This document shows positions 1 through 64,000 of a stretch of DNA of 64,000 nt, one piece after another. The translations under genes and the position numbers were made by a program. This DNA comes from Sinohyriopsis cumingii (lineage: Eukaryota > Mollusca > Bivalvia > Unionida > Unionidae), in NCBI GenBank assembly GCA_028554795.2, contig CM068841.1, forward strand, positions 25,291,308 to 25,355,307, given 5' to 3'. Each line of letters begins with the position of its first letter. Position 1 is the first letter of the stretch. A model generated the notes under the pieces. The model did not search any database and was not told the origin of the DNA. It was given only the letters and a program-made list of their open reading frames with translations.

Positions 1-11
1 ATTGGTTTGTT

Positions 12-239
12 ATGGACGATTCTATATACTACGTCATTGTAAACTTACTGCATCGAATTCCAGAGGAAGAGTTAACGAATTACCAACATCTTGAACACAA
101 TGTCAACTTAGTGAAAGAGGAAACTTCTGAACGAATTGTAATGTGTAGATTAGTGACTAAACGATTTAAATTCGACACTGAAGTAAAACCATGTTTGTGC
201 AAAGAGTACATTTCTTGTGTCAGACCAAAGAGGATTTAG
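12..239 (+). CDS. F-box-like tandem family member, C-terminal part
   Basis: This 75-residue ORF matches the second half of the protein at 487-984: LLHRIPEEELTNYQH corresponds to LLQRIEEDELKDYQH, and both end in a short Cys-containing tail. No in-frame stop is visible before it, so it may be the end of a gene that starts left of the window. Its function is unknown. It belongs to a tandem series of related ORFs at the left of element 1. Confidence 0.5.
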   Translation: MDDSIYYVIVNLLHRIPEEELTNYQHLEHNVNLVKEETSERIVMCRLVTKRFKFDTEVKPCLCKEYISCVRPKRI

Positions 240-251
240 TATGACCTATTC

Positions 252-524
252 ATGGATACTTTGCTAGAGAACATTCGTGCTTTGCCTGTGGAGTTGAGAG
301 AACGCATTTACCGAGAACTGATCAAAATACAAGTGAAACGCAAACTCAAAGTTATTCATCCGTTTTTAACTTATGCTCTGTTCCAAAGTACAAGAAGACT
401 GATTATGAGTGGATATTACATCAGGCACAATGTTAAACGAGGCTATTGGCCACCACCCAACGATTCCAAAAACAGTGTATATACTTATGGATACTTTACA
501 AGAGAACATTTTGGACTTGCTTGA
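252..524 (+). CDS. F-box-like tandem family member, N-terminal type
   Basis: The 90-residue product opens with MDTLLENIRALPVELRERIY, followed by a basic stretch KIQVKRK. The LPVELRERIY segment resembles the start of F-box or similar helical adaptor motifs, but the match is too short to be sure. The same opening recurs at 487 (MDTLQENILDLLEELRERIY), which shows a local duplication. The gene overlaps the next one by 38 bases and has no recognised function. If the F-box reading is right it could recruit a host ubiquitin ligase, which is inference only. Confidence 0.45.
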   Translation: MDTLLENIRALPVELRERIYRELIKIQVKRKLKVIHPFLTYALFQSTRRLIMSGYYIRHNVKRGYWPPPNDSKNSVYTYGYFTREHFGLA

Positions 525-984
525 GGAGTTGAGAGAAAGGATTTACCGAGAACTGGTCAAAATACAAGTCAAACGTAAAGAACAATTGCATCCGTTACGT
601 CATCAGATCTTTAACCACTGGTACCTGAATGGTATAAGAGGACTGATTCGTCAGAAATTTTTTCAGTGGTCAGACCTTGTTGAACACTTTCTGTTTGGGA
701 ATGATGATGAACTAGACGTTCGTAATTTTGGATACTTCGAGATTCACTTACTGCAACGTATTGAGGAAGACGAGTTAAAGGATTACCAACATTTGTTACA
801 TGGAATCTGCTTAGAGAAAGACGAAACATCTAGACAAACTCTGACGTTTCAGTTACACTATGTAACATTTAAATTCCCTACTGGAGAACGAACATGTTTA
901 GTTAGAAATTACCTTTATTGCTTCCGAAACAAAGAGACTATAAAATCAAGTTGCCATGCCACGGATTATGTCACATATTATTGA
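487..984 (+). CDS. F-box-like tandem family member, longest copy
   Basis: The 165-residue product is the most complete member of the family. Residues 1-31 form the LxELRERIYRELVKIQVKRK block. The middle is aromatic and basic, and the second half carries the IHLLQRIEEDELKDYQH segment and a TCLVRNYLYCF tail. The ATG at 487 was chosen over earlier in-frame positions because it aligns with the ATG of the 252 ORF. Neighbouring copies on both sides suggest tandem duplication with divergence, as is common for host-interaction genes near the ends of large DNA viruses and Polintons. Its function is not known. Confidence 0.5.
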   Translation: MDTLQENILDLLEELRERIYRELVKIQVKRKEQLHPLRHQIFNHWYLNGIRGLIRQKFFQWSDLVEHFLFGNDDELDVRNFGYFEIHLLQRIEEDELKDYQHLLHGICLEKDETSRQTLTFQLHYVTFKFPTGERTCLVRNYLYCFRNKETIKSSCHATDYVTYY

Positions 985-1180
985 ACAGATTCCGTGGAAG
1001 GAACTCAATGACCATATTCAAACCGTGGATCATTACCACCGATTATTACAAGAACTGTATCCATTCAATTTGGGACGACAAGTGGTGTGTGTCTTAGTGA
1101 CTTGTTTTCTGGGATTTCGTTTACCAGCCGATTCTTTGTGGACTCTTTACGATCAGTACTTACCACCTCAATGGCCTTAA
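956..1180 (+). CDS. F-box-like tandem family member, C-terminal type
   Basis: This 74-residue ORF aligns with the second half of the family: IIEQIPWKELNDHIQ lies where other copies have LLQRIEEDELKDYQ. It overlaps the end of the preceding ORF and the start of the following one, which fits a compact gene array. It carries no recognisable domain of its own. It may be a small independent gene or a remnant of a duplicated copy. Confidence 0.4.
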   Translation: MPRIMSHIIEQIPWKELNDHIQTVDHYHRLLQELYPFNLGRQVVCVLVTCFLGFRLPADSLWTLYDQYLPPQWP

Positions 1181-1494
1181 ATGGTCACGAAAAACTCCTT
1201 TTGCTCAAAGCCTTGCGGTTTCATCTGGATACTTCTCGACCTCTACGGGAAATAAAGATTCGTCAACTTTTAGCTACCCAAGACGTGTATGACGATGTGT
1301 GTGTAGCTTGTGACTTATATCCCCATTGGACAGATGTCCGTGCCTGGAAAGAATGGGATTTTGAGGCTTGGACCCAAGAAGTGGCCCAGTATGCACGAGA
1401 GTTGTTCAAGGATAAAAGTTACTTTTCAACCCGTGTTAGTGACGGTGCCAGAAGAACCCGTCACCCAGGACGGGACTGTCGTGGACAGGCCTGA
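1171..1494 (+). CDS. Hypothetical element-1 protein
   Basis: The ATG at 1171 (MALNGHEKLLLLKALRF) overlaps the stop of the previous ORF by ten bases. The 107-residue product is rich in charged and aromatic residues (two Trp in WKEWDFEAWTQEV) and has no recognised domain. An overlapping ORF in another frame runs to 1681 and encodes a Cys pair region and a strongly hydrophobic segment of about 25 residues. Whether the two are related is not resolved. A polyadenylation-type hexamer follows at 1695. Confidence 0.4.
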   Translation: MALNGHEKLLLLKALRFHLDTSRPLREIKIRQLLATQDVYDDVCVACDLYPHWTDVRAWKEWDFEAWTQEVAQYARELFKDKSYFSTRVSDGARRTRHPGRDCRGQA

Positions 1495-1694
1495 AAGACC
1501 CTTTCGGGAGGACACTTGTGTGACCTTACCCCCTACTATAGAACTGGTTAGAACATTACCCAAAACATGTTGTTGTACAGACACTTGTTTTTATTCCACG
1601 TTAATGGTTATCATGTGCCTTTTATTCTTGTACTTGAGCCTTTGGCTTTTATGTATTTTTGTCTTTCGTATTCATGTTTGAAAAAAAAAACATT

Positions 1695-1700
1695 CAATAA
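1695..1700 (+). promoter_or_regulatory. Polyadenylation signal AATAAA
   Basis: An AATAAA hexamer sits about 200 bases after the stop of the 1171 ORF and 72 bases before the ATPase start. It probably ends the left gene group before the ATPase promoter begins. Confidence 0.5.
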
Positions 1701-1717
1701 ACGTGTTCTGAAAAACG

Positions 1718-1725
1718 TATATAAA
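1718..1725 (+). promoter_or_regulatory. TATA box of the ATPase gene
   Basis: TATATAAA lies 47 bases before the ATPase ATG and is followed by a CTCACACA motif just before the start. The same pair (TATA-like box, then CTCACACA) precedes the next gene at 2523-2569, which supports a shared promoter layout. Confidence 0.55.
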
Positions 1726-1771
1726 CTCTTGTCTTGTTTGTTTTCGTGTCACAAGTGACATTTCTCACACA

Positions 1772-2515
1772 ATGGCTACCTCTGCTATCTCTGCTCCCTC
1801 TTCCTCTGCTGTCAAAGTCATCGACGAACACTTAAATCGTGCTAGTTGGGAGGCTTTGTATTTTCGCCATCCCTTTAACATGCTCATTGCTGTACCTAGC
1901 GGTTCAGGCAAAACCGAATTCGTCAAACGTTTGATCGAACATAAACATCATTTGATCGATCGGCCACCTCAACGGATCGTGTGGTGTTACAAAGAGTGGC
2001 AATCGTCGTACAGCCTCTTGCGAGAAAGTCAAGGCGATTCCATCGTGTTTGTGGAAGGCATTCCTAAAGAAGACGACGGCATCGTCTCTGACTCCCGTCA
2101 AACCCATTTGGTCATTTTCGACGACATGTTAGGAGAAGACGAAGAAGAAATTAAATTGTGGTTCACGCGCAAAGGGCATCACCGTAATGCCATTGTCGTT
2201 TACATCACCCAAAATTTGTTTCAACAAAGTAAAGCCCATTGCACCATCAGTCTCAATGCGCATTACGTGGTCTTGTTTAAAAGCCCTCGAGATAAATCGC
2301 AAGTGCAAGTCTTAGCCAAACAGTTAGGAACGCGTTGGCTGACTCAGGCGTACGACGATGCCACTCAAACTCCACACGCCTATTTACTCGTCGATTTGAA
2401 ACCTACGACCCCCGAGGATTTGCGATTTCGTCCCCACTTGTTTCACCACTGGTGCCAAGACGGAGGGCCTGTCCTGTACACGTCCCCGTCCTCGACTTCA
2501 TTTCACTCCACATAA
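1772..2515 (+). CDS. FtsK/HerA-type DNA packaging ATPase
   Basis: The 247-residue protein is the genome-packaging ATPase of Polintons and adintoviruses, which pumps DNA into preformed capsids. Walker A is VPSGSGKT at residues 41-48, Walker B is HLVIFDDM at about 112-119 with Asp117 and Asp118, and the polar sensor-like segment YITQN follows at 144-148. This order and size are typical for the family. The start is set by an ATG 47 bases after a TATA box. A basic core-like gene follows with its own promoter. The frame is open throughout. Confidence 0.93.
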   Translation: MATSAISAPSSSAVKVIDEHLNRASWEALYFRHPFNMLIAVPSGSGKTEFVKRLIEHKHHLIDRPPQRIVWCYKEWQSSYSLLRESQGDSIVFVEGIPKEDDGIVSDSRQTHLVIFDDMLGEDEEEIKLWFTRKGHHRNAIVVYITQNLFQQSKAHCTISLNAHYVVLFKSPRDKSQVQVLAKQLGTRWLTQAYDDATQTPHAYLLVDLKPTTPEDLRFRPHLFHHWCQDGGPVLYTSPSSTSFHST

Positions 2516-2522
2516 AAAAATC

Positions 2523-2530
2523 TATAAAAA
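2523..2530 (+). promoter_or_regulatory. TATA box of the basic core protein gene
   Basis: TATAAAAA begins eight bases after the ATPase stop and lies 46 bases before the ATG at 2569, the same spacing as the ATPase promoter. CTCACACA follows at about 2552. Confidence 0.55.
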
Positions 2531-2568
2531 CCTCAGACCCTTTTTCGTCTGTCTCACACAACGTCAAC

Positions 2569-3501
2569 ATGACGTCCCTTCAGTCGCATCTTCCCGTCAA
2601 ATTGATTCGTGCCTTGTATGGCATCAGTCGAGAAAAAAATCCACAAATACGAGCTCGTGTCTTAGAAGCTAGTCTCAAAGAAGTCTTACGATGGTTCACG
2701 GTGACGGCACGTCAAATACTCCAAGGAATCATTCAGATTCCTCATCAAACCAAACGCTTTTTCGATCGAAACAAAGTCGCTTTGGTCCAACTGGCCGATC
2801 CCCGCATCGACACTCAAACCAAAAAACAAATCATTTTGAAACCTGGAGGGAGCGGTACTCTAGGAGGGGTCATCATTCGCTCACTCTTAAGATGGGATCC
2901 TAATGCCCCCAAAGTTATACCCAAGAAAAAAGTCCAACGAAGCCCCAAGAAGAAAACGAAAAAGACCAGGTCCCCAAGAAGAACTTCTCCAGTGGCAGGA
3001 CCCTCCTCTGACCAGACACCACTCCGGAAAAAGAAAAGAAGCCCCCAGAAAAAGAAACAGAGAAAAAGTCTACAGAAAAAGAAAAGTCCACAGAAAAAAA
3101 CTAATCGCAAGAGAGGCACTTCGGCCAGGACGCAACTTTACACTCGCAAACCACGACCTGCCACGGTAGTGACACGGTCACCGGCAGTCTCACGTTCATC
3201 CACTTCTCCGTTGATGACACCAAGAACTGAAGAGTACTTGGAGACGTTGATCACACCAAGAACATCTCCGTTGATGACCCCAAAAAGAACTTCCCCAGTG
3301 GCAGGACCCTCCAATTTAGCGGCAGTGGCTGCTGCTCACAAAGTACCTTCTCCCAAAATCAAAGTCCATGAAAGATGGGGCATGTTACAAAGTTTACTGG
3401 ATTTGTCCAAGCAAGAACTGGCTCGATTGAGTCCGTTGCGAACCCCTGCACGACGTGTCATGCCTGTCCTCAAACTGATACGACGTAAAGACAATCAGTG
3501 A
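2569..3501 (+). CDS. Basic core-like protein with histone H1-like tail
   Basis: The ATG at 2569 gives 310 residues. Residues 1 to about 115 form a helical domain that contains LADPRIDTQTKKQI and a Gly-rich GGSGTLGG loop, and this half aligns with the smaller protein encoded at 3580-3966. From about residue 120 the chain is a Lys/Arg/Pro/Ser-rich tail with repeated SPKKK and SPRR motifs, the type used by linker histones and viral core proteins to bind the DNA minor groove. The duplicated phrase TSPVAGPS occurs twice. It probably condenses the genome inside the particle, by analogy with adenovirus core proteins. The assignment rests on composition and synteny. Confidence 0.65.
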   Translation: MTSLQSHLPVKLIRALYGISREKNPQIRARVLEASLKEVLRWFTVTARQILQGIIQIPHQTKRFFDRNKVALVQLADPRIDTQTKKQIILKPGGSGTLGGVIIRSLLRWDPNAPKVIPKKKVQRSPKKKTKKTRSPRRTSPVAGPSSDQTPLRKKKRSPQKKKQRKSLQKKKSPQKKTNRKRGTSARTQLYTRKPRPATVVTRSPAVSRSSTSPLMTPRTEEYLETLITPRTSPLMTPKRTSPVAGPSNLAAVAAAHKVPSPKIKVHERWGMLQSLLDLSKQELARLSPLRTPARRVMPVLKLIRRKDNQ

Positions 3502-3514
3502 CGACGCGTTCCAG

Positions 3515-3523
3515 TATAAAAAA
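3515..3523 (+). promoter_or_regulatory. TATA box upstream of the small core-like gene
   Basis: TATAAAAAA lies 65 bases before the ATG at 3580 and just after the stop of the preceding gene, the third TATA-type box placed between genes in this element. Confidence 0.45.
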
Positions 3524-3579
3524 GGTGTGTGACCAAGTCGGGGGTATCAGTGTTTTTTGGTGCTCCTGAAGACTCAAAG

Positions 3580-3966
3580 ATGTCGCCCTCCAGAAAACCC
3601 CAAGGAAAGAAAAGAAAAGGACTACCACCACGTTTAGTCAAACATGGGGACATGTTATCTGTCCTGTCCAAAGCTTCTTCACCTCTACGAAAAAAACTCA
3701 TTCAATCGGCCTCCAAAGAGGTCATCGATACCGTGTGCGAATGTTGTTTGAACGTCTTGAAAGGCACGATCCCTTTGTCCAAACACCAGAAACAACGCTT
3801 AAGCAAACATCGTCACGTTCTTCGCCAAATGGTTCGAAAGAAAATTCCCATTCGTCAAAAGAAGAAGATGTTAGTGCAACGTGGAGGCATTTTGCCTCTC
3901 TTGTTAGGCCCCATACTGAAACGAGTCTTGGGAACCATGTTGGGAGGACTGGTGGGAGCAAGATAA
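3580..3966 (+). CDS. Small basic Polinton protein, adenovirus core/protein X-like
   Basis: The 128-residue product has the pattern RKKLIQSASKEVIDTVCECC, then SKHQKQRLSKH, then KKKMLVQRGGILPLLLGPIL, which I recognise as a conserved small protein of Polintons and adintoviruses. It combines a basic body with a hydrophobic Gly-rich C terminus. It shares its layout with the N-terminal half of the 2569 product, so the two genes look like paralogues. A role in virion core or capsid interior is inferred. The ATG at 3580 is preferred over an upstream GTG. Confidence 0.65.
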   Translation: MSPSRKPQGKKRKGLPPRLVKHGDMLSVLSKASSPLRKKLIQSASKEVIDTVCECCLNVLKGTIPLSKHQKQRLSKHRHVLRQMVRKKIPIRQKKKMLVQRGGILPLLLGPILKRVLGTMLGGLVGAR

Positions 3967-4082
3967 AAAGGCCCTCGAAAGTCCCAAGATCTCAGAATCG
4001 ACCCCTGACAACCCCATGGAAGGACGAAAACTGGCTTTAGTGGCAAGAACAACGCACCCCGCATTTACCTCCCAATCCCCAT

Positions 4083-4607
4083 TTGAGCGAGATCTCCCAG
4101 TTACAACACGAATTGCAGTCCTTGATGGATCGCCAAGATTTGTCCGAAACAGAAAAATCGCAAAAGTACGGTCAACTCTTGCAACGACTACAACTCTTTC
4201 ACCAGAAAGCTTTAGACGAAACAGCTCTACCCACTCTGAAAGATTTTAAGACCTTGATGAAAAGTCCAGCACCATCACCAGTATCAGTACCAGTACCACC
4301 AGTACCAGTGGCCAAGACAGAAAAAGGAAAAGAAGAAGAAGGGTTTCAAACTCCACCAGAAAAAGTACGCAAGTTAACAACACCACCTACCTCCAGAATT
4401 GGATGGATTAAAAAGATGATGGCCACCCCTTCTTCATCACAAGAGAAAAAGAAAGTGAAGACAGAAGTGAAACAAGAACCGATATCCCCCGCTCAGACAT
4501 CCTCCTCTTCAACACATATTGCCTGTCGCACACGCAAAGCATTGCAATCCAAGAAAATACCCCAAGAGAAAAAGAGTAGCATTCTCCAAGAGTGGGTGTC
4601 TTATTAA
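4083..4607 (+). CDS. Conserved Polinton protein with N-terminal helical motif
   Basis: The first 45 residues (SEISQLQHELQSLMDRQDLS, then EKSQKYGQLLQRLQLF) match the pattern of a widespread Polinton family that normally sits directly after the small core protein, as here. The rest is Pro/Ser/Lys-rich and probably disordered, with a basic C terminus. The start is uncertain. It is followed 18 bases later by the integrase. A structural or scaffolding role is possible but not shown. Confidence 0.55.
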   Translation: MSEISQLQHELQSLMDRQDLSETEKSQKYGQLLQRLQLFHQKALDETALPTLKDFKTLMKSPAPSPVSVPVPPVPVAKTEKGKEEEGFQTPPEKVRKLTTPPTSRIGWIKKMMATPSSSQEKKKVKTEVKQEPISPAQTSSSSTHIACRTRKALQSKKIPQEKKSSILQEWVSY

Positions 4608-4625
4608 CACACAAACACACCAAAA

Positions 4626-5735
4626 ATGGAAAAAGTCTTAGCTAGCATTTACTACGATCCCTCGCATCCTGCAGGTTACGCAGGAGTTCAAAAATTGTAT
4701 CGTGCTGCCAAAACGCGACTGAAAAGTCTCCGTTTACCTCAAGTGCAACGATGGTTACAAGAACAAGCTACCTACACTTTACACAAACCCATTCGACGCA
4801 AGTTTGCCAGAAGTCGCACCCGAGTGGAAGGCATCGATCATCAATGGCAAGCCGATTTAGCCGATGTCTCTCATTTGGCCAGCTACAATCGTGGCTACAA
4901 ATATTTGTTTTGTGTCATCGACGTCTTTTCCAAATTTGCCTGGGTCGTGCCCTTGACTTCCAAATCCAGCAGCGAGTTAGTGCGAGCCCTGCAATGGGTG
5001 TTGAAACAAAGCGGTCGTCACCCTCTTCGATGGCAAACGGACAAAGGCACCGAATTTCTGAACCAAGCTTTCCAAAAAGAATTAAAGAAACGTGACATTC
5101 ATTTTTTTACCATTGAGAATCCCGAAACCAAAGCCAGCATCGTGGAACGTTTTCAACGCACTTTAAAAGAACGCATGTGGAAATATTTTACGCATCACCA
5201 CACTCTGAATTACATCGACATCTTACCACACCTGGTGCAAGCGTACAACCAATCTTACCATCGAAGCATTGGACGTGCCCCGCAAGAAGTGACTCCTGAC
5301 AACGAAGTGCTGGTGTTTGAGCGCCTGTTTGGTACGTCCCCGACGAGAGCTGTCCCCAAGAAAAGTGGAGAGTTGGCCGTAGGAGATTGGGTGCGCATAC
5401 TCAAAACCAAATGCACTTTCGACAAAGGTTACTTACCTAACTGGACGACCGAATTGTTTCGCGTCACTGGACGAATGCATGGCCGTCATCCTGCCGTCTA
5501 TAAATTGGAAGACATGAACGGAGAAGTGCTCAAAGGAACGTTTTATTTGCCCGAGTTACAACGTGTCACCAAAAAAGAAGACGACGTGTACGACATCGAA
5601 AGCATTCTCGAACGCAGAACCCGTAAAGTGGGCAAACGACGTGTCAAAGAAGTCAAAGTACGTTGGAAAGGATATCCACCCAGTTTTGATTCTTGGTTCG
5701 ACGCTTCGCAAGTCATCGACTATAAAAAGAAGTGA
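4626..5735 (+). CDS. Retrovirus-like integrase with chromodomain
   Basis: The 369-residue protein is an RVE-family DDE integrase that would insert linear element DNA into the host genome. The catalytic acids are Asp77 in WQADLAD, Asp139 in WQTDKGTEF and Glu174 in SIVERFQRTL, giving the expected D-D(35)E core. An SH3-like region follows at about 245-310. Residues from about 318 to the end form a chromodomain (YDIESIL at the start, VRWKGYPPSFDSW near the end), which in integrases of this type is thought to direct insertion to marked chromatin. It differs from the integrase of element 2, which lacks a chromodomain. The frame is fully open. Confidence 0.95.
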   Translation: MEKVLASIYYDPSHPAGYAGVQKLYRAAKTRLKSLRLPQVQRWLQEQATYTLHKPIRRKFARSRTRVEGIDHQWQADLADVSHLASYNRGYKYLFCVIDVFSKFAWVVPLTSKSSSELVRALQWVLKQSGRHPLRWQTDKGTEFLNQAFQKELKKRDIHFFTIENPETKASIVERFQRTLKERMWKYFTHHHTLNYIDILPHLVQAYNQSYHRSIGRAPQEVTPDNEVLVFERLFGTSPTRAVPKKSGELAVGDWVRILKTKCTFDKGYLPNWTTELFRVTGRMHGRHPAVYKLEDMNGEVLKGTFYLPELQRVTKKEDDVYDIESILERRTRKVGKRRVKEVKVRWKGYPPSFDSWFDASQVIDYKKK

Positions 5736-5740
5736 CCATC

Positions 5741-6142
5741 ATGCCCTTTCACACAGACGCAGCTACGTCGACCACTGTTTCACCTAGTTCTTCTGTGCAA
5801 GATTTACAAAAACAACCCTTGTGGGTGTGGTGTGGAGAACGTGTGCCTAAAACGCAAATCGTCTTTTTCTGCCAAATCTTCGTGGTGTATTGTGTCATCG
5901 GGGCAGCCATTGCCAATTTGAGTGTGCAACAAGGAGACAAACAATTGTGGACCATTTTATTGAGCAGTTGCATCGGTTACCTACTTCCCAATCCCTCCCT
6001 GAAATTCTCCTCGAACGGGAACCTTGTGTCTAGTGCCAATGCCAGTCACCAGTCCAACCACAACCAGAACCCCATTTTGGGCGGAGACACACCTCTGACG
6101 TCCAGTAACCCCTCGGACAGCCACAGAACTCTGGAATTATGA
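5741..6142 (+). CDS. Conserved two-helix membrane protein
   Basis: The ATG at 5741 gives 133 residues. A conserved PLWVWCGERVPKTQIVFFCQ segment leads into two hydrophobic segments (about residues 43-60 and 70-87, the second containing LLSSCIGYLLPNPSL), followed by a polar Asn/Ser-rich tail. I recognise this as a small membrane protein common in animal Polintons. It overlaps the penton-like gene by four bases. Its role is not known; membrane remodelling or virion entry are guesses. Confidence 0.6.
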   Translation: MPFHTDAATSTTVSPSSSVQDLQKQPLWVWCGERVPKTQIVFFCQIFVVYCVIGAAIANLSVQQGDKQLWTILLSSCIGYLLPNPSLKFSSNGNLVSSANASHQSNHNQNPILGGDTPLTSSNPSDSHRTLEL

Positions 6143-7101
6143 GTCACCAAAACCAATTTTACTTAACCTTACCCAGTGACAGTTCCATGGAGGTGTTTCC
6201 CAACAACACGTTGTGCTGTTACACGGCCAAATTACCTCAGGCCATCCCCTTAGATCACGAAGCCCATTGGGAAGTGGCTTTGGTAGAAATGATTTACCCA
6301 ACACAAATCAAAAACATCACCGAAACTCAAAACACTTTTGACGTCGAAATTTTGGACCCAGCACTGCAGCAAACCATGACGGGCAGTCCTCAACATAACT
6401 CACATCTTGCAAAGGAGCTATTACCCCGCAGCAGTGACTCTTCTCCCCCTCTTTTCGTTTATCGCTTTAAAATTAATTCAGGCCATTATTTTAGTGGTCA
6501 ACATCTGGTGGAGGCCATCGCTGACAAATTCTATGCAACCTTTGACAAAGTTCTGACCACAGCAAAAAAACGTGTCACCATCGAGTATCACAAACTGTCT
6601 CACCGTCTACTCATTAAATTTCAAAGTGATGAAAAAAGTATACGTATTTAATTTTGCCCTGGATTGTATGACATTTTGGGTGGAAACCTCAATATGATCA
6701 CGGATAAGCAGACCAAAAAAATTATTAAAATGGCAGAGATTGACAACGACATGCATTTTGCAAGGTATTTTCGTTTCCCGGTAGAACTGAACCAAGGACT
6801 GAATTTGATGTTCGTGTACTCCGATGTGGTGGAGTACAACGTGGTGGGACACACCTCCGTACCATTACTGCGTGTCATCCCTTTCAAAGTAAATTCTGCC
6901 ACGGTCACTGACGAGGAAGGTGGAAAGACTTACCACGTCCACCGCGAATTTGTCCATCCTCACTATTTGCCTGTCAGCAAGTCTTATTTGGACACGGTCA
7001 ACATTGCTATAAAAGGAGATCTGGGACAAAATATTCGATTCACCAAAGGAAAAGTCACGGTGAAACTCCATTTTCGAAAACGGTTTTCTCACGACTTGTA
7101 A
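6139..7101 (+). pseudogene. Penton-like minor capsid region (fossil, broken)
   Basis: The opening FYLTLPSDSSMEVFPNNTL, followed by a WEVALVEMIYP-type phrase, is the signature I associate with the single-jelly-roll minor capsid or penton-like protein of Polintons and adintoviruses. The later part, with a PVELNQGLNLMFVYSDVVEY segment, continues the family. Position between the membrane protein and the pVI-like gene, ahead of the major capsid, is as expected. The region does not read as one open frame in this copy. Confidence 0.7.
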
Positions 7102-7104
7102 GTC

Positions 7105-7521
7105 ATGTATCCAGTGTACCGAGGGGTTGCTCGACAGCGAGGACACGGTTTAGGAGATATGTTAAAATCGGCCTTTCGTTCGGTGGCCTCGGTGTTGAAA
7201 CCGATGGTGACACGCGGATTGCACGCTTTGAAAGATGCGGCACTGACGCAAGGCAAAGAATTTCTCCAAAATGTCATCATCGACAAACAAAACCCTAAAG
7301 AAGCCTTCATGAGGGCAGGCAAAAATGTCTTGCTGCAAACGGGCAAAGACATTTTGGGTCGCCGAGACACACCTATAAATGCCCTGCACGCTACCGAATC
7401 AGGCATTCAGCAAGGACAAGGCAGAAAGAGACGACGAAGAAAACACCCTTTCACCAGACTTCAAGCTAGAAAGGCCAAGAAAAGAAGAACCGTTCGAGAC
7501 TTAGACGTTTTCGATTATTGA
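7105..7521 (+). CDS. pVI/pX-like capsid-interior protein
   Basis: The 138-residue product starts MYPVYRGVARQRGHGLGDML, has an amphipathic helical middle and ends with clustered Arg/Lys (GRKRRRRKHPF and KAKKRR). The arrangement of a YRG...GHGLG start, an amphipathic helix and a basic end, immediately before the major capsid gene, fits the protein VI/X-like family of Polintons. Element 2 has a counterpart in the same place (27,431-27,862) with VYRAYYGDGLGS. By analogy it may help membrane lysis or bind DNA to the capsid. Confidence 0.6.
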   Translation: MYPVYRGVARQRGHGLGDMLKSAFRSVASVLKPMVTRGLHALKDAALTQGKEFLQNVIIDKQNPKEAFMRAGKNVLLQTGKDILGRRDTPINALHATESGIQQGQGRKRRRRKHPFTRLQARKAKKRRTVRDLDVFDY

Positions 7522-7539
7522 GAAAGAACAGAACAAAAA

Positions 7540-8848
7540 ATGATGCACCGAGAGTCTTGCGCCTGTTCCAAGACGGAACTGGATCTGTTTGCCATGCCCC
7601 CCACGATGATGACGATGCAAGAATCCCAATGGGTGGAATTTCACCCCGTCTCCTCACTGGCCGATTCTGCTCCCATCGAGTTTGAAATCAAGGGACAGCC
7701 CGAAGATTACATCGATCTGAATAGCAGTTACTTGTACTTGAAAGTCAAAGTTCTAGATAAGGATAATAAAGCAGTAGAAGACACTGAGAATATAGCTCCC
7801 GTCAACAATTTCATGCATTCCTTGTTCAGCTCAGTGGATTTGTACTTGAATAACAAACTAGTCAGCAGCAGCATGGATACTTACCCTTACCGTGCCTACC
7901 TGGAAAATCTCTTGACGTACGGAATAGATGCCAAGGATACTCATCTCAATGACTGCGTGCTGTGGGAACCTGACGAAGCGAAGGAGTTTGACACATTAAA
8001 AAAAAGACAATGACGGCTTTGTGGAAAGACAAAAGAAAATCCTAGGTGAACAGAGTTTAGAACTGATGGATCGTTTGCATTTGGACATGTGGTTGCAAGA
8101 GAAATATTTGCTGAACGGTGTCAATGTTCGCCTGAGACTGAATCGTAGCAGTGCCGCTTTCCATTTTTTGGCTGATACTGCTGCTGGCAATCCTAAACGC
8201 AAAATCGAGGAGGCCAAACTCTACGTACGACGCGTGGAAGTGTTACCCAAAGTAGGTAACGAAATCAGTCAAACGTTGAGCAGAACGACCGCCAAGTATA
8301 CCATACGACGTGTGGAAGTGAAAACGTTCACCATTCCTGCTGGACATCATTCCATGATCGAAGATCATCTGTTCCAAGGACAGTTACCCAAGCGTTTAAT
8401 CCTTGGTATGGTCGAGAATGAAGCCTTCAACGGAGCCTTCCCTAAAAATCCTTTCAACTTTCAACACTTCAAGGTGAAGAAAATCGAAGTCAGTCGCGAT
8501 GGCAAGACCTTGTGTACCCGACCTTTCGAACCTGACTTTAGTGACGAGAAGATGAATTACTTGAGATCGTACTTGTCCCTGTACGAAGCCACCGGCCAGT
8601 TAGGAACCAACACCAGTCACGGCATTACGTACGACGATTACGCAGGAGGCTATGCTTTGTGGGCTTTCGATTTCACTCCAGACCAAGGCAGCGACGAGGG
8701 ACATTTTCACCCTATAAAATCTGGCCAGATTCGTGTGGAACTTCAGTTTGCAGATAAACTGACAGCGACAGTCAACGTCATCCTGTATGCAGAATTCGAT
8801 AATACGATAGAAATCAACAGTTTGAGAGAAGTCATTCTAGATTACTAG
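7540..8848 (+). pseudogene. Double-jelly-roll major capsid region (fossil, broken)
   Basis: The phrases ELDLFAMPPTMMTMQESQWV, IEFEIKGQPEDYIDLNSSYL, NNFMHSLFSSVDLYLNN and DTYPYRAYLENLLTYG are diagnostic of the Polinton/adintovirus major capsid protein, which forms the pseudo-hexameric capsomers. The later half keeps family features such as GHHSMIEDHLFQGQLPKRL and EIEFDNTIEIN-like strands near the end. The region is about the expected length for the family but is broken in this copy, which argues that element 1 is not fully functional. Confidence 0.88.
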
Positions 8849-8853
8849 AAGTC

Positions 8854-9360
8854 ATGGAAGACTGTTATCCCTCTTTACCTAGTGGAGAAACTTTAAAGAT
8901 GAAATGTGAGGAGACCAGGGAAGAAGAAGAATGTCAAGACAAAGACGAAGACGTTGTCATGATAAAGTCAAGATGGCCAGAACAAGAAGCCCATTTAGTC
9001 TCCTGTTTTGCCAAACACTTGGTCGAAAAAATGACGGAATTGATCAAGAAAAATTGCTATGGATGTCAAAACGCTCATCCCAGTCAAATTCAACACGATA
9101 AATGCCTGATGTTGAGTCAAGAAGAAAAATTGGACGAGTATCTGGACGAAGCTTGGAGTCTCATCTCGGACGAAGACGTGTTGCACCAGTGGTATAAAGA
9201 CTTGCGTGAACATTCTTGTCCACCATTAACCACTCAAGAGATCCATCGTATCGAAGCTCTCCTGAATCAGAGTGAGGAGACGAAACGAAGAAACGGTTAT
9301 TTGTCAGACATTTTCAAGCAAAATGTCAGGATCGAATTGACGACTTATTATTACCTGTGA
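8854..9360 (+). CDS. Conserved Polinton protein with CxxC-H motif
   Basis: The 168-residue acidic protein contains NCYGCQNAHPSQIQHDKCLM at about residues 67-86, a Cys/His cluster that could bind zinc. I recognise the C-GC-PSQ-H-CL pattern as recurrent among Polinton proteins that lie between the major capsid and protease genes. The first 40 residues are very acidic. It begins six bases after the capsid region. Function is unknown. Confidence 0.55.
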   Translation: MEDCYPSLPSGETLKMKCEETREEEECQDKDEDVVMIKSRWPEQEAHLVSCFAKHLVEKMTELIKKNCYGCQNAHPSQIQHDKCLMLSQEEKLDEYLDEAWSLISDEDVLHQWYKDLREHSCPPLTTQEIHRIEALLNQSEETKRRNGYLSDIFKQNVRIELTTYYYL

Positions 9361-9383
9361 AGAAGAAAAAAAACAACACACAA

Positions 9384-9944
9384 ATGGATACCTGGGAGCT
9401 TTATTACCTTTTGAACCACAGTTCGTATACAGCTTCTTGGAATCCTGTCGTCTGTGCTAAAGATGAACTCCCTCATCGCAAACCTAAAGACCATCAATCT
9501 TACGTAATCAACACGGACGACAGTCATCTCCCAGGAACCCACTGGGTAGCCGTCTACTTTCGTCAAGAAGGATGTGTGGAATATTTCGATTCGTACGGAT
9601 TGCCTCCTTTGGAAGACGATATCATTGACTTTATGAGAAGAAATGCTCAAACCACCCGATTCAATAACGTGAAATTACAAGGCACAGATTCCTTGGTGTG
9701 TGGACAATATTGTGTGTATTTTCTGCATCATCGCAGCCTGGGCTATTCCTTAGAACATTTAGTGACTCATTTTGATCCTCGTTCTTCTTCAAGAAACGAT
9801 GTGAAAGTAGATCGATGGTTTTGTGACCATTATGCTTATCTTTTGTCTCAAGCTAGGAAACATAGTGTCAATCAATGGTCTAATGACTTCCAACAGTGGA
9901 AATCACAATTTCATTCACAACGTTGTCAGCCCTGTTTAAAGTAG
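9384..9944 (+). CDS. Adenain/Ulp1-type cysteine protease
   Basis: The 186-residue product is the maturation protease of the element. The catalytic set is His53 in GTHWVAVYF, Asp69 in YFDSYGLPP, Gln99 in KLQGTDS and Cys106 in LVCGQYCVYF, the order found in adenovirus endopeptidase and Ulp1-like enzymes. The family cleaves precursor capsid and core proteins during virion maturation. The ATG at 9384 is the first methionine that leaves the family fold intact. An AATAAA follows 110 bases downstream. Confidence 0.92.
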   Translation: MDTWELYYLLNHSSYTASWNPVVCAKDELPHRKPKDHQSYVINTDDSHLPGTHWVAVYFRQEGCVEYFDSYGLPPLEDDIIDFMRRNAQTTRFNNVKLQGTDSLVCGQYCVYFLHHRSLGYSLEHLVTHFDPRSSSRNDVKVDRWFCDHYAYLLSQARKHSVNQWSNDFQQWKSQFHSQRCQPCLK

Positions 9945-10185
9945 ATTGTCAACTGAGAAAAAATGTTTGTGATTTGAAAAAATTGTTTGATGTTATATTG
10001 TTGGATTATTGTTAAAAATGTTAGAGTTGTTGTTTAGTGTTAAGTGATTATTGAATAAAAAATGTTGTGTTTTGAAAAAAAATGCCTTTGTCTTTTGTTT
10101 AGCTATAAGAATGTTGGATTGATGCTCTTTAATTTCTTACTATCCCTCTCATGACACTCATTGAACGTTGCGACTCGAAAACCGT
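9945..10185 (+). promoter_or_regulatory. Protease 3' region with AATAAA at 10,054
   Basis: No ORF is supported here. The stretch is T/G-rich with a polyadenylation hexamer at 10,054-10,059 followed by TGTTGTGTTTT, a typical GU-rich downstream element. The protease transcript therefore appears to end by ordinary polyadenylation, unlike the three genes to its right. Confidence 0.55.
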
Positions 10186-10214
10186 GGGGATGTTTTCCTT
10201 CACGTCCGCGCTTT
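10186..10214 (+). promoter_or_regulatory. Shared upstream box, copy of gene A
   Basis: GGGGATGTTTTCC followed by TTCACGTCCGCGCTTT lies about 65 bases before the gene A start. The same box occurs before genes B and C, always followed within 15 bases by a weak TATA-like stretch. It is probably the core promoter or an activator site of this gene set. Confidence 0.65.
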
Positions 10215-10277
10215 GACTTTAAGAACCGGGGCAGTTTCCAGTCTAACCATCCATTGTCGACTCATCCTCCTACGAAG

Positions 10278-10475
10278 ATGTGCTCCAAACTAGCTAAGCT
10301 CAACGAAGCCTACGTGAATTTGCATAGGGTCAGACACAGTCTGATACCGAAGCCAGAAGAAATAGAGAATGTGAGAATGCTAAAAGTTACTGAAGACCTA
10401 ATAGAAGAGCTCTTCAGAGAAGAAGTGAACAGGGAGAAAGAAGAATGGACAGAGAAGTACAGACTTCAGAGATAG
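10278..10475 (+). CDS. Coiled-coil gene A of the triplicated right-end cassette
   Basis: The ATG at 10,278 gives 65 residues: a charged helical protein with EDLIEELFREEVNREKEEW, predicted by eye to form an amphipathic helix or coiled coil. The helix core resembles ARKMIEEMIEEEVKRL in gene C and ARRILNELAAEAIVEEA in gene B. The gene lies between a shared upstream box and a histone-type stem-loop. A CAG/CAA run and further open sequence follow it. No known domain is recognised. Confidence 0.5.
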   Translation: MCSKLAKLNEAYVNLHRVRHSLIPKPEEIENVRMLKVTEDLIEELFREEVNREKEEWTEKYRLQR

Positions 10476-10517
10476 CAGCAACAGCAGCAACAACAACAAC
10501 AACAGCAGCAGCAGCAA
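10476..10517 (+). repeat. CAG/CAA triplet run
   Basis: About fourteen CAG or CAA triplets follow gene A. They could be a simple-sequence expansion in the transcript. The open stretch after the run ends before the stem-loop at 10,674. Confidence 0.7.
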
Positions 10518-10673
10518 CCTGAACCTGACAGAGGCTTTGTCGATTTTCGTATCGACACCAAAGAGTTCTTCTTCTCTTTCCGAAGAAGCAGACCTATTGC
10601 CAGAAAGTCTATCCTCAGAGGACATCGCATTCTTAGAAACTAACAGATTGCCGTAGCAAACAAAAAAAAAAAC

Positions 10674-10694
10674 AGCCCTTTTCAGGGCTACCCA
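10674..10694 (+). promoter_or_regulatory. Histone-type 3'-end stem-loop, gene A
   Basis: AGCCCTTTTCAGGGCT (10,674-10,689) forms a 6-bp stem with a TTTC loop and is followed directly by ACCCA, the flank seen in metazoan replication-dependent histone mRNAs. A-rich sequence precedes it. A purine-rich TAGAAAAGAAATAAC follows at 10,701-10,715 where a U7-binding downstream element would lie. No AATAAA is present between gene A and the stem-loop. Confidence 0.75.
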
Positions 10695-10715
10695 ATACTC
10701 TAGAAAAGAAATAAC

Positions 10716-11050
10716 CATCCATTTGCCAATGTGTGTAGGTAGAGTAGTGTGAATATAAACACTAACTCTTTTTTTAAAAAAATGTGAGGGTATGTGATTG
10801 TGTGTTTGTGTTTGTAAGTGATCACGTACGTTGGTATGGATAGTAGATTAAAATAATGTTTTTTGGTGTTTGAGGTGTAGATTTGGGGTTAGATTGGATT
10901 GATTTGCGTATGTAAATAGTCTATTGAAGTGATTTATAAAAAAATTTAAAATAGTGATGGGTAGCATAAAAAAGTGAGTGAGTGTTTCTTTTAGGTCCGC
11001 GCGTTGTTGTTTTAGGTCATGATCTAGCTAAGATCAATTTTATGTTTTTT
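10716..11050 (+). repeat. Inter-gene spacer, first copy of duplicated module
   Basis: No ORF is supported. The first 60 bases (CATCCATTTGCCAATGTGTG onward) recur almost exactly at 11,535-11,595. Near the right end, 11,018-11,050 carries TGATCTAGCTAAGATCA, a 6-bp inverted repeat around a 5-base centre, which recurs at 11,781. A partial box, TAGGTCCGCGCGTTG, lies at about 10,992. The spacer was duplicated with the genes. Confidence 0.65.
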
Positions 11051-11091
11051 AGGGGGATGTTTTCCATCACGTCCGCGCTTTCAGTATAAAT
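11051..11091 (+). promoter_or_regulatory. Shared upstream box and TATA, gene B
   Basis: AGGGGGATGTTTTCC and CATCACGTCCGCGCTTT (11,051-11,081) are followed by GTATAAATTG (TATA at 11,084). The ATG of gene B is about 60 bases downstream. Confidence 0.65.
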
Positions 11092-11147
11092 TGAAACTCG
11101 CTCAGCAGTCTAGCTACCCTTGTTAATTGATCAACACCACCAGAAGA

Positions 11148-11459
11148 ATGAACACCAGAATTGTGAAACTGCTAGAACTCCAGATGCACCTGGAATATGC
11201 CAGGCGCATACTAAATGAACTGGCCGCGGAGGCCATTGTCGAAGAAGCAAGAATGAAAGAGGAGGAGGAGGAAAGAAGAAGAAAAGAAGAGGAGAGAAGA
11301 AACAAAGAAGAGGAGAGAGGAAATTTCAGAATCCCAGAGACAGAAAATTGGGATTCTGAAGCCACATATCCCGCCTCTGCACTCCCAAGAAGAAAGGTGA
11401 AAGGAGACTGGGGAAGAAGATGCGTGTGTGGCGCCAGGCCAGGAAGGTGCCATCATTAG
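11148..11459 (+). CDS. Coiled-coil gene B of the triplicated cassette
   Basis: The ATG at 11,148 gives 103 residues. Residues 5-60 are a long charged helix (LLELQMHLEYARRILNELAA, then a Glu/Arg-rich run EEEEERRRKEEERR). The C-terminal part contains a CVCGARPGRCHH tail with three Cys and two His that could bind a metal. It shares helix pattern, upstream box, 3' stem-loop and spacer with genes A and C. Function is unknown. Confidence 0.5.
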   Translation: MNTRIVKLLELQMHLEYARRILNELAAEAIVEEARMKEEEEERRRKEEERRNKEEERGNFRIPETENWDSEATYPASALPRRKVKGDWGRRCVCGARPGRCHH

Positions 11460-11491
11460 ATAGGTGCATCTGGAGTTTAAAAAAAACCAAC

Positions 11492-11512
11492 AGCCCTTTT
11501 CAGGGCTACCCA
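11492..11512 (+). promoter_or_regulatory. Histone-type 3'-end stem-loop, gene B
   Basis: An identical AGCCCTTTTCAGGGCT plus ACCCA lies 32 bases after the gene B stop, again preceded by A-rich sequence and followed by CTAGAAAAGAAATAAC at 11,518-11,533. There is no AATAAA between gene and stem-loop. Confidence 0.75.
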
Positions 11513-11742
11513 ATACTCTAGAAAAGAAATAACTATCCATTTGCCAATGTGTGTAGGTAGAGTAGTGTGAATATAAACACTAACTCTTTATTAATAGTGA
11601 GAGTGTATGTGTTTGTGTGTTAGTGATTGTGTTTGTAACTGCTCACGTAAGTTCGTGTGAATAGTAGATTATGGGTTTCTTTATTGTTTCTTAGCGTATG
11701 TGGAGAGTATAGTTAGGGTTTTATTATATGAAATGAGAAAGT
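11513..11742 (+). repeat. Inter-gene spacer, second copy
   Basis: No ORF is supported. The first 80 bases repeat the spacer after gene A (10,695-10,770) almost exactly; the rest has drifted. Confidence 0.6.
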
Positions 11743-11854
11743 AGGGGGATGTTTTCCTTCACGTCCGCGCGTTGTTTGGTCATGATCTAGCTAAGATCAA
11801 TTTTATGTTTTTTAGGGGGATGTTTTCCATCACGTCCGCGCTTTTCGTATAAGA
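11743..11854 (+). promoter_or_regulatory. Double upstream box and TATA, gene C
   Basis: Two copies of the box occur here: 11,743-11,770 (variant ending GTCCGCGCGTTG) and 11,814-11,843 (ending GTCCGCGCTTTT). Between them lies the TGATCT/AGATCA inverted repeat shared with the gene B promoter. A GTATAAGAAC stretch follows at 11,847. Gene C starts about 55 bases later. Confidence 0.65.
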
Positions 11855-11903
11855 ACCCACAGTATTCGTCGTTCAAACCATTCTACGGAATAACAGATAC
11901 AAG

Positions 11904-12503
11904 ATGGAAGTGTCAGCGTTGTTTAATGATTTAAGAAATGTTTACTTTTGGATGATGAATGGAGAGTATACTATTGAAAGGATAGAAAGAGAATGGAGGT
12001 TGAGAAAAAGTCTTGACTATGTCAATGAACTACAATTAGCGAGGAAGATGATAGAGGAGATGATAGAGGAAGAAGTTAAGAGATTGAGAGGATTGATTCA
12101 AACAGAGTATGTAAGAGTGGGGACTATAAAAGAGTCTATGGACAAGGTAAAAGCTGTGAGATGCTATTTAGAAGAGCTAGAGAAATGGTCAGAGTGGAAG
12201 TTCGTGAAAAGGGGCATTGAACAACTAAAGAAAGCGGAAGAAAAGATGAAAAAGATAATAGAGGAAGAAGTGCAGAAAATTAAGGACAGGTGGGCAAAAG
12301 ATAGAAAAGAACAAGAGAATAGAAAAGAACAAGAGAATAGAAAAAAAAAAGAAGAATATGAGAGACTGAACAATAACTGGATAAAAATCCAACAGAAGTT
12401 CCGAGCCATGGGTCACCCGGACTGGATACCGGAAAATGAAAAGAAGAAGAAAAAAGGAATTTGGGGAAAGATTAGGGGCTGGATGAGGAAATGGAGGAAA
12501 TAG
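11904..12503 (+). CDS. Coiled-coil gene C of the triplicated cassette
   Basis: The 199-residue product is the longest of the three. It is almost entirely charged helix with heptad-like patterning (ARKMIEEMIEEEVKRLRGLI at about 54-73, IEQLKKAEEKMKKIIEEEV at about 105-125), a short tandem repeat RKEQEN(RKEQEN), and a basic Trp-containing end (GIWGKIRGWMRKWRK) that could bind nucleic acid or membrane. I do not recognise a family. The context suggests a non-structural gene acquired or amplified at the right end of the element. Confidence 0.6.
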   Translation: MEVSALFNDLRNVYFWMMNGEYTIERIEREWRLRKSLDYVNELQLARKMIEEMIEEEVKRLRGLIQTEYVRVGTIKESMDKVKAVRCYLEELEKWSEWKFVKRGIEQLKKAEEKMKKIIEEEVQKIKDRWAKDRKEQENRKEQENRKKKEEYERLNNNWIKIQQKFRAMGHPDWIPENEKKKKKGIWGKIRGWMRKWRK

Positions 12504-12515
12504 AAAAAAGCCAAA

Positions 12516-12536
12516 GGCCCTTTTCAGGGCCACGCA
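12516..12536 (+). promoter_or_regulatory. Histone-type 3'-end stem-loop, gene C
   Basis: GGCCCTTTTCAGGGCC is preceded by CCAAA and followed by ACGCA, very close to the histone consensus. Relative to genes A and B the first stem pair has changed from A-T to G-C on both sides, a compensated change. CTCGAAAAGAGAATGAC at 12,542-12,558 resembles a histone downstream element. The stem-loop begins only 12 bases after the stop. Confidence 0.8.
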
Positions 12537-12599
12537 TATTTCTCGAAAAGAGAATGACTTTTCAATTGCCTACCCCTTGTTTTAAAATAATTTTTTTAA

Positions 12600-12850
12600 A
12601 AATTTAAAAAAAAAAAAAATCCCATATTCAAATCCCCTTGTCCCTAGACAGACCCAAACTCTATTGACCATGTTCAATTTTCTCTTGTCCCTAGACAGTC
12701 CCAAACTCTATTCCCATGTAATGCTAATTCCCCTTGTCCCCAGATTGTCCCACGATTTTTCTCCATGTTAAATTTACATAGTCCCCAGGGTACAACCCTC
12801 CTAGTTTAACATTAAAGTCCCATAGTCCCTAGGGTATCCCCATTCACTAC
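12600..12850 (+). repeat. Right-end degenerate repeat block of element 1
   Basis: After a poly-A/T stretch, units of about 45-50 bases recur with decay: CCTTGTCCCTAGACAG occurs at about 12,640 and 12,689, and weaker forms (TTGTCCCCAGATTGTCCC, ATAGTCCCCAGGGTA, ATAGTCCCTAGGGTA) follow to about 12,835. This is probably the right terminal repeat. Its partner would be outside the window. The exact end cannot be fixed; a CACT at 12,845-12,848 is one candidate. Confidence 0.5.
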
Positions 12851-15165
12851 TTATGTTCATGACATGTTGGTGCAATGTGAGAGTACTGTCCAGAGTAACA
12901 CCTCGGTTTCGTACTGATTGTGTGAATTTAATGTTGGTGTTGCTGATATTTATTGTTTGAGGTAAAGTATGTGAATGAGAAAGTCTTTGTGTTGTGATCA
13001 GAATGGCCTCAGTTTTATCATCATTCATCTGCAGCTTGTTACATGTCATCCATGATTTCACATCAGAAATGCACCTCTCTACACCTTGGATGGTAGCATC
13101 AGCTTCAGTTGTGTGGCTGGATTTGTATATTTGGGTGTCATCAGCGTACAATTGGTGAGATACTGGATGATGATCTATGACACTTGAGAGCGACTGAGTG
13201 TACAGAATGAAGAGAACAGGTCCAAGAACAGACCCCTGTAGAACACCACAACATATATCAACTGGGCTGGAGTGTATTCCATTTGCAGACACAATTTGTG
13301 TCCTGTTGACCATGTAGGACTTGAACCACAGTAAGGCTGTATCATGAATGCCAAATATATGCTGGAGACGGTAAAGTAATATATCAGGGTCTATTGTGTC
13401 AAATGCTGCAGACAAATCAAGGAGGGTGAGGACTGTAATCTTTCCGCTATCCAACGCAGAGAGAATGTCATTAACTACTTTTAGAAGAGTAGTTTCAGTA
13501 CTGTGACAAGGGCGATATGCAGATTATACATTGCTAAAAAGACTGTTTGAATTTAGATGAGATACAGGCTTGGATAGAACAACCTTTTCTAAGATTTTTT
13601 ATATGAATGGGAGATTAGAAACTGGGCGGTAGTTCTTTAAATCGTTATTGTCTAGTGTTGGTTTCTTCAGCAGAGGCTTTACAATGGCAGTTTTGAAAAA
13701 TGATGGGAATTCCTCGGATGAGAGAGAGGTATTAATAACATCAATTAGTGAAGGCAGTAATGGATCTAAGCACTCCAGCAGCAGTGATGTTGGAATTGGA
13801 TCAAGTTCACATGACTTTGGTGTACATTTCATCAGGATTGTACGTACGAAATCCATAGAGACAGGTTCAAATGCTGCTAATGGTTGCCGCTCAAATTCTG
13901 TATCCCAACTGTATGGTGACGACGAGTCAGTTGAAATTGTGTTGTCAAGCTTATCTCTAATGGTTTGTACTTTGTCACGGAAGAAATTTGCAAACATGTC
14001 CGGAAGGTCGACTGGAGAGAAGGTAGTTGGAAGTGGTGTAGATTTGTTCCTTGACATTAGCTTGTTAGTAATCTCGAAGAGCTCTTTGCAGCTGAAACTT
14101 TCCATGATCTTAGTAATGTAATGGGCTGATTTCGCTGCATGGACTATATTTGTGACATTTTTCTAAGCGGCTTCATAGATTTGCTTATGAATAGTGAGTC
14201 TGGTGGAAAGCCAGAGCCTCTCAGCTTTACGGCGGCCTCTTTTAGCAGTGCGAAGCTGGTCCCTAACACTGCTATACCATGGAGAACACTTTTGAATTGA
14301 TACTCTGCACTTGGTAGCTGGGGCATGTTTGTCAAGCAATGAACGCAGGCAGTTATCGAGTTGTTCTGCGGTAGGAGGTAAGCAAGTTGTTAGGTTAGCT
14401 TGGATGCCGTGCATTAGTTTGGTTCTGTTTATCATACGGAGGTTTCTCTTAGTGGAAGATAAAGGTGGAGTGACTGATATGTCAAGATGGCATATAATGC
14501 AGAGGTGATCTGATGCAAGGTCATGGGATACCACGGAGGACCGTAGAATGTTATCATCAGGTCTATGAAGAATCCAGTCTAAAATGTGACTATGCTTATG
14601 GGTGGTTTGGTTACTGACTGTTTGAGGTTGAAAACATTAATGGAATCTATGAGTTTTGATGTATTTGAGTTTCCGAGACAGTCAAAGTGAAAGTTGAAAT
14701 CTCCAAGAATAATCAGGTTGCCACCTATCGAATTTCCATAGTCCAGGAGATTTGGAAACTGCTCCAGAAAAGAGAGAGTCAGCTAGCTTGTTTTTTCTAC
14801 TAGGAGGAGGGCGGTATAGGCAGAAAAAATCGACTGACCTTTGCTCCAGTGTGAGTGTGGTTTGGACTAGTTCAAACGATGTGTGGTCGAAATTGAATGT
14901 TGTGGTGTGGTTAAGACGTTTTATCATGGAGTTCTTTGTGATGACAGCAATTCCACCTCCGCGAGAAAAACGGAGGAACGACTTGATAGAGTAACCAGTG
15001 GGTGTTAGATCCGCATACTTGGGCTCATCGCCTGATGCTTTTAGCCATGTTTCTGTCAGAAAACAAATACGTCAGTATTCTGGTCGATGATAAAATTAAC
15101 TATTTCTGTGCGCTTTTCCGGTGGTCCTACTGACTGGGCATTGAATAATGCAAGAAACGGGGGGG
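12850..15165 (-). mobile_element. LINE (CR1/L2/Jockey group), EN and RT
   Basis: Reading on the minus strand, an endonuclease starts near 15,150 (ALFNAQSVGPPEKRTEIVNF), continues with GGNLIILGDFNFHFD at about 14,700, then the reverse transcriptase from 14,105 (LKNYRPVSNLP, DLSAAFDTIDPDILL, GVLQGSVLGPVLFILYT, LYADDTQIY with YADD at 13,137-13,148). The frame is interrupted several times. Coding sequence stops abruptly after TLTLHQHVMN at about 12,852, before the usual end of the RT domain. Because LINEs normally lose their 5' end, this 3' loss suggests that element 1 inserted here and the rest lies beyond the window. Confidence 0.85.
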
Positions 15166-15837
15166 GGTAACTTTAAATTTCAGTGTAAATAAGTCCGAAA
15201 TTAGCGAAATCGTATATTAAAGAACTACTTCAAGTAAATTACACACTAAATTTCCATCCACCATCACACGCTTTTTCCACTAAATTTCGCCTTACGCGTA
15301 AATGTATTCGGATTACGCGTTTTCGGTATATCACCCCTCCAATTTTTTTTAATAATTTGTTTTCTCATTTTTATTAACATCCCATTAATCCCACAGACCG
15401 TAATTTAGAAAAGACGACTTCTGTGTAACTACGATATAAGAGTAGGCTTGTCTGTAGACTTGCATGCTCTTTCCTAACGGTTTTGAACTCAGTTTCTATT
15501 TATAGCAGCTGCATGGCTTAGTTTGGAGAGAACAGACTGGTTTTAACTTCTAATCATTGCGCGCTCATTCTTTGTTCAAATTGATAATTAGTACAGAACC
15601 AGTCTGTAGGTATTTGGCGCTAAAAATCAAGTCGGATTTGTTCTACTCGATACGTGTGTTAGAGCAAATACGTTTTTCAAATAATTTCACAGATGTATTA
15701 GAAAAGATGAAAAATCGATTCAGAGATGAATACATGGACTACATATTACAGAGTTCCATTCTAGGGCAGCTTCATGCCCCTTACAGGTTGTGTAGAAAGG
15801 ATTTTAATATTGGTCATCGTGGTAAAAGAAAGAAACC
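15166..15837. other. Unassigned interval
   Basis: No gene can be supported. A 94-codon ORF at 15,557-15,841 (plus) has no recognised domain but abuts the hAT-like coding region, so it could be part of that element. The rest is AT-rich unique sequence. Confidence 0.4.
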
Positions 15838-16552
15838 ATGAATTGGCTCGTTTTCCTAACTCCAGTACTATTTTTGTTTTTTTATAAAGCAGAACTAAAT
15901 TGTGGACACGAATTTTATAAATGCAGGGGCGTTATGTACCGAGTTCTTAAAAGAACACGGACTACCCCTAGCGGTAGAAGACTACACTGGTCCGTTGTTC
16001 AAACGGATGTTTCCCGATTCCAAAGTTGCAGAAAATATACATGTGCAAGAACAAAATCATCTAATATTGTTAGGTGCTTAGCAGAAGATACTTCAATTAA
16101 AATTGCAGAAGCCATGCAAATTGGGCCGTTTAGTATTGCAACAGACAGGAGTAGTGATTATGATGACAAAAAGTTGTACCCAGTCTGTGTAAGAGAATTT
16201 GACAACGAAAAGGGCAAAGTCAGAGTGTCCTTCTTTCATTACCAGAATTAAAAGAAGATTCCACTGGAGAACAATATTTTATTTGCCTGATAATGCTTTG
16301 AATAAATATATGTTGGCAGAACTGTATGGGGTTTTCAACTGATGCTGCATCAGTGATGACTGGAATTCATAAAGAATTTGCATTCTGTATTTGTACGTAT
16401 TCTATATTTTGTACATATCAGGTTTTCTCTATCATATGATGCACCTTGCTGCAGGAAATGCTGAATTAGATAAATTAGAAGGAGAACTCCTGAAGTATCA
16501 AATTGGCACTTTACCTGACGATGTACTTCATGGGGACAGAGTTGATTTTTTC
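15838..16552 (+). pseudogene. hAT-like transposase, N-terminal and middle part (decayed)
   Basis: Several frames carry hAT-type transposase phrases in the right order: HGLPLAVEDYTGPLFKRMFP near 15,955, IGPFSIATDRSSDYDDKKLY near 16,120, FSTDAASVMTGIHKEF near 16,335 and LPDDVLHGDRVDFF near 16,515-16,550. The coding sequence shifts frame and contains stops, so it is dead. It breaks off where the Mutator-like element begins and resumes at 40,249 with LKDPITGIYKFSVL. This gives the oldest layer of the local insertion stack. Confidence 0.75.
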
Positions 16553-16735
16553 GGGTTACTAGAAACACCGAAATACACTGAAAAACCGAAATACACCGAA
16601 ATACACATGTACTTACATGTTCTCTCTGTATATATCGGTTTCCACACACAACTTATTCATTGTTTTTGTGTGAATAATAATATAAAGCAAAATAAAATAT
16701 GATTTATGTGATTTTGATACTAATTATTTACTTTT
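16553..16735 (+). repeat. Left terminal inverted repeat of Mutator-like copy 1
   Basis: The sequence matches the reverse complement of 40,085-40,239: CGAAATACACATGTA, ACATGTTCTCTCTGTATA, GGTTTCCACACACAA and AAAATATGATTTATGTGATT occur in the same order in both. The left copy has an extra 19-base CGAAATACAC-type repeat. Confidence 0.85.
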
Positions 16736-17708
16736 TTCCTATTTATAGCACAATTCATGTAATAATATCACTCGGTCGTACTTGATTCGACAGACCTGAT
16801 ACATGGCGAATCGCAGTGATACATGGAGTGAAAGGGAAAAGTATCGAAGTATCAAAAAACATTCCGACATTATATATTTACTATAACTTTTAATGATATC
16901 GTTTTTGACAAATAAATAACATTTAATTTAATTTTTGTTTAAAGGGTTTCCAAATATTTGGCATATATATACTGGTTGTGATGATATGACAGTTGATTGT
17001 AAGGATGTTAAGAAAGTATTCTTCTTGGAAATATGTGAACGGGGAATAGTCATACATGTTTGAATAATAATAGAAAGCAAAATAATTTAAATTGATATGA
17101 ATTATTTATTCTTTACTTGATTTGCCATATATATGATAAACGGCGAATTGAAATACATACAAAAAGTGAAAGTGAAATGTAACAAAGTACCAAAAGTGTA
17201 TGCGATAGTATATATGCAAGAGTGAAATGATTATTTTGATGGTAACAAGCCACTATACATGATGATTGACAAAGACAACTCAGGTAAGCATTTTTGTAAA
17301 AAAAGACGTGTAATATTCATTATTTGGCAGAATGTAATATTTACGAGTCTCGGATTCAGCCAATGTGGGTATGTGAGAAAGCTTGCCAGTAGCTTCTCGT
17401 GGGTCTGTGGTTCTTTCCGGGGTTTTCCAGGGTTCTTCCTCCACCATTAATACTGGCCGCCATGTATAGCCTATCATGTGCTGAAAAAATGGCGTTAAAC
17501 CCTACAACAACAACAATTAATTGCACACATAATGTATCAGGTTTCAATGAATGCATAATTTAAGCACGCGGATGAATTAATTAATCCAATAGTATTCAGG
17601 ATTATGTTCCTTTTGAAAATTGAACTACAAGTCATGTTACACAAGACAAGGTAAAATAAACCTAACCGAAAACAATAAAATATAGCACATTATGACGAAA
17701 TCTCTGGT
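16736..17708. other. 3' flank of the Mutator-like gene with subterminal repeats
   Basis: No coding sequence is supported. Fragments of the terminal repeat recur: GTTTGAATAATAATAGAAAG at about 17,058 echoes the TIR, and the segments at 16,785-16,860 and 17,130-17,200 resemble each other (GGCGAATyG, AGTGAAAG, AAGTAyCAAAA). A SINE lies at 17,340-17,517. Confidence 0.5.
17340..17517 (+). repeat. Molluscan-type SINE fragment
   Basis: The segment contains TTCCGGGGTTTTCC, CTTCCTCCACCATTAA, CTGGCCGCC, and ends GGCGTTAAACCC followed by TACAACAACAACAA. This order matches, as I remember it, the conserved core and tail of SINEs that are abundant in molluscs. No tRNA head is seen here. It lies inside the Mutator-like element. 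Confidence 0.6.
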
Positions 17709-18703
17709 TCATGGTTCATGTTTAGAATTTTTAGCTGTAATTGTCACAGTTCGTACATTAAGTTTTCGTTTCTTTTGTCCAGGTTTTCGTCCATTAGTCC
17801 TTGTTGCAACAGCAGTTGTCTGACCGTCCGTCGAAATCATGTATTTTGTGTCTATGTCGATGTGGCGTCTGAAGCGTTTGAACAAGTTTGTGCGTTGTTG
17901 CTCTGTCATCTTTATCCAGTCTGTTTTTTTTTCGACTCAAATTGTTTATGACTGTTGGCAAGTCGGAATTCTCCAGTGCATACTAGAGCACTCCTCAGAT
18001 TTCTGAATTGTCCGGTTACTAATTCATGTGTTAGTTGTATAAATTCCGTCAGCGTTTTCGTCTTCCAGTCAACTGTCTGTTTTAGAACGTGGTTCATGGA
18101 GTCACAATTATTATTTTTCCACATGCGGTCTATTTGATAGATTCTTAATGGATTATTGACTTTTAGTTTGATATTTGTCTTTAGTTTTTTCCGAAAGTAA
18201 TTAAGAAATTTTAATGAAATTCCAGCACAATGATTTTCTAACACTTCACATTTATCGTCAAAGCAAATACTGTCATTGGCGTCAACTAGTCCGTCTTTCC
18301 CAAAAATTTGTTTCAAGATATTGTTGCGGTCAGTCACGGTAATTGCGTCGTCTGTCAATATATGTCTAACGTTCTCTTGAAAATGGCGTGTGCACAGAAC
18401 GTGTGTTGCTTCGGGCAGAACTGCCGTAATGCCTTTGACTAGAGCCTTGTCATCATCACTTCCGATTACAAGGCTCTTAAGATTCGAATCAATAAGTTTT
18501 ACTTTCAGATGATGCAAAAAATGACTAAGTTTCGAAATCGCTATTGTCGTGAATGAAGAGCGGTCCAAGAAAGATTGGGGGTTCGCCTGTTCTGACTCGT
18601 TTTACCGTAAGTTGCTTGTAACATGTTACCGTCACATGCATTTTACACAGCATACAAGTTTTGTCAATGCCAAGGATAGTCTGCCCGGAGCAACAAAGAT
18701 TCT
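17709..18703 (-). pseudogene. MULE transposase exon and C terminus, Mutator copy 1
   Basis: On the minus strand the coding sequence runs from ILGIDKTCMLCKMHVTVTCY and EPPIFLGPLFIHDNSDFET (18,700-18,530) through LVIGSDDDKALVKGITAVLP and HVLCTRHFQENVRHIL, the typical D-D-E MULE core, to WKNNNCDSMNHVLKQ, and ends with a basic PGQKKRK tail at 17,709. A frame change separates the tail. The upstream edge is the Polinton insertion point: codons on both sides of the duplicated TAATGT (ACATTA on the minus strand) continue in frame as DIKNLCCSG. Confidence 0.82.
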
Positions 18704-18709
18704 TAATGT

Positions 18710-18951
18710 AGCAGCAGAGGGGGCGAATCGGACATTTTGTCCAATCGTTATTTTGCTTAATTATTACTTTCTGCAACTCAACGATCTAGTGTCGTCAGCG
18801 CCTGGTAAAAAAAAAAACGACGACGTCGTTGGGGGATCGTCCAAACGTCATTTGGTTTAATTAACACCTTCTGCGCGCCGATTCCCAGCGTCGTCAGCGT
18901 CCGGTAAGCATATCGACGACCGCGTCGATGTCATCGCCCCCTCTGCTGCTA
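18710..18951 (+). repeat. Left terminal inverted repeat of element 2
   Basis: It begins AGCAGCAGAGGGGGCGA and ends with the complement TCGCCCCCTCTGCTGCT, so the repeat is itself bounded by inverted 17-mers. Inside are smaller palindromes: GGACATTTTGTCC, AACGACGTCGTT-like and TCGACGACCGCGTCGA, plus a repeated GTCGTCAGCGYCYGGTAA. Compared with the right copy there are about five or six differences, including one in a poly-A run. Confidence 0.93.
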
Positions 18952-18982
18952 AGTAGTTATTTACAATGAAAATTATTTACAA

Positions 18983-19657
18983 CTAACCGAATATTTGGTC
19001 AAGTCCGATACGATATCGTGTCCGAGGATCATGTAAATTTATCGTTACGAATCCATGTGGGGTCGACTGAGCATGACTAAAAAAGTTTCGAAAAACATTA
19101 AAGTCCATGTCACCGCCGCACCATGTCTGCCAAATATTTCGTAGCGTGTGTGTATCAACGCCGTTGAACACAGCAAGAATATTACAGTTGTCTCTAATTA
19201 CTTTTGGAATCTGAGTGTATCGTTGAGTGACATATATCACGTCAGTGTTTTTATGCCTGCCTCTGGAAAATATCCTAGCTGGGTTTTTTTGATTGTCTAA
19301 CATAACATCATCGTACACGACTAGATTGTTAACGTCGCCATCAATATCATCAATACCCGGTGCATCATTGATATCCGTAATAAACTCAATAACATTTTTT
19401 TTAGCGATCGCTGATGCATTCTCGTTGAAATCTTTTAACACCTCGTAGCATCGTTGATCATCTACGCTAGGAGCCACCAAATACAACTTATCCCACTTCA
19501 TCCATCTCATTATTAAATTGAGTAACAATTGCGTCTTGCCGGATCCAGATGGTCCGATGATAATCATCCGGATCGAGTTTGGTAACGCTGCAACATGCTT
19601 AACTGGTTCTCTTGTTTTAGTCGCCGAAAAATCAATTATATTCATATCTCTATACAT
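18983..19657 (-). CDS. Packaging ATPase of element 2
   Basis: The 224-residue protein is an A32/FtsK-type packaging ATPase. Walker A is GPSGSGKT at residues 35-42, Walker B is NLVVYDDVML at 111-120 with Asp116 and Asp117, and VIYVTQRYTQIPKVI at about 140-154 is the sensor region. The N-terminal and C-terminal parts differ strongly from the element 1 ATPase. The gene starts only five bases from the divergent zinc-ribbon gene and ends 30 bases from the left repeat. Confidence 0.93.
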   Translation of the reverse strand: MYRDMNIIDFSATKTREPVKHVAALPNSIRMIIIGPSGSGKTQLLLNLIMRWMKWDKLYLVAPSVDDQRCYEVLKDFNENASAIAKKNVIEFITDINDAPGIDDIDGDVNNLVVYDDVMLDNQKNPARIFSRGRHKNTDVIYVTQRYTQIPKVIRDNCNILAVFNGVDTHTLRNIWQTWCGGDMDFNVFRNFFSHAQSTPHGFVTINLHDPRTRYRIGLDQIFG

Positions 19658-19662
19658 AAATT

Positions 19663-19941
19663 ATGGATCTATATTGTGTGAAGTGTAGAGTGCGTACTGG
19701 CACAAATGATATGACAACCGTTACAACAAGAAATAATAGATCGGCGCTTACTGGCAAGTGTGTACAATGCGGTACAAAGAAATTTAGATTTATTTCTATT
19801 AGACCCGGAGATGTTTTAAAAAAAAGCGAGGAGGTGACATCGCAGCCAAATTGGCAAAACTCCCCGGAACACCGTGGGCAAAGTATCCAGGAGAAAAACA
19901 CCTCCCAGGATATAACTACTGTGGCCCCGGAACACGATTAG
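19663..19941 (+). CDS. Zinc-ribbon protein (DUF5679-like)
   Basis: The first 45 residues, YCVKCRVRT then LTGKCVQCGTKKFRFI, form a CxxC...CxxC zinc ribbon very like DUF5679, a small domain I associate with Polinton and adintovirus proteins that also carry a phospholipase A2-like domain. The ATG lies five bases from the start of the divergent ATPase gene. The remainder of the 92 residues is polar. The phospholipase-like ORF overlaps its 3' part in another frame; how the two are expressed together is not resolved. Confidence 0.7.
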   Translation: MDLYCVKCRVRTGTNDMTTVTTRNNRSALTGKCVQCGTKKFRFISIRPGDVLKKSEEVTSQPNWQNSPEHRGQSIQEKNTSQDITTVAPEHD

Positions 19942-20201
19942 ATATTAGACTCGATGATCAAAATCAGCCCAAACCCGGTGAGTATCCAATAAACGCTATC
20001 GATAAGGCGTGTCATGCTCATGATGTTGCTTATAAAAGTAGCGATCTGCAACAGCGTCATATCGCGGATGTAAAATTAATTCACGCATTAAATGCTATTC
20101 CTGATAAATCCGTCAAAGAAAAATTGGCCTCATGGTTGGTAAAATCGGCTATGAAAGGTAAATTAATGATTGGAAGCGGAGCTTCTCGCGCTGGTAATTG
20201 A
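19851..20201 (+). CDS. Phospholipase A2-like domain (parvovirus VP1-type)
   Basis: The open frame encodes LPGTPWAKYPGEKHLPGYNY then CGPGTRLDIRL, the calcium-loop region, and INAIDKACHAHDVAYK, which holds the His-Asp catalytic pair of the family. A downstream RHIADVKLIHALNAI helix completes the fold. In parvovirus VP1 and in several Polinton-like elements such a domain helps the particle breach endosomal membranes. The frame is open some distance upstream of 19,851 without a clear ATG, so the true start is unknown. Confidence 0.8.
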   Translation: MAKLPGTPWAKYPGEKHLPGYNYCGPGTRLDIRLDDQNQPKPGEYPINAIDKACHAHDVAYKSSDLQQRHIADVKLIHALNAIPDKSVKEKLASWLVKSAMKGKLMIGSGASRAGN

Positions 20202-20226
20202 AAACGATAGCGTTTATAATAACAAC

Positions 20227-21156
20227 ATGGAATCCATCTATTATTCTCCGAGAGGATACTGGAAAGGGAAGGCCGCAATTGGTAAGCTTGCAAGCGCTGC
20301 AAAGGTAACAAAGGCCACTGCGGCTAATTGGTTATCCAAACAGGCTATATGGCAAATCTATCTACCACCGCCTAAACAAATCAACTTCTCGCGCTTTGAT
20401 GTCAGCGTACCTAATGAAGTTCATCAGGCTGATATACTATTTCTGCCGCATGACAACGGTTACAAATACGCGCTAACCGTAGTTGATGTTGCGAGTCGAT
20501 ACAAACAAGCAGAACCGTTAAAAACAAAGTCAGCAACTGAAGTGGCCGATGCGTTTGAGCGGATTTATCGAAGAGGTCCTCTGCGCTGGCCAAATCTATT
20601 ACAAGTTGATCCTGGTAGTGAATTTCGCGGCGCTGTTTTATCAACGCTGACACATCATAGCGTCGCGATACGACGAGGTCATACTGCGCTACATCGTGAT
20701 CAGGCAATTGTTGAACGATTCAATCGGACTCTTGCTGAACGGTTATTTGGATATCAATACGCGAAGGAATTCATCCAAGAAAAACGATCTCGTGAATGGG
20801 TTAAAAGGTTGCCAGGTGTAATTGCAGCGTTAAATAACGAGATTACCCGAGCAATCAACATGAAGCCCAGCGACGCGATTAAATACGAGTATATACCCGG
20901 AAGATCAAAAATAGATAGCGTTTCCAAGCCGATTCTCGGCGATGTCACTGTCAGATATCTGTATGAACCAGGAGAGCTTGAAGGCGGTAAAAAAAGAGCT
21001 ACTGATCCTATTTGGAGTGTTACCACACATAACATATCAACTGGTAGACCACCGATCTATAGACTGGATTCAACTGCTCCTCAGCGCGGATTTACACGCG
21101 AGCAACTACAAGTGATACCTAACGATACTCAATTGCCCCCACGTGGTCTTAACTAA
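20227..21156 (+). CDS. Retrovirus-like integrase, no chromodomain
   Basis: The 309-residue protein (ATG at 20,227 in AACAACATGG) has a HTH-like N terminus (AKVTKATAANWLSKQAIWQI), the DDE core with Asp69 in HQADILFL, Asp128 in LQVDPGSEF and Glu163 in IVERFNRTL, and an SH3-like C-terminal part (VTVRYLYEPGELEGGKKR, PIYRLDS). Unlike element 1 there is no chromodomain. It would insert the linear genome and create the 6-bp duplication seen at the ends. Confidence 0.95.
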   Translation: MESIYYSPRGYWKGKAAIGKLASAAKVTKATAANWLSKQAIWQIYLPPPKQINFSRFDVSVPNEVHQADILFLPHDNGYKYALTVVDVASRYKQAEPLKTKSATEVADAFERIYRRGPLRWPNLLQVDPGSEFRGAVLSTLTHHSVAIRRGHTALHRDQAIVERFNRTLAERLFGYQYAKEFIQEKRSREWVKRLPGVIAALNNEITRAINMKPSDAIKYEYIPGRSKIDSVSKPILGDVTVRYLYEPGELEGGKKRATDPIWSVTTHNISTGRPPIYRLDSTAPQRGFTREQLQVIPNDTQLPPRGLN

Positions 21157-21421
21157 CGCCGTTGCGTCTATTGCACTCAAGACAGGTCAACCTCACATTG
21201 TTTTTGACATGACCGAGACTGTTATCGATCCTATCCACGGTAAATTGGCGAGTGTCTTTATCCGAATAACGCCAACTCATTATACAATTGCAACTCGCGC
21301 AGTGATTATTCTGTTTTTGTCGTAGCGAGATTATTAATTCGGCATCAATATCAAAACGCCGCTGTTTTTTTTTTATCCTGTTGGCGGTAACCCGAGAGTT
21401 TTCTATCAATGACGCTTGCAT
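21149..21421 (-). CDS. HNH endonuclease overlapping the polymerase gene end
   Basis: Residues after MQASLIENS carry NNHCASCNCIM, then FTVDRIDNSLGHVKNNVRLT and CLECNRRNGV, an HNH fold with two CxxC zinc-binding pairs. The ATG at 21,421 gives 90 residues; an earlier ATG at 21,481 would add 20 low-complexity residues. The 5' part overlaps the 3' end of the polymerase-helicase gene in another frame. It could be a processing nuclease or a selfish nuclease. Such overlap suggests translation from the same transcript. Confidence 0.7.
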   Translation of the reverse strand: MQASLIENSRVTANRIKKKQRRFDIDAELIISLRQKQNNHCASCNCIMSWRYSDKDTRQFTVDRIDNSLGHVKNNVRLTCLECNRRNGVS

Positions 21422-24400
21422 CGATGGTGACTTTGTCGCCGGCTTCGTCAGTGACTCCGTCACCGGCTCCGTCAATAACAATTCTTCGAAGCTGATTTAT
21501 CCTTCGTACTCTGGACACTGCAAGATAGACTAGATTCGACCATTCGATGCGATTATCAACTATCCAAACAATTGTGTCCGTGATGGTTAGTCCCTGCGAG
21601 GAATGTATTGTTGTTGCGTATCCTAGCGTCCACGGGGATTTATCAGCACGTAGCGCGTCCTCGACGACACCGATATCAACGAGCACGATATCATTCAGCA
21701 CGAGAATTTGTTTTTTTGTCCCCGACGCTGTCGGGGCTGGAATTTCAACTTCAATGTTCTGCCGCCGTGTGTCCGCGGGTCTATAACATAACGGCACTGG
21801 ACGCGTTGGAAACTTTTCCTTATGCAACGTAAACAACTTCCGCTGAAGTGTGTCTCTGACTATCTTTCTACTCGCCACAATCAAATCATTTGGTCTCCAT
21901 GTTTCCCAGAATTTATTTAACGGCGTTTCCGGAATCACCTCGCGGATTATTTCACATTGAATTCTATCCGGCTGTAATCTGATTAATTTCTTAACCCCGC
22001 GCAGTTGTTCATCAAGTGCTCGGTAATCAGTATCGGTTTCTTCATAATAGTCCACAAAACCCTTTAACCAATTATGTGGACCCTCGCCGACAAATGGTGG
22101 TGGTTGGCCATGGTCGCCACACATGATCACCGCTGTATTCGCGCGCAGCAACCAATCAAGAAACATTTGCAAAACATCTAACGAAACAGTACATATTTCA
22201 TCCCAGATGATAATGTCGGGAATAAATTTTTCACCCATTCGATCAGGAGTCCACTCGCCGCCGCTGTATCGAAAAAAGCTGTGATAAGTAACGGCGTCAA
22301 CATTTCGTTGTTTTATCTCTCGCGCTAGTCTATGGGTCGGTGTAAGCACGATTGTACTTGCCCGTGTTCGAAATAATTCAATTGCCCGAGTCGTCTTTCC
22401 TGACCCGCCACAGCCGCTTAAATAAACCGTCTTGTGTCTACAAATTGGATCAGAACACGGTGGTGCATTAGACCATTCCGATAATTTATCACCGCGTAGG
22501 TAATTGTTTTCAACGGTGACATCTGCTGACGGGGAATAATCGCGTCGTATTTCATTTTTAATTCTCCATGTACCCCAACTCTCGTCCGGACTAGTAAACC
22601 CGGCTACGTTTTCCTTATACGCTACGTCAATATAAAATGAATCAACGGCTACTCTAACCGCGGTGTCGGGGAATCTATTTATCATCGAGAATAAATTGAT
22701 AGCGGCGTAACCCAGCATAGACGCCCTCAAATGCGGGTATGCTGGGCTGTCTCCATCGCTGTAGGTAACAACTGTACCCAACTTTGTTCCACTGGACAAG
22801 AAAGCTGTTTCGCAGTTCACGTATCTATTTTTCGCCACTGCGTCCTTGATTACGAAATCATATTCTGCGTCATCTATAATCAGCCGTGAGCAATATCGTT
22901 TGTAATCGCAGTTTTTTCCACCCTGTGTGAACTTACCGATTATTCTTCTACCGAGATCTTTTGCCTCGCGGTTTCGTTGGTAGAATATCCTCCTGGACCA
23001 TTCGATGATATATTCCTCGTCGGCATCGATGTGTTTTCTGGATTCGTCAATTATGCTATCTAGACGCTCCGGTTCTGGTAACCAGACTTCAGTCTGCGCT
23101 CGGTATGATATAATCGCGTCACTGACAATCAACGAAACTAGCATTTTACAGTCAATCATATACCGTAGCAGCGCTATTGGCAACCACTTCTTTTCATTCA
23201 TGTGTCTACCGATCCAAATATAGCAACAGCGATGAAGTCCTGCCGCAAATTCAAATGATACTATGCGAGCGAATCCGGTTAAATCAAAATCAGGCAGTGG
23301 TCCATTAATAGCAACACGAGTCATTTCATGTCTGGGGTGTCCAAATCGTTTGAAATACTCAGCGGCGGATCCATACCCGAGAAAACTCGCTGGATAACAG
23401 GCAACCATATCAACCGAGATCATAGCGTCGCGGTTGTATTCAGTGTTCCATAGTCCACCGTGATAGTATTCCAAACAACTGGATTGTACATCCGGTAGAA
23501 ATTCCCTGCGCGTTGGTCTCCACGCATTTTTCCTTGCTGCAACATGAGCCGCAACCGATGGAATCGTAAAACAATTTGTTAGCAGTTGTTCATCATGCTC
23601 CTCAAATTCTATGGCGGTTTTTTTCATCCTGTTGTGAAACGCTTCAGTGCGATATAATTCACCGTTTGGTCTTACAAACTGATCAAAGGTATCCGCATCG
23701 TTTTCAGCGCTGCGAAGTAACCACACTGATACAGGGTCGTTTTTACACAAGTAGGCAATAGCATCAAATAGTTTCCTCTCCGCGAGAAAACCGTCCTTGG
23801 AGAATTGTTCTCCCAGGAATTCTTCGGGTATATACTTTACTGTTCTATCCCGTGGAAATATTGTGATCACGGGCGTCCATGCGTGTTCGTTATGATCAAT
23901 AATTTTGATTGGGGCTCCCTTCGATTTATACTTCGATTCGTATAATACTTCACCGGTTATCGTTGTAACGGTTATTGGAAATCTCAGCGATGTTTCTAAT
24001 CTCGCTATGTCGCTGATGGTTGCTCCACGCTCTTTTACGGTTAGTTCCCACTGGTTGATTTTGCTACGTCGTAAATCAGTCAATTTGTTTCCTCGACATG
24101 CATTTGTAAAATGCTCTATTATTCGTTCTGCTACACAATTTATCCCAGTTGACTGTTTCATCGGTTTCAGTTTTCCGATATCAGGTTTCTTATTTAACGG
24201 GTATATTCCATAAACAACTGCTGTTTCAGGATACGCTCGTTCATAGTATGGTTTGTCAATTCCGGTTAACAACCCCGGCTTGGAGTCGCGGCTGACAGTG
24301 ACTGTTTTCTTGTCGCTGAGAACTGGTTCAAATTTATCACGTATGATCCAATCGCCTGATTCCACCCGGACAATGAATTTTACTCTGAAGAAATACCTTT

Positions 24401-24653
24401 TACCGTCAAGTTGTGATATTATCGTTACTGCGCGGTTGTCGTTCATGGTAGCATCAACAACACCATCAATTCGAAATGTTGACCAACTGTGAGATGCACC
24501 ATCACGCTTGAATTCATTGATACAATCGCGTATTTTACTCAACAGGGTTCTATCGTTTATTAACGCTTTTGGTGTGTCCTTGAGGACTCTATCGAGATTG
24601 AACTTAATATTTTTCCGGGGTTTAATTACTGCTAATCTCTCGAACTCATCCAT
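21351..24653 (-). CDS. B-family DNA polymerase fused to SF1 helicase
   Basis: The 1100-residue protein joins two enzymes. Residues 411-680 hold polymerase motifs: A in SVDMVACYPA (Asp415), B in RRIIGKFTQGG (569-579) and C in VAVDSFYID (Asp671). From about 740 a superfamily 1 helicase of RecD/Pif1 type follows: Walker A GCGGSGKTT (747-755), Ia IVLTPTHRLAREI, Walker B IIIWDEI (814-820), III MCGDHGQ (844-850), V TTIHSSQGLT (1014-1023) and VI LAVSRVRR (1044-1051). I see no clear 3'-5' exonuclease motifs in the first 400 residues. It would replicate the element. The gene starts 21-39 bases from the divergent gene at 24,675. Confidence 0.85.
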   Translation of the reverse strand: MDEFERLAVIKPRKNIKFNLDRVLKDTPKALINDRTLLSKIRDCINEFKRDGASHSWSTFRIDGVVDATMNDNRAVTIISQLDGKRYFFRVKFIVRVESGDWIIRDKFEPVLSDKKTVTVSRDSKPGLLTGIDKPYYERAYPETAVVYGIYPLNKKPDIGKLKPMKQSTGINCVAERIIEHFTNACRGNKLTDLRRSKINQWELTVKERGATISDIARLETSLRFPITVTTITGEVLYESKYKSKGAPIKIIDHNEHAWTPVITIFPRDRTVKYIPEEFLGEQFSKDGFLAERKLFDAIAYLCKNDPVSVWLLRSAENDADTFDQFVRPNGELYRTEAFHNRMKKTAIEFEEHDEQLLTNCFTIPSVAAHVAARKNAWRPTRREFLPDVQSSCLEYYHGGLWNTEYNRDAMISVDMVACYPASFLGYGSAAEYFKRFGHPRHEMTRVAINGPLPDFDLTGFARIVSFEFAAGLHRCCYIWIGRHMNEKKWLPIALLRYMIDCKMLVSLIVSDAIISYRAQTEVWLPEPERLDSIIDESRKHIDADEEYIIEWSRRIFYQRNREAKDLGRRIIGKFTQGGKNCDYKRYCSRLIIDDAEYDFVIKDAVAKNRYVNCETAFLSSGTKLGTVVTYSDGDSPAYPHLRASMLGYAAINLFSMINRFPDTAVRVAVDSFYIDVAYKENVAGFTSPDESWGTWRIKNEIRRDYSPSADVTVENNYLRGDKLSEWSNAPPCSDPICRHKTVYLSGCGGSGKTTRAIELFRTRASTIVLTPTHRLAREIKQRNVDAVTYHSFFRYSGGEWTPDRMGEKFIPDIIIWDEICTVSLDVLQMFLDWLLRANTAVIMCGDHGQPPPFVGEGPHNWLKGFVDYYEETDTDYRALDEQLRGVKKLIRLQPDRIQCEIIREVIPETPLNKFWETWRPNDLIVASRKIVRDTLQRKLFTLHKEKFPTRPVPLCYRPADTRRQNIEVEIPAPTASGTKKQILVLNDIVLVDIGVVEDALRADKSPWTLGYATTIHSSQGLTITDTIVWIVDNRIEWSNLVYLAVSRVRRINQLRRIVIDGAGDGVTDEAGDKVTIDASVIDRKLSGYRQQDKKKTAAF

Positions 24654-24692
24654 ATAATTAAAACAAGTATTTAAATGAAAGAATATAGTATA

Positions 24693-25016
24693 ATGAATAA
24701 ATGCAAATGGTTGATGATTGGGTCGACAACCCCGTGCAATAAATCATGTAGAGGTGAATTCTGCGGATATCATTTACAAAGCGTTCGTAATGGTTCTCTT
24801 GGCCCCCTCCCGTGCTTGGTTTGCCACGTCGGTGTAAGAGGAAAATCGCAGTTGTGTATTAATTGTGGCGGAAAGCGATACAGGGAACTAAAACGCTATT
24901 ATGACAAGCGAATTAAAAACGCCGTCATTGACCCCACCGCTGACTTCGTCATCAAAACCCCCCAAGACTACGTTGAAAGATTCATTATTAAACCAAATAA
25001 TAAATTAGACAAATAG
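24693..25016 (+). CDS. Cys-rich putative zinc protein
   Basis: Starting at the ATG at 24,693 (an earlier ATG exists at 24,675), the product has Cys/His groups CKWLMIGSTTPCNKSC, FCGYH, PCLVCHVG and LCINCGGKRY in about 65 residues, enough for two or three zinc sites, and a basic helix RYRELKRYYDKR. It is divergent from the polymerase-helicase gene with almost no spacer. DNA or RNA binding is likely from composition, but the family is not recognised. Confidence 0.6.
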   Translation: MNKCKWLMIGSTTPCNKSCRGEFCGYHLQSVRNGSLGPLPCLVCHVGVRGKSQLCINCGGKRYRELKRYYDKRIKNAVIDPTADFVIKTPQDYVERFIIKPNNKLDK

Positions 25017-25029
25017 TATTATTATATAA

Positions 25030-25533
25030 ATGGACCAAGAATTTCAGCCGCATCCTGTGCTCGTCAGTTACGAGGCATCTCGCGACGGCATTGTTAGAAA
25101 CCGCAAACTGAAGAAGCCGGTTGGTACCGTAAATAATCACGGGTATTTGCAATTTGGTGCTGGAAAGAAGACATATTTTGTTCACAGAATCATCTATGAA
25201 TGTTTTCACGGATTAATCGAAAATAGACTTGTGATTGATCATATTAATAATAATAAGACTGATAATTGTCTTATAAACTTGCAAGCTATCTCTCAAAGTC
25301 AAAATACCAAAAAAGGCCAAACCGGTAAATACCCAAAGAAAGCAAAACCCGTAAAGTCATTTGATATAACAACTCACGAGGAAAAAATATTTCAGTCGAT
25401 GAATGAAGCCAGTAGATACTTTGACATTTGTATCGCCTCAATACGAAAAGTAGCAGAACGAGTATATCAAACAGCAATCTCAAAAAAGACCGGGCATAGA
25501 ATTCGATTTTCATATGTAAATATCAGCGAGTGA
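25030..25533 (+). CDS. HNH endonuclease with NUMOD-type ends
   Basis: The 167-residue product has an N-terminal NUMOD4-like strand region (YEASRDGIVRNRKLKKPVG, YFVHRIIYECFH), the HNH core VIDHINNNKTDNCLINLQ at about residues 68-85 with His71, Asp70 and Asn83-type positions, and a NUMOD1-like DNA-binding end (FQSMNEASRYFDICIASIRK). This is the layout of phage and giant-virus homing endonucleases. It follows 13 bases after the preceding gene and is free-standing. It may be a selfish rider or serve in genome resolution. Confidence 0.8.
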   Translation: MDQEFQPHPVLVSYEASRDGIVRNRKLKKPVGTVNNHGYLQFGAGKKTYFVHRIIYECFHGLIENRLVIDHINNNKTDNCLINLQAISQSQNTKKGQTGKYPKKAKPVKSFDITTHEEKIFQSMNEASRYFDICIASIRKVAERVYQTAISKKTGHRIRFSYVNISE

Positions 25534-25677
25534 CGAAGTCACCGGCGCCTATGGCGCTGACGAAGTCGCCATGACAATAAATTGTCCATTCCGGAAGAAA
25601 ACAAAGTATGAACACCTCGGGATCGATACACGGGGTTTCATTTTTTTTATTTAAAAACAAGATGTTCTATAAGAATA
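25534..25677 (+). promoter_or_regulatory. Intergenic stretch with GACGAAGTC repeats
   Basis: GACGAAGTCACC and GACGAAGTCGCC flank a GGCGCCTATGGCGC inverted repeat. Related GACG(A/G)AGYCACCGGC units lie in the 3' end of the polymerase gene near 21,430-21,475. An AT-rich promoter-like stretch precedes the next ATG. Confidence 0.4.
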
Positions 25678-26058
25678 ATGAATATCGAAGACATCAATAA
25701 TATATTAGCCGAGATTTCAAAATTAAAAAATCAAGGAATTGAATTATCTGATGGTCTCGACAGTGAAAAAATATTATCCGATTATGAAATTATTAACGAA
25801 CAATCGAAACGGGGGCGTTTTACCCTGGCCCGCGAGTACTTTTTTATAAAACGATTACAACATACGATCAATGAAAACTTGTACCACAATGACGCAAATG
25901 CATTCATTGGACTATTCACTGCCGTTGAAATAATACGAAAAAAACTCGGACGTGTTTATGAACGACGCCGGGAGATTTCTAGTAAGATCAAAAACATTAG
26001 AAGGATTATAGACGGAGCCTCCGGCGAGAAATTAGAAATTGCTTCGCAATTGCAATAA
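25678..26058 (+). CDS. Hypothetical helical protein
   Basis: The 126-residue product is mostly charged helix (INNILAEISKLKNQG, FIKRLQHTINENL, RREISSKIKNIRRII). No domain is recognised. Its stop overlaps the ATG of the next gene (TAATG), which implies linked translation. It stands at the start of the rightward late-type block. Confidence 0.55.
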   Translation: MNIEDINNILAEISKLKNQGIELSDGLDSEKILSDYEIINEQSKRGRFTLAREYFFIKRLQHTINENLYHNDANAFIGLFTAVEIIRKKLGRVYERRREISSKIKNIRRIIDGASGEKLEIASQLQ

Positions 26059-27000
26059 TGGTAGGCGAATCACTTACTACTCGACTAGCCAGAGAGCGGC
26101 TAGCAGCGCTTAAAAAGTTCATACCGTTACGAGACAGGGTCCGAGAACAACTTCAAACGCGGCAACAACTACAAACTGATTTTGCTGTTGGAAGCGAACA
26201 ACTCTTTGCCCCGGTAACTAAAGCGACCAAAGATGTTACGGCGGCAACTGTGCCCGTCCTCGATGCGCTTGAAAAGATAGCGGCAGAGACAAAACAAACA
26301 AAAAGGTCTTTAGAAACACTCCCTGCAAAAATAGCGGCTGCTACAACACGGAGGCCACCACCATTCGCTATAACGGAACCACAAGAACCTTATGTTACAA
26401 TGGCCGACGAGGAAGAACTAGGTGCTACTGCGAAAGAACCAGAAGAAGAAATATCGGAAGAAATACCCGAAGAAACATCGAAAGAAAAAAAGAAAGAGGG
26501 GAATATACCCCGTAATGTTCTTAAAAAGTCCGCAATAGATCAAATTAGAGACATCGACGACGATGAAGAATTAGTTAATTTTGTTGCTACAACATCAACT
26601 AAGAACATTCGAGATGAGTATATCAATGAAGGTTACAAAAAAAAAAATAACCTCGACGGAGAACTGGGCAAGAATAGTGTATTTAGCGAGTAAACATAGA
26701 GACGCATTACCACATCGTGGTGATCCCGATTACGATGAATTCCTCGAGAAAGTTAAGAGTAGAACACCAAAAAAAGGAAAAGGATACTCTGTTGGTAAAG
26801 AATCCTACGGCGTTACCTGTCCTGGTAGTGTTCTCAGTGATATATCACGGCTAGAGGTACTAATTGGAGGAAAACGAGCCGGAAATAACTCTCCGGAAAT
26901 AATCAATGAGGCCGCTGATATTTTCAAGCGGTTATTTGCAGGCGGTATCATGGACATTAATGCATATCGAACGCTCATAGACGAACTCGTGGATGATTAA
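26058..27000 (+). CDS. Conserved Polinton protein region (coiled coil plus GSKKAGN-type domain)
   Basis: The first part encodes a helical N terminus and a Glu/Lys-rich linker (KEPEEEISEEIPEETSKE). The last 100 codons encode DPDYDEFLEKVKSRT then LEVLIGGKRAGNNSPEIINE and MDINAYRTLIDEL, a C-terminal domain I recognise from many animal Polintons, where it reads LxxLLGSKKAGN. The region is not one continuous frame in this copy, so it is either two overlapping genes or a broken one. Function is unknown. Confidence 0.55.
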
Positions 27001-27430
27001 AAAAAATTATAAAATTATAAAATTATCGTTTTTGTTAATTTTAACCGTTTTTTGACTGTTTTTGACCGTTTTTTGACTGTTTTTGGCCATTTTTTGACTG
27101 TTTTTGGCCATTTTTTGACTGTTTTTGACCATTTTTTGAGGGCAAAAACCCAAGGAAATCATTTAGAGAAAATCGATGTTTTTCTGAAAAATCGAGAAAA
27201 AAACGACTATAGGCAACAAAAAACGACCAAAAATGACTAAAAATCAAGAAAAAACCAGAAAAAAACCGGATTTTTATCGAGGGCAAAAACCCAAGGAAAT
27301 TTTGATAAAATTTATTCCGGTTTTTGATTCGGTGGGGGGGTAATCAATCACTGGTGATCACAATCACTGGTGATCACAATCACTGGTGATCACAATCACT
27401 AATTGGAAACCTGGTGTTTTTATAATAAGG
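27001..27430 (+). promoter_or_regulatory. Non-coding centre with tandem and palindromic repeats
   Basis: Four 21-base units of the form TTTTTTGACTGTTTTTGRCC lie at 27,047-27,130. A GAGGGCAAAAACCCAAGGAAA motif occurs at 27,138 and again at 27,280. The plus strand switches from T-rich to A-rich at about 27,140. Three perfect 16-base units CAATCACTGGTGATCA lie at 27,345-27,392, each with a TGATCA palindrome, 39 bases before the next ATG. This is probably a promoter or operator block and perhaps an origin. Confidence 0.55.
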
Positions 27431-27862
27431 ATGATTATACACTACAACCACGATAAACCAGTACTCGTCTACGTGGTAAACTCGCGATTGCCTGTTTACC
27501 GCGCGTACTATGGAGATGGTCTCGGTAGCACCATTGCGGGGTTATTTACAAGAATGGCTCCAAAAGTAGCGCCGTTAGCCAAACAATTAGGGATGAAGGC
27601 TATTGATGTTATTCGTGATAAGGGAATTAGTGCTATTGGAGATGTTGCCGGAAGGGCGTTTTCTGCCGCACGAGACAAACTAATGTCGTTGGTAAAATCC
27701 AGGAGAAAAAAACAGAAACCACCGGTAATGCCATCAACGACAGTGATGCCTGCAAATGTCAGTAAAGTAATAAATAACGCCGTGGAAGAAAAACTAGAGT
27801 CGTTGGCGGCTCAGTCATCAACCAACGCGCCCATGAACGCAATAGCGGGGGAGTGGTCTTAA
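27431..27862 (+). CDS. pVI/pX-like capsid-interior protein of element 2
   Basis: The ATG at 27,431 gives 143 residues that open MIIHYNHDKPVLVYVV and continue VYRAYYGDGLGSTIAGLFTR, with an amphipathic KQLGMKAIDVIRDKGI helix and a basic SRRKKQK segment. It precedes the major capsid gene exactly as its counterpart does in element 1. By analogy with adenovirus it may act in membrane disruption or core-capsid contact. Confidence 0.6.
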   Translation: MIIHYNHDKPVLVYVVNSRLPVYRAYYGDGLGSTIAGLFTRMAPKVAPLAKQLGMKAIDVIRDKGISAIGDVAGRAFSAARDKLMSLVKSRRKKQKPPVMPSTTVMPANVSKVINNAVEEKLESLAAQSSTNAPMNAIAGEWS

Positions 27863-27899
27863 ACAGAATTCAAAGAAAATCGCAATTGAAAACATCAAC

Positions 27900-29339
27900 A
27901 TGATAAATAATAAAATGTTTGCGCGAACCGCTGATCCCGCGTTTGATATGGATGCCCCAGTGCGCAGGGATGATTCTGTCCGCGATTATCAATATTATTC
28001 TTATTATGCAGCGCAACCTGACCTACGATCGCGAATTGAACTTCAAGTCCAAGATACCAGTAGATACTTTCTGCCATGTGAAGCGTTTATCGAAATTGAG
28101 GGAGAACTCGTGACAAATGCTGCCGATAATGCACCATACGCAGATAACGATCATGTTCGAGTTGGTTTCGTCAACAACGGTATCATGGCGTTATTTGAGA
28201 GCGCCAGATATCTTATTGACGGGCGAGAAATTGAGTCAATAGAACGCGAGGTTGATGTTGCAACGACGATAATTGGGTTAGCGAGATACTCGGACGATTA
28301 TACGAGATCGGCGGGCCCATCTATGATGTTTGCGAAGGACTCCGCCGATAACGCTGATCATTTTCAGTACGTTAACGTGCTAGTGGAAAAAGATACCGCA
28401 GTTGACCAGGTTGAAGCAACCAATCCAGATCGCAGAGCAAAACCAGGCGCTGATTTCACTGTTATAAAAAGTCTTAACGATAATTACAATATGGGATTCG
28501 CAGCACGAATGTCGATGCTAAAAAGACCACGCCGGCAGTTTTCATGCGTGATTCCACTCCATCACATATTTGGATTCTGCAGAAATGTCAGGAGGGTTAT
28601 CTATGGGGCCAAGCACACAATCGCGCTGACGCGAAGGGGCGATGATAACAATGCAATATGGCATGCTGCTGGCGTCGCTGCCGGTAAAGTCGTTTTAACT
28701 AAAATGGCATTGTGGATGCCGGTGCTGACTCCATCAGTTACCACGGAAGCACGATTGTTATCATTTATGGAACAGGGAGGGAAATCGTTGTTGAGTTGGC
28801 TAGCGGTAACAACTGATGCTAAAGAAGATAACGTCGCCGATACGTTTACATGGCACCTGGCATCAAAACAGGGTGTTTCAGCCCCGCGTCATATATTCAT
28901 AGCGCTACAGAATAGGAACCGATTGGGCAGTCAAGAACGCAGCCATATGATATTTGATCGATTAGGAGTCATGGAGGTTTCGCTGAGAATAAACGGACAA
29001 CAGGAACCATCCGAGGATATACAGCTTAATTACGGCGACAACCATGTCGCACGTGTGTATCATCGATTGCTGTCATATATGGGCCGTGATCAAAACGTCG
29101 ACACTGGTTTGCAAATATCACAACTTGATTTTAAAAACCTGTATCCGATTTATTATTTTTCGCTGGAACATCTTGATTTAACGAGACAATCCGTCGTCGA
29201 TATACACTTCCGAGCTCGTATAGCCCCGGCTGGTGTTAATTATAGAGCGGTTGCTGTCATTCTCAGCGATAAATCAATGCTGTTGGAAGGCGTTGGTGGA
29301 CGAATGAGAATCGTTGATGCGCCAGTGGAAAACATGTAA
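27900..29339 (+). CDS. Double-jelly-roll major capsid protein of element 2
   Basis: The 479-residue protein has the size and placement of the Polinton major capsid. Recognisable segments are FVNNGIMALFESARYLIDG in the first jelly roll, FSCVIPLHHIFGFCRNVRRV and IYGAKHTIALTRRGDDNNAI at about 215-255, and HIFIALQNRNR with LQISQLDFKNLYPIYYFSL in the second. It is only distantly like the capsid region of element 1 and resembles a lineage seen in arthropods and other invertebrates. It is open over its whole length. Confidence 0.82.
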   Translation: MINNKMFARTADPAFDMDAPVRRDDSVRDYQYYSYYAAQPDLRSRIELQVQDTSRYFLPCEAFIEIEGELVTNAADNAPYADNDHVRVGFVNNGIMALFESARYLIDGREIESIEREVDVATTIIGLARYSDDYTRSAGPSMMFAKDSADNADHFQYVNVLVEKDTAVDQVEATNPDRRAKPGADFTVIKSLNDNYNMGFAARMSMLKRPRRQFSCVIPLHHIFGFCRNVRRVIYGAKHTIALTRRGDDNNAIWHAAGVAAGKVVLTKMALWMPVLTPSVTTEARLLSFMEQGGKSLLSWLAVTTDAKEDNVADTFTWHLASKQGVSAPRHIFIALQNRNRLGSQERSHMIFDRLGVMEVSLRINGQQEPSEDIQLNYGDNHVARVYHRLLSYMGRDQNVDTGLQISQLDFKNLYPIYYFSLEHLDLTRQSVVDIHFRARIAPAGVNYRAVAVILSDKSMLLEGVGGRMRIVDAPVENM

Positions 29340-29367
29340 TTGAAAGCATAAAAGCGTTTACAATAAA

Positions 29368-29775
29368 ATGTCGTATAGTGTCGTCAGTGTAGAGTTGACT
29401 GATGGTCAAGTCAAGAAATTACGATCAAAATCGGCTAAACAATGCGGGACCACAATAACGCTGAAGCCGTCGCAGATGGCGGGTGGTAATCATAAGATAT
29501 CGTTGACGGCGCGTCAAATAAAACATTTCAATGACGCGATGAAGAATAAAAAAGGTGTTCAAATAGATTTTTCCGCCGCAGCAATTAAAAACATGGAAAA
29601 GACCGGTGGGATATTTCCGCTGTTAGCTGCGATTCCGGCATTGATTTCCGCGGCCGCACCAGCAGTGGCTAAGGCGGCGGCGTTGGGGGCCGTTGGTACC
29701 GCGGCGGGAATGGCATTGAAGAAGGCAACCGGGAAAGGCTACAAAAAAAACGACCCGTGGCCGGAAAGGGTCTAA
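29368..29775 (+). CDS. Conserved small protein with hydrophobic Ala-rich end
   Basis: The 135-residue product begins with a ligand-like fold pattern (VELTDGQVKKLRSKSAKQCG, ISLTARQIKHFNDAMKNKKG) common to Polintons and adintoviruses, then GGIFPLLAAIPALIS and an Ala-rich hydrophobic segment, and ends with a basic tail. It may insert in membrane or line the capsid. The segment just after its end is duplicated and forms the upstream part of the protease gene. Confidence 0.6.
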   Translation: MSYSVVSVELTDGQVKKLRSKSAKQCGTTITLKPSQMAGGNHKISLTARQIKHFNDAMKNKKGVQIDFSAAAIKNMEKTGGIFPLLAAIPALISAAAPAVAKAAALGAVGTAAGMALKKATGKGYKKNDPWPERV

Positions 29776-29834
29776 GACTACCGGGAACCCGTATTCATGG
29801 TACTCGGGAAAGGGTCTAAGACTACCGGGAACCG
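29763..29834 (+). repeat. 44-base-spaced direct repeat before the protease
   Basis: GGAAAGGGTCTAAGACTACC followed by GGGAACC occurs at 29,763 and again at 29,807, a tandem duplication that covers the junction of the two genes. Confidence 0.8.
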
Positions 29835-29838
29835 TTTA

Positions 29839-30306
29839 ATGACTCCAATGTCTAATTTTGATTTAATAGACGCCGCAAACGCGCTAGCGATAAAAAACTT
29901 CAGAGGTGTTTTTATGAGGGATCAATTACCGGCGGCCCCAAGGAATACTGAAACAGGCATAATTAACCTCGATGGGTCCTCCGGAGCGGGAACTCATTGG
30001 GTTGCGTACGCGATTGATCCGCGTGCAATCGTCTATTTTGATTCATACGGGTTAGCCCCGCCGAAAGAGTTCATGCGGTATGTCCGGGCGTGTTCAGCCC
30101 GGGCGTGTTCAGCCCGGGTTTTTTATTCCACGCTGCCAACACAGCAATTAAGTGACCCACCGATATGTGGCCGCGAGGTATTAAACGTACTTGCGGCGAT
30201 TTCATCATCGCGAAAACCACCTCATGTGGTTGTAAACGAATACACTAGTGGGGTCGTAGAAGCTCAACGGATTTTAGAGAATAACATTTACAATAATAAT
30301 GATTGA
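29839..30306 (+). CDS. Adenain/Ulp1-type cysteine protease of element 2
   Basis: With the ATG at 29,839 the product has 155 residues. The catalytic set is His53 in GTHWVAYAI, Asp68 in YFDSYGLAPP, Gln102 or Gln103 in TQQLSDPPICGREV and Cys110. A five-residue tandem repeat (RACSA twice, from 15-base GC-rich units at about 30,087-30,117) lies in the loop between Asp and Gln. It would mature capsid proteins. It overlaps the next gene by eight bases. Confidence 0.88.
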   Translation: MTPMSNFDLIDAANALAIKNFRGVFMRDQLPAAPRNTETGIINLDGSSGAGTHWVAYAIDPRAIVYFDSYGLAPPKEFMRYVRACSARACSARVFYSTLPTQQLSDPPICGREVLNVLAAISSSRKPPHVVVNEYTSGVVEAQRILENNIYNNND

Positions 30307-31252
30307 TATCTGGGGGCGACCGGTTTCGGCGCTGAAAAAGCCCACGGAAACGCCCGCCACCGATGACATAAAAAAACTAATTGAGGATGAAATCGCTGAT
30401 ACGTTGAATTTAACCAGTGTTGACCCGGGCGAAATAGTTGTATTTCAAGACCGCCAGGGTAAATTGAAATCCAGTAATGTGTCACTGAATGACGTTTTAA
30501 TACGACAGCGTGATGCCGCCGAGAACACTATCGCGCTGTATAACAGCGACGGACGACTCAAACCGGGTGAAGATATATCGATGATAACGGATAGGATAAT
30601 ATCCGCCCAGAACGGTTTTATAAGGTTGGATAGATTGGTAACCGATATACAACTCACTACCGCTAGTTTTTTTGGGACCCCGCCGGTAACCGAACCAAAT
30701 ATTACAACAATAAAGAATACTATTTCGGAGTTTACGATACTGTCGGCCAATTTACCCTCGTTACGAAAAAATATTAACAGGATTGATAACGCCGTTGATA
30801 AATTCTTTGGTAAAAAAAATATCAAACCGGATGAAATCACAATAACTATAAATGATATCACTGCGTATGGACAGGAAATAGGAATAATCAAATTTATTGT
30901 TGAAGCGATTAGAGAAGGACTATCGAGAACAGAGCAACTCGAAAAAATAAAAACCCCTCATAAGAACATCATCAACACAGTATACACAATTCAGCATGGA
31001 TCATTCGATTGGACTCCTACACAGAATACAGTAGATATCACCGCAACTGTTAAGGGTATTTATCGATTGACATTGATTTCGGCGATGCAGTTTAGTATAT
31101 CATCGTCGAGTTCATCCGGGTTTAACAATACAGTGTCAACAATCATTGACAAGGACACAATTGAACGGTTTGTGATTAAGGCCGTTGATAGCGGTCTATT
31201 TAGGGCAAACATCACATGGTATGTGGAATTTGTAGCGAATCTAAGTAATTAA
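30299..31252 (+). CDS. Hypothetical late protein, possibly fibre- or spike-like
   Basis: The 317-residue product has no recognised family. The first 200 residues are helical and polar (KKLIEDEIADTLNL, EFTILSANLPSLRKNINRID). The last 90 (TVYTIQHGSFDWTPTQNTVD, ITATVKGIYRLTLIS, FRANITWYVEFVANLSN) look like beta-strands of a compact jelly-roll or TNF-like head. A long helical stalk with a terminal beta head between protease and penton genes suggests an attachment protein; this is inference. Confidence 0.5.
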   Translation: MIDIWGRPVSALKKPTETPATDDIKKLIEDEIADTLNLTSVDPGEIVVFQDRQGKLKSSNVSLNDVLIRQRDAAENTIALYNSDGRLKPGEDISMITDRIISAQNGFIRLDRLVTDIQLTTASFFGTPPVTEPNITTIKNTISEFTILSANLPSLRKNINRIDNAVDKFFGKKNIKPDEITITINDITAYGQEIGIIKFIVEAIREGLSRTEQLEKIKTPHKNIINTVYTIQHGSFDWTPTQNTVDITATVKGIYRLTLISAMQFSISSSSSSGFNNTVSTIIDKDTIERFVIKAVDSGLFRANITWYVEFVANLSN

Positions 31253-31277
31253 AAACACTAGCTCTTTTAAAATAAAA

Positions 31278-31799
31278 ATGACCACCAAGGTAATTGAATC
31301 AGAGGTATCACCGACGTCACATCAATATCGATTCGATACCGCAAAAGAATTTTCCGCGAACTTGAAAACGCTTTCCGAACAATACCGTGCAAAAATAAAA
31401 AAATACCGTCGTAAAATAACCGCCATCGACGCGGTCGTGTACTCGGTGTCGGGTATAGTGGCCGGTACCGGTGTTATTTTATCCACGGTGACCACGATAG
31501 CCCCGATCGCTGTTCCAATCGCTGTCTCCGCGATGACAACAGTTGCTGGAGTCGCCAACGCAATCACTAGGAAGATATCATCGTGTTTTCAGAAAAAACT
31601 CAACGAGTATACAGTAAAACATCAAATAGTATCCGACGCGTACTCGAAATTATCCGGGTTGATCTCGTTGTCAATTGATAATTTGTTCGTATCCGATGTT
31701 GAATTCTCCACGATGGTCCAGTTGTATAGCTCCGCGATGTCAAAAATCGAGGATTTTCAACTGGAAGCCGGAACCACCTCAATGGGCTCTGGTTATTAA
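31278..31799 (+). CDS. Conserved Polinton membrane protein
   Basis: The 173-residue product has a coiled N terminus (FSANLKTLSEQYRAKIKKYR), two hydrophobic stretches at about residues 50-95 (VVYSVSGIVAGTGVILSTVT and IAPIAVPIAVSAMTTVAGVA), a basic KISSCFQKKL turn and a helical C terminus. This KYxKK, SG..., hydrophobic hairpin, EF pattern is one I recognise as recurrent in Polintons. Membrane or virion association is likely; the exact role is unknown. Confidence 0.6.
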   Translation: MTTKVIESEVSPTSHQYRFDTAKEFSANLKTLSEQYRAKIKKYRRKITAIDAVVYSVSGIVAGTGVILSTVTTIAPIAVPIAVSAMTTVAGVANAITRKISSCFQKKLNEYTVKHQIVSDAYSKLSGLISLSIDNLFVSDVEFSTMVQLYSSAMSKIEDFQLEAGTTSMGSGY

Positions 31800-31830
31800 T
31801 ATTAAACACTAAAGACAACAAATAATAATA

Positions 31831-33153
31831 ATGTCGCTGAACCCCGAAGGGTCTCAATTACTTCAGCGGATCGCGGAGAATACCACTCCGGTACAAACAA
31901 ATATGATATCGATAACGTCAACGAAGCCAGAATTCAGTGTAAACTTCCCATCGCCGGTTCCAGTAAAGGAAATAGCGCTGGCAAAATTGCGAGTATATCA
32001 CAGTTGGCCTAATATCCGAGCGGACGCATTTAACGGACAACAACCTAATAACTCGCTGGTTTTTGCATGGACAAATAAGCCCGATGGGACCCCAGACTGG
32101 AATGAGATTACAATACCAACTGGGTCATACCAAATAGAACAAATCAATAAGGAATTTCAACGCAGGATAAAATCGATCATAGGAAAGGAATCAAAAATCG
32201 CTATTACGGTTCATGAACCGACGTTATCGTCGACGATTGAAATAAGCACACCGGGGTATATGGTTGATATTTATAACAGTTCAATAAGAACCATACTAGG
32301 ATGGCCTAAGAATCCACCTCATGAAATCCCCGCGGACTTGCACACGAATGCGCAATCGTATCACGATATTAATCCCGGGTATCGAGATGATTTGTCTATT
32401 ATAAAAAACACGTTATTACCCAGAAGGTTTATATTTCAAAACAGGAATACCATGCAATGGTATTTTCCGTATAAGGAAACTCCTGAATCATCCGCCGTGG
32501 TCACAGTTAGTTTAAATGATATTAATAGGTATTTTGCCGAGATTAATCGTATTTACCAATCACAACTAGAACAGCTACGGGAAACAAAAGCACAAAAACA
32601 CGTTGAGGTGTTAAATCAACTCATATCAGACATGGAATATATCAATGAACAAATCGTCGGGACAATATTCTCTAACAGCGATGATAATAAACAAAAATTC
32701 CTAACCGAGTATAATATCACAGAAGCCGATTTACCCTATTTCAAGTTTCCAGGATACAACACGCCAGAACTAAGAAAGTCTCTTGATGATTTTCTCGGTT
32801 CATCAATTTATTTCCTCAAACACGATAACGGAGATGGTGGTAGGCATATTGCCCCGTACAACGTAAATATCGCATCGGTGATAGCAATCAATCTAGTGTG
32901 CGATGTTATCGAAGGGAGTTACCAGGTAGATACCAAGCGATCAAATCAAGCTCAACAGGGGTATATCCTTTATTCATTTTCACCAACAGCCCCTCCCGGA
33001 TTCTTAATCGTTGAGAGCCCGATTAATCCGGTCTATATGCGATGCCATGATCGGTTTTTAACGAGAATTAATTTTAGACTTACCGATCAGTCAAATAACC
33101 TAATTGATCTACAAGAGGAGGAGTTAGTGATCACTCTGTTTGTAAGATCATAG
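31831..33153 (+). CDS. Penton-like minor capsid protein of element 2
   Basis: The 440-residue protein opens with ITSTKPEFSVNFPSPVPV, then EIALAKLRVYHSWPNI and WNEITIPTGSYQIEQINKEF, the beta-strand pattern of Polinton penton-like proteins. A helical insertion (YQSQLEQLRETKAQKHVEVL) lies in the middle and the beta pattern resumes near FVRS. Its stop codon TAG (33,151-33,153) lies exactly at the inner edge of the right terminal repeat. Confidence 0.68.
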   Translation: MSLNPEGSQLLQRIAENTTPVQTNMISITSTKPEFSVNFPSPVPVKEIALAKLRVYHSWPNIRADAFNGQQPNNSLVFAWTNKPDGTPDWNEITIPTGSYQIEQINKEFQRRIKSIIGKESKIAITVHEPTLSSTIEISTPGYMVDIYNSSIRTILGWPKNPPHEIPADLHTNAQSYHDINPGYRDDLSIIKNTLLPRRFIFQNRNTMQWYFPYKETPESSAVVTVSLNDINRYFAEINRIYQSQLEQLRETKAQKHVEVLNQLISDMEYINEQIVGTIFSNSDDNKQKFLTEYNITEADLPYFKFPGYNTPELRKSLDDFLGSSIYFLKHDNGDGGRHIAPYNVNIASVIAINLVCDVIEGSYQVDTKRSNQAQQGYILYSFSPTAPPGFLIVESPINPVYMRCHDRFLTRINFRLTDQSNNLIDLQEEELVITLFVRS

Positions 33154-33390
33154 CAGCAGAGGGGGCGATGACATCGACGCGGTCGTCGATGTGCTTACCG
33201 GACGCTGACGACGCTGGGGGATCGGCGCGCAGAAGGTGTTAATTAAACCAAATGACGTTTGGACGATCCCCCAACGACGTCGTCGTTTTTTTTTTACCAG
33301 GCGCTGACAACACTAGATCGTTGAGTGCAGAAAGTAATAATTAAGCAAAATAACGATTGGACAAAATGTCCGATTCGCCCCCTCTGCTGC
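33151..33390 (-). repeat. Right terminal inverted repeat of element 2
   Basis: It is the inverted counterpart of 18,710-18,951, about 98% alike. The inner edge TAGCAGCAGAGGGGGCGA supplies the stop codon of the last gene. The outer edge is followed by the target duplication TAATGT at 33,391-33,396. Confidence 0.93.
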
Positions 33391-33396
33391 TAATGT

Positions 33397-33960
33397 CTGT
33401 TATCTGTTCATTTTTCCAGTCATTTCTGTAATCTCGTCAAAAACAAGGTCAGGAGTCCGCAAATACTCTGTCGTCTGTCGCGAGTTTCCATGCGGCGTTA
33501 ACCCAGGAAATTTCCCTACATATTCAACCAGTGACAAATTACTTGCCAGACCCCCCTACCCATGCCATGTGACCCTCTTTTTGTACATATTGTCCTTTTT
33601 TTAACTGAGTATAGTACATGTGGATCACAACAACTTGATCTTTGCCAGGTTGCGGATCAAAAGGTCGATACTCAGTTTTCCGCTGGACTTGTCTTTTTAA
33701 ACAATACTTCCCATTTTTTTAAAAAATCATGGTCAGATTACCATTGTCAGACAGCAAATACTAGGATTTAGGGGATGCACCAGCAGATGTATCCCATACA
33801 CCACAGTCGTCTGAAAAAGAACTTTTGCCATTATTCGACCTCTTTTCGAGGTTTTTCGCATTATTCACAATGAAATATACATTTTCTTTCAAACCACATG
33901 GAATGCATTCTACGCTAGATTCTGATTTTAACAAAATTCCACTGCTTTTCCCGTGTCAAG
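33397..33960 (-). pseudogene. Middle exon of the Mutator-like gene, copy 1
   Basis: Minus-strand frames give NNGKSSFSDDCGVWDTSAGA, NGKYCLKRQVQRKTEYRPFD, PQPGKDQVVVIHMYYTQLKK and LTPHGNSRQTTEYLRTPDLV, the segment between the OTU and transposase domains of this gene family. The frame changes several times. The last codons before the Polinton read DYRNDWKNEQIT and continue across the insertion as DIKNL. Confidence 0.65.
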
Positions 33961-34599
33961 AAGATGACACTGGTCTAATCTGCCTTTTGCTGGATGTTTG
34001 TATGTGTCATTTCCGTCTTTTACCTCGCTGTGTATGTAAGTTACGTCGTTGATTATATCAGTATGTGACTCGTTACTAACATGTTTTGCTTTTTGTTGTT
34101 GTTGAGTTTAATTATAGTGGCGTGCGCACAATTGTGCATGTGCCACTTTTTTCTGACTGCACCGCAGTCTGCTAGTTGTTCCTGGGGAAGGGGATGGTGC
34201 CACCTCCCCCAGGCTTTTATGGATTCAAGGAACCCTGATAGTTTGGCCTCAATCTGTGGGTCCATAAAGGTCCCTACAGTTGAATGGTTGGCTGTCATTA
34301 GTGGGAAGGAGAGCTCGGGAACGGTCCTGCTTGCTTTACATCGCTGGTTTCTTGTTGCATTTGCCTGGTGTTTCTTGCGATTTTTTTTTTCTTCTTCAAA
34401 ATGTTCTAAAGGGGGGGGGGTGTTCTATGCTGTTTATAGAGGTTATTAGTAGAAATCATGTATGAAGAGAGATTTTCAAGGCTATTATGTTGTTTAGGGT
34501 GTGCTTCCTACGTTATGTTATTTATAAGTTTTTAGATATTACCTCTTTAAGTTATTTATTAATTAATGTTTTTAGAGACTGAATGTTATTTATACTTTA
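33961..34599. other. Probable intron of the Mutator-like gene
   Basis: No coding match is seen. A minus-strand ORF at 34,053-34,298 (containing SGFLESIKAWGRWHHPLPQE) sits in a segment that may be a separate old repeat. There is a G run at about 34,413. Confidence 0.35.
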
Positions 34600-35353
34600 T
34601 TTAGCAAGATGTTTTGCCGTCATGTCAGAATTAACAGAAATAACATCCACTGAGTCATCTAATGAGTCATCTACATTTACAATGACCATATGCTCTTTGT
34701 TTTCATATAACAGAGGCACAAAGTGATTGGGTATAAACACGTTTGTTCTTTCTGGGACAGACATTTAAGTCCACATTATGCATGCTGCGGGAGATGCGGA
34801 TTGGTTCACTGCCCTTCCAACAACCTTACGATTAAAAGTTTCTGATGCAAACTCGGCTTGTAACTGTGGCGGATAATAAGAACGAATGGGTTTGGAGATG
34901 CTTGCACTTACTGCATAAATGTGCGCCATTTCAGAGTAGGAATCAGCCTCAATAGCGTCTTTCACAAGCTTTGAATAGTCACTAACAACAATGCGATTAT
35001 CACAGATCTACAAAACTGTTGGACTTTTCATCATAGTAAATAGGATTCAATATCAGTTCTATTGCAGCTCGTAGTCGCAGAAGTTCGTGAAAGTTTTCTG
35101 AACCAGTCAGTGCTCTAGAAACTGGTCTGTATAAACAGTTACCATCACCACAAACTGACATTGGTACAAGTTCCCATAAAATTAATGGATTATACATTTT
35201 TAAAATTTCCACAGAAACTGCATCTTTCTCTCTATTGGTAGACATGTGCTCTGATTCTGGAATCAAAATCCCGTAGGTGATGGGAAGCTTACTTTCTGAC
35301 TTTGCAGCATTGGTCAGGGCATTCATTTTCTTCAGTGGAAAGCTGTCTGCAGC
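34600..35353 (-). pseudogene. OTU protease-like exon of the Mutator-like gene, copy 1
   Basis: After a splice acceptor near 35,354 the minus strand reads AADSFPLKKMNALTNAAKSE, then VSVCGDGNCLYRPVSRALTG, the OTU catalytic Cys motif DGNC, then a helix LLRLRAAIELILN. It continues in a second frame with MAHIYAVSASISKPIRSYYP, ACIMWT and FIPNHFVPLL, where the His of the NHFVPL motif is the OTU catalytic His. OTU domains of this kind accompany MULE transposases in some animal elements; what they cleave there is unknown. Confidence 0.75.
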
Positions 35354-36167
35354 CTGGATATATATTTTTAGTGTCATTTAAATATACGTGAAATTCATGT
35401 TTGCTTTATCTTATAACTGACGTATGCATAACCACATCCGCTATCAAAATCGGGGCCATTTCGTTAATGTGCTCGACATTGTTATCTTAGTTTGAATAAG
35501 AAATGGGATCACGGGGAAGACAATAAAGGGTGTGCGGTCAATTAAAAATGAATAATAGAACGTGTGCAGGACAAATCGAGAAAGGTAGATTAAAGCATTA
35601 AGTATGACCAGAGGGCAAGAATGGCCAGATATAGGTTAGGTACATATAGATTAAATAATTTATTTTAAGAAACTTTGTCAACTGCAATTATAAACGGGGA
35701 TTTAGTAGAAAGCATGAACATATTAGAGTACTCTCTCCCCAAATAGCAAGAGCAAATATAAACAAAGAATAGGAACTACATTAATATGTGACTTAAATCA
35801 ATACATTCAATATTTTAGTCGTCCTCGCGAAGTTTTGCGAAGACAATAATAACATTAAGTGATTTCTTTTTCTCTACTGAAGTACGCTTTGAAATGAGTA
35901 AGTCAATCAATTCAAAAGAATATAACATTAATAATGTATTGAATGGACAGAATATATAGATGGATACATAGAGAGATACAAGAAAAGTATGTAATTGTCG
36001 CAAACATGTACATTCATTTCAACGAGAAAAGCGGCACGAATAGAATCTTATTTAATTCTTTGAATATCAAGATCAAAATATTTATTTAAAGAATAATACT
36101 GACAAACCATGTCATTCATCAAGGTATTTATTTATCTATCTATAGAGAGAACATAGATTTGTGTTAC
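35354..36167. other. Intron of the Mutator-like gene with a dispersed repeat
   Basis: The donor GTAACAC (minus strand, at 36,167) and the acceptor ATATCCAG near 35,354 bound this interval. Near 35,490-35,570 it carries a segment (GAATAAGAAATGGG, GACAATAAAG, GTCAATTA) that recurs at about 39,055 and 39,200 near the 5' end of the element. Confidence 0.5.
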
Positions 36168-36336
36168 CTTTGTAAGGCTTGTCCAGCATCATATACATCT
36201 CCATTGAAAGAACACGTCGTGCAGAGAAACTCCAAGTAGTCGCGGGACCATGATCTCAAGTCTTTTGCACTCATGGGAATACAATCACTGTGGACCCATT
36301 GTCGGCAATTTGTGCATTGCAAAGCGTCAGTTTTAC
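36168..36336 (-). pseudogene. PHD finger exon (3' part) of the Mutator-like gene
   Basis: The minus strand reads KTDALQCTNCRQWVHSDCIP followed by DYLEFLCTTCSFNG and ends in a splice donor. The CxxC, WVHxxC and CxxC groups are those of a PHD finger. The 5' part of the finger lies at 38,806-39,000, separated by a LINE insertion. Confidence 0.78.
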
Positions 36337-38805
36337 TTGGGGGGGGGGGGGGGGGGGCACGAGACAGATGCCCCCCCCCCCCACTTGTCCAAAAAAAGGA
36401 AAGTGTTTATATGTATGTGTTTTCCCCCAGGTATGTTGTATGTTTTTTTTTTTAATAAAAGAATTCCGATAAAAGATTTATTTTAAGATAATTTTTGACG
36501 GGGTATTTGTTGGATTTCCTAGTGTTTTCTACAGGGTGATTCTTCTGACTTGGTTTCTATCACCTTACTCAAAGTCCCATTCCTGATTTTCTAGTTGACC
36601 TTAGCTAGAGGTCACCATATCCCGTGTTTGCTATGTGTATATTGCTATATGTATGTGTGCTATATATAGATTTCTTTGTAGGGATAACCATTTATTTCTA
36701 ATTTTATCCCAGTTGTCTCACAATCTTATATTTTATTAATGGTTATATTTATTTCAAATTTGGAATTTGGCGAAGAACCGGTGAGCTATTGGTTTTGAAA
36801 GAAATAAGAAGCTATTGTTTTATGTGTGTGTTGGTCTGTGTCGTTCTTCACTTAAATTAATATGATTAGGTCGGTTGGGCTCGAGCAGGGGTCCACACTT
36901 TCTTTATTTACTGTATTTCTCCGTGCTCGAGTTAGTCCGCCTTTATTTATTTAAGATTATGTTCCAAAAAGACCCCAAAAGGTAATTTTTATATTTATTT
37001 CCCGCTAAATGGGGATAGATACACAGTACGGGAGCTGTGTAACAGAGACAGAGTGAATTAGGTCTCGAGTATATACGAGTAGTTATTTCTTTGTGTTGTA
37101 CGCCTGAGTTTCCCACCTGGGGATATTACCAAAACTCTTTCACGGGCCTGTTCACTTCGCGTAGCGCCATGTGACGTATCCCCGTGACTTCATTATCTCG
37201 TACTTCCCCCATTAGGGATCCCTGTCCCTCCCTGTTTTTCTCATTTCCTATACCCATTAAGAATGAGAGAATGATGAAGAAAAAAAAATCTTTAGGTTTA
37301 GGAAGTTATATGACTGGAAGATTTGAGAGTCATAATAACAATTTATGTGTGGGATAGTTCTACAAATATTTAGTTTTAGGAAGTTATATGACTGGGAGAT
37401 TTTTATATTTGCTTGTTAAATGTTTGAAATTTAAATTGCGATTGAAATTAAAAAAGTGAAATTTTTTTTATAAATTAATTTTTTTATTATTTTTATTTCC
37501 CTATCACTATGATCTGGCCACAGGCTTTCATTGTGTCTACAATACAGTCAGTTATTTTATATAGTGTTTCTTTGTCAAATCTCCCATCTAAGTATAGTAA
37601 GTTTTCTTTTCTATATCTGTCGTTCTTACTCATTTTCTCTATCGTTTCTCGCACTAAGTGATAACATGATGTTTGCTAAAAATAGCTTTTTTTTTTTACA
37701 CAGTGGACAATTTGGCGGTACTCGGACCATATGCCGTCACACTGCAACCTCTCCCGTCAACCATGCATCATGCATGTATTTGAAGCAGAGGCCTTGTATT
37801 TTAAGGGAGCATAGTTTAACCCCGTGCCCACATGCTCTTTCCCAATTAATATATAGCTTATCTTCTTCTACTTTATTTTTCTACTTTTTTGTAGTTATTT
37901 CCCTTATCCATTTGTATGTAAGTTTATCATCTAATTCCCATAGCTCTTTATTATCTCTATACACCTGTAGTAGTTCGTTAATATATCTAAATCTTCTAGG
38001 TACTTCTAGTTTTTTTTACAAGTTTATTATTTTGATAGATGTCTCTTCTGTTTCTCATAAAAAACCCAAACCAATATACATATATCCCTTCCCACGGGTA
38101 TTCTGGCTCTGTTTGTATTTTTTAAAATCTATTTAGAATATTAGCATGCTTAATTAACATTGGATTTGGTATTGCTAGTCCTCCTTTTTCCCTTGCTTTA
38201 TATAAAGTTTCTTTTTTTTACATAATGTGTTTTAAAATCCCAAATATAGTTAATGATGGGTTTATCAATTTTTTGCAATATTGTATTATTAATGTCGTTT
38301 GACTTTAGTATATAATTAATATTTGTATATATGTATGCTTTGGTCAGTTGGGCCCGTTCCATGAGGCAGAGTGGCGTAAGTGCCCAGATGTTCACATGTT
38401 TGTATATTTTTTCTTTCATTTCCTTACAGTTTGCTTGCTCTTCTCCTTTTCCGAAATATATACCTAGTTACCTAGTGCTTTGATTTTCTCCTTGATCTGA
38501 TTGGGGGGTGGGGTGGGTGGGGGTGGTAATCCAGAGTGAATTCCCCTCCAGTTTCCTATTTTTAGTATTTCTGTTTTTTCATGGTTGATTTTTGACCCCG
38601 AGGCTTTTCCAAATTTTTCAAATTCCTGTATCAAGTATTTATAGGAATTAGGGTCTTTTATGAAGTTTGTACAATCATCGGCGTGTTGTAACATCTTTAT
38701 TTCGTCTTTTATGTTTGGAACTTTTATGCCTTCAATCCTTGTATTAAGTCTTATTTTTATACTTAGTATTTCTATTGCTATTACATATAACATCATAGAT
38801 AGTGG
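36337..38805 (-). mobile_element. 5'-truncated LINE inserted in the PHD exon
   Basis: The insertion is flanked by a 23-base direct repeat (36,314-36,336 and 38,806-38,828, one mismatch). On the minus strand it starts inside the reverse transcriptase at CPLSMMLYVIAIEILSIKIR, shows HADDCTNFIKD (HADD at about 38,675-38,686) and SGSKINHEKTEIL, then a thumb/C-terminal part with INYILKSNDINN, IDKPIINYIWDFK and GGLAIPNPMLIKHANIL to about 38,130, then a non-coding tail that ends in a C-rich run near 36,340-36,358. The clade looks L1/Tx1-like, but this is uncertain. Frames are broken. Confidence 0.8.
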
Positions 38806-39000
38806 GCATTGTAAAGCGTCAGTTTTACATTCACTGAAACAAATAACACATTGATTTTGATCCATCCTTGTTGTGTATGTGATAATATCAATATTGTATA
38901 ACGCTTTTATATCAAAACTATTACTTGTCAGTTGTGATATGTATCCATAATCAAAGTCGGGCATGATTTCTTTAAGTGCGCAATTAACGAATAATGACAA
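38806..39000 (-). pseudogene. 5' exon of the Mutator-like gene with start of the PHD finger
   Basis: The ATG at 39,000 on the minus strand opens MSLFVNCALKEIMPDFDYGY and leads to MDQNQCVICFSECKTDALQC, the first zinc ligands of the PHD finger. The sequence continues at 36,336 once the LINE is set aside, since KTDALQC is present on both sides within the target duplication. Confidence 0.7.
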
Positions 39001-40084
39001 CGCTGAGCAAAAGGGTGCCTTTTCTTTAATGTGCGCGACATTTGGCTTTAACTTGAGTAAGAAATGGGTTCAAAGGGATGACAATAAAGTGTGTGCAGTC
39101 AATTCGAAAATGAATTAAGTGACTTAAAAGATGAATTAAGCCGACTTTCAATGTCCGTTCCGAATTAAGCGACTTACAAAAACAGATTTTTTTTCTTAAC
39201 TGGAATAAGAAATGAGGTCAAAGGGAGAACAATAAATGTGTGTGCAGTGCAGTCAATTAGAACATTAATTAAGCGACTTGAAACAATATGAATTAAGCCT
39301 AATTACACCGTCCGTTCCGGAGATTAAATTCGTTCCGGAACGATCAGTCGTTATCATACCATCTCCGTTTTGGAACGATTAACCTGTCCAATAAAGTATG
39401 ACCAATTGACGCGCGCTTTAGGTGGCGCTCTACAGTTTAGTATTTTGCATAAAGGTTAGGATTTTAAAGAAAAAGAATTTCCCCGGCTTTCTTCACTGAT
39501 TATACTGGCTATTTAAAAAAGACCTTGTATATCTTAGGTATAATGCAAAGAAGTTTTAATTCCCTTTATTTTGGTGTATGATTGATGGGTGTACTACGGG
39601 TTATAGAGTATACAGCTTGGCCTTACTTCAGATGTGCATCTTTCAAAAAAGTGCTAGCTCTACTTGGTTATTTTCACTTCCTGAACTTCAGAGGTAAATT
39701 GTATAAAAAAGAGCCGATAACTTTTTTTTACATTTTATATATTTGGTAATTCATTCAATGCACTTTCAGAAGCTGGTATTGTCTAGTCTGGCAAAATTCA
39801 TTTTCCCTATTTTAATAGCTGCTATGTATAGTGTACTTTAGACTAATTCAGGCTGATTTTTTAACACAAGGGAGCAGTCATTTTAGTTAGCAGTGTGCCT
39901 AAATCATGTAAAATTTCCAAAAGTACAATATCCAAAAGAAATATCATCCACATTACATTAATGTAGCATAGAGGTATGCCAACATTCTCTCCATTGTGCA
40001 TGTTTTAAATGCGAACTACTTCACCTTACATACGTCACTCTCTCAAAAGTACATATTAACTGGTGAGCGCCTCCTTAACTAGGA
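39001..40084. other. 5' flank of the Mutator-like gene
   Basis: No coding sequence is supported. Direct repeats of about 150 bases lie at 39,050-39,130 and 39,195-39,290 (AAGAAATG, TCAAAGGGA, ACAATAAA, TGTGTGCAG, GAATTAAG). GTTCCGGA-rich inverted motifs (CCGTTCCGGAG, TCGTTCCGGAACGA) lie at 39,307-39,345. These could be promoter or transposase-binding sites. Confidence 0.45.
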
Positions 40085-40239
40085 ACAAGTAAATAATTCG
40101 TATCAAAATCACATAAATCATATTTTATTTTTCTTTATGCTATTATTCAAACAAAAACAAATACTAATTTGTGTGTGGAAACCAATGTATACAGAGAGAA
40201 CATGTAAATACATGTGTATTTCGATGTTTCTAGTAACCG
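40085..40239 (-). repeat. Right terminal inverted repeat of Mutator-like copy 1
   Basis: This is the inverted partner of 16,553-16,735 and ends at 40,239, followed by the 9-bp duplication GAATTTTTC. Confidence 0.85.
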
Positions 40240-40248
40240 GAATTTTTC

Positions 40249-40540
40249 CTCTTTTTTGCCAGCTAAAAGACCCAATAACTGGAATATATAAATTTTCAGT
40301 TCTTTGTCAGGTTATAAAAGGAATATTGGTTCTTTACCATTCTAATGCTGATTGTTTGAGAGACTGTTTAGCATTATTAACAAAAGTAAAACTGAATTTA
40401 GATCCGGGCTCTAATAACCCAGCACTTAGTGCTCTACTGGTTTGCAAGACATTTATAGTCTTAGCTGGTACAAAATGTTTTGAAATGCAAAATGAGTGTT
40501 GCTGTTTAAAGTTCAAAGTGTTATATATGAAAACTTGAAG
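40249..40540 (+). pseudogene. hAT-like transposase, C-terminal part (decayed)
   Basis: The plus strand reads QLKDPITGIYKFSVLCQVIK, LVLYHSNADCLRDCLALLTK and NPALSALLVCKTFI, the hAT dimerisation region. Read directly after 16,552 it continues GDRVDFF with one base out of frame, so the Mutator-like element interrupted a single exon. Confidence 0.75.
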
Positions 40541-41382
40541 CAGTAATTGATGTTAAAAGTCCAGACAGGTAAATAAATCATGATGTACACATGCTAAATT
40601 GAATTTTTATCATGTTATATGTGGATTACTCTTTTTCTGCTTGGATTACTCTTTTTGTCCACTTGGATTACACTTTTTCCTAGCCAGGGGTTGGCATGTA
40701 TGTTAAAACAAAGTTTTACATTGTAGGACTAAGACACCCCAAAACTGTCCCACAGCACTCTCACCTACCCGGTATGCATACCACCACGTTGGCTAATTCT
40801 GCGCGTCGGGTAATTCTTCGCAATGATACAACATTCCTGTAAACATTGGATCACGTGTTGTTTTTGGTCGAATATTTATATCAAGAAAGAACGATCGTCC
40901 TTTTATTAAGGCAGTGCTATTCATAAAGTGTGCAAAAATATACCACATTTCTACCCTAACTGCACATGAAAATATGATTTCTAAATGTCAACATGAAGAC
41001 CACTTCATGACCATCTTGAACTTGTAACCCAGAAATTCCTATTTACTATGTATCTTTTAGAATCATACAAATAAATACATTAACATTACATAAAAGATGG
41101 AAATGTATACCTTAAAACACTTATGCATTTTAATCCAAGTTTCCAATTTTTGCAAGAAACTGTCCCAAATGTACAAAATCGCCTGCATTCCAAATGTCAA
41201 ATTGCCGCTAGAACGTGATTCTCAAGAAATTACCTGGCGTATAGTCTGTTTTTAAATTATTTAGTAATTTTTTTTCCATAAACGAGACGTAAACACATTA
41301 CATCATTATCCTTGTTGGTGCTCTTCAACATAAACATTATACATATATACAATTTTTTAAAAATTCAAATAAAAAAAGTAAT
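40541..41382. other. Interval without genes
   Basis: A triplicated 22-base unit (TTGGATTACTCTTTTT) lies at 40,622-40,680. A fragment of the array repeat (CTCTCACCTACCCGGTATGC) occurs at about 40,758. No ORF is supported. Confidence 0.5.
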
Positions 41383-42740
41383 CAGTATAATTATGCATTG
41401 TGCAATTACTGAGTAACACCAGTAGAGTTGTTTTTACCTTGTCAGTCATCACCAATGGAAAGATCCCAAGAGTACCCAAAAACTACACCAAGCGACCCCG
41501 AGACTGTCCCAAAACATTCTTACCTACCCGGTATGCATATATACAATTAAAAAAAAAAATCAAATAAAACAGTATTCAGTATAATTATGCATTGTATAAT
41601 TATTGAGTAACATCCGTGGAGTTTTTCCCTTGTCGGTCATCGTCAAAGGAAAGGCCCCCTAGACACCCAAAGACTACAGAATGAAAACACAAAGAGACCC
41701 CAAGACTGCCCCAAAACACTCTCACCTACCCAGTATACATATATACAATTAAAACAGTGTTTCTCAAACTTTTTTGTCTTGCGGCGCACCAAATAGATTT
41801 AAAAATGTTCACGGCACACCTGAAAAGATTTTTTAAAAATAGTGGTGAAGAACTTATTTTTTACATACATATTTAATTTTAAATTTAATGTGAAGGATGT
41901 GCCTGCTTTCGAGAGCAAATCAGATCGAAGTGAGGCTCTAAAGTCGACAAAGAAGCTCGCATTTCATCGTCGATTTTAAGAAGTCTCTCTCTCGTTTTCG
42001 ATTTGATTTCAGTCAATGCTGAAAATCCAAACTCACAAAACCACGAAGACACAAATGGCAGAATTACTTTGATTGCTTTTGGTCTGATTTGTTACGTCGT
42101 GTATTTATTATTTTAGCGTGGAAAATACGAGAACATTGTATAGCTGCCACCCTTAGCGGCCAAATGTAGCGGTCTGATTTGTTACGTCGTGTATTTATTT
42201 TTTTAGCGTGGAAAATTCGAGAACATTGTATAATGGGCTGTATGCATTTATTATTAGACCATTATTATAATTAGAGTGATCGAGTTCTCCCGAGATGTCG
42301 CATAAGTCTCGCGTTACGAAAGGAACCAATGAATGACATACTGACAGAGACTGCGTTTTTATATATGTTACTTTTTAACTTTTGCGACATTGATTTACCA
42401 TTTAATTTTTCGATATGTTCAAGGTTTCAAAACGCTAGCAATTTTAAATATTTTTCAAAACTCCCATGGCACACCTGCAAATCTCTCGCGGCACACTAGT
42501 GTACCGCGGCAGACACTTTGAGAATCACTGAATTAAAAGAATCGAATAAAAAATTAATCAGTATAATTATGTATTGCATATTTTTTTAGTAAGATCAGTA
42601 GAGTTTTTCCCTTTTTGGTCATCGCCAAATGCAAGACCCCAAGACAACCAAAGACTTGACCAAGAGACTCCAAGACTGTCCCAAATACTCTCACCTACCC
42701 AGTATACACATATACAATAAACAAAAATCAAATAAAAAAA
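41383..42740 (+). repeat. Tandem array of a roughly 190-base repeat
   Basis: Units begin CAGTATAATTATGCATTG and end CTCACCTACCCAGTATACAT then TATACAATT. Copies start at about 41,390, 41,575 and, after a nested insertion, 42,555. An inverted copy lies at 48,190-48,860. The array and its inverted partner flank the second PHD-OTU-MULE copy and may be its terminal repeats. Confidence 0.7.
41755..42530. mobile_element. Non-autonomous hAT element
   Basis: The 776-base insertion has ends CAGTGTTTCTCAAACTTTT and, inverted, CAGTGATTCTCAAAGTGTC, and is flanked by AATTAAAA on both sides (41,747-41,754 and 42,531-42,538), an 8-bp duplication typical of hAT. It has no long ORF. An internal segment of about 60 bases (GGTCTGATTTGTTACGTCGTG) is duplicated. 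Confidence 0.9.
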
Positions 42741-45281
42741 ATGATCAGTATGATTTTTTCAGTAATTCATTTAAAGTTTTTGTTTTACAAAAAATCGTTT
42801 TCTGTGACAAAGATGGGTACGCCGAATAATTAGATCCTAAGGGCGCTACAATAATATTCTTTAAATTATTTTATTGTGTTTATAAAACCTGTTAGAACTT
42901 GTAATTTTGACAAAGAAATCAATATGCCAATTAAATAATTAATTAAAGGAGTACATTAAAGTACTTTTGTTTGACAGCATTAATCAGTATCAAATTTTTT
43001 GTTGTGTCCTCGCGCATTGGAGGGAATAATTATTGCCACGTTATAAGTAAGGAACTATAGCCAGATTCCAACATGTATTATGCTAGACCTTGAGGCTAAT
43101 CGTTCGCTTCATACATGTTGCGAGTGTCAGCCTTGCGAACAATGAGTGCCAAAGCGATGTGTACACAGCTGGCCATCCGGCTTATGTTACGATAGTGTAA
43201 GCCGACATCAAAAGGACGGGTGGAAAGCCAGTTGTATATAACATGGCCATATGAACTTGTTACTGGCGCCTTATTTGGCTACGTGCAATTCACAGGTAAG
43301 TGACATACATTGCCGGGATTGGGCTCAAAGGAACATCAAGTGGGTGTCGTAAATCTAACCTTGACAGACTGCCAGGGAGGGGGCAATGTCTGCTAATTAT
43401 GTAGACCATGGGTGAATCAACATACACTCGGAATTGAGCAAGGCGTGACCACCACTGGAATCGCAAGTTTAAATCTAGTGTCTTGGAACTAAACGTCAGT
43501 AGTCACTAAACCATCTTGTGGGAATTACATAAGGAAGTTATAAGCTACTCCGACGTCATTCGAAATTGGCGGGACACATTGTTATTCTGGGAATTACAAG
43601 GAGCTTCGGACAGGTCAGTCACTCATTTGCTCGATTGTCGCAATCTATTATGGCAAGGTAATTGTACTTTAATAATGTGCAGTTTGTATACTTCATTACT
43701 AGAATCGTTAGTACGTAGAATTACCATTTGTAGGGTTTGATTAATTTGTAGTGTTTGATCTACATGCATATTTTGAGATATAAGCAATGTTTATGTAAAG
43801 AATTAATACTGTAATTCGCTATTTGGTTAATTCGTAGTAACCTCGTGCATTTATTCATGTGATATTCTAGATTTGCAAATGTTAAATTGAATTATAACTT
43901 TGTATAATGGTTGCAGTGTGCAACATCAGTTAATACGGGTATTTGACTATTTGTGTATACTTTGTGGGAGTATAATGTGTAAGGATATATCAGCGCATGG
44001 ATATGTGGATATATGTGTACACTTTGTAGAAGTATAATGTTCAGAAATGCGTCTGATTATGTGATATTGTTCTGTATAATAAGATTGAGAATCTATATAT
44101 ACCGATGTGATGAAATCTGTTGATATATGCATGATAAGCAGTTGATACCGTGTATACCATACCAGAAAATATAGATATTTCGATGTGCACGAATGCGTGA
44201 CCAAAGAAGGTAATGGCTTATCTGATGATAGATTGTTGTTTAGTGTGAGACGAGATAGCTAGAGGAATATACTGATGTCCTTGTGCGTGTTCGGACAGGA
44301 AGCTTTTAGGGACCGGAGGAGCTGTAGGAGACAGAGAAGGGAAATACCCTGGTACAGTTGGTCCCGAGTCTCTGGGAGACTAGAAAAGGAGAGAACGGAT
44401 GTGGAGGAAGTGGAAGGGTGAAGCACGTGGTCGTTGGACTGAAGGGGTACTGGGTACCAGTCAAGAAATACTACAGATGAGTAGAAACACAGGACAGGAG
44501 GAAAATCTATCACACTAAGTCAGATGATGAAATAGGCCGTCACTTGGTCGAGTGAAAGACGAGTGATAGGGTTTTGAATATTGAATTTTATTTGAAGAAG
44601 GACTATCTATTATTGAATGGCATTAAATTTGTTGTTTATTTCAATTCCACCTTTTGTGTATTCAGTAATATAACTGTCGGCATCACTGACTGGTGGCTCG
44701 GAGCTTTGCATCTCTATCACTACTTCAATTTCTAACAAAAACGAGCCAGGGTGGGTCTTCTATAATAATTAAAGATAATACTGGGAGCATCCCACCCCAA
44801 GCTAAGGTAGTCTATGAGACCTTTACAATTATCATGGTATCAAGATGTATAGCAAATCAAAGGTGATTTGTTTGGCAAATTGTTAGACTCTTGAATTTAA
44901 TATTCTTAACGGCTACAGTGTTATTGATGACTTGCAGGGGAGTTTAATCCAATTAATGTATTAAGGGAAACTCAAAAGGATGATATTGGACAAAATGGAC
45001 GATATCCTGGCATTAATCCGCTTGATTAATGAGCTGCAAAATTAATTAATCTGTATAAAAAGCGTTTCTTTTGTTTGGTTTGCTTGCGCGGAAAAAAGTG
45101 CATACTTAGCTCAGATGAATTCATGATAAACATGCCTTTAACTGGTGTGTCGATAATTTTATTGCAGTATATATCTACTTGTCAGTTCATATACTAAAAT
45201 CTTTATCAGTTCAGTCTAGATTCAGAAATGTACAATGCCTTTGAAAAAGCGCATAATTAATGCTACAAAAAGAGCAGCAGT
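42741..45281. other. Interval without recognisable genes
   Basis: Short ORFs here have no domain I can name. The segment 44,230-45,000 is less AT-rich and may be an old repeat. Nothing else is supported. Confidence 0.4.
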
Positions 45282-47690
45282 TTGGCTCTGTGGTTCATAT
45301 CGTTAAATTATATGTCTGACTGCATACTTTGCGACTCTTGCAAACAATGGAATCATTCCAATTGTGAGCAGTTATATGCAGAACAATTTAATATCTTCTA
45401 TCAAAACGATAAAGTACCATATGTATGCAACAACTGCTTAACGTTAGAGATGGGGACTTCAACTAACAACTGCAGTCAAGGATTATGCCGCTTAGCACAG
45501 GTGTCTCGTTGCGGCGTTGACAGTCTCCGCTTCACAGCAACAATAGAGGGACTTTCAGTTCTATGGAAAACGGGTCATCCCGTCTGATTTTGTTGAAATA
45601 GAACGAAATGCAAAAGAAATTATGAACAAATGTGGTTTGTCTTCATTCTGTGTACCTTCACTATCTACTGGCGACGGCGACTGCCTTTTCAACTCTATCA
45701 ATCGATTTGACGGGGAGTGAAGATTTTGCACCAGAACTGAGGTTGCGCACATCGATTGAAATGTCACGTAATGCTGAAACTTGCAAGTCACGATCTGACT
45801 TCGACCAGTTAATGGACTATTCTCCCTTCTGTGAGGAATCCCTCATTTCATGCTGCATAGGTGGTGAATATTCATCAATATGGACTATAATGGACATTTT
45901 TGCCGTAGTAGGTTAATCAGATCAGACTCTGTATCCTAGAATGAATGGTTCGTTGGACAAAGCTTGTAAAGTGTTAACTAAATTGTTTTCTACAGAAGAT
46001 ATGTAAAACAATGCACGGCTTACCATACTATGGACCAGAATGGGTCCAATGAGTGGTACCATTACGACTGCCAATCATTTTGTCTTGGTTCCAAAGAAGA
46101 GTGGCAGTCATGCAAACAACGAACAATTTCAGCCTCCCGAAATGAGTACACCAATCATATGCAGTAAGTGGAAATTTTCTTTCTTAGTGATGGACAACAT
46201 GGAGAATGATTTTAAAATTACCAGAACCGAGAAGTCAGCATCATCAAAGACATTTCAGAGACAATAAACAGTTTTGCAATAGATAATGATTGCATTGTAA
46301 ATCAGCAAACTGTTGCCACTGATCAATATTGACTACAGAGCAATCAACCAATCACTGATGATTACTATGTTATGTCAGCTGAAATGAATGGTGACAACAC
46401 TGATGTGAATCTTGAAAATGATGCCAAACCAGTCAATTTCCTTGTTCCTATGAACGTGAAACAATATCAGGACAGTGGCATTCTGGTCATGAAGCATACA
46501 AACTGATAGCTAAAAAAGAATACGTACACAGCAGTCAGGTGTCCCCAGGTAATAAGTCTAATTGTTTTCTGTTAGTGGATAACAAGAGGAATGTAAGTTG
46601 ATTCGAACTGAAAAAAAGTGAATTTTATGACCATTGTGGAATATGGGATACTGCAAAGGGCAATACAGTGTGTTGGGAATGTTAAATGAACACCCTTATG
46701 TACAAACTGTGATGCACAACAAATTACAAGTGCCATCAATTATCTGTTACACTAAAGAACAAATAAAGGATCTGAAACACTTCTTAACAAACACAAATAA
46801 CCAACCGATTGGCATTAGCCGAACATTCAGCCTTGGAAACTTTTATGTGACATTGTTGGTGTACAAAAATCAGAGTTGTGATGAAAAATAAAAATGAGTA
46901 TCCTATCTTTGTCCTCTACTTCTGCACAAAGACGCGTCGTTTAACTCGTACAAAGCATTCCTGGAACATGTGGCAACATAACTTGATAATGATGTCGAGA
47001 CTATCGAAACGTGAATATCAGAGAATATGGAATTTGGCACGGACGAGAAAGCTCTGACCAAGGCTATCAAATACGTGTTCCCTTCTGCAAGACGATATTT
47101 GTGCACAAAACATCTCAAAGACAATATTAAGTTTTACCTACAAAACAAGGTAGGAACTGACATGGTCGAGTGTGATAAAATCATCGGGTCTCTGTTTGGT
47201 AGCAAAGGTATCGTGGACGCCAATACCATGGAGTTTGAAAGCTGCTCTGAAAAACTTGAGCAATTAATAAAAGAAAAGTTTGACAGCTTCAAACAATACT
47301 ATATCAATAATCTAAAACCAAGACTGCGAAAATTCGTGTTTGAGCCGAATCGGCAGAACAATGAAAACAAACACTAGGCCAATAACAACGCAGAGTCCCT
47401 CAATAATATTTTTTTTTCGGTTGACCTGAACCCTAAACATACTTGAGATTTAATAAACAAACTTTACGGCATTACAGACTTGCATTTTATGGATTATAAA
47501 AGTTCTCTACATGACACAGGAAACTGTCAACTGACTAATGAAGAACAAAGCTACCATGTTCATGATGCAGTCCGGCGTTGCAAGTCTGAAGAATATAAAA
47601 ACGAACTCTTCCAAAATTTTCTTGTGGACTCTAACATAGCAAAATTCAAAATTCATACACTCAAAAGATGGGAAGTTTTCATTCATTAAT
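45282..47690 (+). pseudogene. Second PHD-OTU-MULE gene copy (decayed)
   Basis: In order on the plus strand: a PHD finger CILCDSCKQWNHSNC and PYVCNNC (45,310-45,440); an OTU domain with STGDGDCLFNSINRF and a helix PELRLRTSIEMS (45,660-45,770); a MULE transposase with HPYVQTVMHNKLQVPSIICY and RTFSLGNFYVTLLVYK (46,690-46,880), FGTDEKALTKAIKYVFPSAR and YLCTKHLKDNIKFYL (47,030-47,140), and FGSKGIVDANTMEF. The order matches copy 1 but sequence identity is low. Frames change repeatedly, so it is dead. Confidence 0.75.
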
Positions 47691-48189
47691 CGGTGAAAGG
47701 AATTGCACGCAAACTGGAACAAGCTATGGCGTCCCGTGAACAAAAGAACAAAAAAGCTATGATTGTGTTGTTTAAGATATTGTTTGAGATTGTGTGGTAT
47801 CAAAAAGGAAAATCTACATTGAGAAATGAACTCAATATGTAATAGAAATGGAAGAAAAAAAGAACAAACAAGCAAAAAGAAAAAAGAAAAGAACATCAAT
47901 AAAAATGGGCCATGGAAACAGCGCCTCCTCGTGGTGTGACCTGGATACATATCGATAAATGAAAATAAAATGAGTATTCAATTACTTTGCAGTGCATGTG
48001 TTATTCGTGAGTCATCGATATGTAACAGAACGCTCTTATTCAGTATTAAGAATCAGATGCACGAGTGATAACCCTTTGCCACTGTGGTAGGCTAGGTCAG
48101 CTTAAAACATCTTTTGAAATTTAGGGTATTAAAGATTAAATTGAATGATTTTCGGTCAAGTGATAAAGAATTTCAACTGTAAAACATGA

Positions 48190-48860
48190 GTTTAGGTGTC
48201 TTGGGGTGTTTACAAGAGTCCTGGGGTGTCTTGGGACCTTTCCTTTGGCAATGACCGAAAAGGGTAAAAACTCGACTGATGTTGAACGATAATTATACAA
48301 TGCATCATTATACTGATTACTTTTTATTTGACTTTATTTAATTGTATATATGCGTAGGGGCCATCCATTTAGTACGTACGCAAAAATCTGGCAAAGCTTG
48401 ACCATTCACCCTCTGTACACATGCATACTTTTTCACACACACACACCTACCTGCGTCGTACGTATGCTTGACGCACCTCCGCCCCCCAATTCTACTGAAC
48501 GGCCTATATTTAGTCCACGCAGAAACCATAAAAGATTAATAATAATAACGTGTTTGATAAAACAGAGTCCACCGACATTGAATGTCTGGCTGCATCAAAG
48601 AAATAAGCAGCATAACTTTAAACAGTTTGTCTAGTGTCCTAAAATTCAAATGCCAACTGAACCCTTACGAACAGGTTATGTATTAGACAAATTATTATTG
48701 AGGTTTCATACACCCACCCTTGTTTCCTATGCATACGTACATTATCCGTAGACACACACCCCCATACGCAAGCGTATGCATTTGGGTTACCCCCCTCCAT
48801 GCGTACCTACTAAATGGACGGCCCCATACTGGGTAGGTGAGTGTTTTGGGACAGTTTGGT
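48190..48860 (-). repeat. Inverted copy of the array repeat
   Basis: The segment is the reverse complement of the 41.4-42.7 kb unit: CTTTCCTTTGGCAATGACCG, CAATGCATCATTATACTGAT and TGTATATATGC, then, after a nested insertion, ACTGGGTAGGTGAGTGTTTT. It may be the right end of the element that holds the second PHD-OTU-MULE gene. Confidence 0.65.
48357..48825. mobile_element. MITE with 25-base inverted ends
   Basis: Ends GGGGCCATCCATTTAGTACG and, inverted, GGGGCCGTCCATTTAGTAGG enclose 469 bases with no coding capacity. Comparison with the uninterrupted repeat at 41,540 shows that only GTA/ATA or TA was duplicated. The superfamily is not clear. Confidence 0.8.
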
Positions 48861-49405
48861 GTGTTTAATCGGACCGATATTCAGATAGTGCCGACCTCTA
48901 TAACACAGTTGCATTGGATTGAGGAAGAGTGTAAGGGCAGATAGTTCAGACAACAACCTCTGTGCAAGGTAAGCTTAGTGATATAATTTATGTCTAACAC
49001 ACGTGTTGTGTCTTGTTTGCCTCTTACATTGTCATGCCAAAGAATACATAGATGTCAGTGGCTGGTCATGGGGTGTGTGGGGTATTTCTAAACACTACTA
49101 AGAAGCACTAAGAAATGCTGTGCTAAACATTGGCACTGAGAACATAGTAAAGCATTAATTTACCCCTTAAACATAAATGGTACTGCAATAAATCGATAAA
49201 TATTTTTAACACAGGTACAAACAGATACAACTTATTTTTTAAGTATCAGGAAATACAACTCTGTACACTGCTTTTTGTTCATTTCCACTGGGATGTTTAT
49301 TTAACATGCTTTGAAGTTTGACTTCTCATGCCATTTGGCTTGAAAAGAGTACTTTCCAGGCATTGCTTCATTGATAGAAGTCCAAAAGATTTAAAGTGTT
49401 GAATT
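48861..49405. other. Interval without genes
   Basis: AT-rich sequence without a supported ORF or clear repeat. Confidence 0.4.
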
Positions 49406-52155
49406 ACCCTGTACGAAAACTTCCGCCCTGACTTTAACTAGATTCCAGGTGGAATTTTAAAGCAGATTTCACTTAAAGCCTAGATTCCACTTATTATAAA
49501 TTTTAGGTGGGTTCAGGGTGGAATACAGCCTGAAATATGCAAATTAGTCCGTCTATTACTAGGTGGAATTTGTTTATTCCGCCTACTAGGCAGAATTAGT
49601 TTATTCTGCTTATTTAGCCTAGATTCCCCTTGTTATCACTTTTAGGCAGATTCAGGCTGGAATATTGCTTGAAATTACTGTTACTAGGCGGAATCTTTAT
49701 TTCTGCCTAATTACATGGAAATACCTGCAGAAACCCCATCCAATAATGAAAATGTCCAGGCAGATTTCGGACGGGTTTTTTAAGCATTTTCTGCCTAAAC
49801 CATAAAAAATATACTTCAGATTTCTATTATGTATTAAACTGCCTAATGATTTTTAGATATTATTGGGAATCAATGATAAATATTCACAGTAATATTTAAA
49901 ATGGATCATAAATTTTATTTTGACAGACATTATCAAATAAGATTTAGATTTTACTTGTCCTAAGGGGCAATGCCATTTTCTTTCTTGCATACAAAATTTA
50001 ATCCAACATGGCATCACTTAGTAATATTCATTTCACTTTAAAGTTTGGTGAGATTTCACACATATTTTGACCAAAACTTTCAATGAAATTATGTTGAGGT
50101 CTCACTCAAATTTCTTTGAAATATTTGTGAGGTTTCAAAAAAAATTGACTAAAACTTTTGTAAGATTTCACTAAAATTTTGATCATTATATAGTATTTTA
50201 CTGACGTTTTTTTTATAGTGTTTCAGACATTTCAGCAGGTTTCAAAGAAATAATGGATATGAATTAAACATGACTTTATTAACCAAGGTGATATTTAAGT
50301 GTGCATGAAAACAATTATACTGATGTTGTAATTATATGACATCCAAGGCAAGAGAAATGGGAGTTAATACTAATAAAAACAATAATAATAATAATGACTT
50401 TATTTAAAGAAGGTAATTCAATTAGTTACATAAGTAATCTACCTTGAGGCCTTCTATCTGTGATGTACAACATATACAGTATATACAACATGATATGAAG
50501 TATCTGACACTAAATAATTAAGTGGTTTTAAAAATCAAAGTATCAAGCCTGGAACATATGCACAGGATTCTGTGAATACATTTAACATATATAAAATATA
50601 AAATATTAATCTGCATAGAAAAAAGCCACCGTGAAAATAATGCAAAATTACAGAAAAGCATCCATTTGAGACAATTTGATTATGAGAAGAAGAAAAGCTA
50701 GGAGCCTGCCTTATGTCACTTGTACTGTAGACTGGATTTTTGATTGCACAAACTATGATGCTTTTGTGGTCCCTCGAATTAGTCCTTGTTCCAAAAGCAG
50801 CCGCGAAAACGTTTATCATGGTATAATAACTCTTATTTTACACTGAATTCCAACACACCAAGAATATTTTGATAATATACACAATACTGCCTCACGAGAT
50901 TGAAAGTAGAATCTACTTTTCAGCCAAGAAAATTCCGCAAAGATATGACTATCTTTGATAGACATGGATATCTGGCAACAATTCCCACCAGTGATCTACA
51001 CGTTGTTCCTCCTTAAATTCTGAAGTTAATCAGTTTGGAGTTGTATATTACTTCGAAATCGTCCCGATTCAATTCCTTGTCCTATTTAGCACGTTAGCCG
51101 CTACTGTAAAGCTCTTTATGGCACAAAAAGCAAAATGCTTGTCCTGGCTTTTAGTTTTCATACAGATTTACCAGTTATGTTCCCATCAAATTTGCGTTCA
51201 GGGTATTCTCATTGCCGCACATTTTTCAAATGGTTATTCAATCTCTCGTCCCGCTCGAAAATTCGAATCGCCATGTTTAGTAAACATGCTCTTTCCCATC
51301 AGTTTATGTTACGCGACGATTCATTGGGCAATTACAAAATGTTGACCAATCAGAAAGCTTTATACAACGATCCTCTGTTAAATAATAAACGGAACAAATA
51401 CTTATTTGAAAGCTCGTTGTGGAATGGGACCGGATAGAGCATTATTCAAAAAAGAGTTTCGGAGACGATATTAAAAAATGGGTCCATATCGAGGAAATTC
51501 AGGTCAGGAGTAAAGCGAAATTATGTTTTAAAACGGAAAACAAGATGAAAACTTGTTCGAGGGCAGTTAAATCCAATTGAAGTTAAATAAAAATACAACA
51601 ACAACAACAACAAATTTGAAAAAGAAATTTAACAAGGAAAGCTGTGGAAAGAAGTTATAAATTGTGCCCAAAATAAACAATAAAAATTTACAGCTATCAG
51701 AAACAGGAAATAATTTTAAATGCTGCTGAAAATCATTCAAATTGTACCAGAAACAATAAATTTTATTATATCTTATGGATATTTTTATTGAACTGTCAGT
51801 GATATTACAATCACAAAATATCACTATATTTTCAGTCATTTAACTTTACAGACACACAAAAGCCAAGTCCTAATTATGCCTTCTTTAAATGATGTAAATG
51901 ACTAAGTTCTTCATTCCGCCTAGATGGTGGGTGGAAAAACAACCAAGTCCAAAATTATGCCTAAAGATGTATTTATAGAAAGAATTTGACAAAAGTCCAT
52001 CTTAGAGTTAGACGGACTCTTAGATGGATTCATCTTTGACTTTTCAAATTTTCCATGTCCGCCTTTGTATTAACCAGATTTTTAACATTTTAGGCAGATT
52101 CCGCCTGGAGTCTGCTTAAGTTCCAGGTGGAATCTGCCTAATTATTTTGTACGGG
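49406..52155. mobile_element. Candidate non-autonomous element with subterminal repeats
   Basis: The left end (CCTGTACGAAAACTTCCGCC) and the complement of the right end (CCCGTACAAAATAATTAGGC) share short inverted ends. Both are followed by clusters of a motif in both orientations, AGGYGGAATYT / AGATTCCRCCT, over 49,425-49,840 and 51,915-52,140. The interior (about 49,900-51,880) has no recognised gene; a (CAA)n run lies at about 51,596. No target duplication was found. Confidence 0.5.
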
Positions 52156-52736
52156 ACATATCTATGGATCAAATCTTCACTTCTAATAATGTTTCAGTAA
52201 GTCTGAAGAAAGTGAAAAAGTCTTCACAGAAAAAGGCAGTTGCAAGATGAATCGAACATACATGCGTGATCCTACAAATGTCTGGTTCATGAGTTACTTC
52301 CATTTGTTCACTTACTGAGAAGACAAATGTTAATGTTTCGACGAACTCCAATAATTAAAAAAAAAATTGAAATTAAAACAAAACATGACAAGAAAAAACT
52401 CCAGTTTCCACCAAAATTCAGACACTTGCACAAACCTTTCAACAAAAAGTATTTTTTCATAAACTTTCATGAATATGACATGGCCACCTAAAATTTCACA
52501 AACTTTCATGGTCTGTACGAACCCTGTATAGTAAAACAGGTTCAGGTAAGGAGATTTACCTCAATGATCATCCCTACAGGACAATTAACTGCTAGCATAA
52601 TTATGACACTATGACCTGAATGTTATGATTCAAATTTAACTTTGAATTAATTTTTAATCTGGCTTCTTAATTAAGTAATATGTATCACATGTTTTCAAAC
52701 TGTTAGATGATGTACGAGACATACAAATATCTTTGG
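52156..52736. other. Interval without genes
   Basis: AT-rich sequence without a supported ORF. Confidence 0.4.
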
Positions 52737-55350
52737 TGTCACGGAATTGTATAAATACTTTTATTTATTAAATGCATGTACTCGTTTTTTCGTTTTTTGT
52801 GTACAATATCACCTGAGGGTGAGTTATGTATATTGTACAAAGATTCTGAAATAGTGACTTCGGTTCATCCTATGCTGCACGTGTGAAGTGCTTTTGATGG
52901 GAAGAACCGAATACTTCCAGCGCACACAATGTATTGCGGCATCGTCTGTGCATAAATACCTCACCGTAAGACTAAATCTTTACATTACGGAACATCTTGT
53001 CAGTAAGAGGTCTACTTTAAGGACTTGCACATATTCACCTGTAGAGGTATGTGAGTTATTAATTTCGTCATGTGTTTGTCTCATGCGCAAACTGTTAAAC
53101 GGTATGGAAAACATCGAGTTTTGTAGATGATATCTTTGTTTATACATATACCTGGGATGAACTTGTTACGGTATTAAGGGATCTGTTCGATAGATTTCAC
53201 ACTGCCAATCTTACAGCTAGGCCCACCAAATGTAGTATAATGTATTTTAACCTAGAATGTTTGGGACATCTTGTAAGTGGACTAGGCCAGTTGAAACCTC
53301 ACCCAAACAAAATAGGAGCAATCAGAGATGCACCTAGACCAGACACTAAGAAACAAGTAAGATCTTTCCTAGGTTTGATTGGGTTTTTGCAGGAAATTTG
53401 TCCCAAATTTTGTGGCTATAGCCAGCCCATTAACAGATTTGACTAGGAAAGGGCAACCAAACAATGTTCCCTGGGGTGTGTGCCAAGAAAAAGCATTTAA
53501 CGTTTTAAAACAGAAACTGATAAGTGCATCAATCTTAAAGTTGCCAGAATTGAACAAAACTTTTGTGCTGAGGACTGATGTGTCTGATACGGGTCTTGGG
53601 GCTGTTTTGCTACAGGAACAAGAGGGGATGAAATTGCCTATTGCTTATGTAAGTAGGAAATTGCTCCCTAGGGAGCAAGACTACTCCATGATTGAGAAGG
53701 AGTGCCTAGCCTTAGTATAGGGGATAGGAAAATTCCATAATACCTTTTCGGGAGGGAGTTTACCTTACAAACAGACCATTAGCCGCTCTTATACTTGAAC
53801 AAGGCAAAGGTCACCAATGCAAGATTGATGAATTTGCATTGTCTTTGCAACCGTATAGTTTCCAAACTGAGGCAATTCGAGGGTCAGAAAATGTTGATGC
53901 AGATTTTTTAAGTATGGTATAATTAGCAGATCATTTTCATTCATTATTCAAAATTGAATGTTTTAATAATTGTTTATGTTCACATTCCCTGATTTTTCTA
54001 AAAGTGTTGCCACTTTTTTTAAAGGGGGAGGTATTGTCACGGAATTGTATAAATCCTTTTATTTATTAAATACATGTACTTAAAATAGTGAGTTTGGTTC
54101 ATCCTATGCCTCTAGTGCAAATCACTTTTGATGGGAAAAACCAAATACTTCTAGCGCACAGACAATGTATTGTGGCATCATCTGTGTATAAATACCTCAC
54201 CATAAGGCTAAATCTTTACATTACGGAACGTCTTGTCAGTGAGCGGTATACTTTAAGGACTTGCACATCTTCAGCTGTAGAGGTATGTGAGTTATTAATT
54301 TCTTGTATATAGGTTATAACTATTGTACTACCACGTTTATTTTTTTATATTTTCTATGTAGCTTCGGCTTACGTAGTATCATGCAAATATTTTCTATTTG
54401 TTTGTGACTTAGCAAGAAATTCATATTAGCAATATATAAAGTTGCATTTTTAAGAAACGTTTAGTACCATAGGATTCTTGTTGGGCAAAATTAGGTTCAC
54501 TTCTGAACTTGTGTATTGTTTTGTAATTATTATGCCAATAATATAATCTGTGTAGCTTACCATATATAACATCATTAAATTTTATCGTATATGCCTGTGT
54601 CATCATAGTACTTGGTGTTAGATGTTTTTTCAGCTTACCAGAGTGATCGGAGTGACCAGATTGATCAGAGTTATCAGAGTGATCAGAGTCGACGTGGTAC
54701 CAGCTACAGAGTTAACCACAGAAGCTAATCATAGCAGCTGTAAAACTGAGTGAACAGTGTTGCTGGTCGAGTAGCAGGTGATCGAGTGTTGCTGACCGAG
54801 ATTGGTGGGCGCTGATTGCTTGATTTACCAACCTGGAATACAGACTGCTTGATTGACCAGTGTGCTGGTGACGTAGTGTGTAAATCCATACATATAATCT
54901 TTCAGCCGTTGGCCAGTTGTTGGGGTTTTGTAATACCCAGTGTGTTTTTGGGACTGTAAAGATATTTTGTACATCTGTCCCTTTGTTTTCATCATCTTCA
55001 CTATTTGAGTGAATACATTTTTACTATACGAGTAAAATACCACAGTTTAACTATTTGAGTAAAACACGTCATTCTTTCGTTGTGAAATCATTGTGAATCA
55101 TTCACCCCTCGTCCTTGTACTGTGTAAGGTCATTTATTTGTATTTTTATTATTTATTTTGTGTGGATTATGATTAATAAGTGCATATAATATCCAAATAT
55201 TGGATCAATATCCAATATTTGGATATTATATGCACTTATTAATCATAATTCTTTTCTCATTCAGGTCATTCGTCATTAAACATTGTATTTGTATCACCAT
55301 CAAAAGTGCTCTGTTGTAAATCCAAAATCCCACCCCGTTATCTTGTTACA
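52737..55350 (+). mobile_element. Ty3/Gypsy-type LTR element (fossil, heavily broken)
   Basis: Two LTR-like direct repeats both start TGTCACGGAATTGTATAAAT (52,737 and 54,035) and share about 270 bases. Between them are reverse transcriptase and RNase H remnants (KKQVRSFLGLIGFLQ, KLPELNKTFVLRTDVSD, GLGAVLLQEQEG). AAAGGGGGAGG just before the second LTR is a likely polypurine tract. The left LTR is incomplete, gag, protease and integrase are missing, and the pol remnant is interrupted. The right LTR may extend to about 55,350, where GTTACA occurs. Confidence 0.75.
55166..55249. repeat. Perfect 40-bp inverted repeat with 4-base loop
   Basis: The arms 55,166-55,205 and 55,210-55,249 are exact reverse complements around CAAT. 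The sequence is AT-rich (ATTATGATTAATAAGTGCAT at the start). It lies inside or just after the right LTR of the fossil element. Confidence 0.95.
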
Positions 55351-55637
55351 TTTGATATTACTGTAATGAAATACATTATATTTTAATTTAATCATACCTT
55401 ATCTATCCTTTTATTTATTATCCAGTCATACTATATCATATTTAATGAACTATTTTTTTCCTTGCTGTTGTTGTTCGCTTACATTATTCATGTCAGAACT
55501 TTGGATGTATGATAAATATTTTTCATTGGTTGCAAATACTGGATAGTAATTATTCTGTAATTTACATTACAGTTGAGAAATGTACATTTTGTACAGCGTG
55601 AAATGCACATCACATAATTGGATATAATATCCTTTTC

Positions 55638-55690
<53 letters not shown>

Positions 55691-57444
55691 AATAGACCTG
55701 GGGCTCTAAAGCTGTAATAGGATGGATGGGAAGTGTGGTTTTTCTATGTCATAAATTTAACATGCTGTTCATGTCAATGAACATATAAACTGCTGAAAGA
55801 ATGAATTTAAACACTGTAATGTATCAGAAGTGTATAGATCACGACTTACCTTGATATCTGTATTAAACCGTTCATGTTTATGTCAACTGTGATTGCCGGT
55901 CATGTGGTAACATGCGTCATGAAATTCAACCTCGCACATCGTTAAATACTCACAAAATCTTCTGGAATCTTATTTCATATGAATTTGTCATACCAAGAAA
56001 TATGTTTATCACCCTTAAATTCCCATGACAACTCATCATTTGAATAGCACTGAGCTCTATTCCAACAGCTGACATCACGAAAATACGTCTGCAGGCAAGA
56101 TGGCCGACACTAGATCACATGACCGGTTCCACACACTAAATTTGTCAAGTGCATTTTTTAAAAATTAAATTTCACTTGTTGATTGTAAATGCTGGCCTTC
56201 TTTTATACTAGAATAAGTATGTTTTGAATATTTAATGGTGTATTCTTCGTTTTTATGCTGGTCAATATATTTTCAATGTTATCAGCATTCATTGGTAGTT
56301 GTGTACTCTTCACCCAAGCTTAACTTTCTTGGTTACGATATCAAGTACGTTGATGTTTGGCGGACACGACAAAATACGTAATGTTGATATATTTGCTAAT
56401 GACAGAGTGTGAACGGACAAGTGATGATAGTTAAATTGTATATTAACCCTCAGTTTGTGTTGCTGGTTGTAGAGTATCTGTTTGGCACCACCAGACCTGT
56501 TCGGCGTCCCGGATAAGCAATGATTGGTTATGTTTACATCACATGACTACTTTCCAAAGAGTATAAATACGAGTGAAATTCGAAATTCGAGAGAGAGCTG
56601 TCAACATCAGCGCTTTAATCAATATCGCTCCACCATTGAGGTAGTTATAATTACAACTTTATTGGATGGCGTTAAAAAGCTCACAGATACTTATAAAAAT
56701 AAGACAAGTCTACAAATTTTAATTTCTTTATTCTCAAAAGTAGACTGGAATTATATATAGTACAACAATAGGAATCAATTCAATTCAAACAAATTCAATT
56801 CACTGCTATTGAGTCACGCTTAATATAAAAGTAATATGGTGCCACATAAATAAGCAGCTATCTCCCGCCACACTAAGAATTTAGGGTTAACTTTCAAAAT
56901 ACTCCGTGGGTCGTCCATTTCTCGCTGAGTGATTATGTTAAGGTTATGAAGGCCAGCATATTATAACATTTGTGTATTGCATACGTCACACGTAAGCAAA
57001 CACACACATTCATGTTTTAGTCATATTTCTTGTACTAAGCATCTTACCACAATTTCATAGTCAAAAATAAAAAAGGTCCTGACTTTGAGCATTCTTGCAA
57101 TTTATTATTACGTTTACACAAGTTAGCCCATACCCGCCCCCAATCTGTTACAATATATATATATCATATATATATACACACACACGTCAGAAACGCCCTG
57201 TGAGAGACATATAGCATCTTAAGTGAATGTCGACAGCTACTTCAATGCATAGAAAGAGTATAATTCATTGCTCCCCCTTTCTAATGATGTTAGTAATTTC
57301 AGGACAAAAACTGTTGAGGAATCCATTATAGTTTGCTTACATATAGTGTTTTAGGCATGGTGAGCCTGTAGAATATATGTATAGATATGTATGTACAATA
57401 AATCACTGTTTTCAATAAACTATTTTTATTCTTTCTTTTTGCAG
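55351..57444. other. Interval 5' of the PARP exon
   Basis: A (TA)n run lies at about 55,640-55,687. No ORF is supported. The sequence before 57,445 ends in a pyrimidine tract and CAG, so at least the last part is intron of the PARP gene, whose first exon may lie here or further left. Confidence 0.45.
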
Positions 57445-57801
57445 TTGAGGAAATAAACATAACTGGATATTGAAAAGATTGGATGTTTAGAGCAATGGAA
57501 GAAAAAGTATACAAGAGACAGAGTTCTCTAGTCAGCGATGATAATGGCAATGAGGATAATACAGAGCTGCTTCCTGCTCCTTTTGACAGTGATGGAATTC
57601 CAGTAAACTGGTGTAAAGTTGGAGACTCACAACCATTTATACTGGTTCAACTGAAACCTGGCCAGTTGGAGTATGAAAAAATTTCTGCAGACTTTTCAAG
57701 AGAGAATATTAAGGTGTTGAAGATTGAAAGACTTCAGAACATGATTTACTTAGACAGATTTAAGTCAGAATTGGAAGAAATAAAGAAAACCCATAGACAT
57801 G
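57445..57801 (+). CDS. Host PARP-family gene, first coding exon
   Basis: The exon is bounded by TTTTTGCAG and by G/GTTAGT. An in-frame stop lies upstream of the ATG at 57,483, so the ORF starts here and 57,445-57,482 is 5' untranslated sequence. The 106 codons contain LVQLKPGQLEYEKISADFSR, then VLKIERLQNMIYLDRF, the beginning of the PARP catalytic fold, which usually reads ...KIERVQN..LW..Y. The exon ends in phase 1 and joins the exon at 63,704 in frame as G/AT. The protein would be a short PARP or mono-ADP-ribosyltransferase without large upstream domains. Confidence 0.8.
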
Positions 57802-59749
57802 GTTAGTATTAGAAAGAGTAGTGCAACATGGAGACCATGAATGAAATTTTTTTACAAGCAGGTTGCTGTTTTCTTTTACAATACTTGCTATGACAGAAAT
57901 GGAAGTTTTGCTTTTTGTCAGAGCACAACTTATTAAATTAATTATTACAATTACTTTGGTTTAAATTTGGTTCAACTTGTTGTGATCATATGGATATGGT
58001 CTGGATATGTTTTGCAACGTAGCAGCAAATTATGATTCTAACAATGAGGCAGTTGGAATACATTGCCCTGCCTTCTGTTACCCCCCACCACCACTGGGAT
58101 AGGAAAGGACTTAAAAGTCTCTGGAAACCTTTGAACTGCTGTTTTAAGATCCCGACTAGCTCAGACTGGATTTAATAATTTAAAAAAATATAGGTCAGGT
58201 AGTATACAGTTTGAGAATGGTGTTTATTTGCAAGAATAGGTATGCTTGGCTACAACTGGGAACCAGTTGAGTATGTGAAGAAATCTGCATGGATATATTC
58301 TGTTATGCTTATGCTAGAAAGAGCAGGAAAAGAATGTACAATCTTGCCATGCTGGAAAATTTGGTTTTGGTTTGAGAGTACATCATCAGAAAGTGACATG
58401 GAGGTAACACCATGGCAAGACACTTAAAAATAATAGAAAGTTTAGGCCTCCAGTTCCAGCTCCTAGGCTCAGGATCGATCTGCCCATTCTGGCTTCGTGG
58501 CGCTGGGTAGAATCTATGTCCCAAGTCACGCAGAATAGTATAAGCAATTTGACAGACAAGCGGCTTAATGGGTGAGCTGATAGTCTTTATACAGTGGCAG
58601 GGCAGGGCAGAACCGACTTGATTATGAAAGGCTATTACACCACTATGCCAGAATAGTACAGACTCAAAGCAGACACTTTGGTGTTAGATAATGTCATGGT
58701 GCCTGATGCACAGGATGGCATAGGTTTGTTGGCCTGAAGGTTAGCATGTGTTGGCAGCAGCTGGAGAATCCTTACCAGGTAAGTAGGACAATATTGTTAA
58801 GGTTATAGCTGATCAGCTGATTCTTAGGAACGACACCAGGGCAGTCATGCTCACTGTCAAGATCAAGCAGCTGGTCGCCCAAGCTAATGCCATGACATAA
58901 GGGTCCATTAAAAAAGACCTGGATGTCATTTCATGCAGTGAGAGACATTTGGTTTTAGTTAGTCGCAGTACCACTCATTTCAAGAGATGAGTTCCAGTAC
59001 TAAAATACATTCTGCCACCATCTGTTATCAAAGTGAAAAAAAGACAGTCATTGTTTACATTGCGTAAATATCGTCAGTAACATGGAGAGCTGAACTTCGA
59101 GGGGTGTGACTTTTTACAGGGAAGGTGGGTGATACTAACAAGATCAATCACCTTAACCTGGTAATCACAGTTAGTGTCTTTGGTTGGGAACGAGCCTGTA
59201 CCCGCTTTGTGATAGTGAGAAAATAAGGCCACAGACTTACATGAAAGTGGAAAGAGCCACTATGACTGGCTAAGGAACCTAAGCCACCTGGAATTATATC
59301 ACAATAAACACAACTCTTACAGCAAAGGCAAAATGATAAGCCATGTGTCCTTGCCAAGTGCCAAAGAACTCACCTCACTAGATGTACGTCCCATACACCA
59401 TCTATGCAGCTTCAAGGCATGGAATGTTCCCTGCATTCCACATAAAGGCCTTGCCTACAGTTCACACAAAAGCAACACCAAAACAATCAATGGCATGTTA
59501 CTTAGCAATTTGTGACCGCCACAACGACAAGCAACTGCTGTGTCCATTTTGTTCAACGTTTTACAAGTGCTTGTCATCTGTGTGGCTTCTCTCATGCCAA
59601 CAAACTGCATTGCCTGGGCATAGTAGTGTCCAAACAGTCACTCTGATAGTTTAGCTCATGATAACAGCTATTGTGTTCAGAATATTATTGTCATGTCCTA
59701 TATAGAACCACCTAATTTTCATTCTCGCTGGAGAAAATTTAGACAAATA

Positions 59750-60085
59750 GTTATTATACTGCTTTCAACCTTAGCAGCAGCAATGGTCTTGTTGTCATCA
59801 ATGCATATTTTTTGTTAAAATTGACACCACATTTGAAAATCTGTCTAAAGATGATAAGCCATAATGTTTGCAGTGCTGTCCAATTGGTGGCTACCTGTAT
59901 CATCGGCAAATATATCGGAAATAAGGTATTTAAGGTATAGAGATATTTCATTTATAAAGATCACAAAAGGAACAGGTCCTACATTAGAGCCTCACTGGAA
60001 ATCTTCATTTAGCTGGTTCCAGTGTTTCATGAGTAGTTGCATTACTAACACTTAGTCATGTTTGCAAAGAGTGTATCAGTTGCAG
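59750..60085 (-). mobile_element. LINE reverse transcriptase fragment
   Basis: The minus strand reads GPVPFVIFINEISLYLKYLI then SDIFADDTGSHQLDS, the RT motif pair GPxLFxIYINDI and FADDT, in one frame. The fragment is short and isolated. Confidence 0.75.
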
Positions 60086-60135
60086 CAGACTGCTAATTTC
60101 TTCTCATATATATAGTGATCAAATGCCTTTCTAAT

Positions 60136-60173
60136 ATATATATATATATATGTATGTGTATATATACATATAT

Positions 60174-60236
<63 letters not shown>
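60136..60236. repeat. (TA)n microsatellite
   Basis: Near-perfect TA repeats with a short interruption around 60,150-60,178. Confidence 0.95.
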
Positions 60237-60238
<2 letters not shown>

Positions 60239-60839
60239 CTGAATCTCAACTGAAATCTACTTTTTAGATTTTATTGATTCACATAGCAGGAAAGGTAATT
60301 AAGAAATGTGTTAAGTAATTATTTACTAATGAAGGGCAGCGTTGAAATGGGTCTTTAATTTGATGGGCCATTGTTAGGTCCACCTTTGCAAACATTAAAG
60401 CTTGCTTCAGGGCTTCAGGAAAGTACATTCTCTAAATAATTACTGACGGGATGTGTAAGAGTCTGATGTATGATTTGTACATGTGTATTAGTATATTGGA
60501 ACTAATCTCTTCTGGCCTAATAGCTTTTATTAATCAAGACTACAAGAAATGTGGCTAAGTTCCTGAATAGAGAATCCAGGTATATAAATTCTAAAGAGGT
60601 ATTCATAATGCTTCAAAATGACACAAGCAGGAAATGGCATGTGGTGTGGAAATAACTTTTACAAAAAAGGGATTAGGGTGAGTGTTTTGTGTTGAAGAGT
60701 GACTTTAATCGAAGATTTTGAAACTTTGATTTTGGAGCGAGTTTAGTATAAAATAAAAACAAATTCTTTTCCATATGTGGAAAAAACTTTTTCAGTTAGG
60801 ATATTGCTGTCATATATGTGTGTGTGTGTGTTTGTAATT

Positions 60840-61573
60840 TGGATTTTTAACGTAGCTTTAACAATTTTTCAGTCACATCTCTACAATGTCTGCAGCTTGA
60901 CAGTTTATAGTGATGTCTAGCACTGGGGCATCATGCTGCAGACATGTAGTATGATGTCTGACCCAGTAACATTATACTGCAGGGTTCTTATGGTCTTTGA
61001 AGGTCTTTGACAGTTTGGGAAAAATGAAGTAGCATTGTCAAGGCCTTGAAAGTTTGGAAAATCGAGCAGATTACCCTGAGGTCTTTAAAAGTCTTTGAAC
61101 ATTTAAATGAACCCAAACATTTTAATTTCTTTCCATAATCACAAATACAATTGTTCAAATTTGTTAGATTCAGAGTAGAGTTTTCCTGGTTTCTTTGTTT
61201 TGAAATTAGGAAATTAATTATAGTTTGAATTTCACCATTACACAATATTGTAGTAATTTGCATTCATTGTTTTCTCATATTACATAACTTGTACACAAAA
61301 TGTTAGCAAAAATAGGTCTTGGAAATCTGTTTGTGGTCTTTGAAAGTTTGGGACAAATCTTTGAATTTATCATTTAGAATTCTATATGATCCCTGTACTG
61401 ACACAAGGCTGACCAGTCCTGTCACTAGCCTCTTAATTTTGAGCACCTAGCGAGGCTCAGCCTCTGAGCTGTTAGTACCATTTTATAAGTCTTTGGTATG
61501 ACTCTGCTGGGGTTTTAGCCCATGACCTCCCGCATATGAGGTGGATGCTCTAACCATTCGGCCACTGGAGTTT
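60840..61573 (-). repeat. tRNA-derived molluscan-type SINE with nested insertion
   Basis: On the minus strand the head reads GTGGCCGAATGGTTAGAGCA, then CCACCTCATATGCGGGAGGT, CATGGGCTAAAACCCC, the box A and degenerate box B of a tRNA-like promoter, followed by GTCATACCAAAGACTTATAA and CTCAGAGGCTGAGCCTC. After a nested insertion the tail continues with GACTGAAAAATTGTTAAA and ACGTTAAA. This body and tail resemble SINEs widespread in molluscs. Confidence 0.75.
60980..61395. mobile_element. Small non-autonomous DNA element inside the SINE
   Basis: The 416-base insertion has ends CAGGGTTCTTATG and, inverted, CAGGGATCATATAG and is flanked by TACTG on both sides (60,975-60,979 and 61,396-61,400). 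It has internal repeats of GGTCTTTGAAAGTTTGGGA type near both ends. The CAGGG ends suggest hAT, although only 5 bases are duplicated. Confidence 0.7.
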
Positions 61574-63703
61574 ACTGTCAACTACAATTTTTTTTGTCGT
61601 TTCATATGAATGTAAATTTTCAGAATGTACTGTTTAATTATATACAATACTTTTTTGATTGATAGAGTATGCATCCTTGCATTCAATTTTTTGAAATAAT
61701 TCCAGATAAGTTTGTGTCTTTCCCACCAGAAAAAAAACATGGGAAGTACTTATTTTACATTACTTGATAAGAGATGCTGTCCTGTTTCGACAAGTTTTAT
61801 AATTCTTCCAATATTTGTTTGAGTGATAGAACTTATGCAATTTACAAGCTATTATTATACTATCTCCATACCATTTGCATTGTATGCGTGTAAGTGTTGC
61901 TTAACCCTTTGAATATCAGGGGAGCAGATTTATTAAGATAAAAGAAAACTGTCAGACCAAATGTTAAAAGTATTTTCAGGATTGATGGATAAAAATCATG
62001 CTTTCTCAATTGCAGTGGATAGTCCATCAATGAATAAATCATTATGAGAACAATTGAAAAATCTTTATATAATATTTTTATGAGTATTTTTGTGTAGTTT
62101 GAGGAATTGTTTTCTCAAAATGCTGAATTGATAATTAACTCTTAAAGCTAAGTTGGGTATTATGGTTTTGCATACGGACTGGGGACGAGTATTGCAAATG
62201 AATCAAAGTAGATACTGACTCTGTTATCCATGCTGATTTATTAGCAAGTTGGGTATGGTTATGTGAGATAAAAATTAAAGGGTTTTGATTTAGATAGGGA
62301 AACTATTATCCTTTTATATAATATGGTGTGATTTGGAATAGTTAATCTATGTTTAACTGAAAGCCTTTGGAAATACAAATTGTTATACAGCCAATAATTT
62401 AGGTACTCTGTCTTCTTGAAACCAGGACTTTCAATGGTAATTATGGATTCGTCAGTACAATTATCAACAAAGGCTTTTCTTAGACTGAACATATCAATAA
62501 GGCTACATGTAGCAATTTGTTGGTTTTAAGTTTATGCATTGTTGTGTATATTTGTAAACTGATTTGTCCAATCTAGAAAGCACAGGAGAATCATTAGATG
62601 TAGCTTTCTCAGCAAATACAAATTAATTCATTACATTACATGGGAACTGTTAGTAAAGCAAGATGCATATAAATGAGATGAGGAATGTTAGGATATGGAG
62701 GAAGGTTACAGTCAGAACATTTAAAAGGTTGCATTCCAGATCAAATACTTTAAGGTGGTGAAGCATTTATTGAGTATGAGTCAGTCAAAACCATGATTTA
62801 AAAACTTAGACACCTAATAAAATCTGTTTGTAATTCAATGACAGGATTCATCATGATTTAATGAAAAGTACCATCTGTCATTGAAAATTGTCTGCCTACT
62901 AGAAAGTTATAATTTGAGCTATACCTGGTGCACAAATTATGTAAATGTCTCCACCAAAGTGTAGGTTACAGATGTAAATATTGGTAAAGATTGTATCCTT
63001 ATGCCGTTACAAACTTGTTCTTTTGGCCAACTTGGAACAAATTACATATATAGTTTTATCATATACTTGATACACTTGACATACAGCATTGACAGTTTTA
63101 ATATTTTGGGAATGTAAACATGTTAACATATCGCTTTATGTGAATCTGATTTGTTCAAATAAGCCCATACAGTTCATGTGCATCCTCTTTATTGATTGGC
63201 TTCAAGCATGGGATTTTTTCTCATTATGTCTTCTGGGACCATTTTGTCTAATATTACTAATAAGAAGATTTCTACCATCATTCTAATTGAATGCACAATG
63301 GATATTGCAAAAGATAGATTAGCAGTGCATAGTAGGATTCTCCCATGATTCAGTTCACATCTGGGACTATTTTGTCATGCACAGAACTTGAAAGGCGCAG
63401 CGTTTTAGCCAGAATTTAATGAAATGCCCAACGTCATTTCTTTAGTACTCTCTATTCAAGCTCTTTCCACTATATTAAAACTGTGATAAACATAAGCTCA
63501 AAAGGGTAATGATTGAAAATTAAATTTATGAAACACATGAAATAATTCCAAGCTTTTGCTTGCCAAGGCTCACAAATCTTAAAATTATTAAATTAATATT
63601 AAATTACCCATTTGAGATTCTCTGTTTATGTATTGCCAGTGATATAAATAGACTAAGATGCTCTTTCTTTAGCATCATTGTTATCATATAGTATCACTTA
63701 CAG

Positions 63704-63827
63704 ATTTTAATCCAAACGTACGCTATCTGTATCATGGCACATGTAGTGAGGTTTCCAGGATATGCGAGGAAGGTTTGGACCAGAGATTGAGCAGAATGGG
63801 CCACATTGGAAAAGGCATTTACTTCAG
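63704..63827 (+). CDS. Host PARP-family gene, catalytic exon
   Basis: The 124-base exon lies between TTACAG and AG/GTATTG. In the phase left by the first exon it reads DFNPNVRYLYHGTCSEVSRI then CEEGLDQRLSRMGHIGKGIY. HGT carries the NAD-binding His of the H-Y-(E/I/L) triad, and GLDxR...GxxGxGIYF is the donor-loop and Tyr-containing segment of PARP10/12/14-type enzymes. The rest of the catalytic domain must lie right of the window. Confidence 0.85.
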
Positions 63828-64000
63828 GTATTGTATATGTGTATATATATACATGTATATATATAGAAAGAGAGAGATAGAGAGAGAGACAGAGACTATA
63901 TTTGATAAAATATCTGATCAAGGAAAAAATATGTTGGCAAGTGCTGAAAAAGATTATCCTACAAAGAGAGCTCATAGCTGCCATTTACACAGGGAGAATG
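63828..64000 (+). other. Next PARP intron
   Basis: The interval follows a GTATTG donor and holds a short TA/GA-rich simple repeat at 63,838-63,895. No coding sequence is seen before the window ends. Confidence 0.6.

Follow-up and report, generated by a model that had tools for sequence, protein, structure and literature searches.

A mobile element in the genome of Sinohyriopsis cumingii appears to have adopted both the promoter and the 3' end of its host's histone genes. In the copy described here (element 1), the right end has three small genes and the left end two that very likely use the signals for S-phase histone expression, making at least five in all. Judged by their sequences, right-end genes 1–3 and the left-end pair end in a host-like histone stem-loop, flank, and purine box, and genes 1–3 start from what reads as a host histone promoter box beside a TATA-like sequence. 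In the best reading, the element has taken over both ends of host histone genes, so that the mRNAs of these genes are probably non-polyadenylated and linked to S phase. In metazoans, histone mRNAs are singled out as the class without the poly(A) tail that is borne by all other eukaryotic mRNAs (PMC12775136). A sequence-only reading had proposed from the hairpins that the element mRNAs would be non-polyadenylated, bound by SLBP, and restricted to S phase; this interpretation is supported, and we infer the same fate for these mRNAs.

Element 1, an integrated Polinton, belongs to a very large family in the host genome. It is 20.1 kb long and reaches to the left beyond the window (the whole 64-kb stretch of DNA analyzed). 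Its terminal inverted repeats are identical at 333 of 345 aligned positions, have the AG..CT ends of Polinton/Maverick elements (AGTAGTGAATGG..CCATTCACTACT), and are bordered by a 6-bp target site duplication, as is also typical of that group. The Polinton/Maverick gene set is present, with a PolB, an rve integrase, an A32-type ATPase, and an Ulp1/adenain protease (Table 1). The polymerase gene is broken into two frames, one of which matches PF03175 (PolB; E 1.8e-41). Two ORFs (7540–8013 and 8066–8848) have no Pfam match and are candidates, by position alone, for double jelly-roll capsid genes.

Table 1. Features of element 1 in the window (positions count from the first letter of the window; a dot marks features without strand).
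Feature	Position	Strand	Remarks
Packaging ATPase	1772..2515	+	Pox_A32-like, E 3.5e-5
Integrase	4626..5735	+	Pfam: rve core, E 3.2e-13; chromodomain (Chromo), E 2.7e-7
Adenain-like protease	9384..9944	+	Peptidase_C5, E 0.0064, below cut-off; homologues; AATAAA at 10054
Promoter box, gene 1	10189..10211	+	1 mismatch to host H2B; TTTAAG 6 nt on
Right-end gene 1	10278..10475	+	65 aa here; in other copies, the frame stays open longer (e.g., L041 812–1165)
Stem-loop, gene 1	10674..10689	+	Histone-type; RF00032 match 10669–10714, 31.0 bits, under gathering score; exact pattern
Purine box GAAAAGA, gene 1	10703..10709	+	By sequence, like histone downstream element; conserved 13 nt past hairpin
21-nt word TTTCTTTTAGGTCCGCGCGTT upstream of gene 2	10985..11005	+	Identical to host H4 promoter region
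Promoter box, gene 2	11056..11078	+	Exact host H2B 23-mer (24-mer with next base); TATAA 6 nt on
Right-end gene 2	11148..11459	+	103 aa; stop 32 nt before hairpin
Stem-loop, gene 2	11492..11507	+	Histone-type; RF00032 match 11487–11532, 31.7 bits, under gathering score
Purine box GAAAAGA, gene 2	11521..11527	+	By sequence; conserved spacing
Distal (second) promoter box, gene 3	11748..11770	+	1 mismatch to host H2B
Proximal promoter box, gene 3	11819..11841	+	Exact host H2B 23-mer; TATAA 6 nt on
Right-end gene 3	11904..12503	+	199 aa; model mostly helical; stop 12 nt before hairpin
Right terminal inverted repeat	12507..12851	.	Begins in 5' flank of hairpin 3; partner at L039 2740–3076, just left of window
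Stem-loop, gene 3	12516..12531	+	Histone-type, within terminal inverted repeat; RF00032 match 12511–12556, 37.1 bits, E 3.4e-7
Purine box GAAAAGA, gene 3	12545..12551	+	By sequence; conserved spacing
Target site duplication TATGTT	12852..12857	.	Second copy at L039 2734–2739

The three right-end hairpins, read as AGCCCTTTTCAGGGCT behind genes 1 and 2 and GGCCCTTTTCAGGGCC behind gene 3, have the 6-bp stem, UUUC-type loop, and ACCA-type flank of histone mRNA 3' ends. They were recovered by the Rfam Histone3 model (RF00032) at significant E values of 3.4e-7 (gene 3), 3.3e-5 (gene 2), and 6.4e-5 (gene 1), an outcome in favor of the sequence-only reading; one exceeds the gathering score of 34 and two fall just under it. 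The window holds no fourth match to the model. A pattern for histone-like hairpins (a perfect 6-bp stem starting with GG, AG, or GC and a 4-nt loop starting with T) likewise matched exactly three sites on the two strands of the 64 kb. The details of the sequence-only reading were also borne out: the 3' flanks are ACCCA, ACCCA, and ACGCA in gene order, CCAAA precedes the third hairpin (CCAAC precedes the second), and the first stem pair is altered on both sides. Two further hairpins lie at the left end of element 1, outside the window, giving five in this copy. When these five ends were aligned with five host histone ends, all 60 stem cells were paired and two of the six stem pairs had two-sided changes, that at the first pair being the only one among the element ends and the other occurring in host H1. 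The distance from stop codon to hairpin is about 12–32 nt in the four genes measured. A loose RF00032 search (E up to 10) found matches in all 14 bacterial and archaeal control genomes, none of them over the cut-off. An origin of the hairpins as Rfam noise was rejected, given that host histone genes score in a similar range.

The host genes for H3, H4, H2B, H2A, and H1 lie in tandem in one array unit, and each has an RF00032 match (35.0–39.4 bits) and a purine box. In alignment, the loop, flank, spacing, and GAAAAGA box of the element ends resemble these host histone ends, including the purine-rich downstream element, and TCTAGAAAAGA occurs unchanged both in element genes 1 and 2 and in host H3 and H2B. 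The purine-rich element of the sequence-only reading is thus present, with GAAAAGA beginning 13 nt after the hairpin. The same reading had noted that AATAAA was missing before the hairpins, and indeed neither AATAAA nor ATTAAA occurs between stop codon and hairpin of genes 1–3 (the 60 nt leading up to the hairpin in the case of gene 1), while the protease gene of the element does have an AATAAA. Both signals are also absent from the 60 nt after the hairpins of genes 1–3. Farther downstream of genes 1 and 3, ATTAAA occurs at 10847 and 12811, respectively.

A feature beyond the sequence-only reading is the host histone promoter box carried by genes 1–3. Like the 3' signals common to element and host histone genes, it speaks for the interpretation offered by that reading. 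These boxes end in GTCCGCGC and lie upstream of TATA; two are exact copies of the host H2B box and two have one mismatch. The box of host H1 also differs from that of H2B by one mismatch and is located 5 nt before a TATA-like sequence, compared with 6 nt in the element genes. Host H3 has no box upstream, and that of H2A is found only inverted, with four mismatches. The rest of the window shares no words of at least 18 nt with host histone promoters, and the left-end gene pair has no promoter box at up to five mismatches.

These signals recur throughout the host genome. The hairpin with its purine box has 36,564 exact matches (none for the reversed control), and the exact promoter box has 30,227 copies, those of host histone genes included (none for the control). 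Classification of the top genome matches as histone genes was rejected, as the flanks of loci L001–L008 resemble element copies by eye. Among the hairpins listed for a stretch of contig C1, 55 are of the AGCCC type; for 41 of these, an exact promoter box lies 421–515 nt upstream on the same strand, and none of the 55 has an opposite-strand box within 700 nt. At the RF00032 gathering threshold, 13 of 20 loci have a match, once each, at gene 3.

That the hairpins persist at other loci, a check proposed with the sequence-only reading, was confirmed. In 30 loci picked by the gene 3 protein only, the exact hairpin is present in 27/31, 25/29, and 24/30 ends of genes 1, 2, and 3, respectively. Variants common to at least three copies occur at none of the 16 hairpin sites and none of the seven purine box sites, compared with 17, 12, and 33 of 87 flank sites in the same loci. 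Flank windows of 16 nt as conserved as the hairpin number 9, 20, and 4 of 78 for the three genes. Upstream of gene 3, two promoter boxes (0–3 mismatches) were found in 30/30 loci. These boxes are only moderately more conserved than their surroundings (2.6 and 3.8% minority letters, compared with 7.1% over the whole 260 nt), and shared variants occur at two of 23 sites in each box and at 55 of 260 sites in the region.

The most likely origin of these signals is capture from a host histone array, followed by copying among element genes. Host histone transcription factors would then switch on the element genes at the start of S phase, and SLBP and the U7 snRNP would cut the pre-mRNA a few nucleotides past the hairpin, leaving a non-polyadenylated mRNA. 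SLBP would mediate translation of this mRNA, which would be degraded at the end of S phase. By its place in the terminal repeat, one histone-type 3' end may serve the outward gene at each element end. The likely gain would be accessory proteins made in step with replication, in cells that offer the DNA synthesis machinery on which the element depends.

Alternatively, a Polinton ancestor may have taken up a histone-gene fragment, with the signals spreading as unused passengers. The five 3' ends do look by eye like copies of one ancestor, with shared sequence reaching some 45 nt beyond the hairpin, and most hairpin changes in a given gene occur in one copy only, as drifting insertions would show. 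However, shared variants are numerous in the flanks and absent from the hairpin and purine box, the hairpins closely follow the stop codons of different genes, the promoter box stands 6 nt ahead of a TATA-like sequence in three genes, and the first stem pair has changed on both sides. We consider passive carriage improbable. Use of both kinds of 3' end, with polyadenylation replacing the hairpin end outside S phase, has been reported for host H2A.X (PMC7807067). For the element, it would fit the ATTAAA motifs downstream of genes 1 and 3 and also left-end gene L2. In this copy, AATAAA flanks the L2 hairpin on both sides, and in six of 21 copies AATAAA or ATTAAA directly precedes it; L2 may for this reason sometimes be polyadenylated. 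Yet the last 12 nt or so before the hairpin are free of both signals at the other four ends (33/33, 36/36, 34/34, and 15/15 copies, most L1 copies coming from loci that the hairpin itself had revealed), and such mixed use is very unlikely.

The hairpins could also have a role at the DNA level or in a different RNA process (replication of terminal repeats, packaging, transcription termination, or 3' ends in the manner of Mimivirus) and only resemble histone ends. The location of one hairpin within the terminal inverted repeat at each element end is compatible with this. Transcripts of Mimivirus and virophages also end at hairpins, although their mRNAs are polyadenylated and their hairpins differ from the histone SLBP hairpin. 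Three of the five hairpins of element 1 lie outside the repeats, however, and the likeness to host histone ends extends to loop, flank, spacing, and GAAAAGA. In addition, host histone promoter boxes accompany the hairpins, and both features are missing from the second Polinton in the window. Such a role seems exceedingly improbable compared with use of the histone expression signals.

The element genes share with replication-dependent histone genes the hairpin, the flank, the purine box spacing, and small intronless frames, and with the host histone array the promoter box near TATA. They differ in that their proteins lack Pfam histone matches and that they reside in a mobile element with copies on many contigs. 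With Polintons/Mavericks and adintoviruses, element 1 shares PolB (PF03175), the rve integrase with its C-terminal chromodomain, the A32-like ATPase, the adenain-like protease, inverted repeats, and the 6-bp duplication. Adintoviruses have been defined by a PolB with an OTU-like N-terminal domain and an adintovirus-like hexon (PMC11071296). In the available parts of the literature searched, the adintovirus-defining paper excepted, no description of a histone-type promoter or 3' end was found for Polintons or adintoviruses, and the promoter core as a letter string had no matches. For Polinton-like viruses (PLVs), the section concerned in a 2025 survey of cryptophyte PLVs (PMC12220804) offers a bare count without discussion; none is recorded there in cryptophyte PLVs, and that section draws no tie to genes, promoters, or host histone genes.

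Among viral sequences in IMG/VR, no relatives were confirmed with one candidate capsid frame, the gene 3 alignment, one polymerase frame, or the protease as queries, and hairpin patterns had no matches; the candidate capsid frame also found no relatives in a phage collection. In GTDB genomes, the promoter box is absent, and the single match to the hairpin with purine box, on a Lachnospiraceae contig, was judged a chance terminator. The sole profile match for SLBP in the host genome (E 0.72) was rejected, its neighboring frames resembling by eye those of yet another Polinton. Identification of host U7 by a U7-like pattern was rejected as well (19 sites, compared with 38 in the control). Among eight such sites inspected, none had a convincing hairpin; at one of them the RF00066 model matched below threshold (21.0 bits, E 0.06), with the 3' hairpin missing.

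If the signals are used, they link expression of selfish DNA to host S phase and provide non-histone substrates for SLBP/U7 biology, and the timing of Polinton expression becomes a directly testable question. Poly(A)-selected RNA-seq would presumably miss such transcripts, which could explain why they were overlooked earlier. Tens of thousands of element ends stand against 662 histone candidates at first look. With such numbers, a broader scenario is conceivable, if on balance doubtful: full mimicry of histone genes at both gene ends, with accessory genes firing along with host DNA replication, RNAs that also titrate SLBP and the U7 snRNP or draw their loci into the histone locus body, and histone supply as a battlefield between host and element.

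Regarding the product of gene 3, models from five sequences predict a mostly helical protein (best pLDDT 75.5, the other four 59.6–66.1), from which no function follows. This protein has four homologues at 44–54%, and the host genome has 150 scored copies of the gene.

Ten kilobases of DNA left of the window (L039) were added to examine element 1. This element is a Polinton of about 20.1 kb, flanked on either side by a TATGTT duplication; its ends read AG..CT, and its inverted repeats agree at 333 of 345 aligned positions. No Pfam confirmation was obtained for a capsid protein in element 1. The copy is damaged: the polymerase is split over two frames and L2, one of the two left-end genes, has an early stop. 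Gene 1 is shorter than its counterpart in L041, another copy of the element in the host genome.

Features of element 1 and of the remainder of the window (positions with the prefix L039 refer to the DNA left of the window)
Feature	Position	Strand	Remarks
Element 1	L039 2740 to window 12851		
Hairpin after L1 (77-aa frame)	L039 3051-3066	-	
L1/L2 gene pair	L039 3066-3545		divergent, each with a terminal hairpin
Hairpin after L2	L039 4128	+	
Zinc-knuckle gene	L039 4395-4883	-	in element 1
BIR (IAP-type; inhibitor of apoptosis) gene	L039 9119-9757		inside element 1
PolB (PF03175)	element 1		broken gene spread over two frames, one of which matches
rve integrase with chromodomain	element 1		domain match
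A32-like ATPase	element 1		domain match
Adenain-like protease	element 1		match below cut-off
Frames resembling non-LTR retrotransposon reverse transcriptase	12858-14534	-	apparent insertion target of element 1 (by eye)
Second Polinton	18983-33153		integrase, helicase, HNH, and double jelly-roll capsid genes; ATPase-like frame (by eye)
HNH/NUMOD homing-endonuclease-like gene	25030-25533		within second Polinton
Long A+T-rich palindrome	55162-55253	both	MIR7994 match on both strands, below gathering score

The small single-frame genes of element 1 bear histone-type promoter boxes (genes 1-3, at the right end) and histone-type 3' ends (five genes). The sequence-only reading had placed a histone-type hairpin after each of genes 1-3, and all three were found at those positions. 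They are the only matches on either strand of the 64 kb to a perfect 6-bp stem (GG, AG, or GC start) with a 4-nt loop starting with T. Comparison of the window with all Rfam families, among them the histone stem-loop model that this reading had proposed to apply, gave three Histone3 (RF00032) matches of 37.1, 31.7, and 31.0 bits, one of which exceeds the gathering score of 34; all are on the plus strand and at genes 1-3. The AATAAA attributed to the protease gene is also present. By eye, the zinc-knuckle gene has ATTAAA downstream and no hairpin there.

Two more hairpins lie at the left end, after L1 and L2. The inner edge of the inverted repeat falls within the 5' flank of hairpin 3, which makes the L1 hairpin a mirror copy of hairpin 3; the outward gene at each end of the element therefore terminates inside the repeat. 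The spacing from stop codon to hairpin is 32 nt in gene 2, 12 nt in gene 3, and about 24 nt in L2 and L1. The L1/L2 arrangement recalls the layout of divergent H2A/H2B gene pairs, and CCAAT, CRE-like TGACGTCA, and TATA sequences are seen by eye between the two genes.

The histone genes of the host are tandemly arrayed, each unit spanning about 8.3 kb, and these arrays point to an animal host. In the unit compared here (L067), which contains H3, H4, H2B, H2A, and H1, every gene has an RF00032 match (35.0-39.4 bits) downstream and then a purine box. When five element and five host ends were aligned, the hairpin and the GAAAAG box were common to all ten. A CAATTTGCC-like tail is present in several of them and is closest by eye to that of host H2A. 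Pairing is retained in 60 of 60 stem cells, with two-sided changes at two of the six pairs. The ten ends are not independent, because those of genes 1 and 2 are near-identical duplicates.

Upstream, the motif that precedes the element genes, GATGTTTTCCATCACGTCCGCGC, is found exactly before host H2B, with one mismatch before H1, and inverted with four mismatches before H2A; within five mismatches, it was not found upstream of H3 or at L1/L2. The only non-simple words of at least 18 nt common to the L067 unit and the window are the 24-mer GATGTTTTCCATCACGTCCGCGCT and TTTCTTTTAGGTCCGCGCGTT, both located within element 1, the latter being shared with the host H4 promoter. The distance from the box end to a TATA-like sequence is 6 nt in genes 1-3 (TTTAAG in gene 1), compared with 5 nt in H1 and 29 nt in H2B.

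Both the promoter boxes and the 3' ends are retained across many copies of the element. Among 30 loci selected by the gene-3 protein alone, the proportion of ends with the exact hairpin is 27 of 31 for gene 1, 25 of 29 for gene 2, and 24 of 30 for gene 3. For genes 1, 2, and 3, respectively, the mean share of minority letters is 2.0, 1.9, and 1.3% at hairpin positions and 8.5, 5.5, and 16.2% over the rest of the flank; in the purine box it is 0.5% for each gene. Variants common to at least three copies occur at none of the 16 hairpin sites or seven purine-box sites, and at 17, 12, and 33 of 87 flank sites; flank windows conserved equally to the hairpin number 9, 20, and 4 of 78. All 30 loci have two boxes upstream of gene 3, with 0-3 mismatches each, and their conservation is moderately higher than that of the remaining promoter sequence (minority letters 2.6 and 3.8% versus 7.1%). 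At the RF00032 gathering threshold, 13 of a subset of 20 loci match, once each and at gene 3; the gene-1 and gene-2 hairpins in these 20 fall below it. Counts for L1 and L2 are biased, as their source loci were mostly chosen with RF00032.

Persistence of the hairpins at other loci, which the sequence-only reading had wished to see checked, extends from these gene-3-selected loci to the whole host assembly. In the 2.9-Gb assembly, RF00032 scores, given for only the best among 589,472 first-look candidates, exceed the gathering score at 75 of 75 sites, such that there are at least 75. At eight of these loci the flanks were inspected, and they resemble element copies and not histone genes. For gene 3, at least 150 copies were scored among 22,292 first-look candidates, and most lack an internal stop. 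By inspection, the five host histone ends examined all lack the exact hairpin-plus-purine-box pattern, which occurs 36,564 times (reversed control, 0). At five ends per element, this number would therefore correspond to several thousand element equivalents. The promoter box occurs 30,227 times, host histone copies included (control, 0). In the listed stretch of C1, a contig of the host assembly, 41 of 55 AGCCC-type hairpins (the count leaves out the GGCCC type) are preceded on their own strand by a box at a distance of 421-515 nt; on the opposite strand, none of the 55 has one within 700 nt.

These features suggest that host histone factors transcribe the element genes and that SLBP and U7 cleave the transcripts. 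The resulting mRNAs would carry no poly(A) tail, and their expression would be predicted to follow S-phase timing. In titles and abstract openings on adintovirus, polinton, histone stem-loop/SLBP, U7/transposable-element, non-polyadenylated viral mRNA, and mollusc histone topics, a scope outside which the adintovirus description falls (Starrett and colleagues, 2021), no account of such element genes was found. Six histone 3'UTR stem-loops are listed in a PLV/virophage collection, undiscussed in the section that lists them (PMC12220804), and the word stem-loop is absent from PMC11071296.

The second Polinton in the window is a useful internal control: it has no Rfam histone hairpin match and no histone promoter word in common with the L067 unit. 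Elsewhere in the window, the A+T-rich palindrome is, at a guess, probably a small inverted-repeat transposon.
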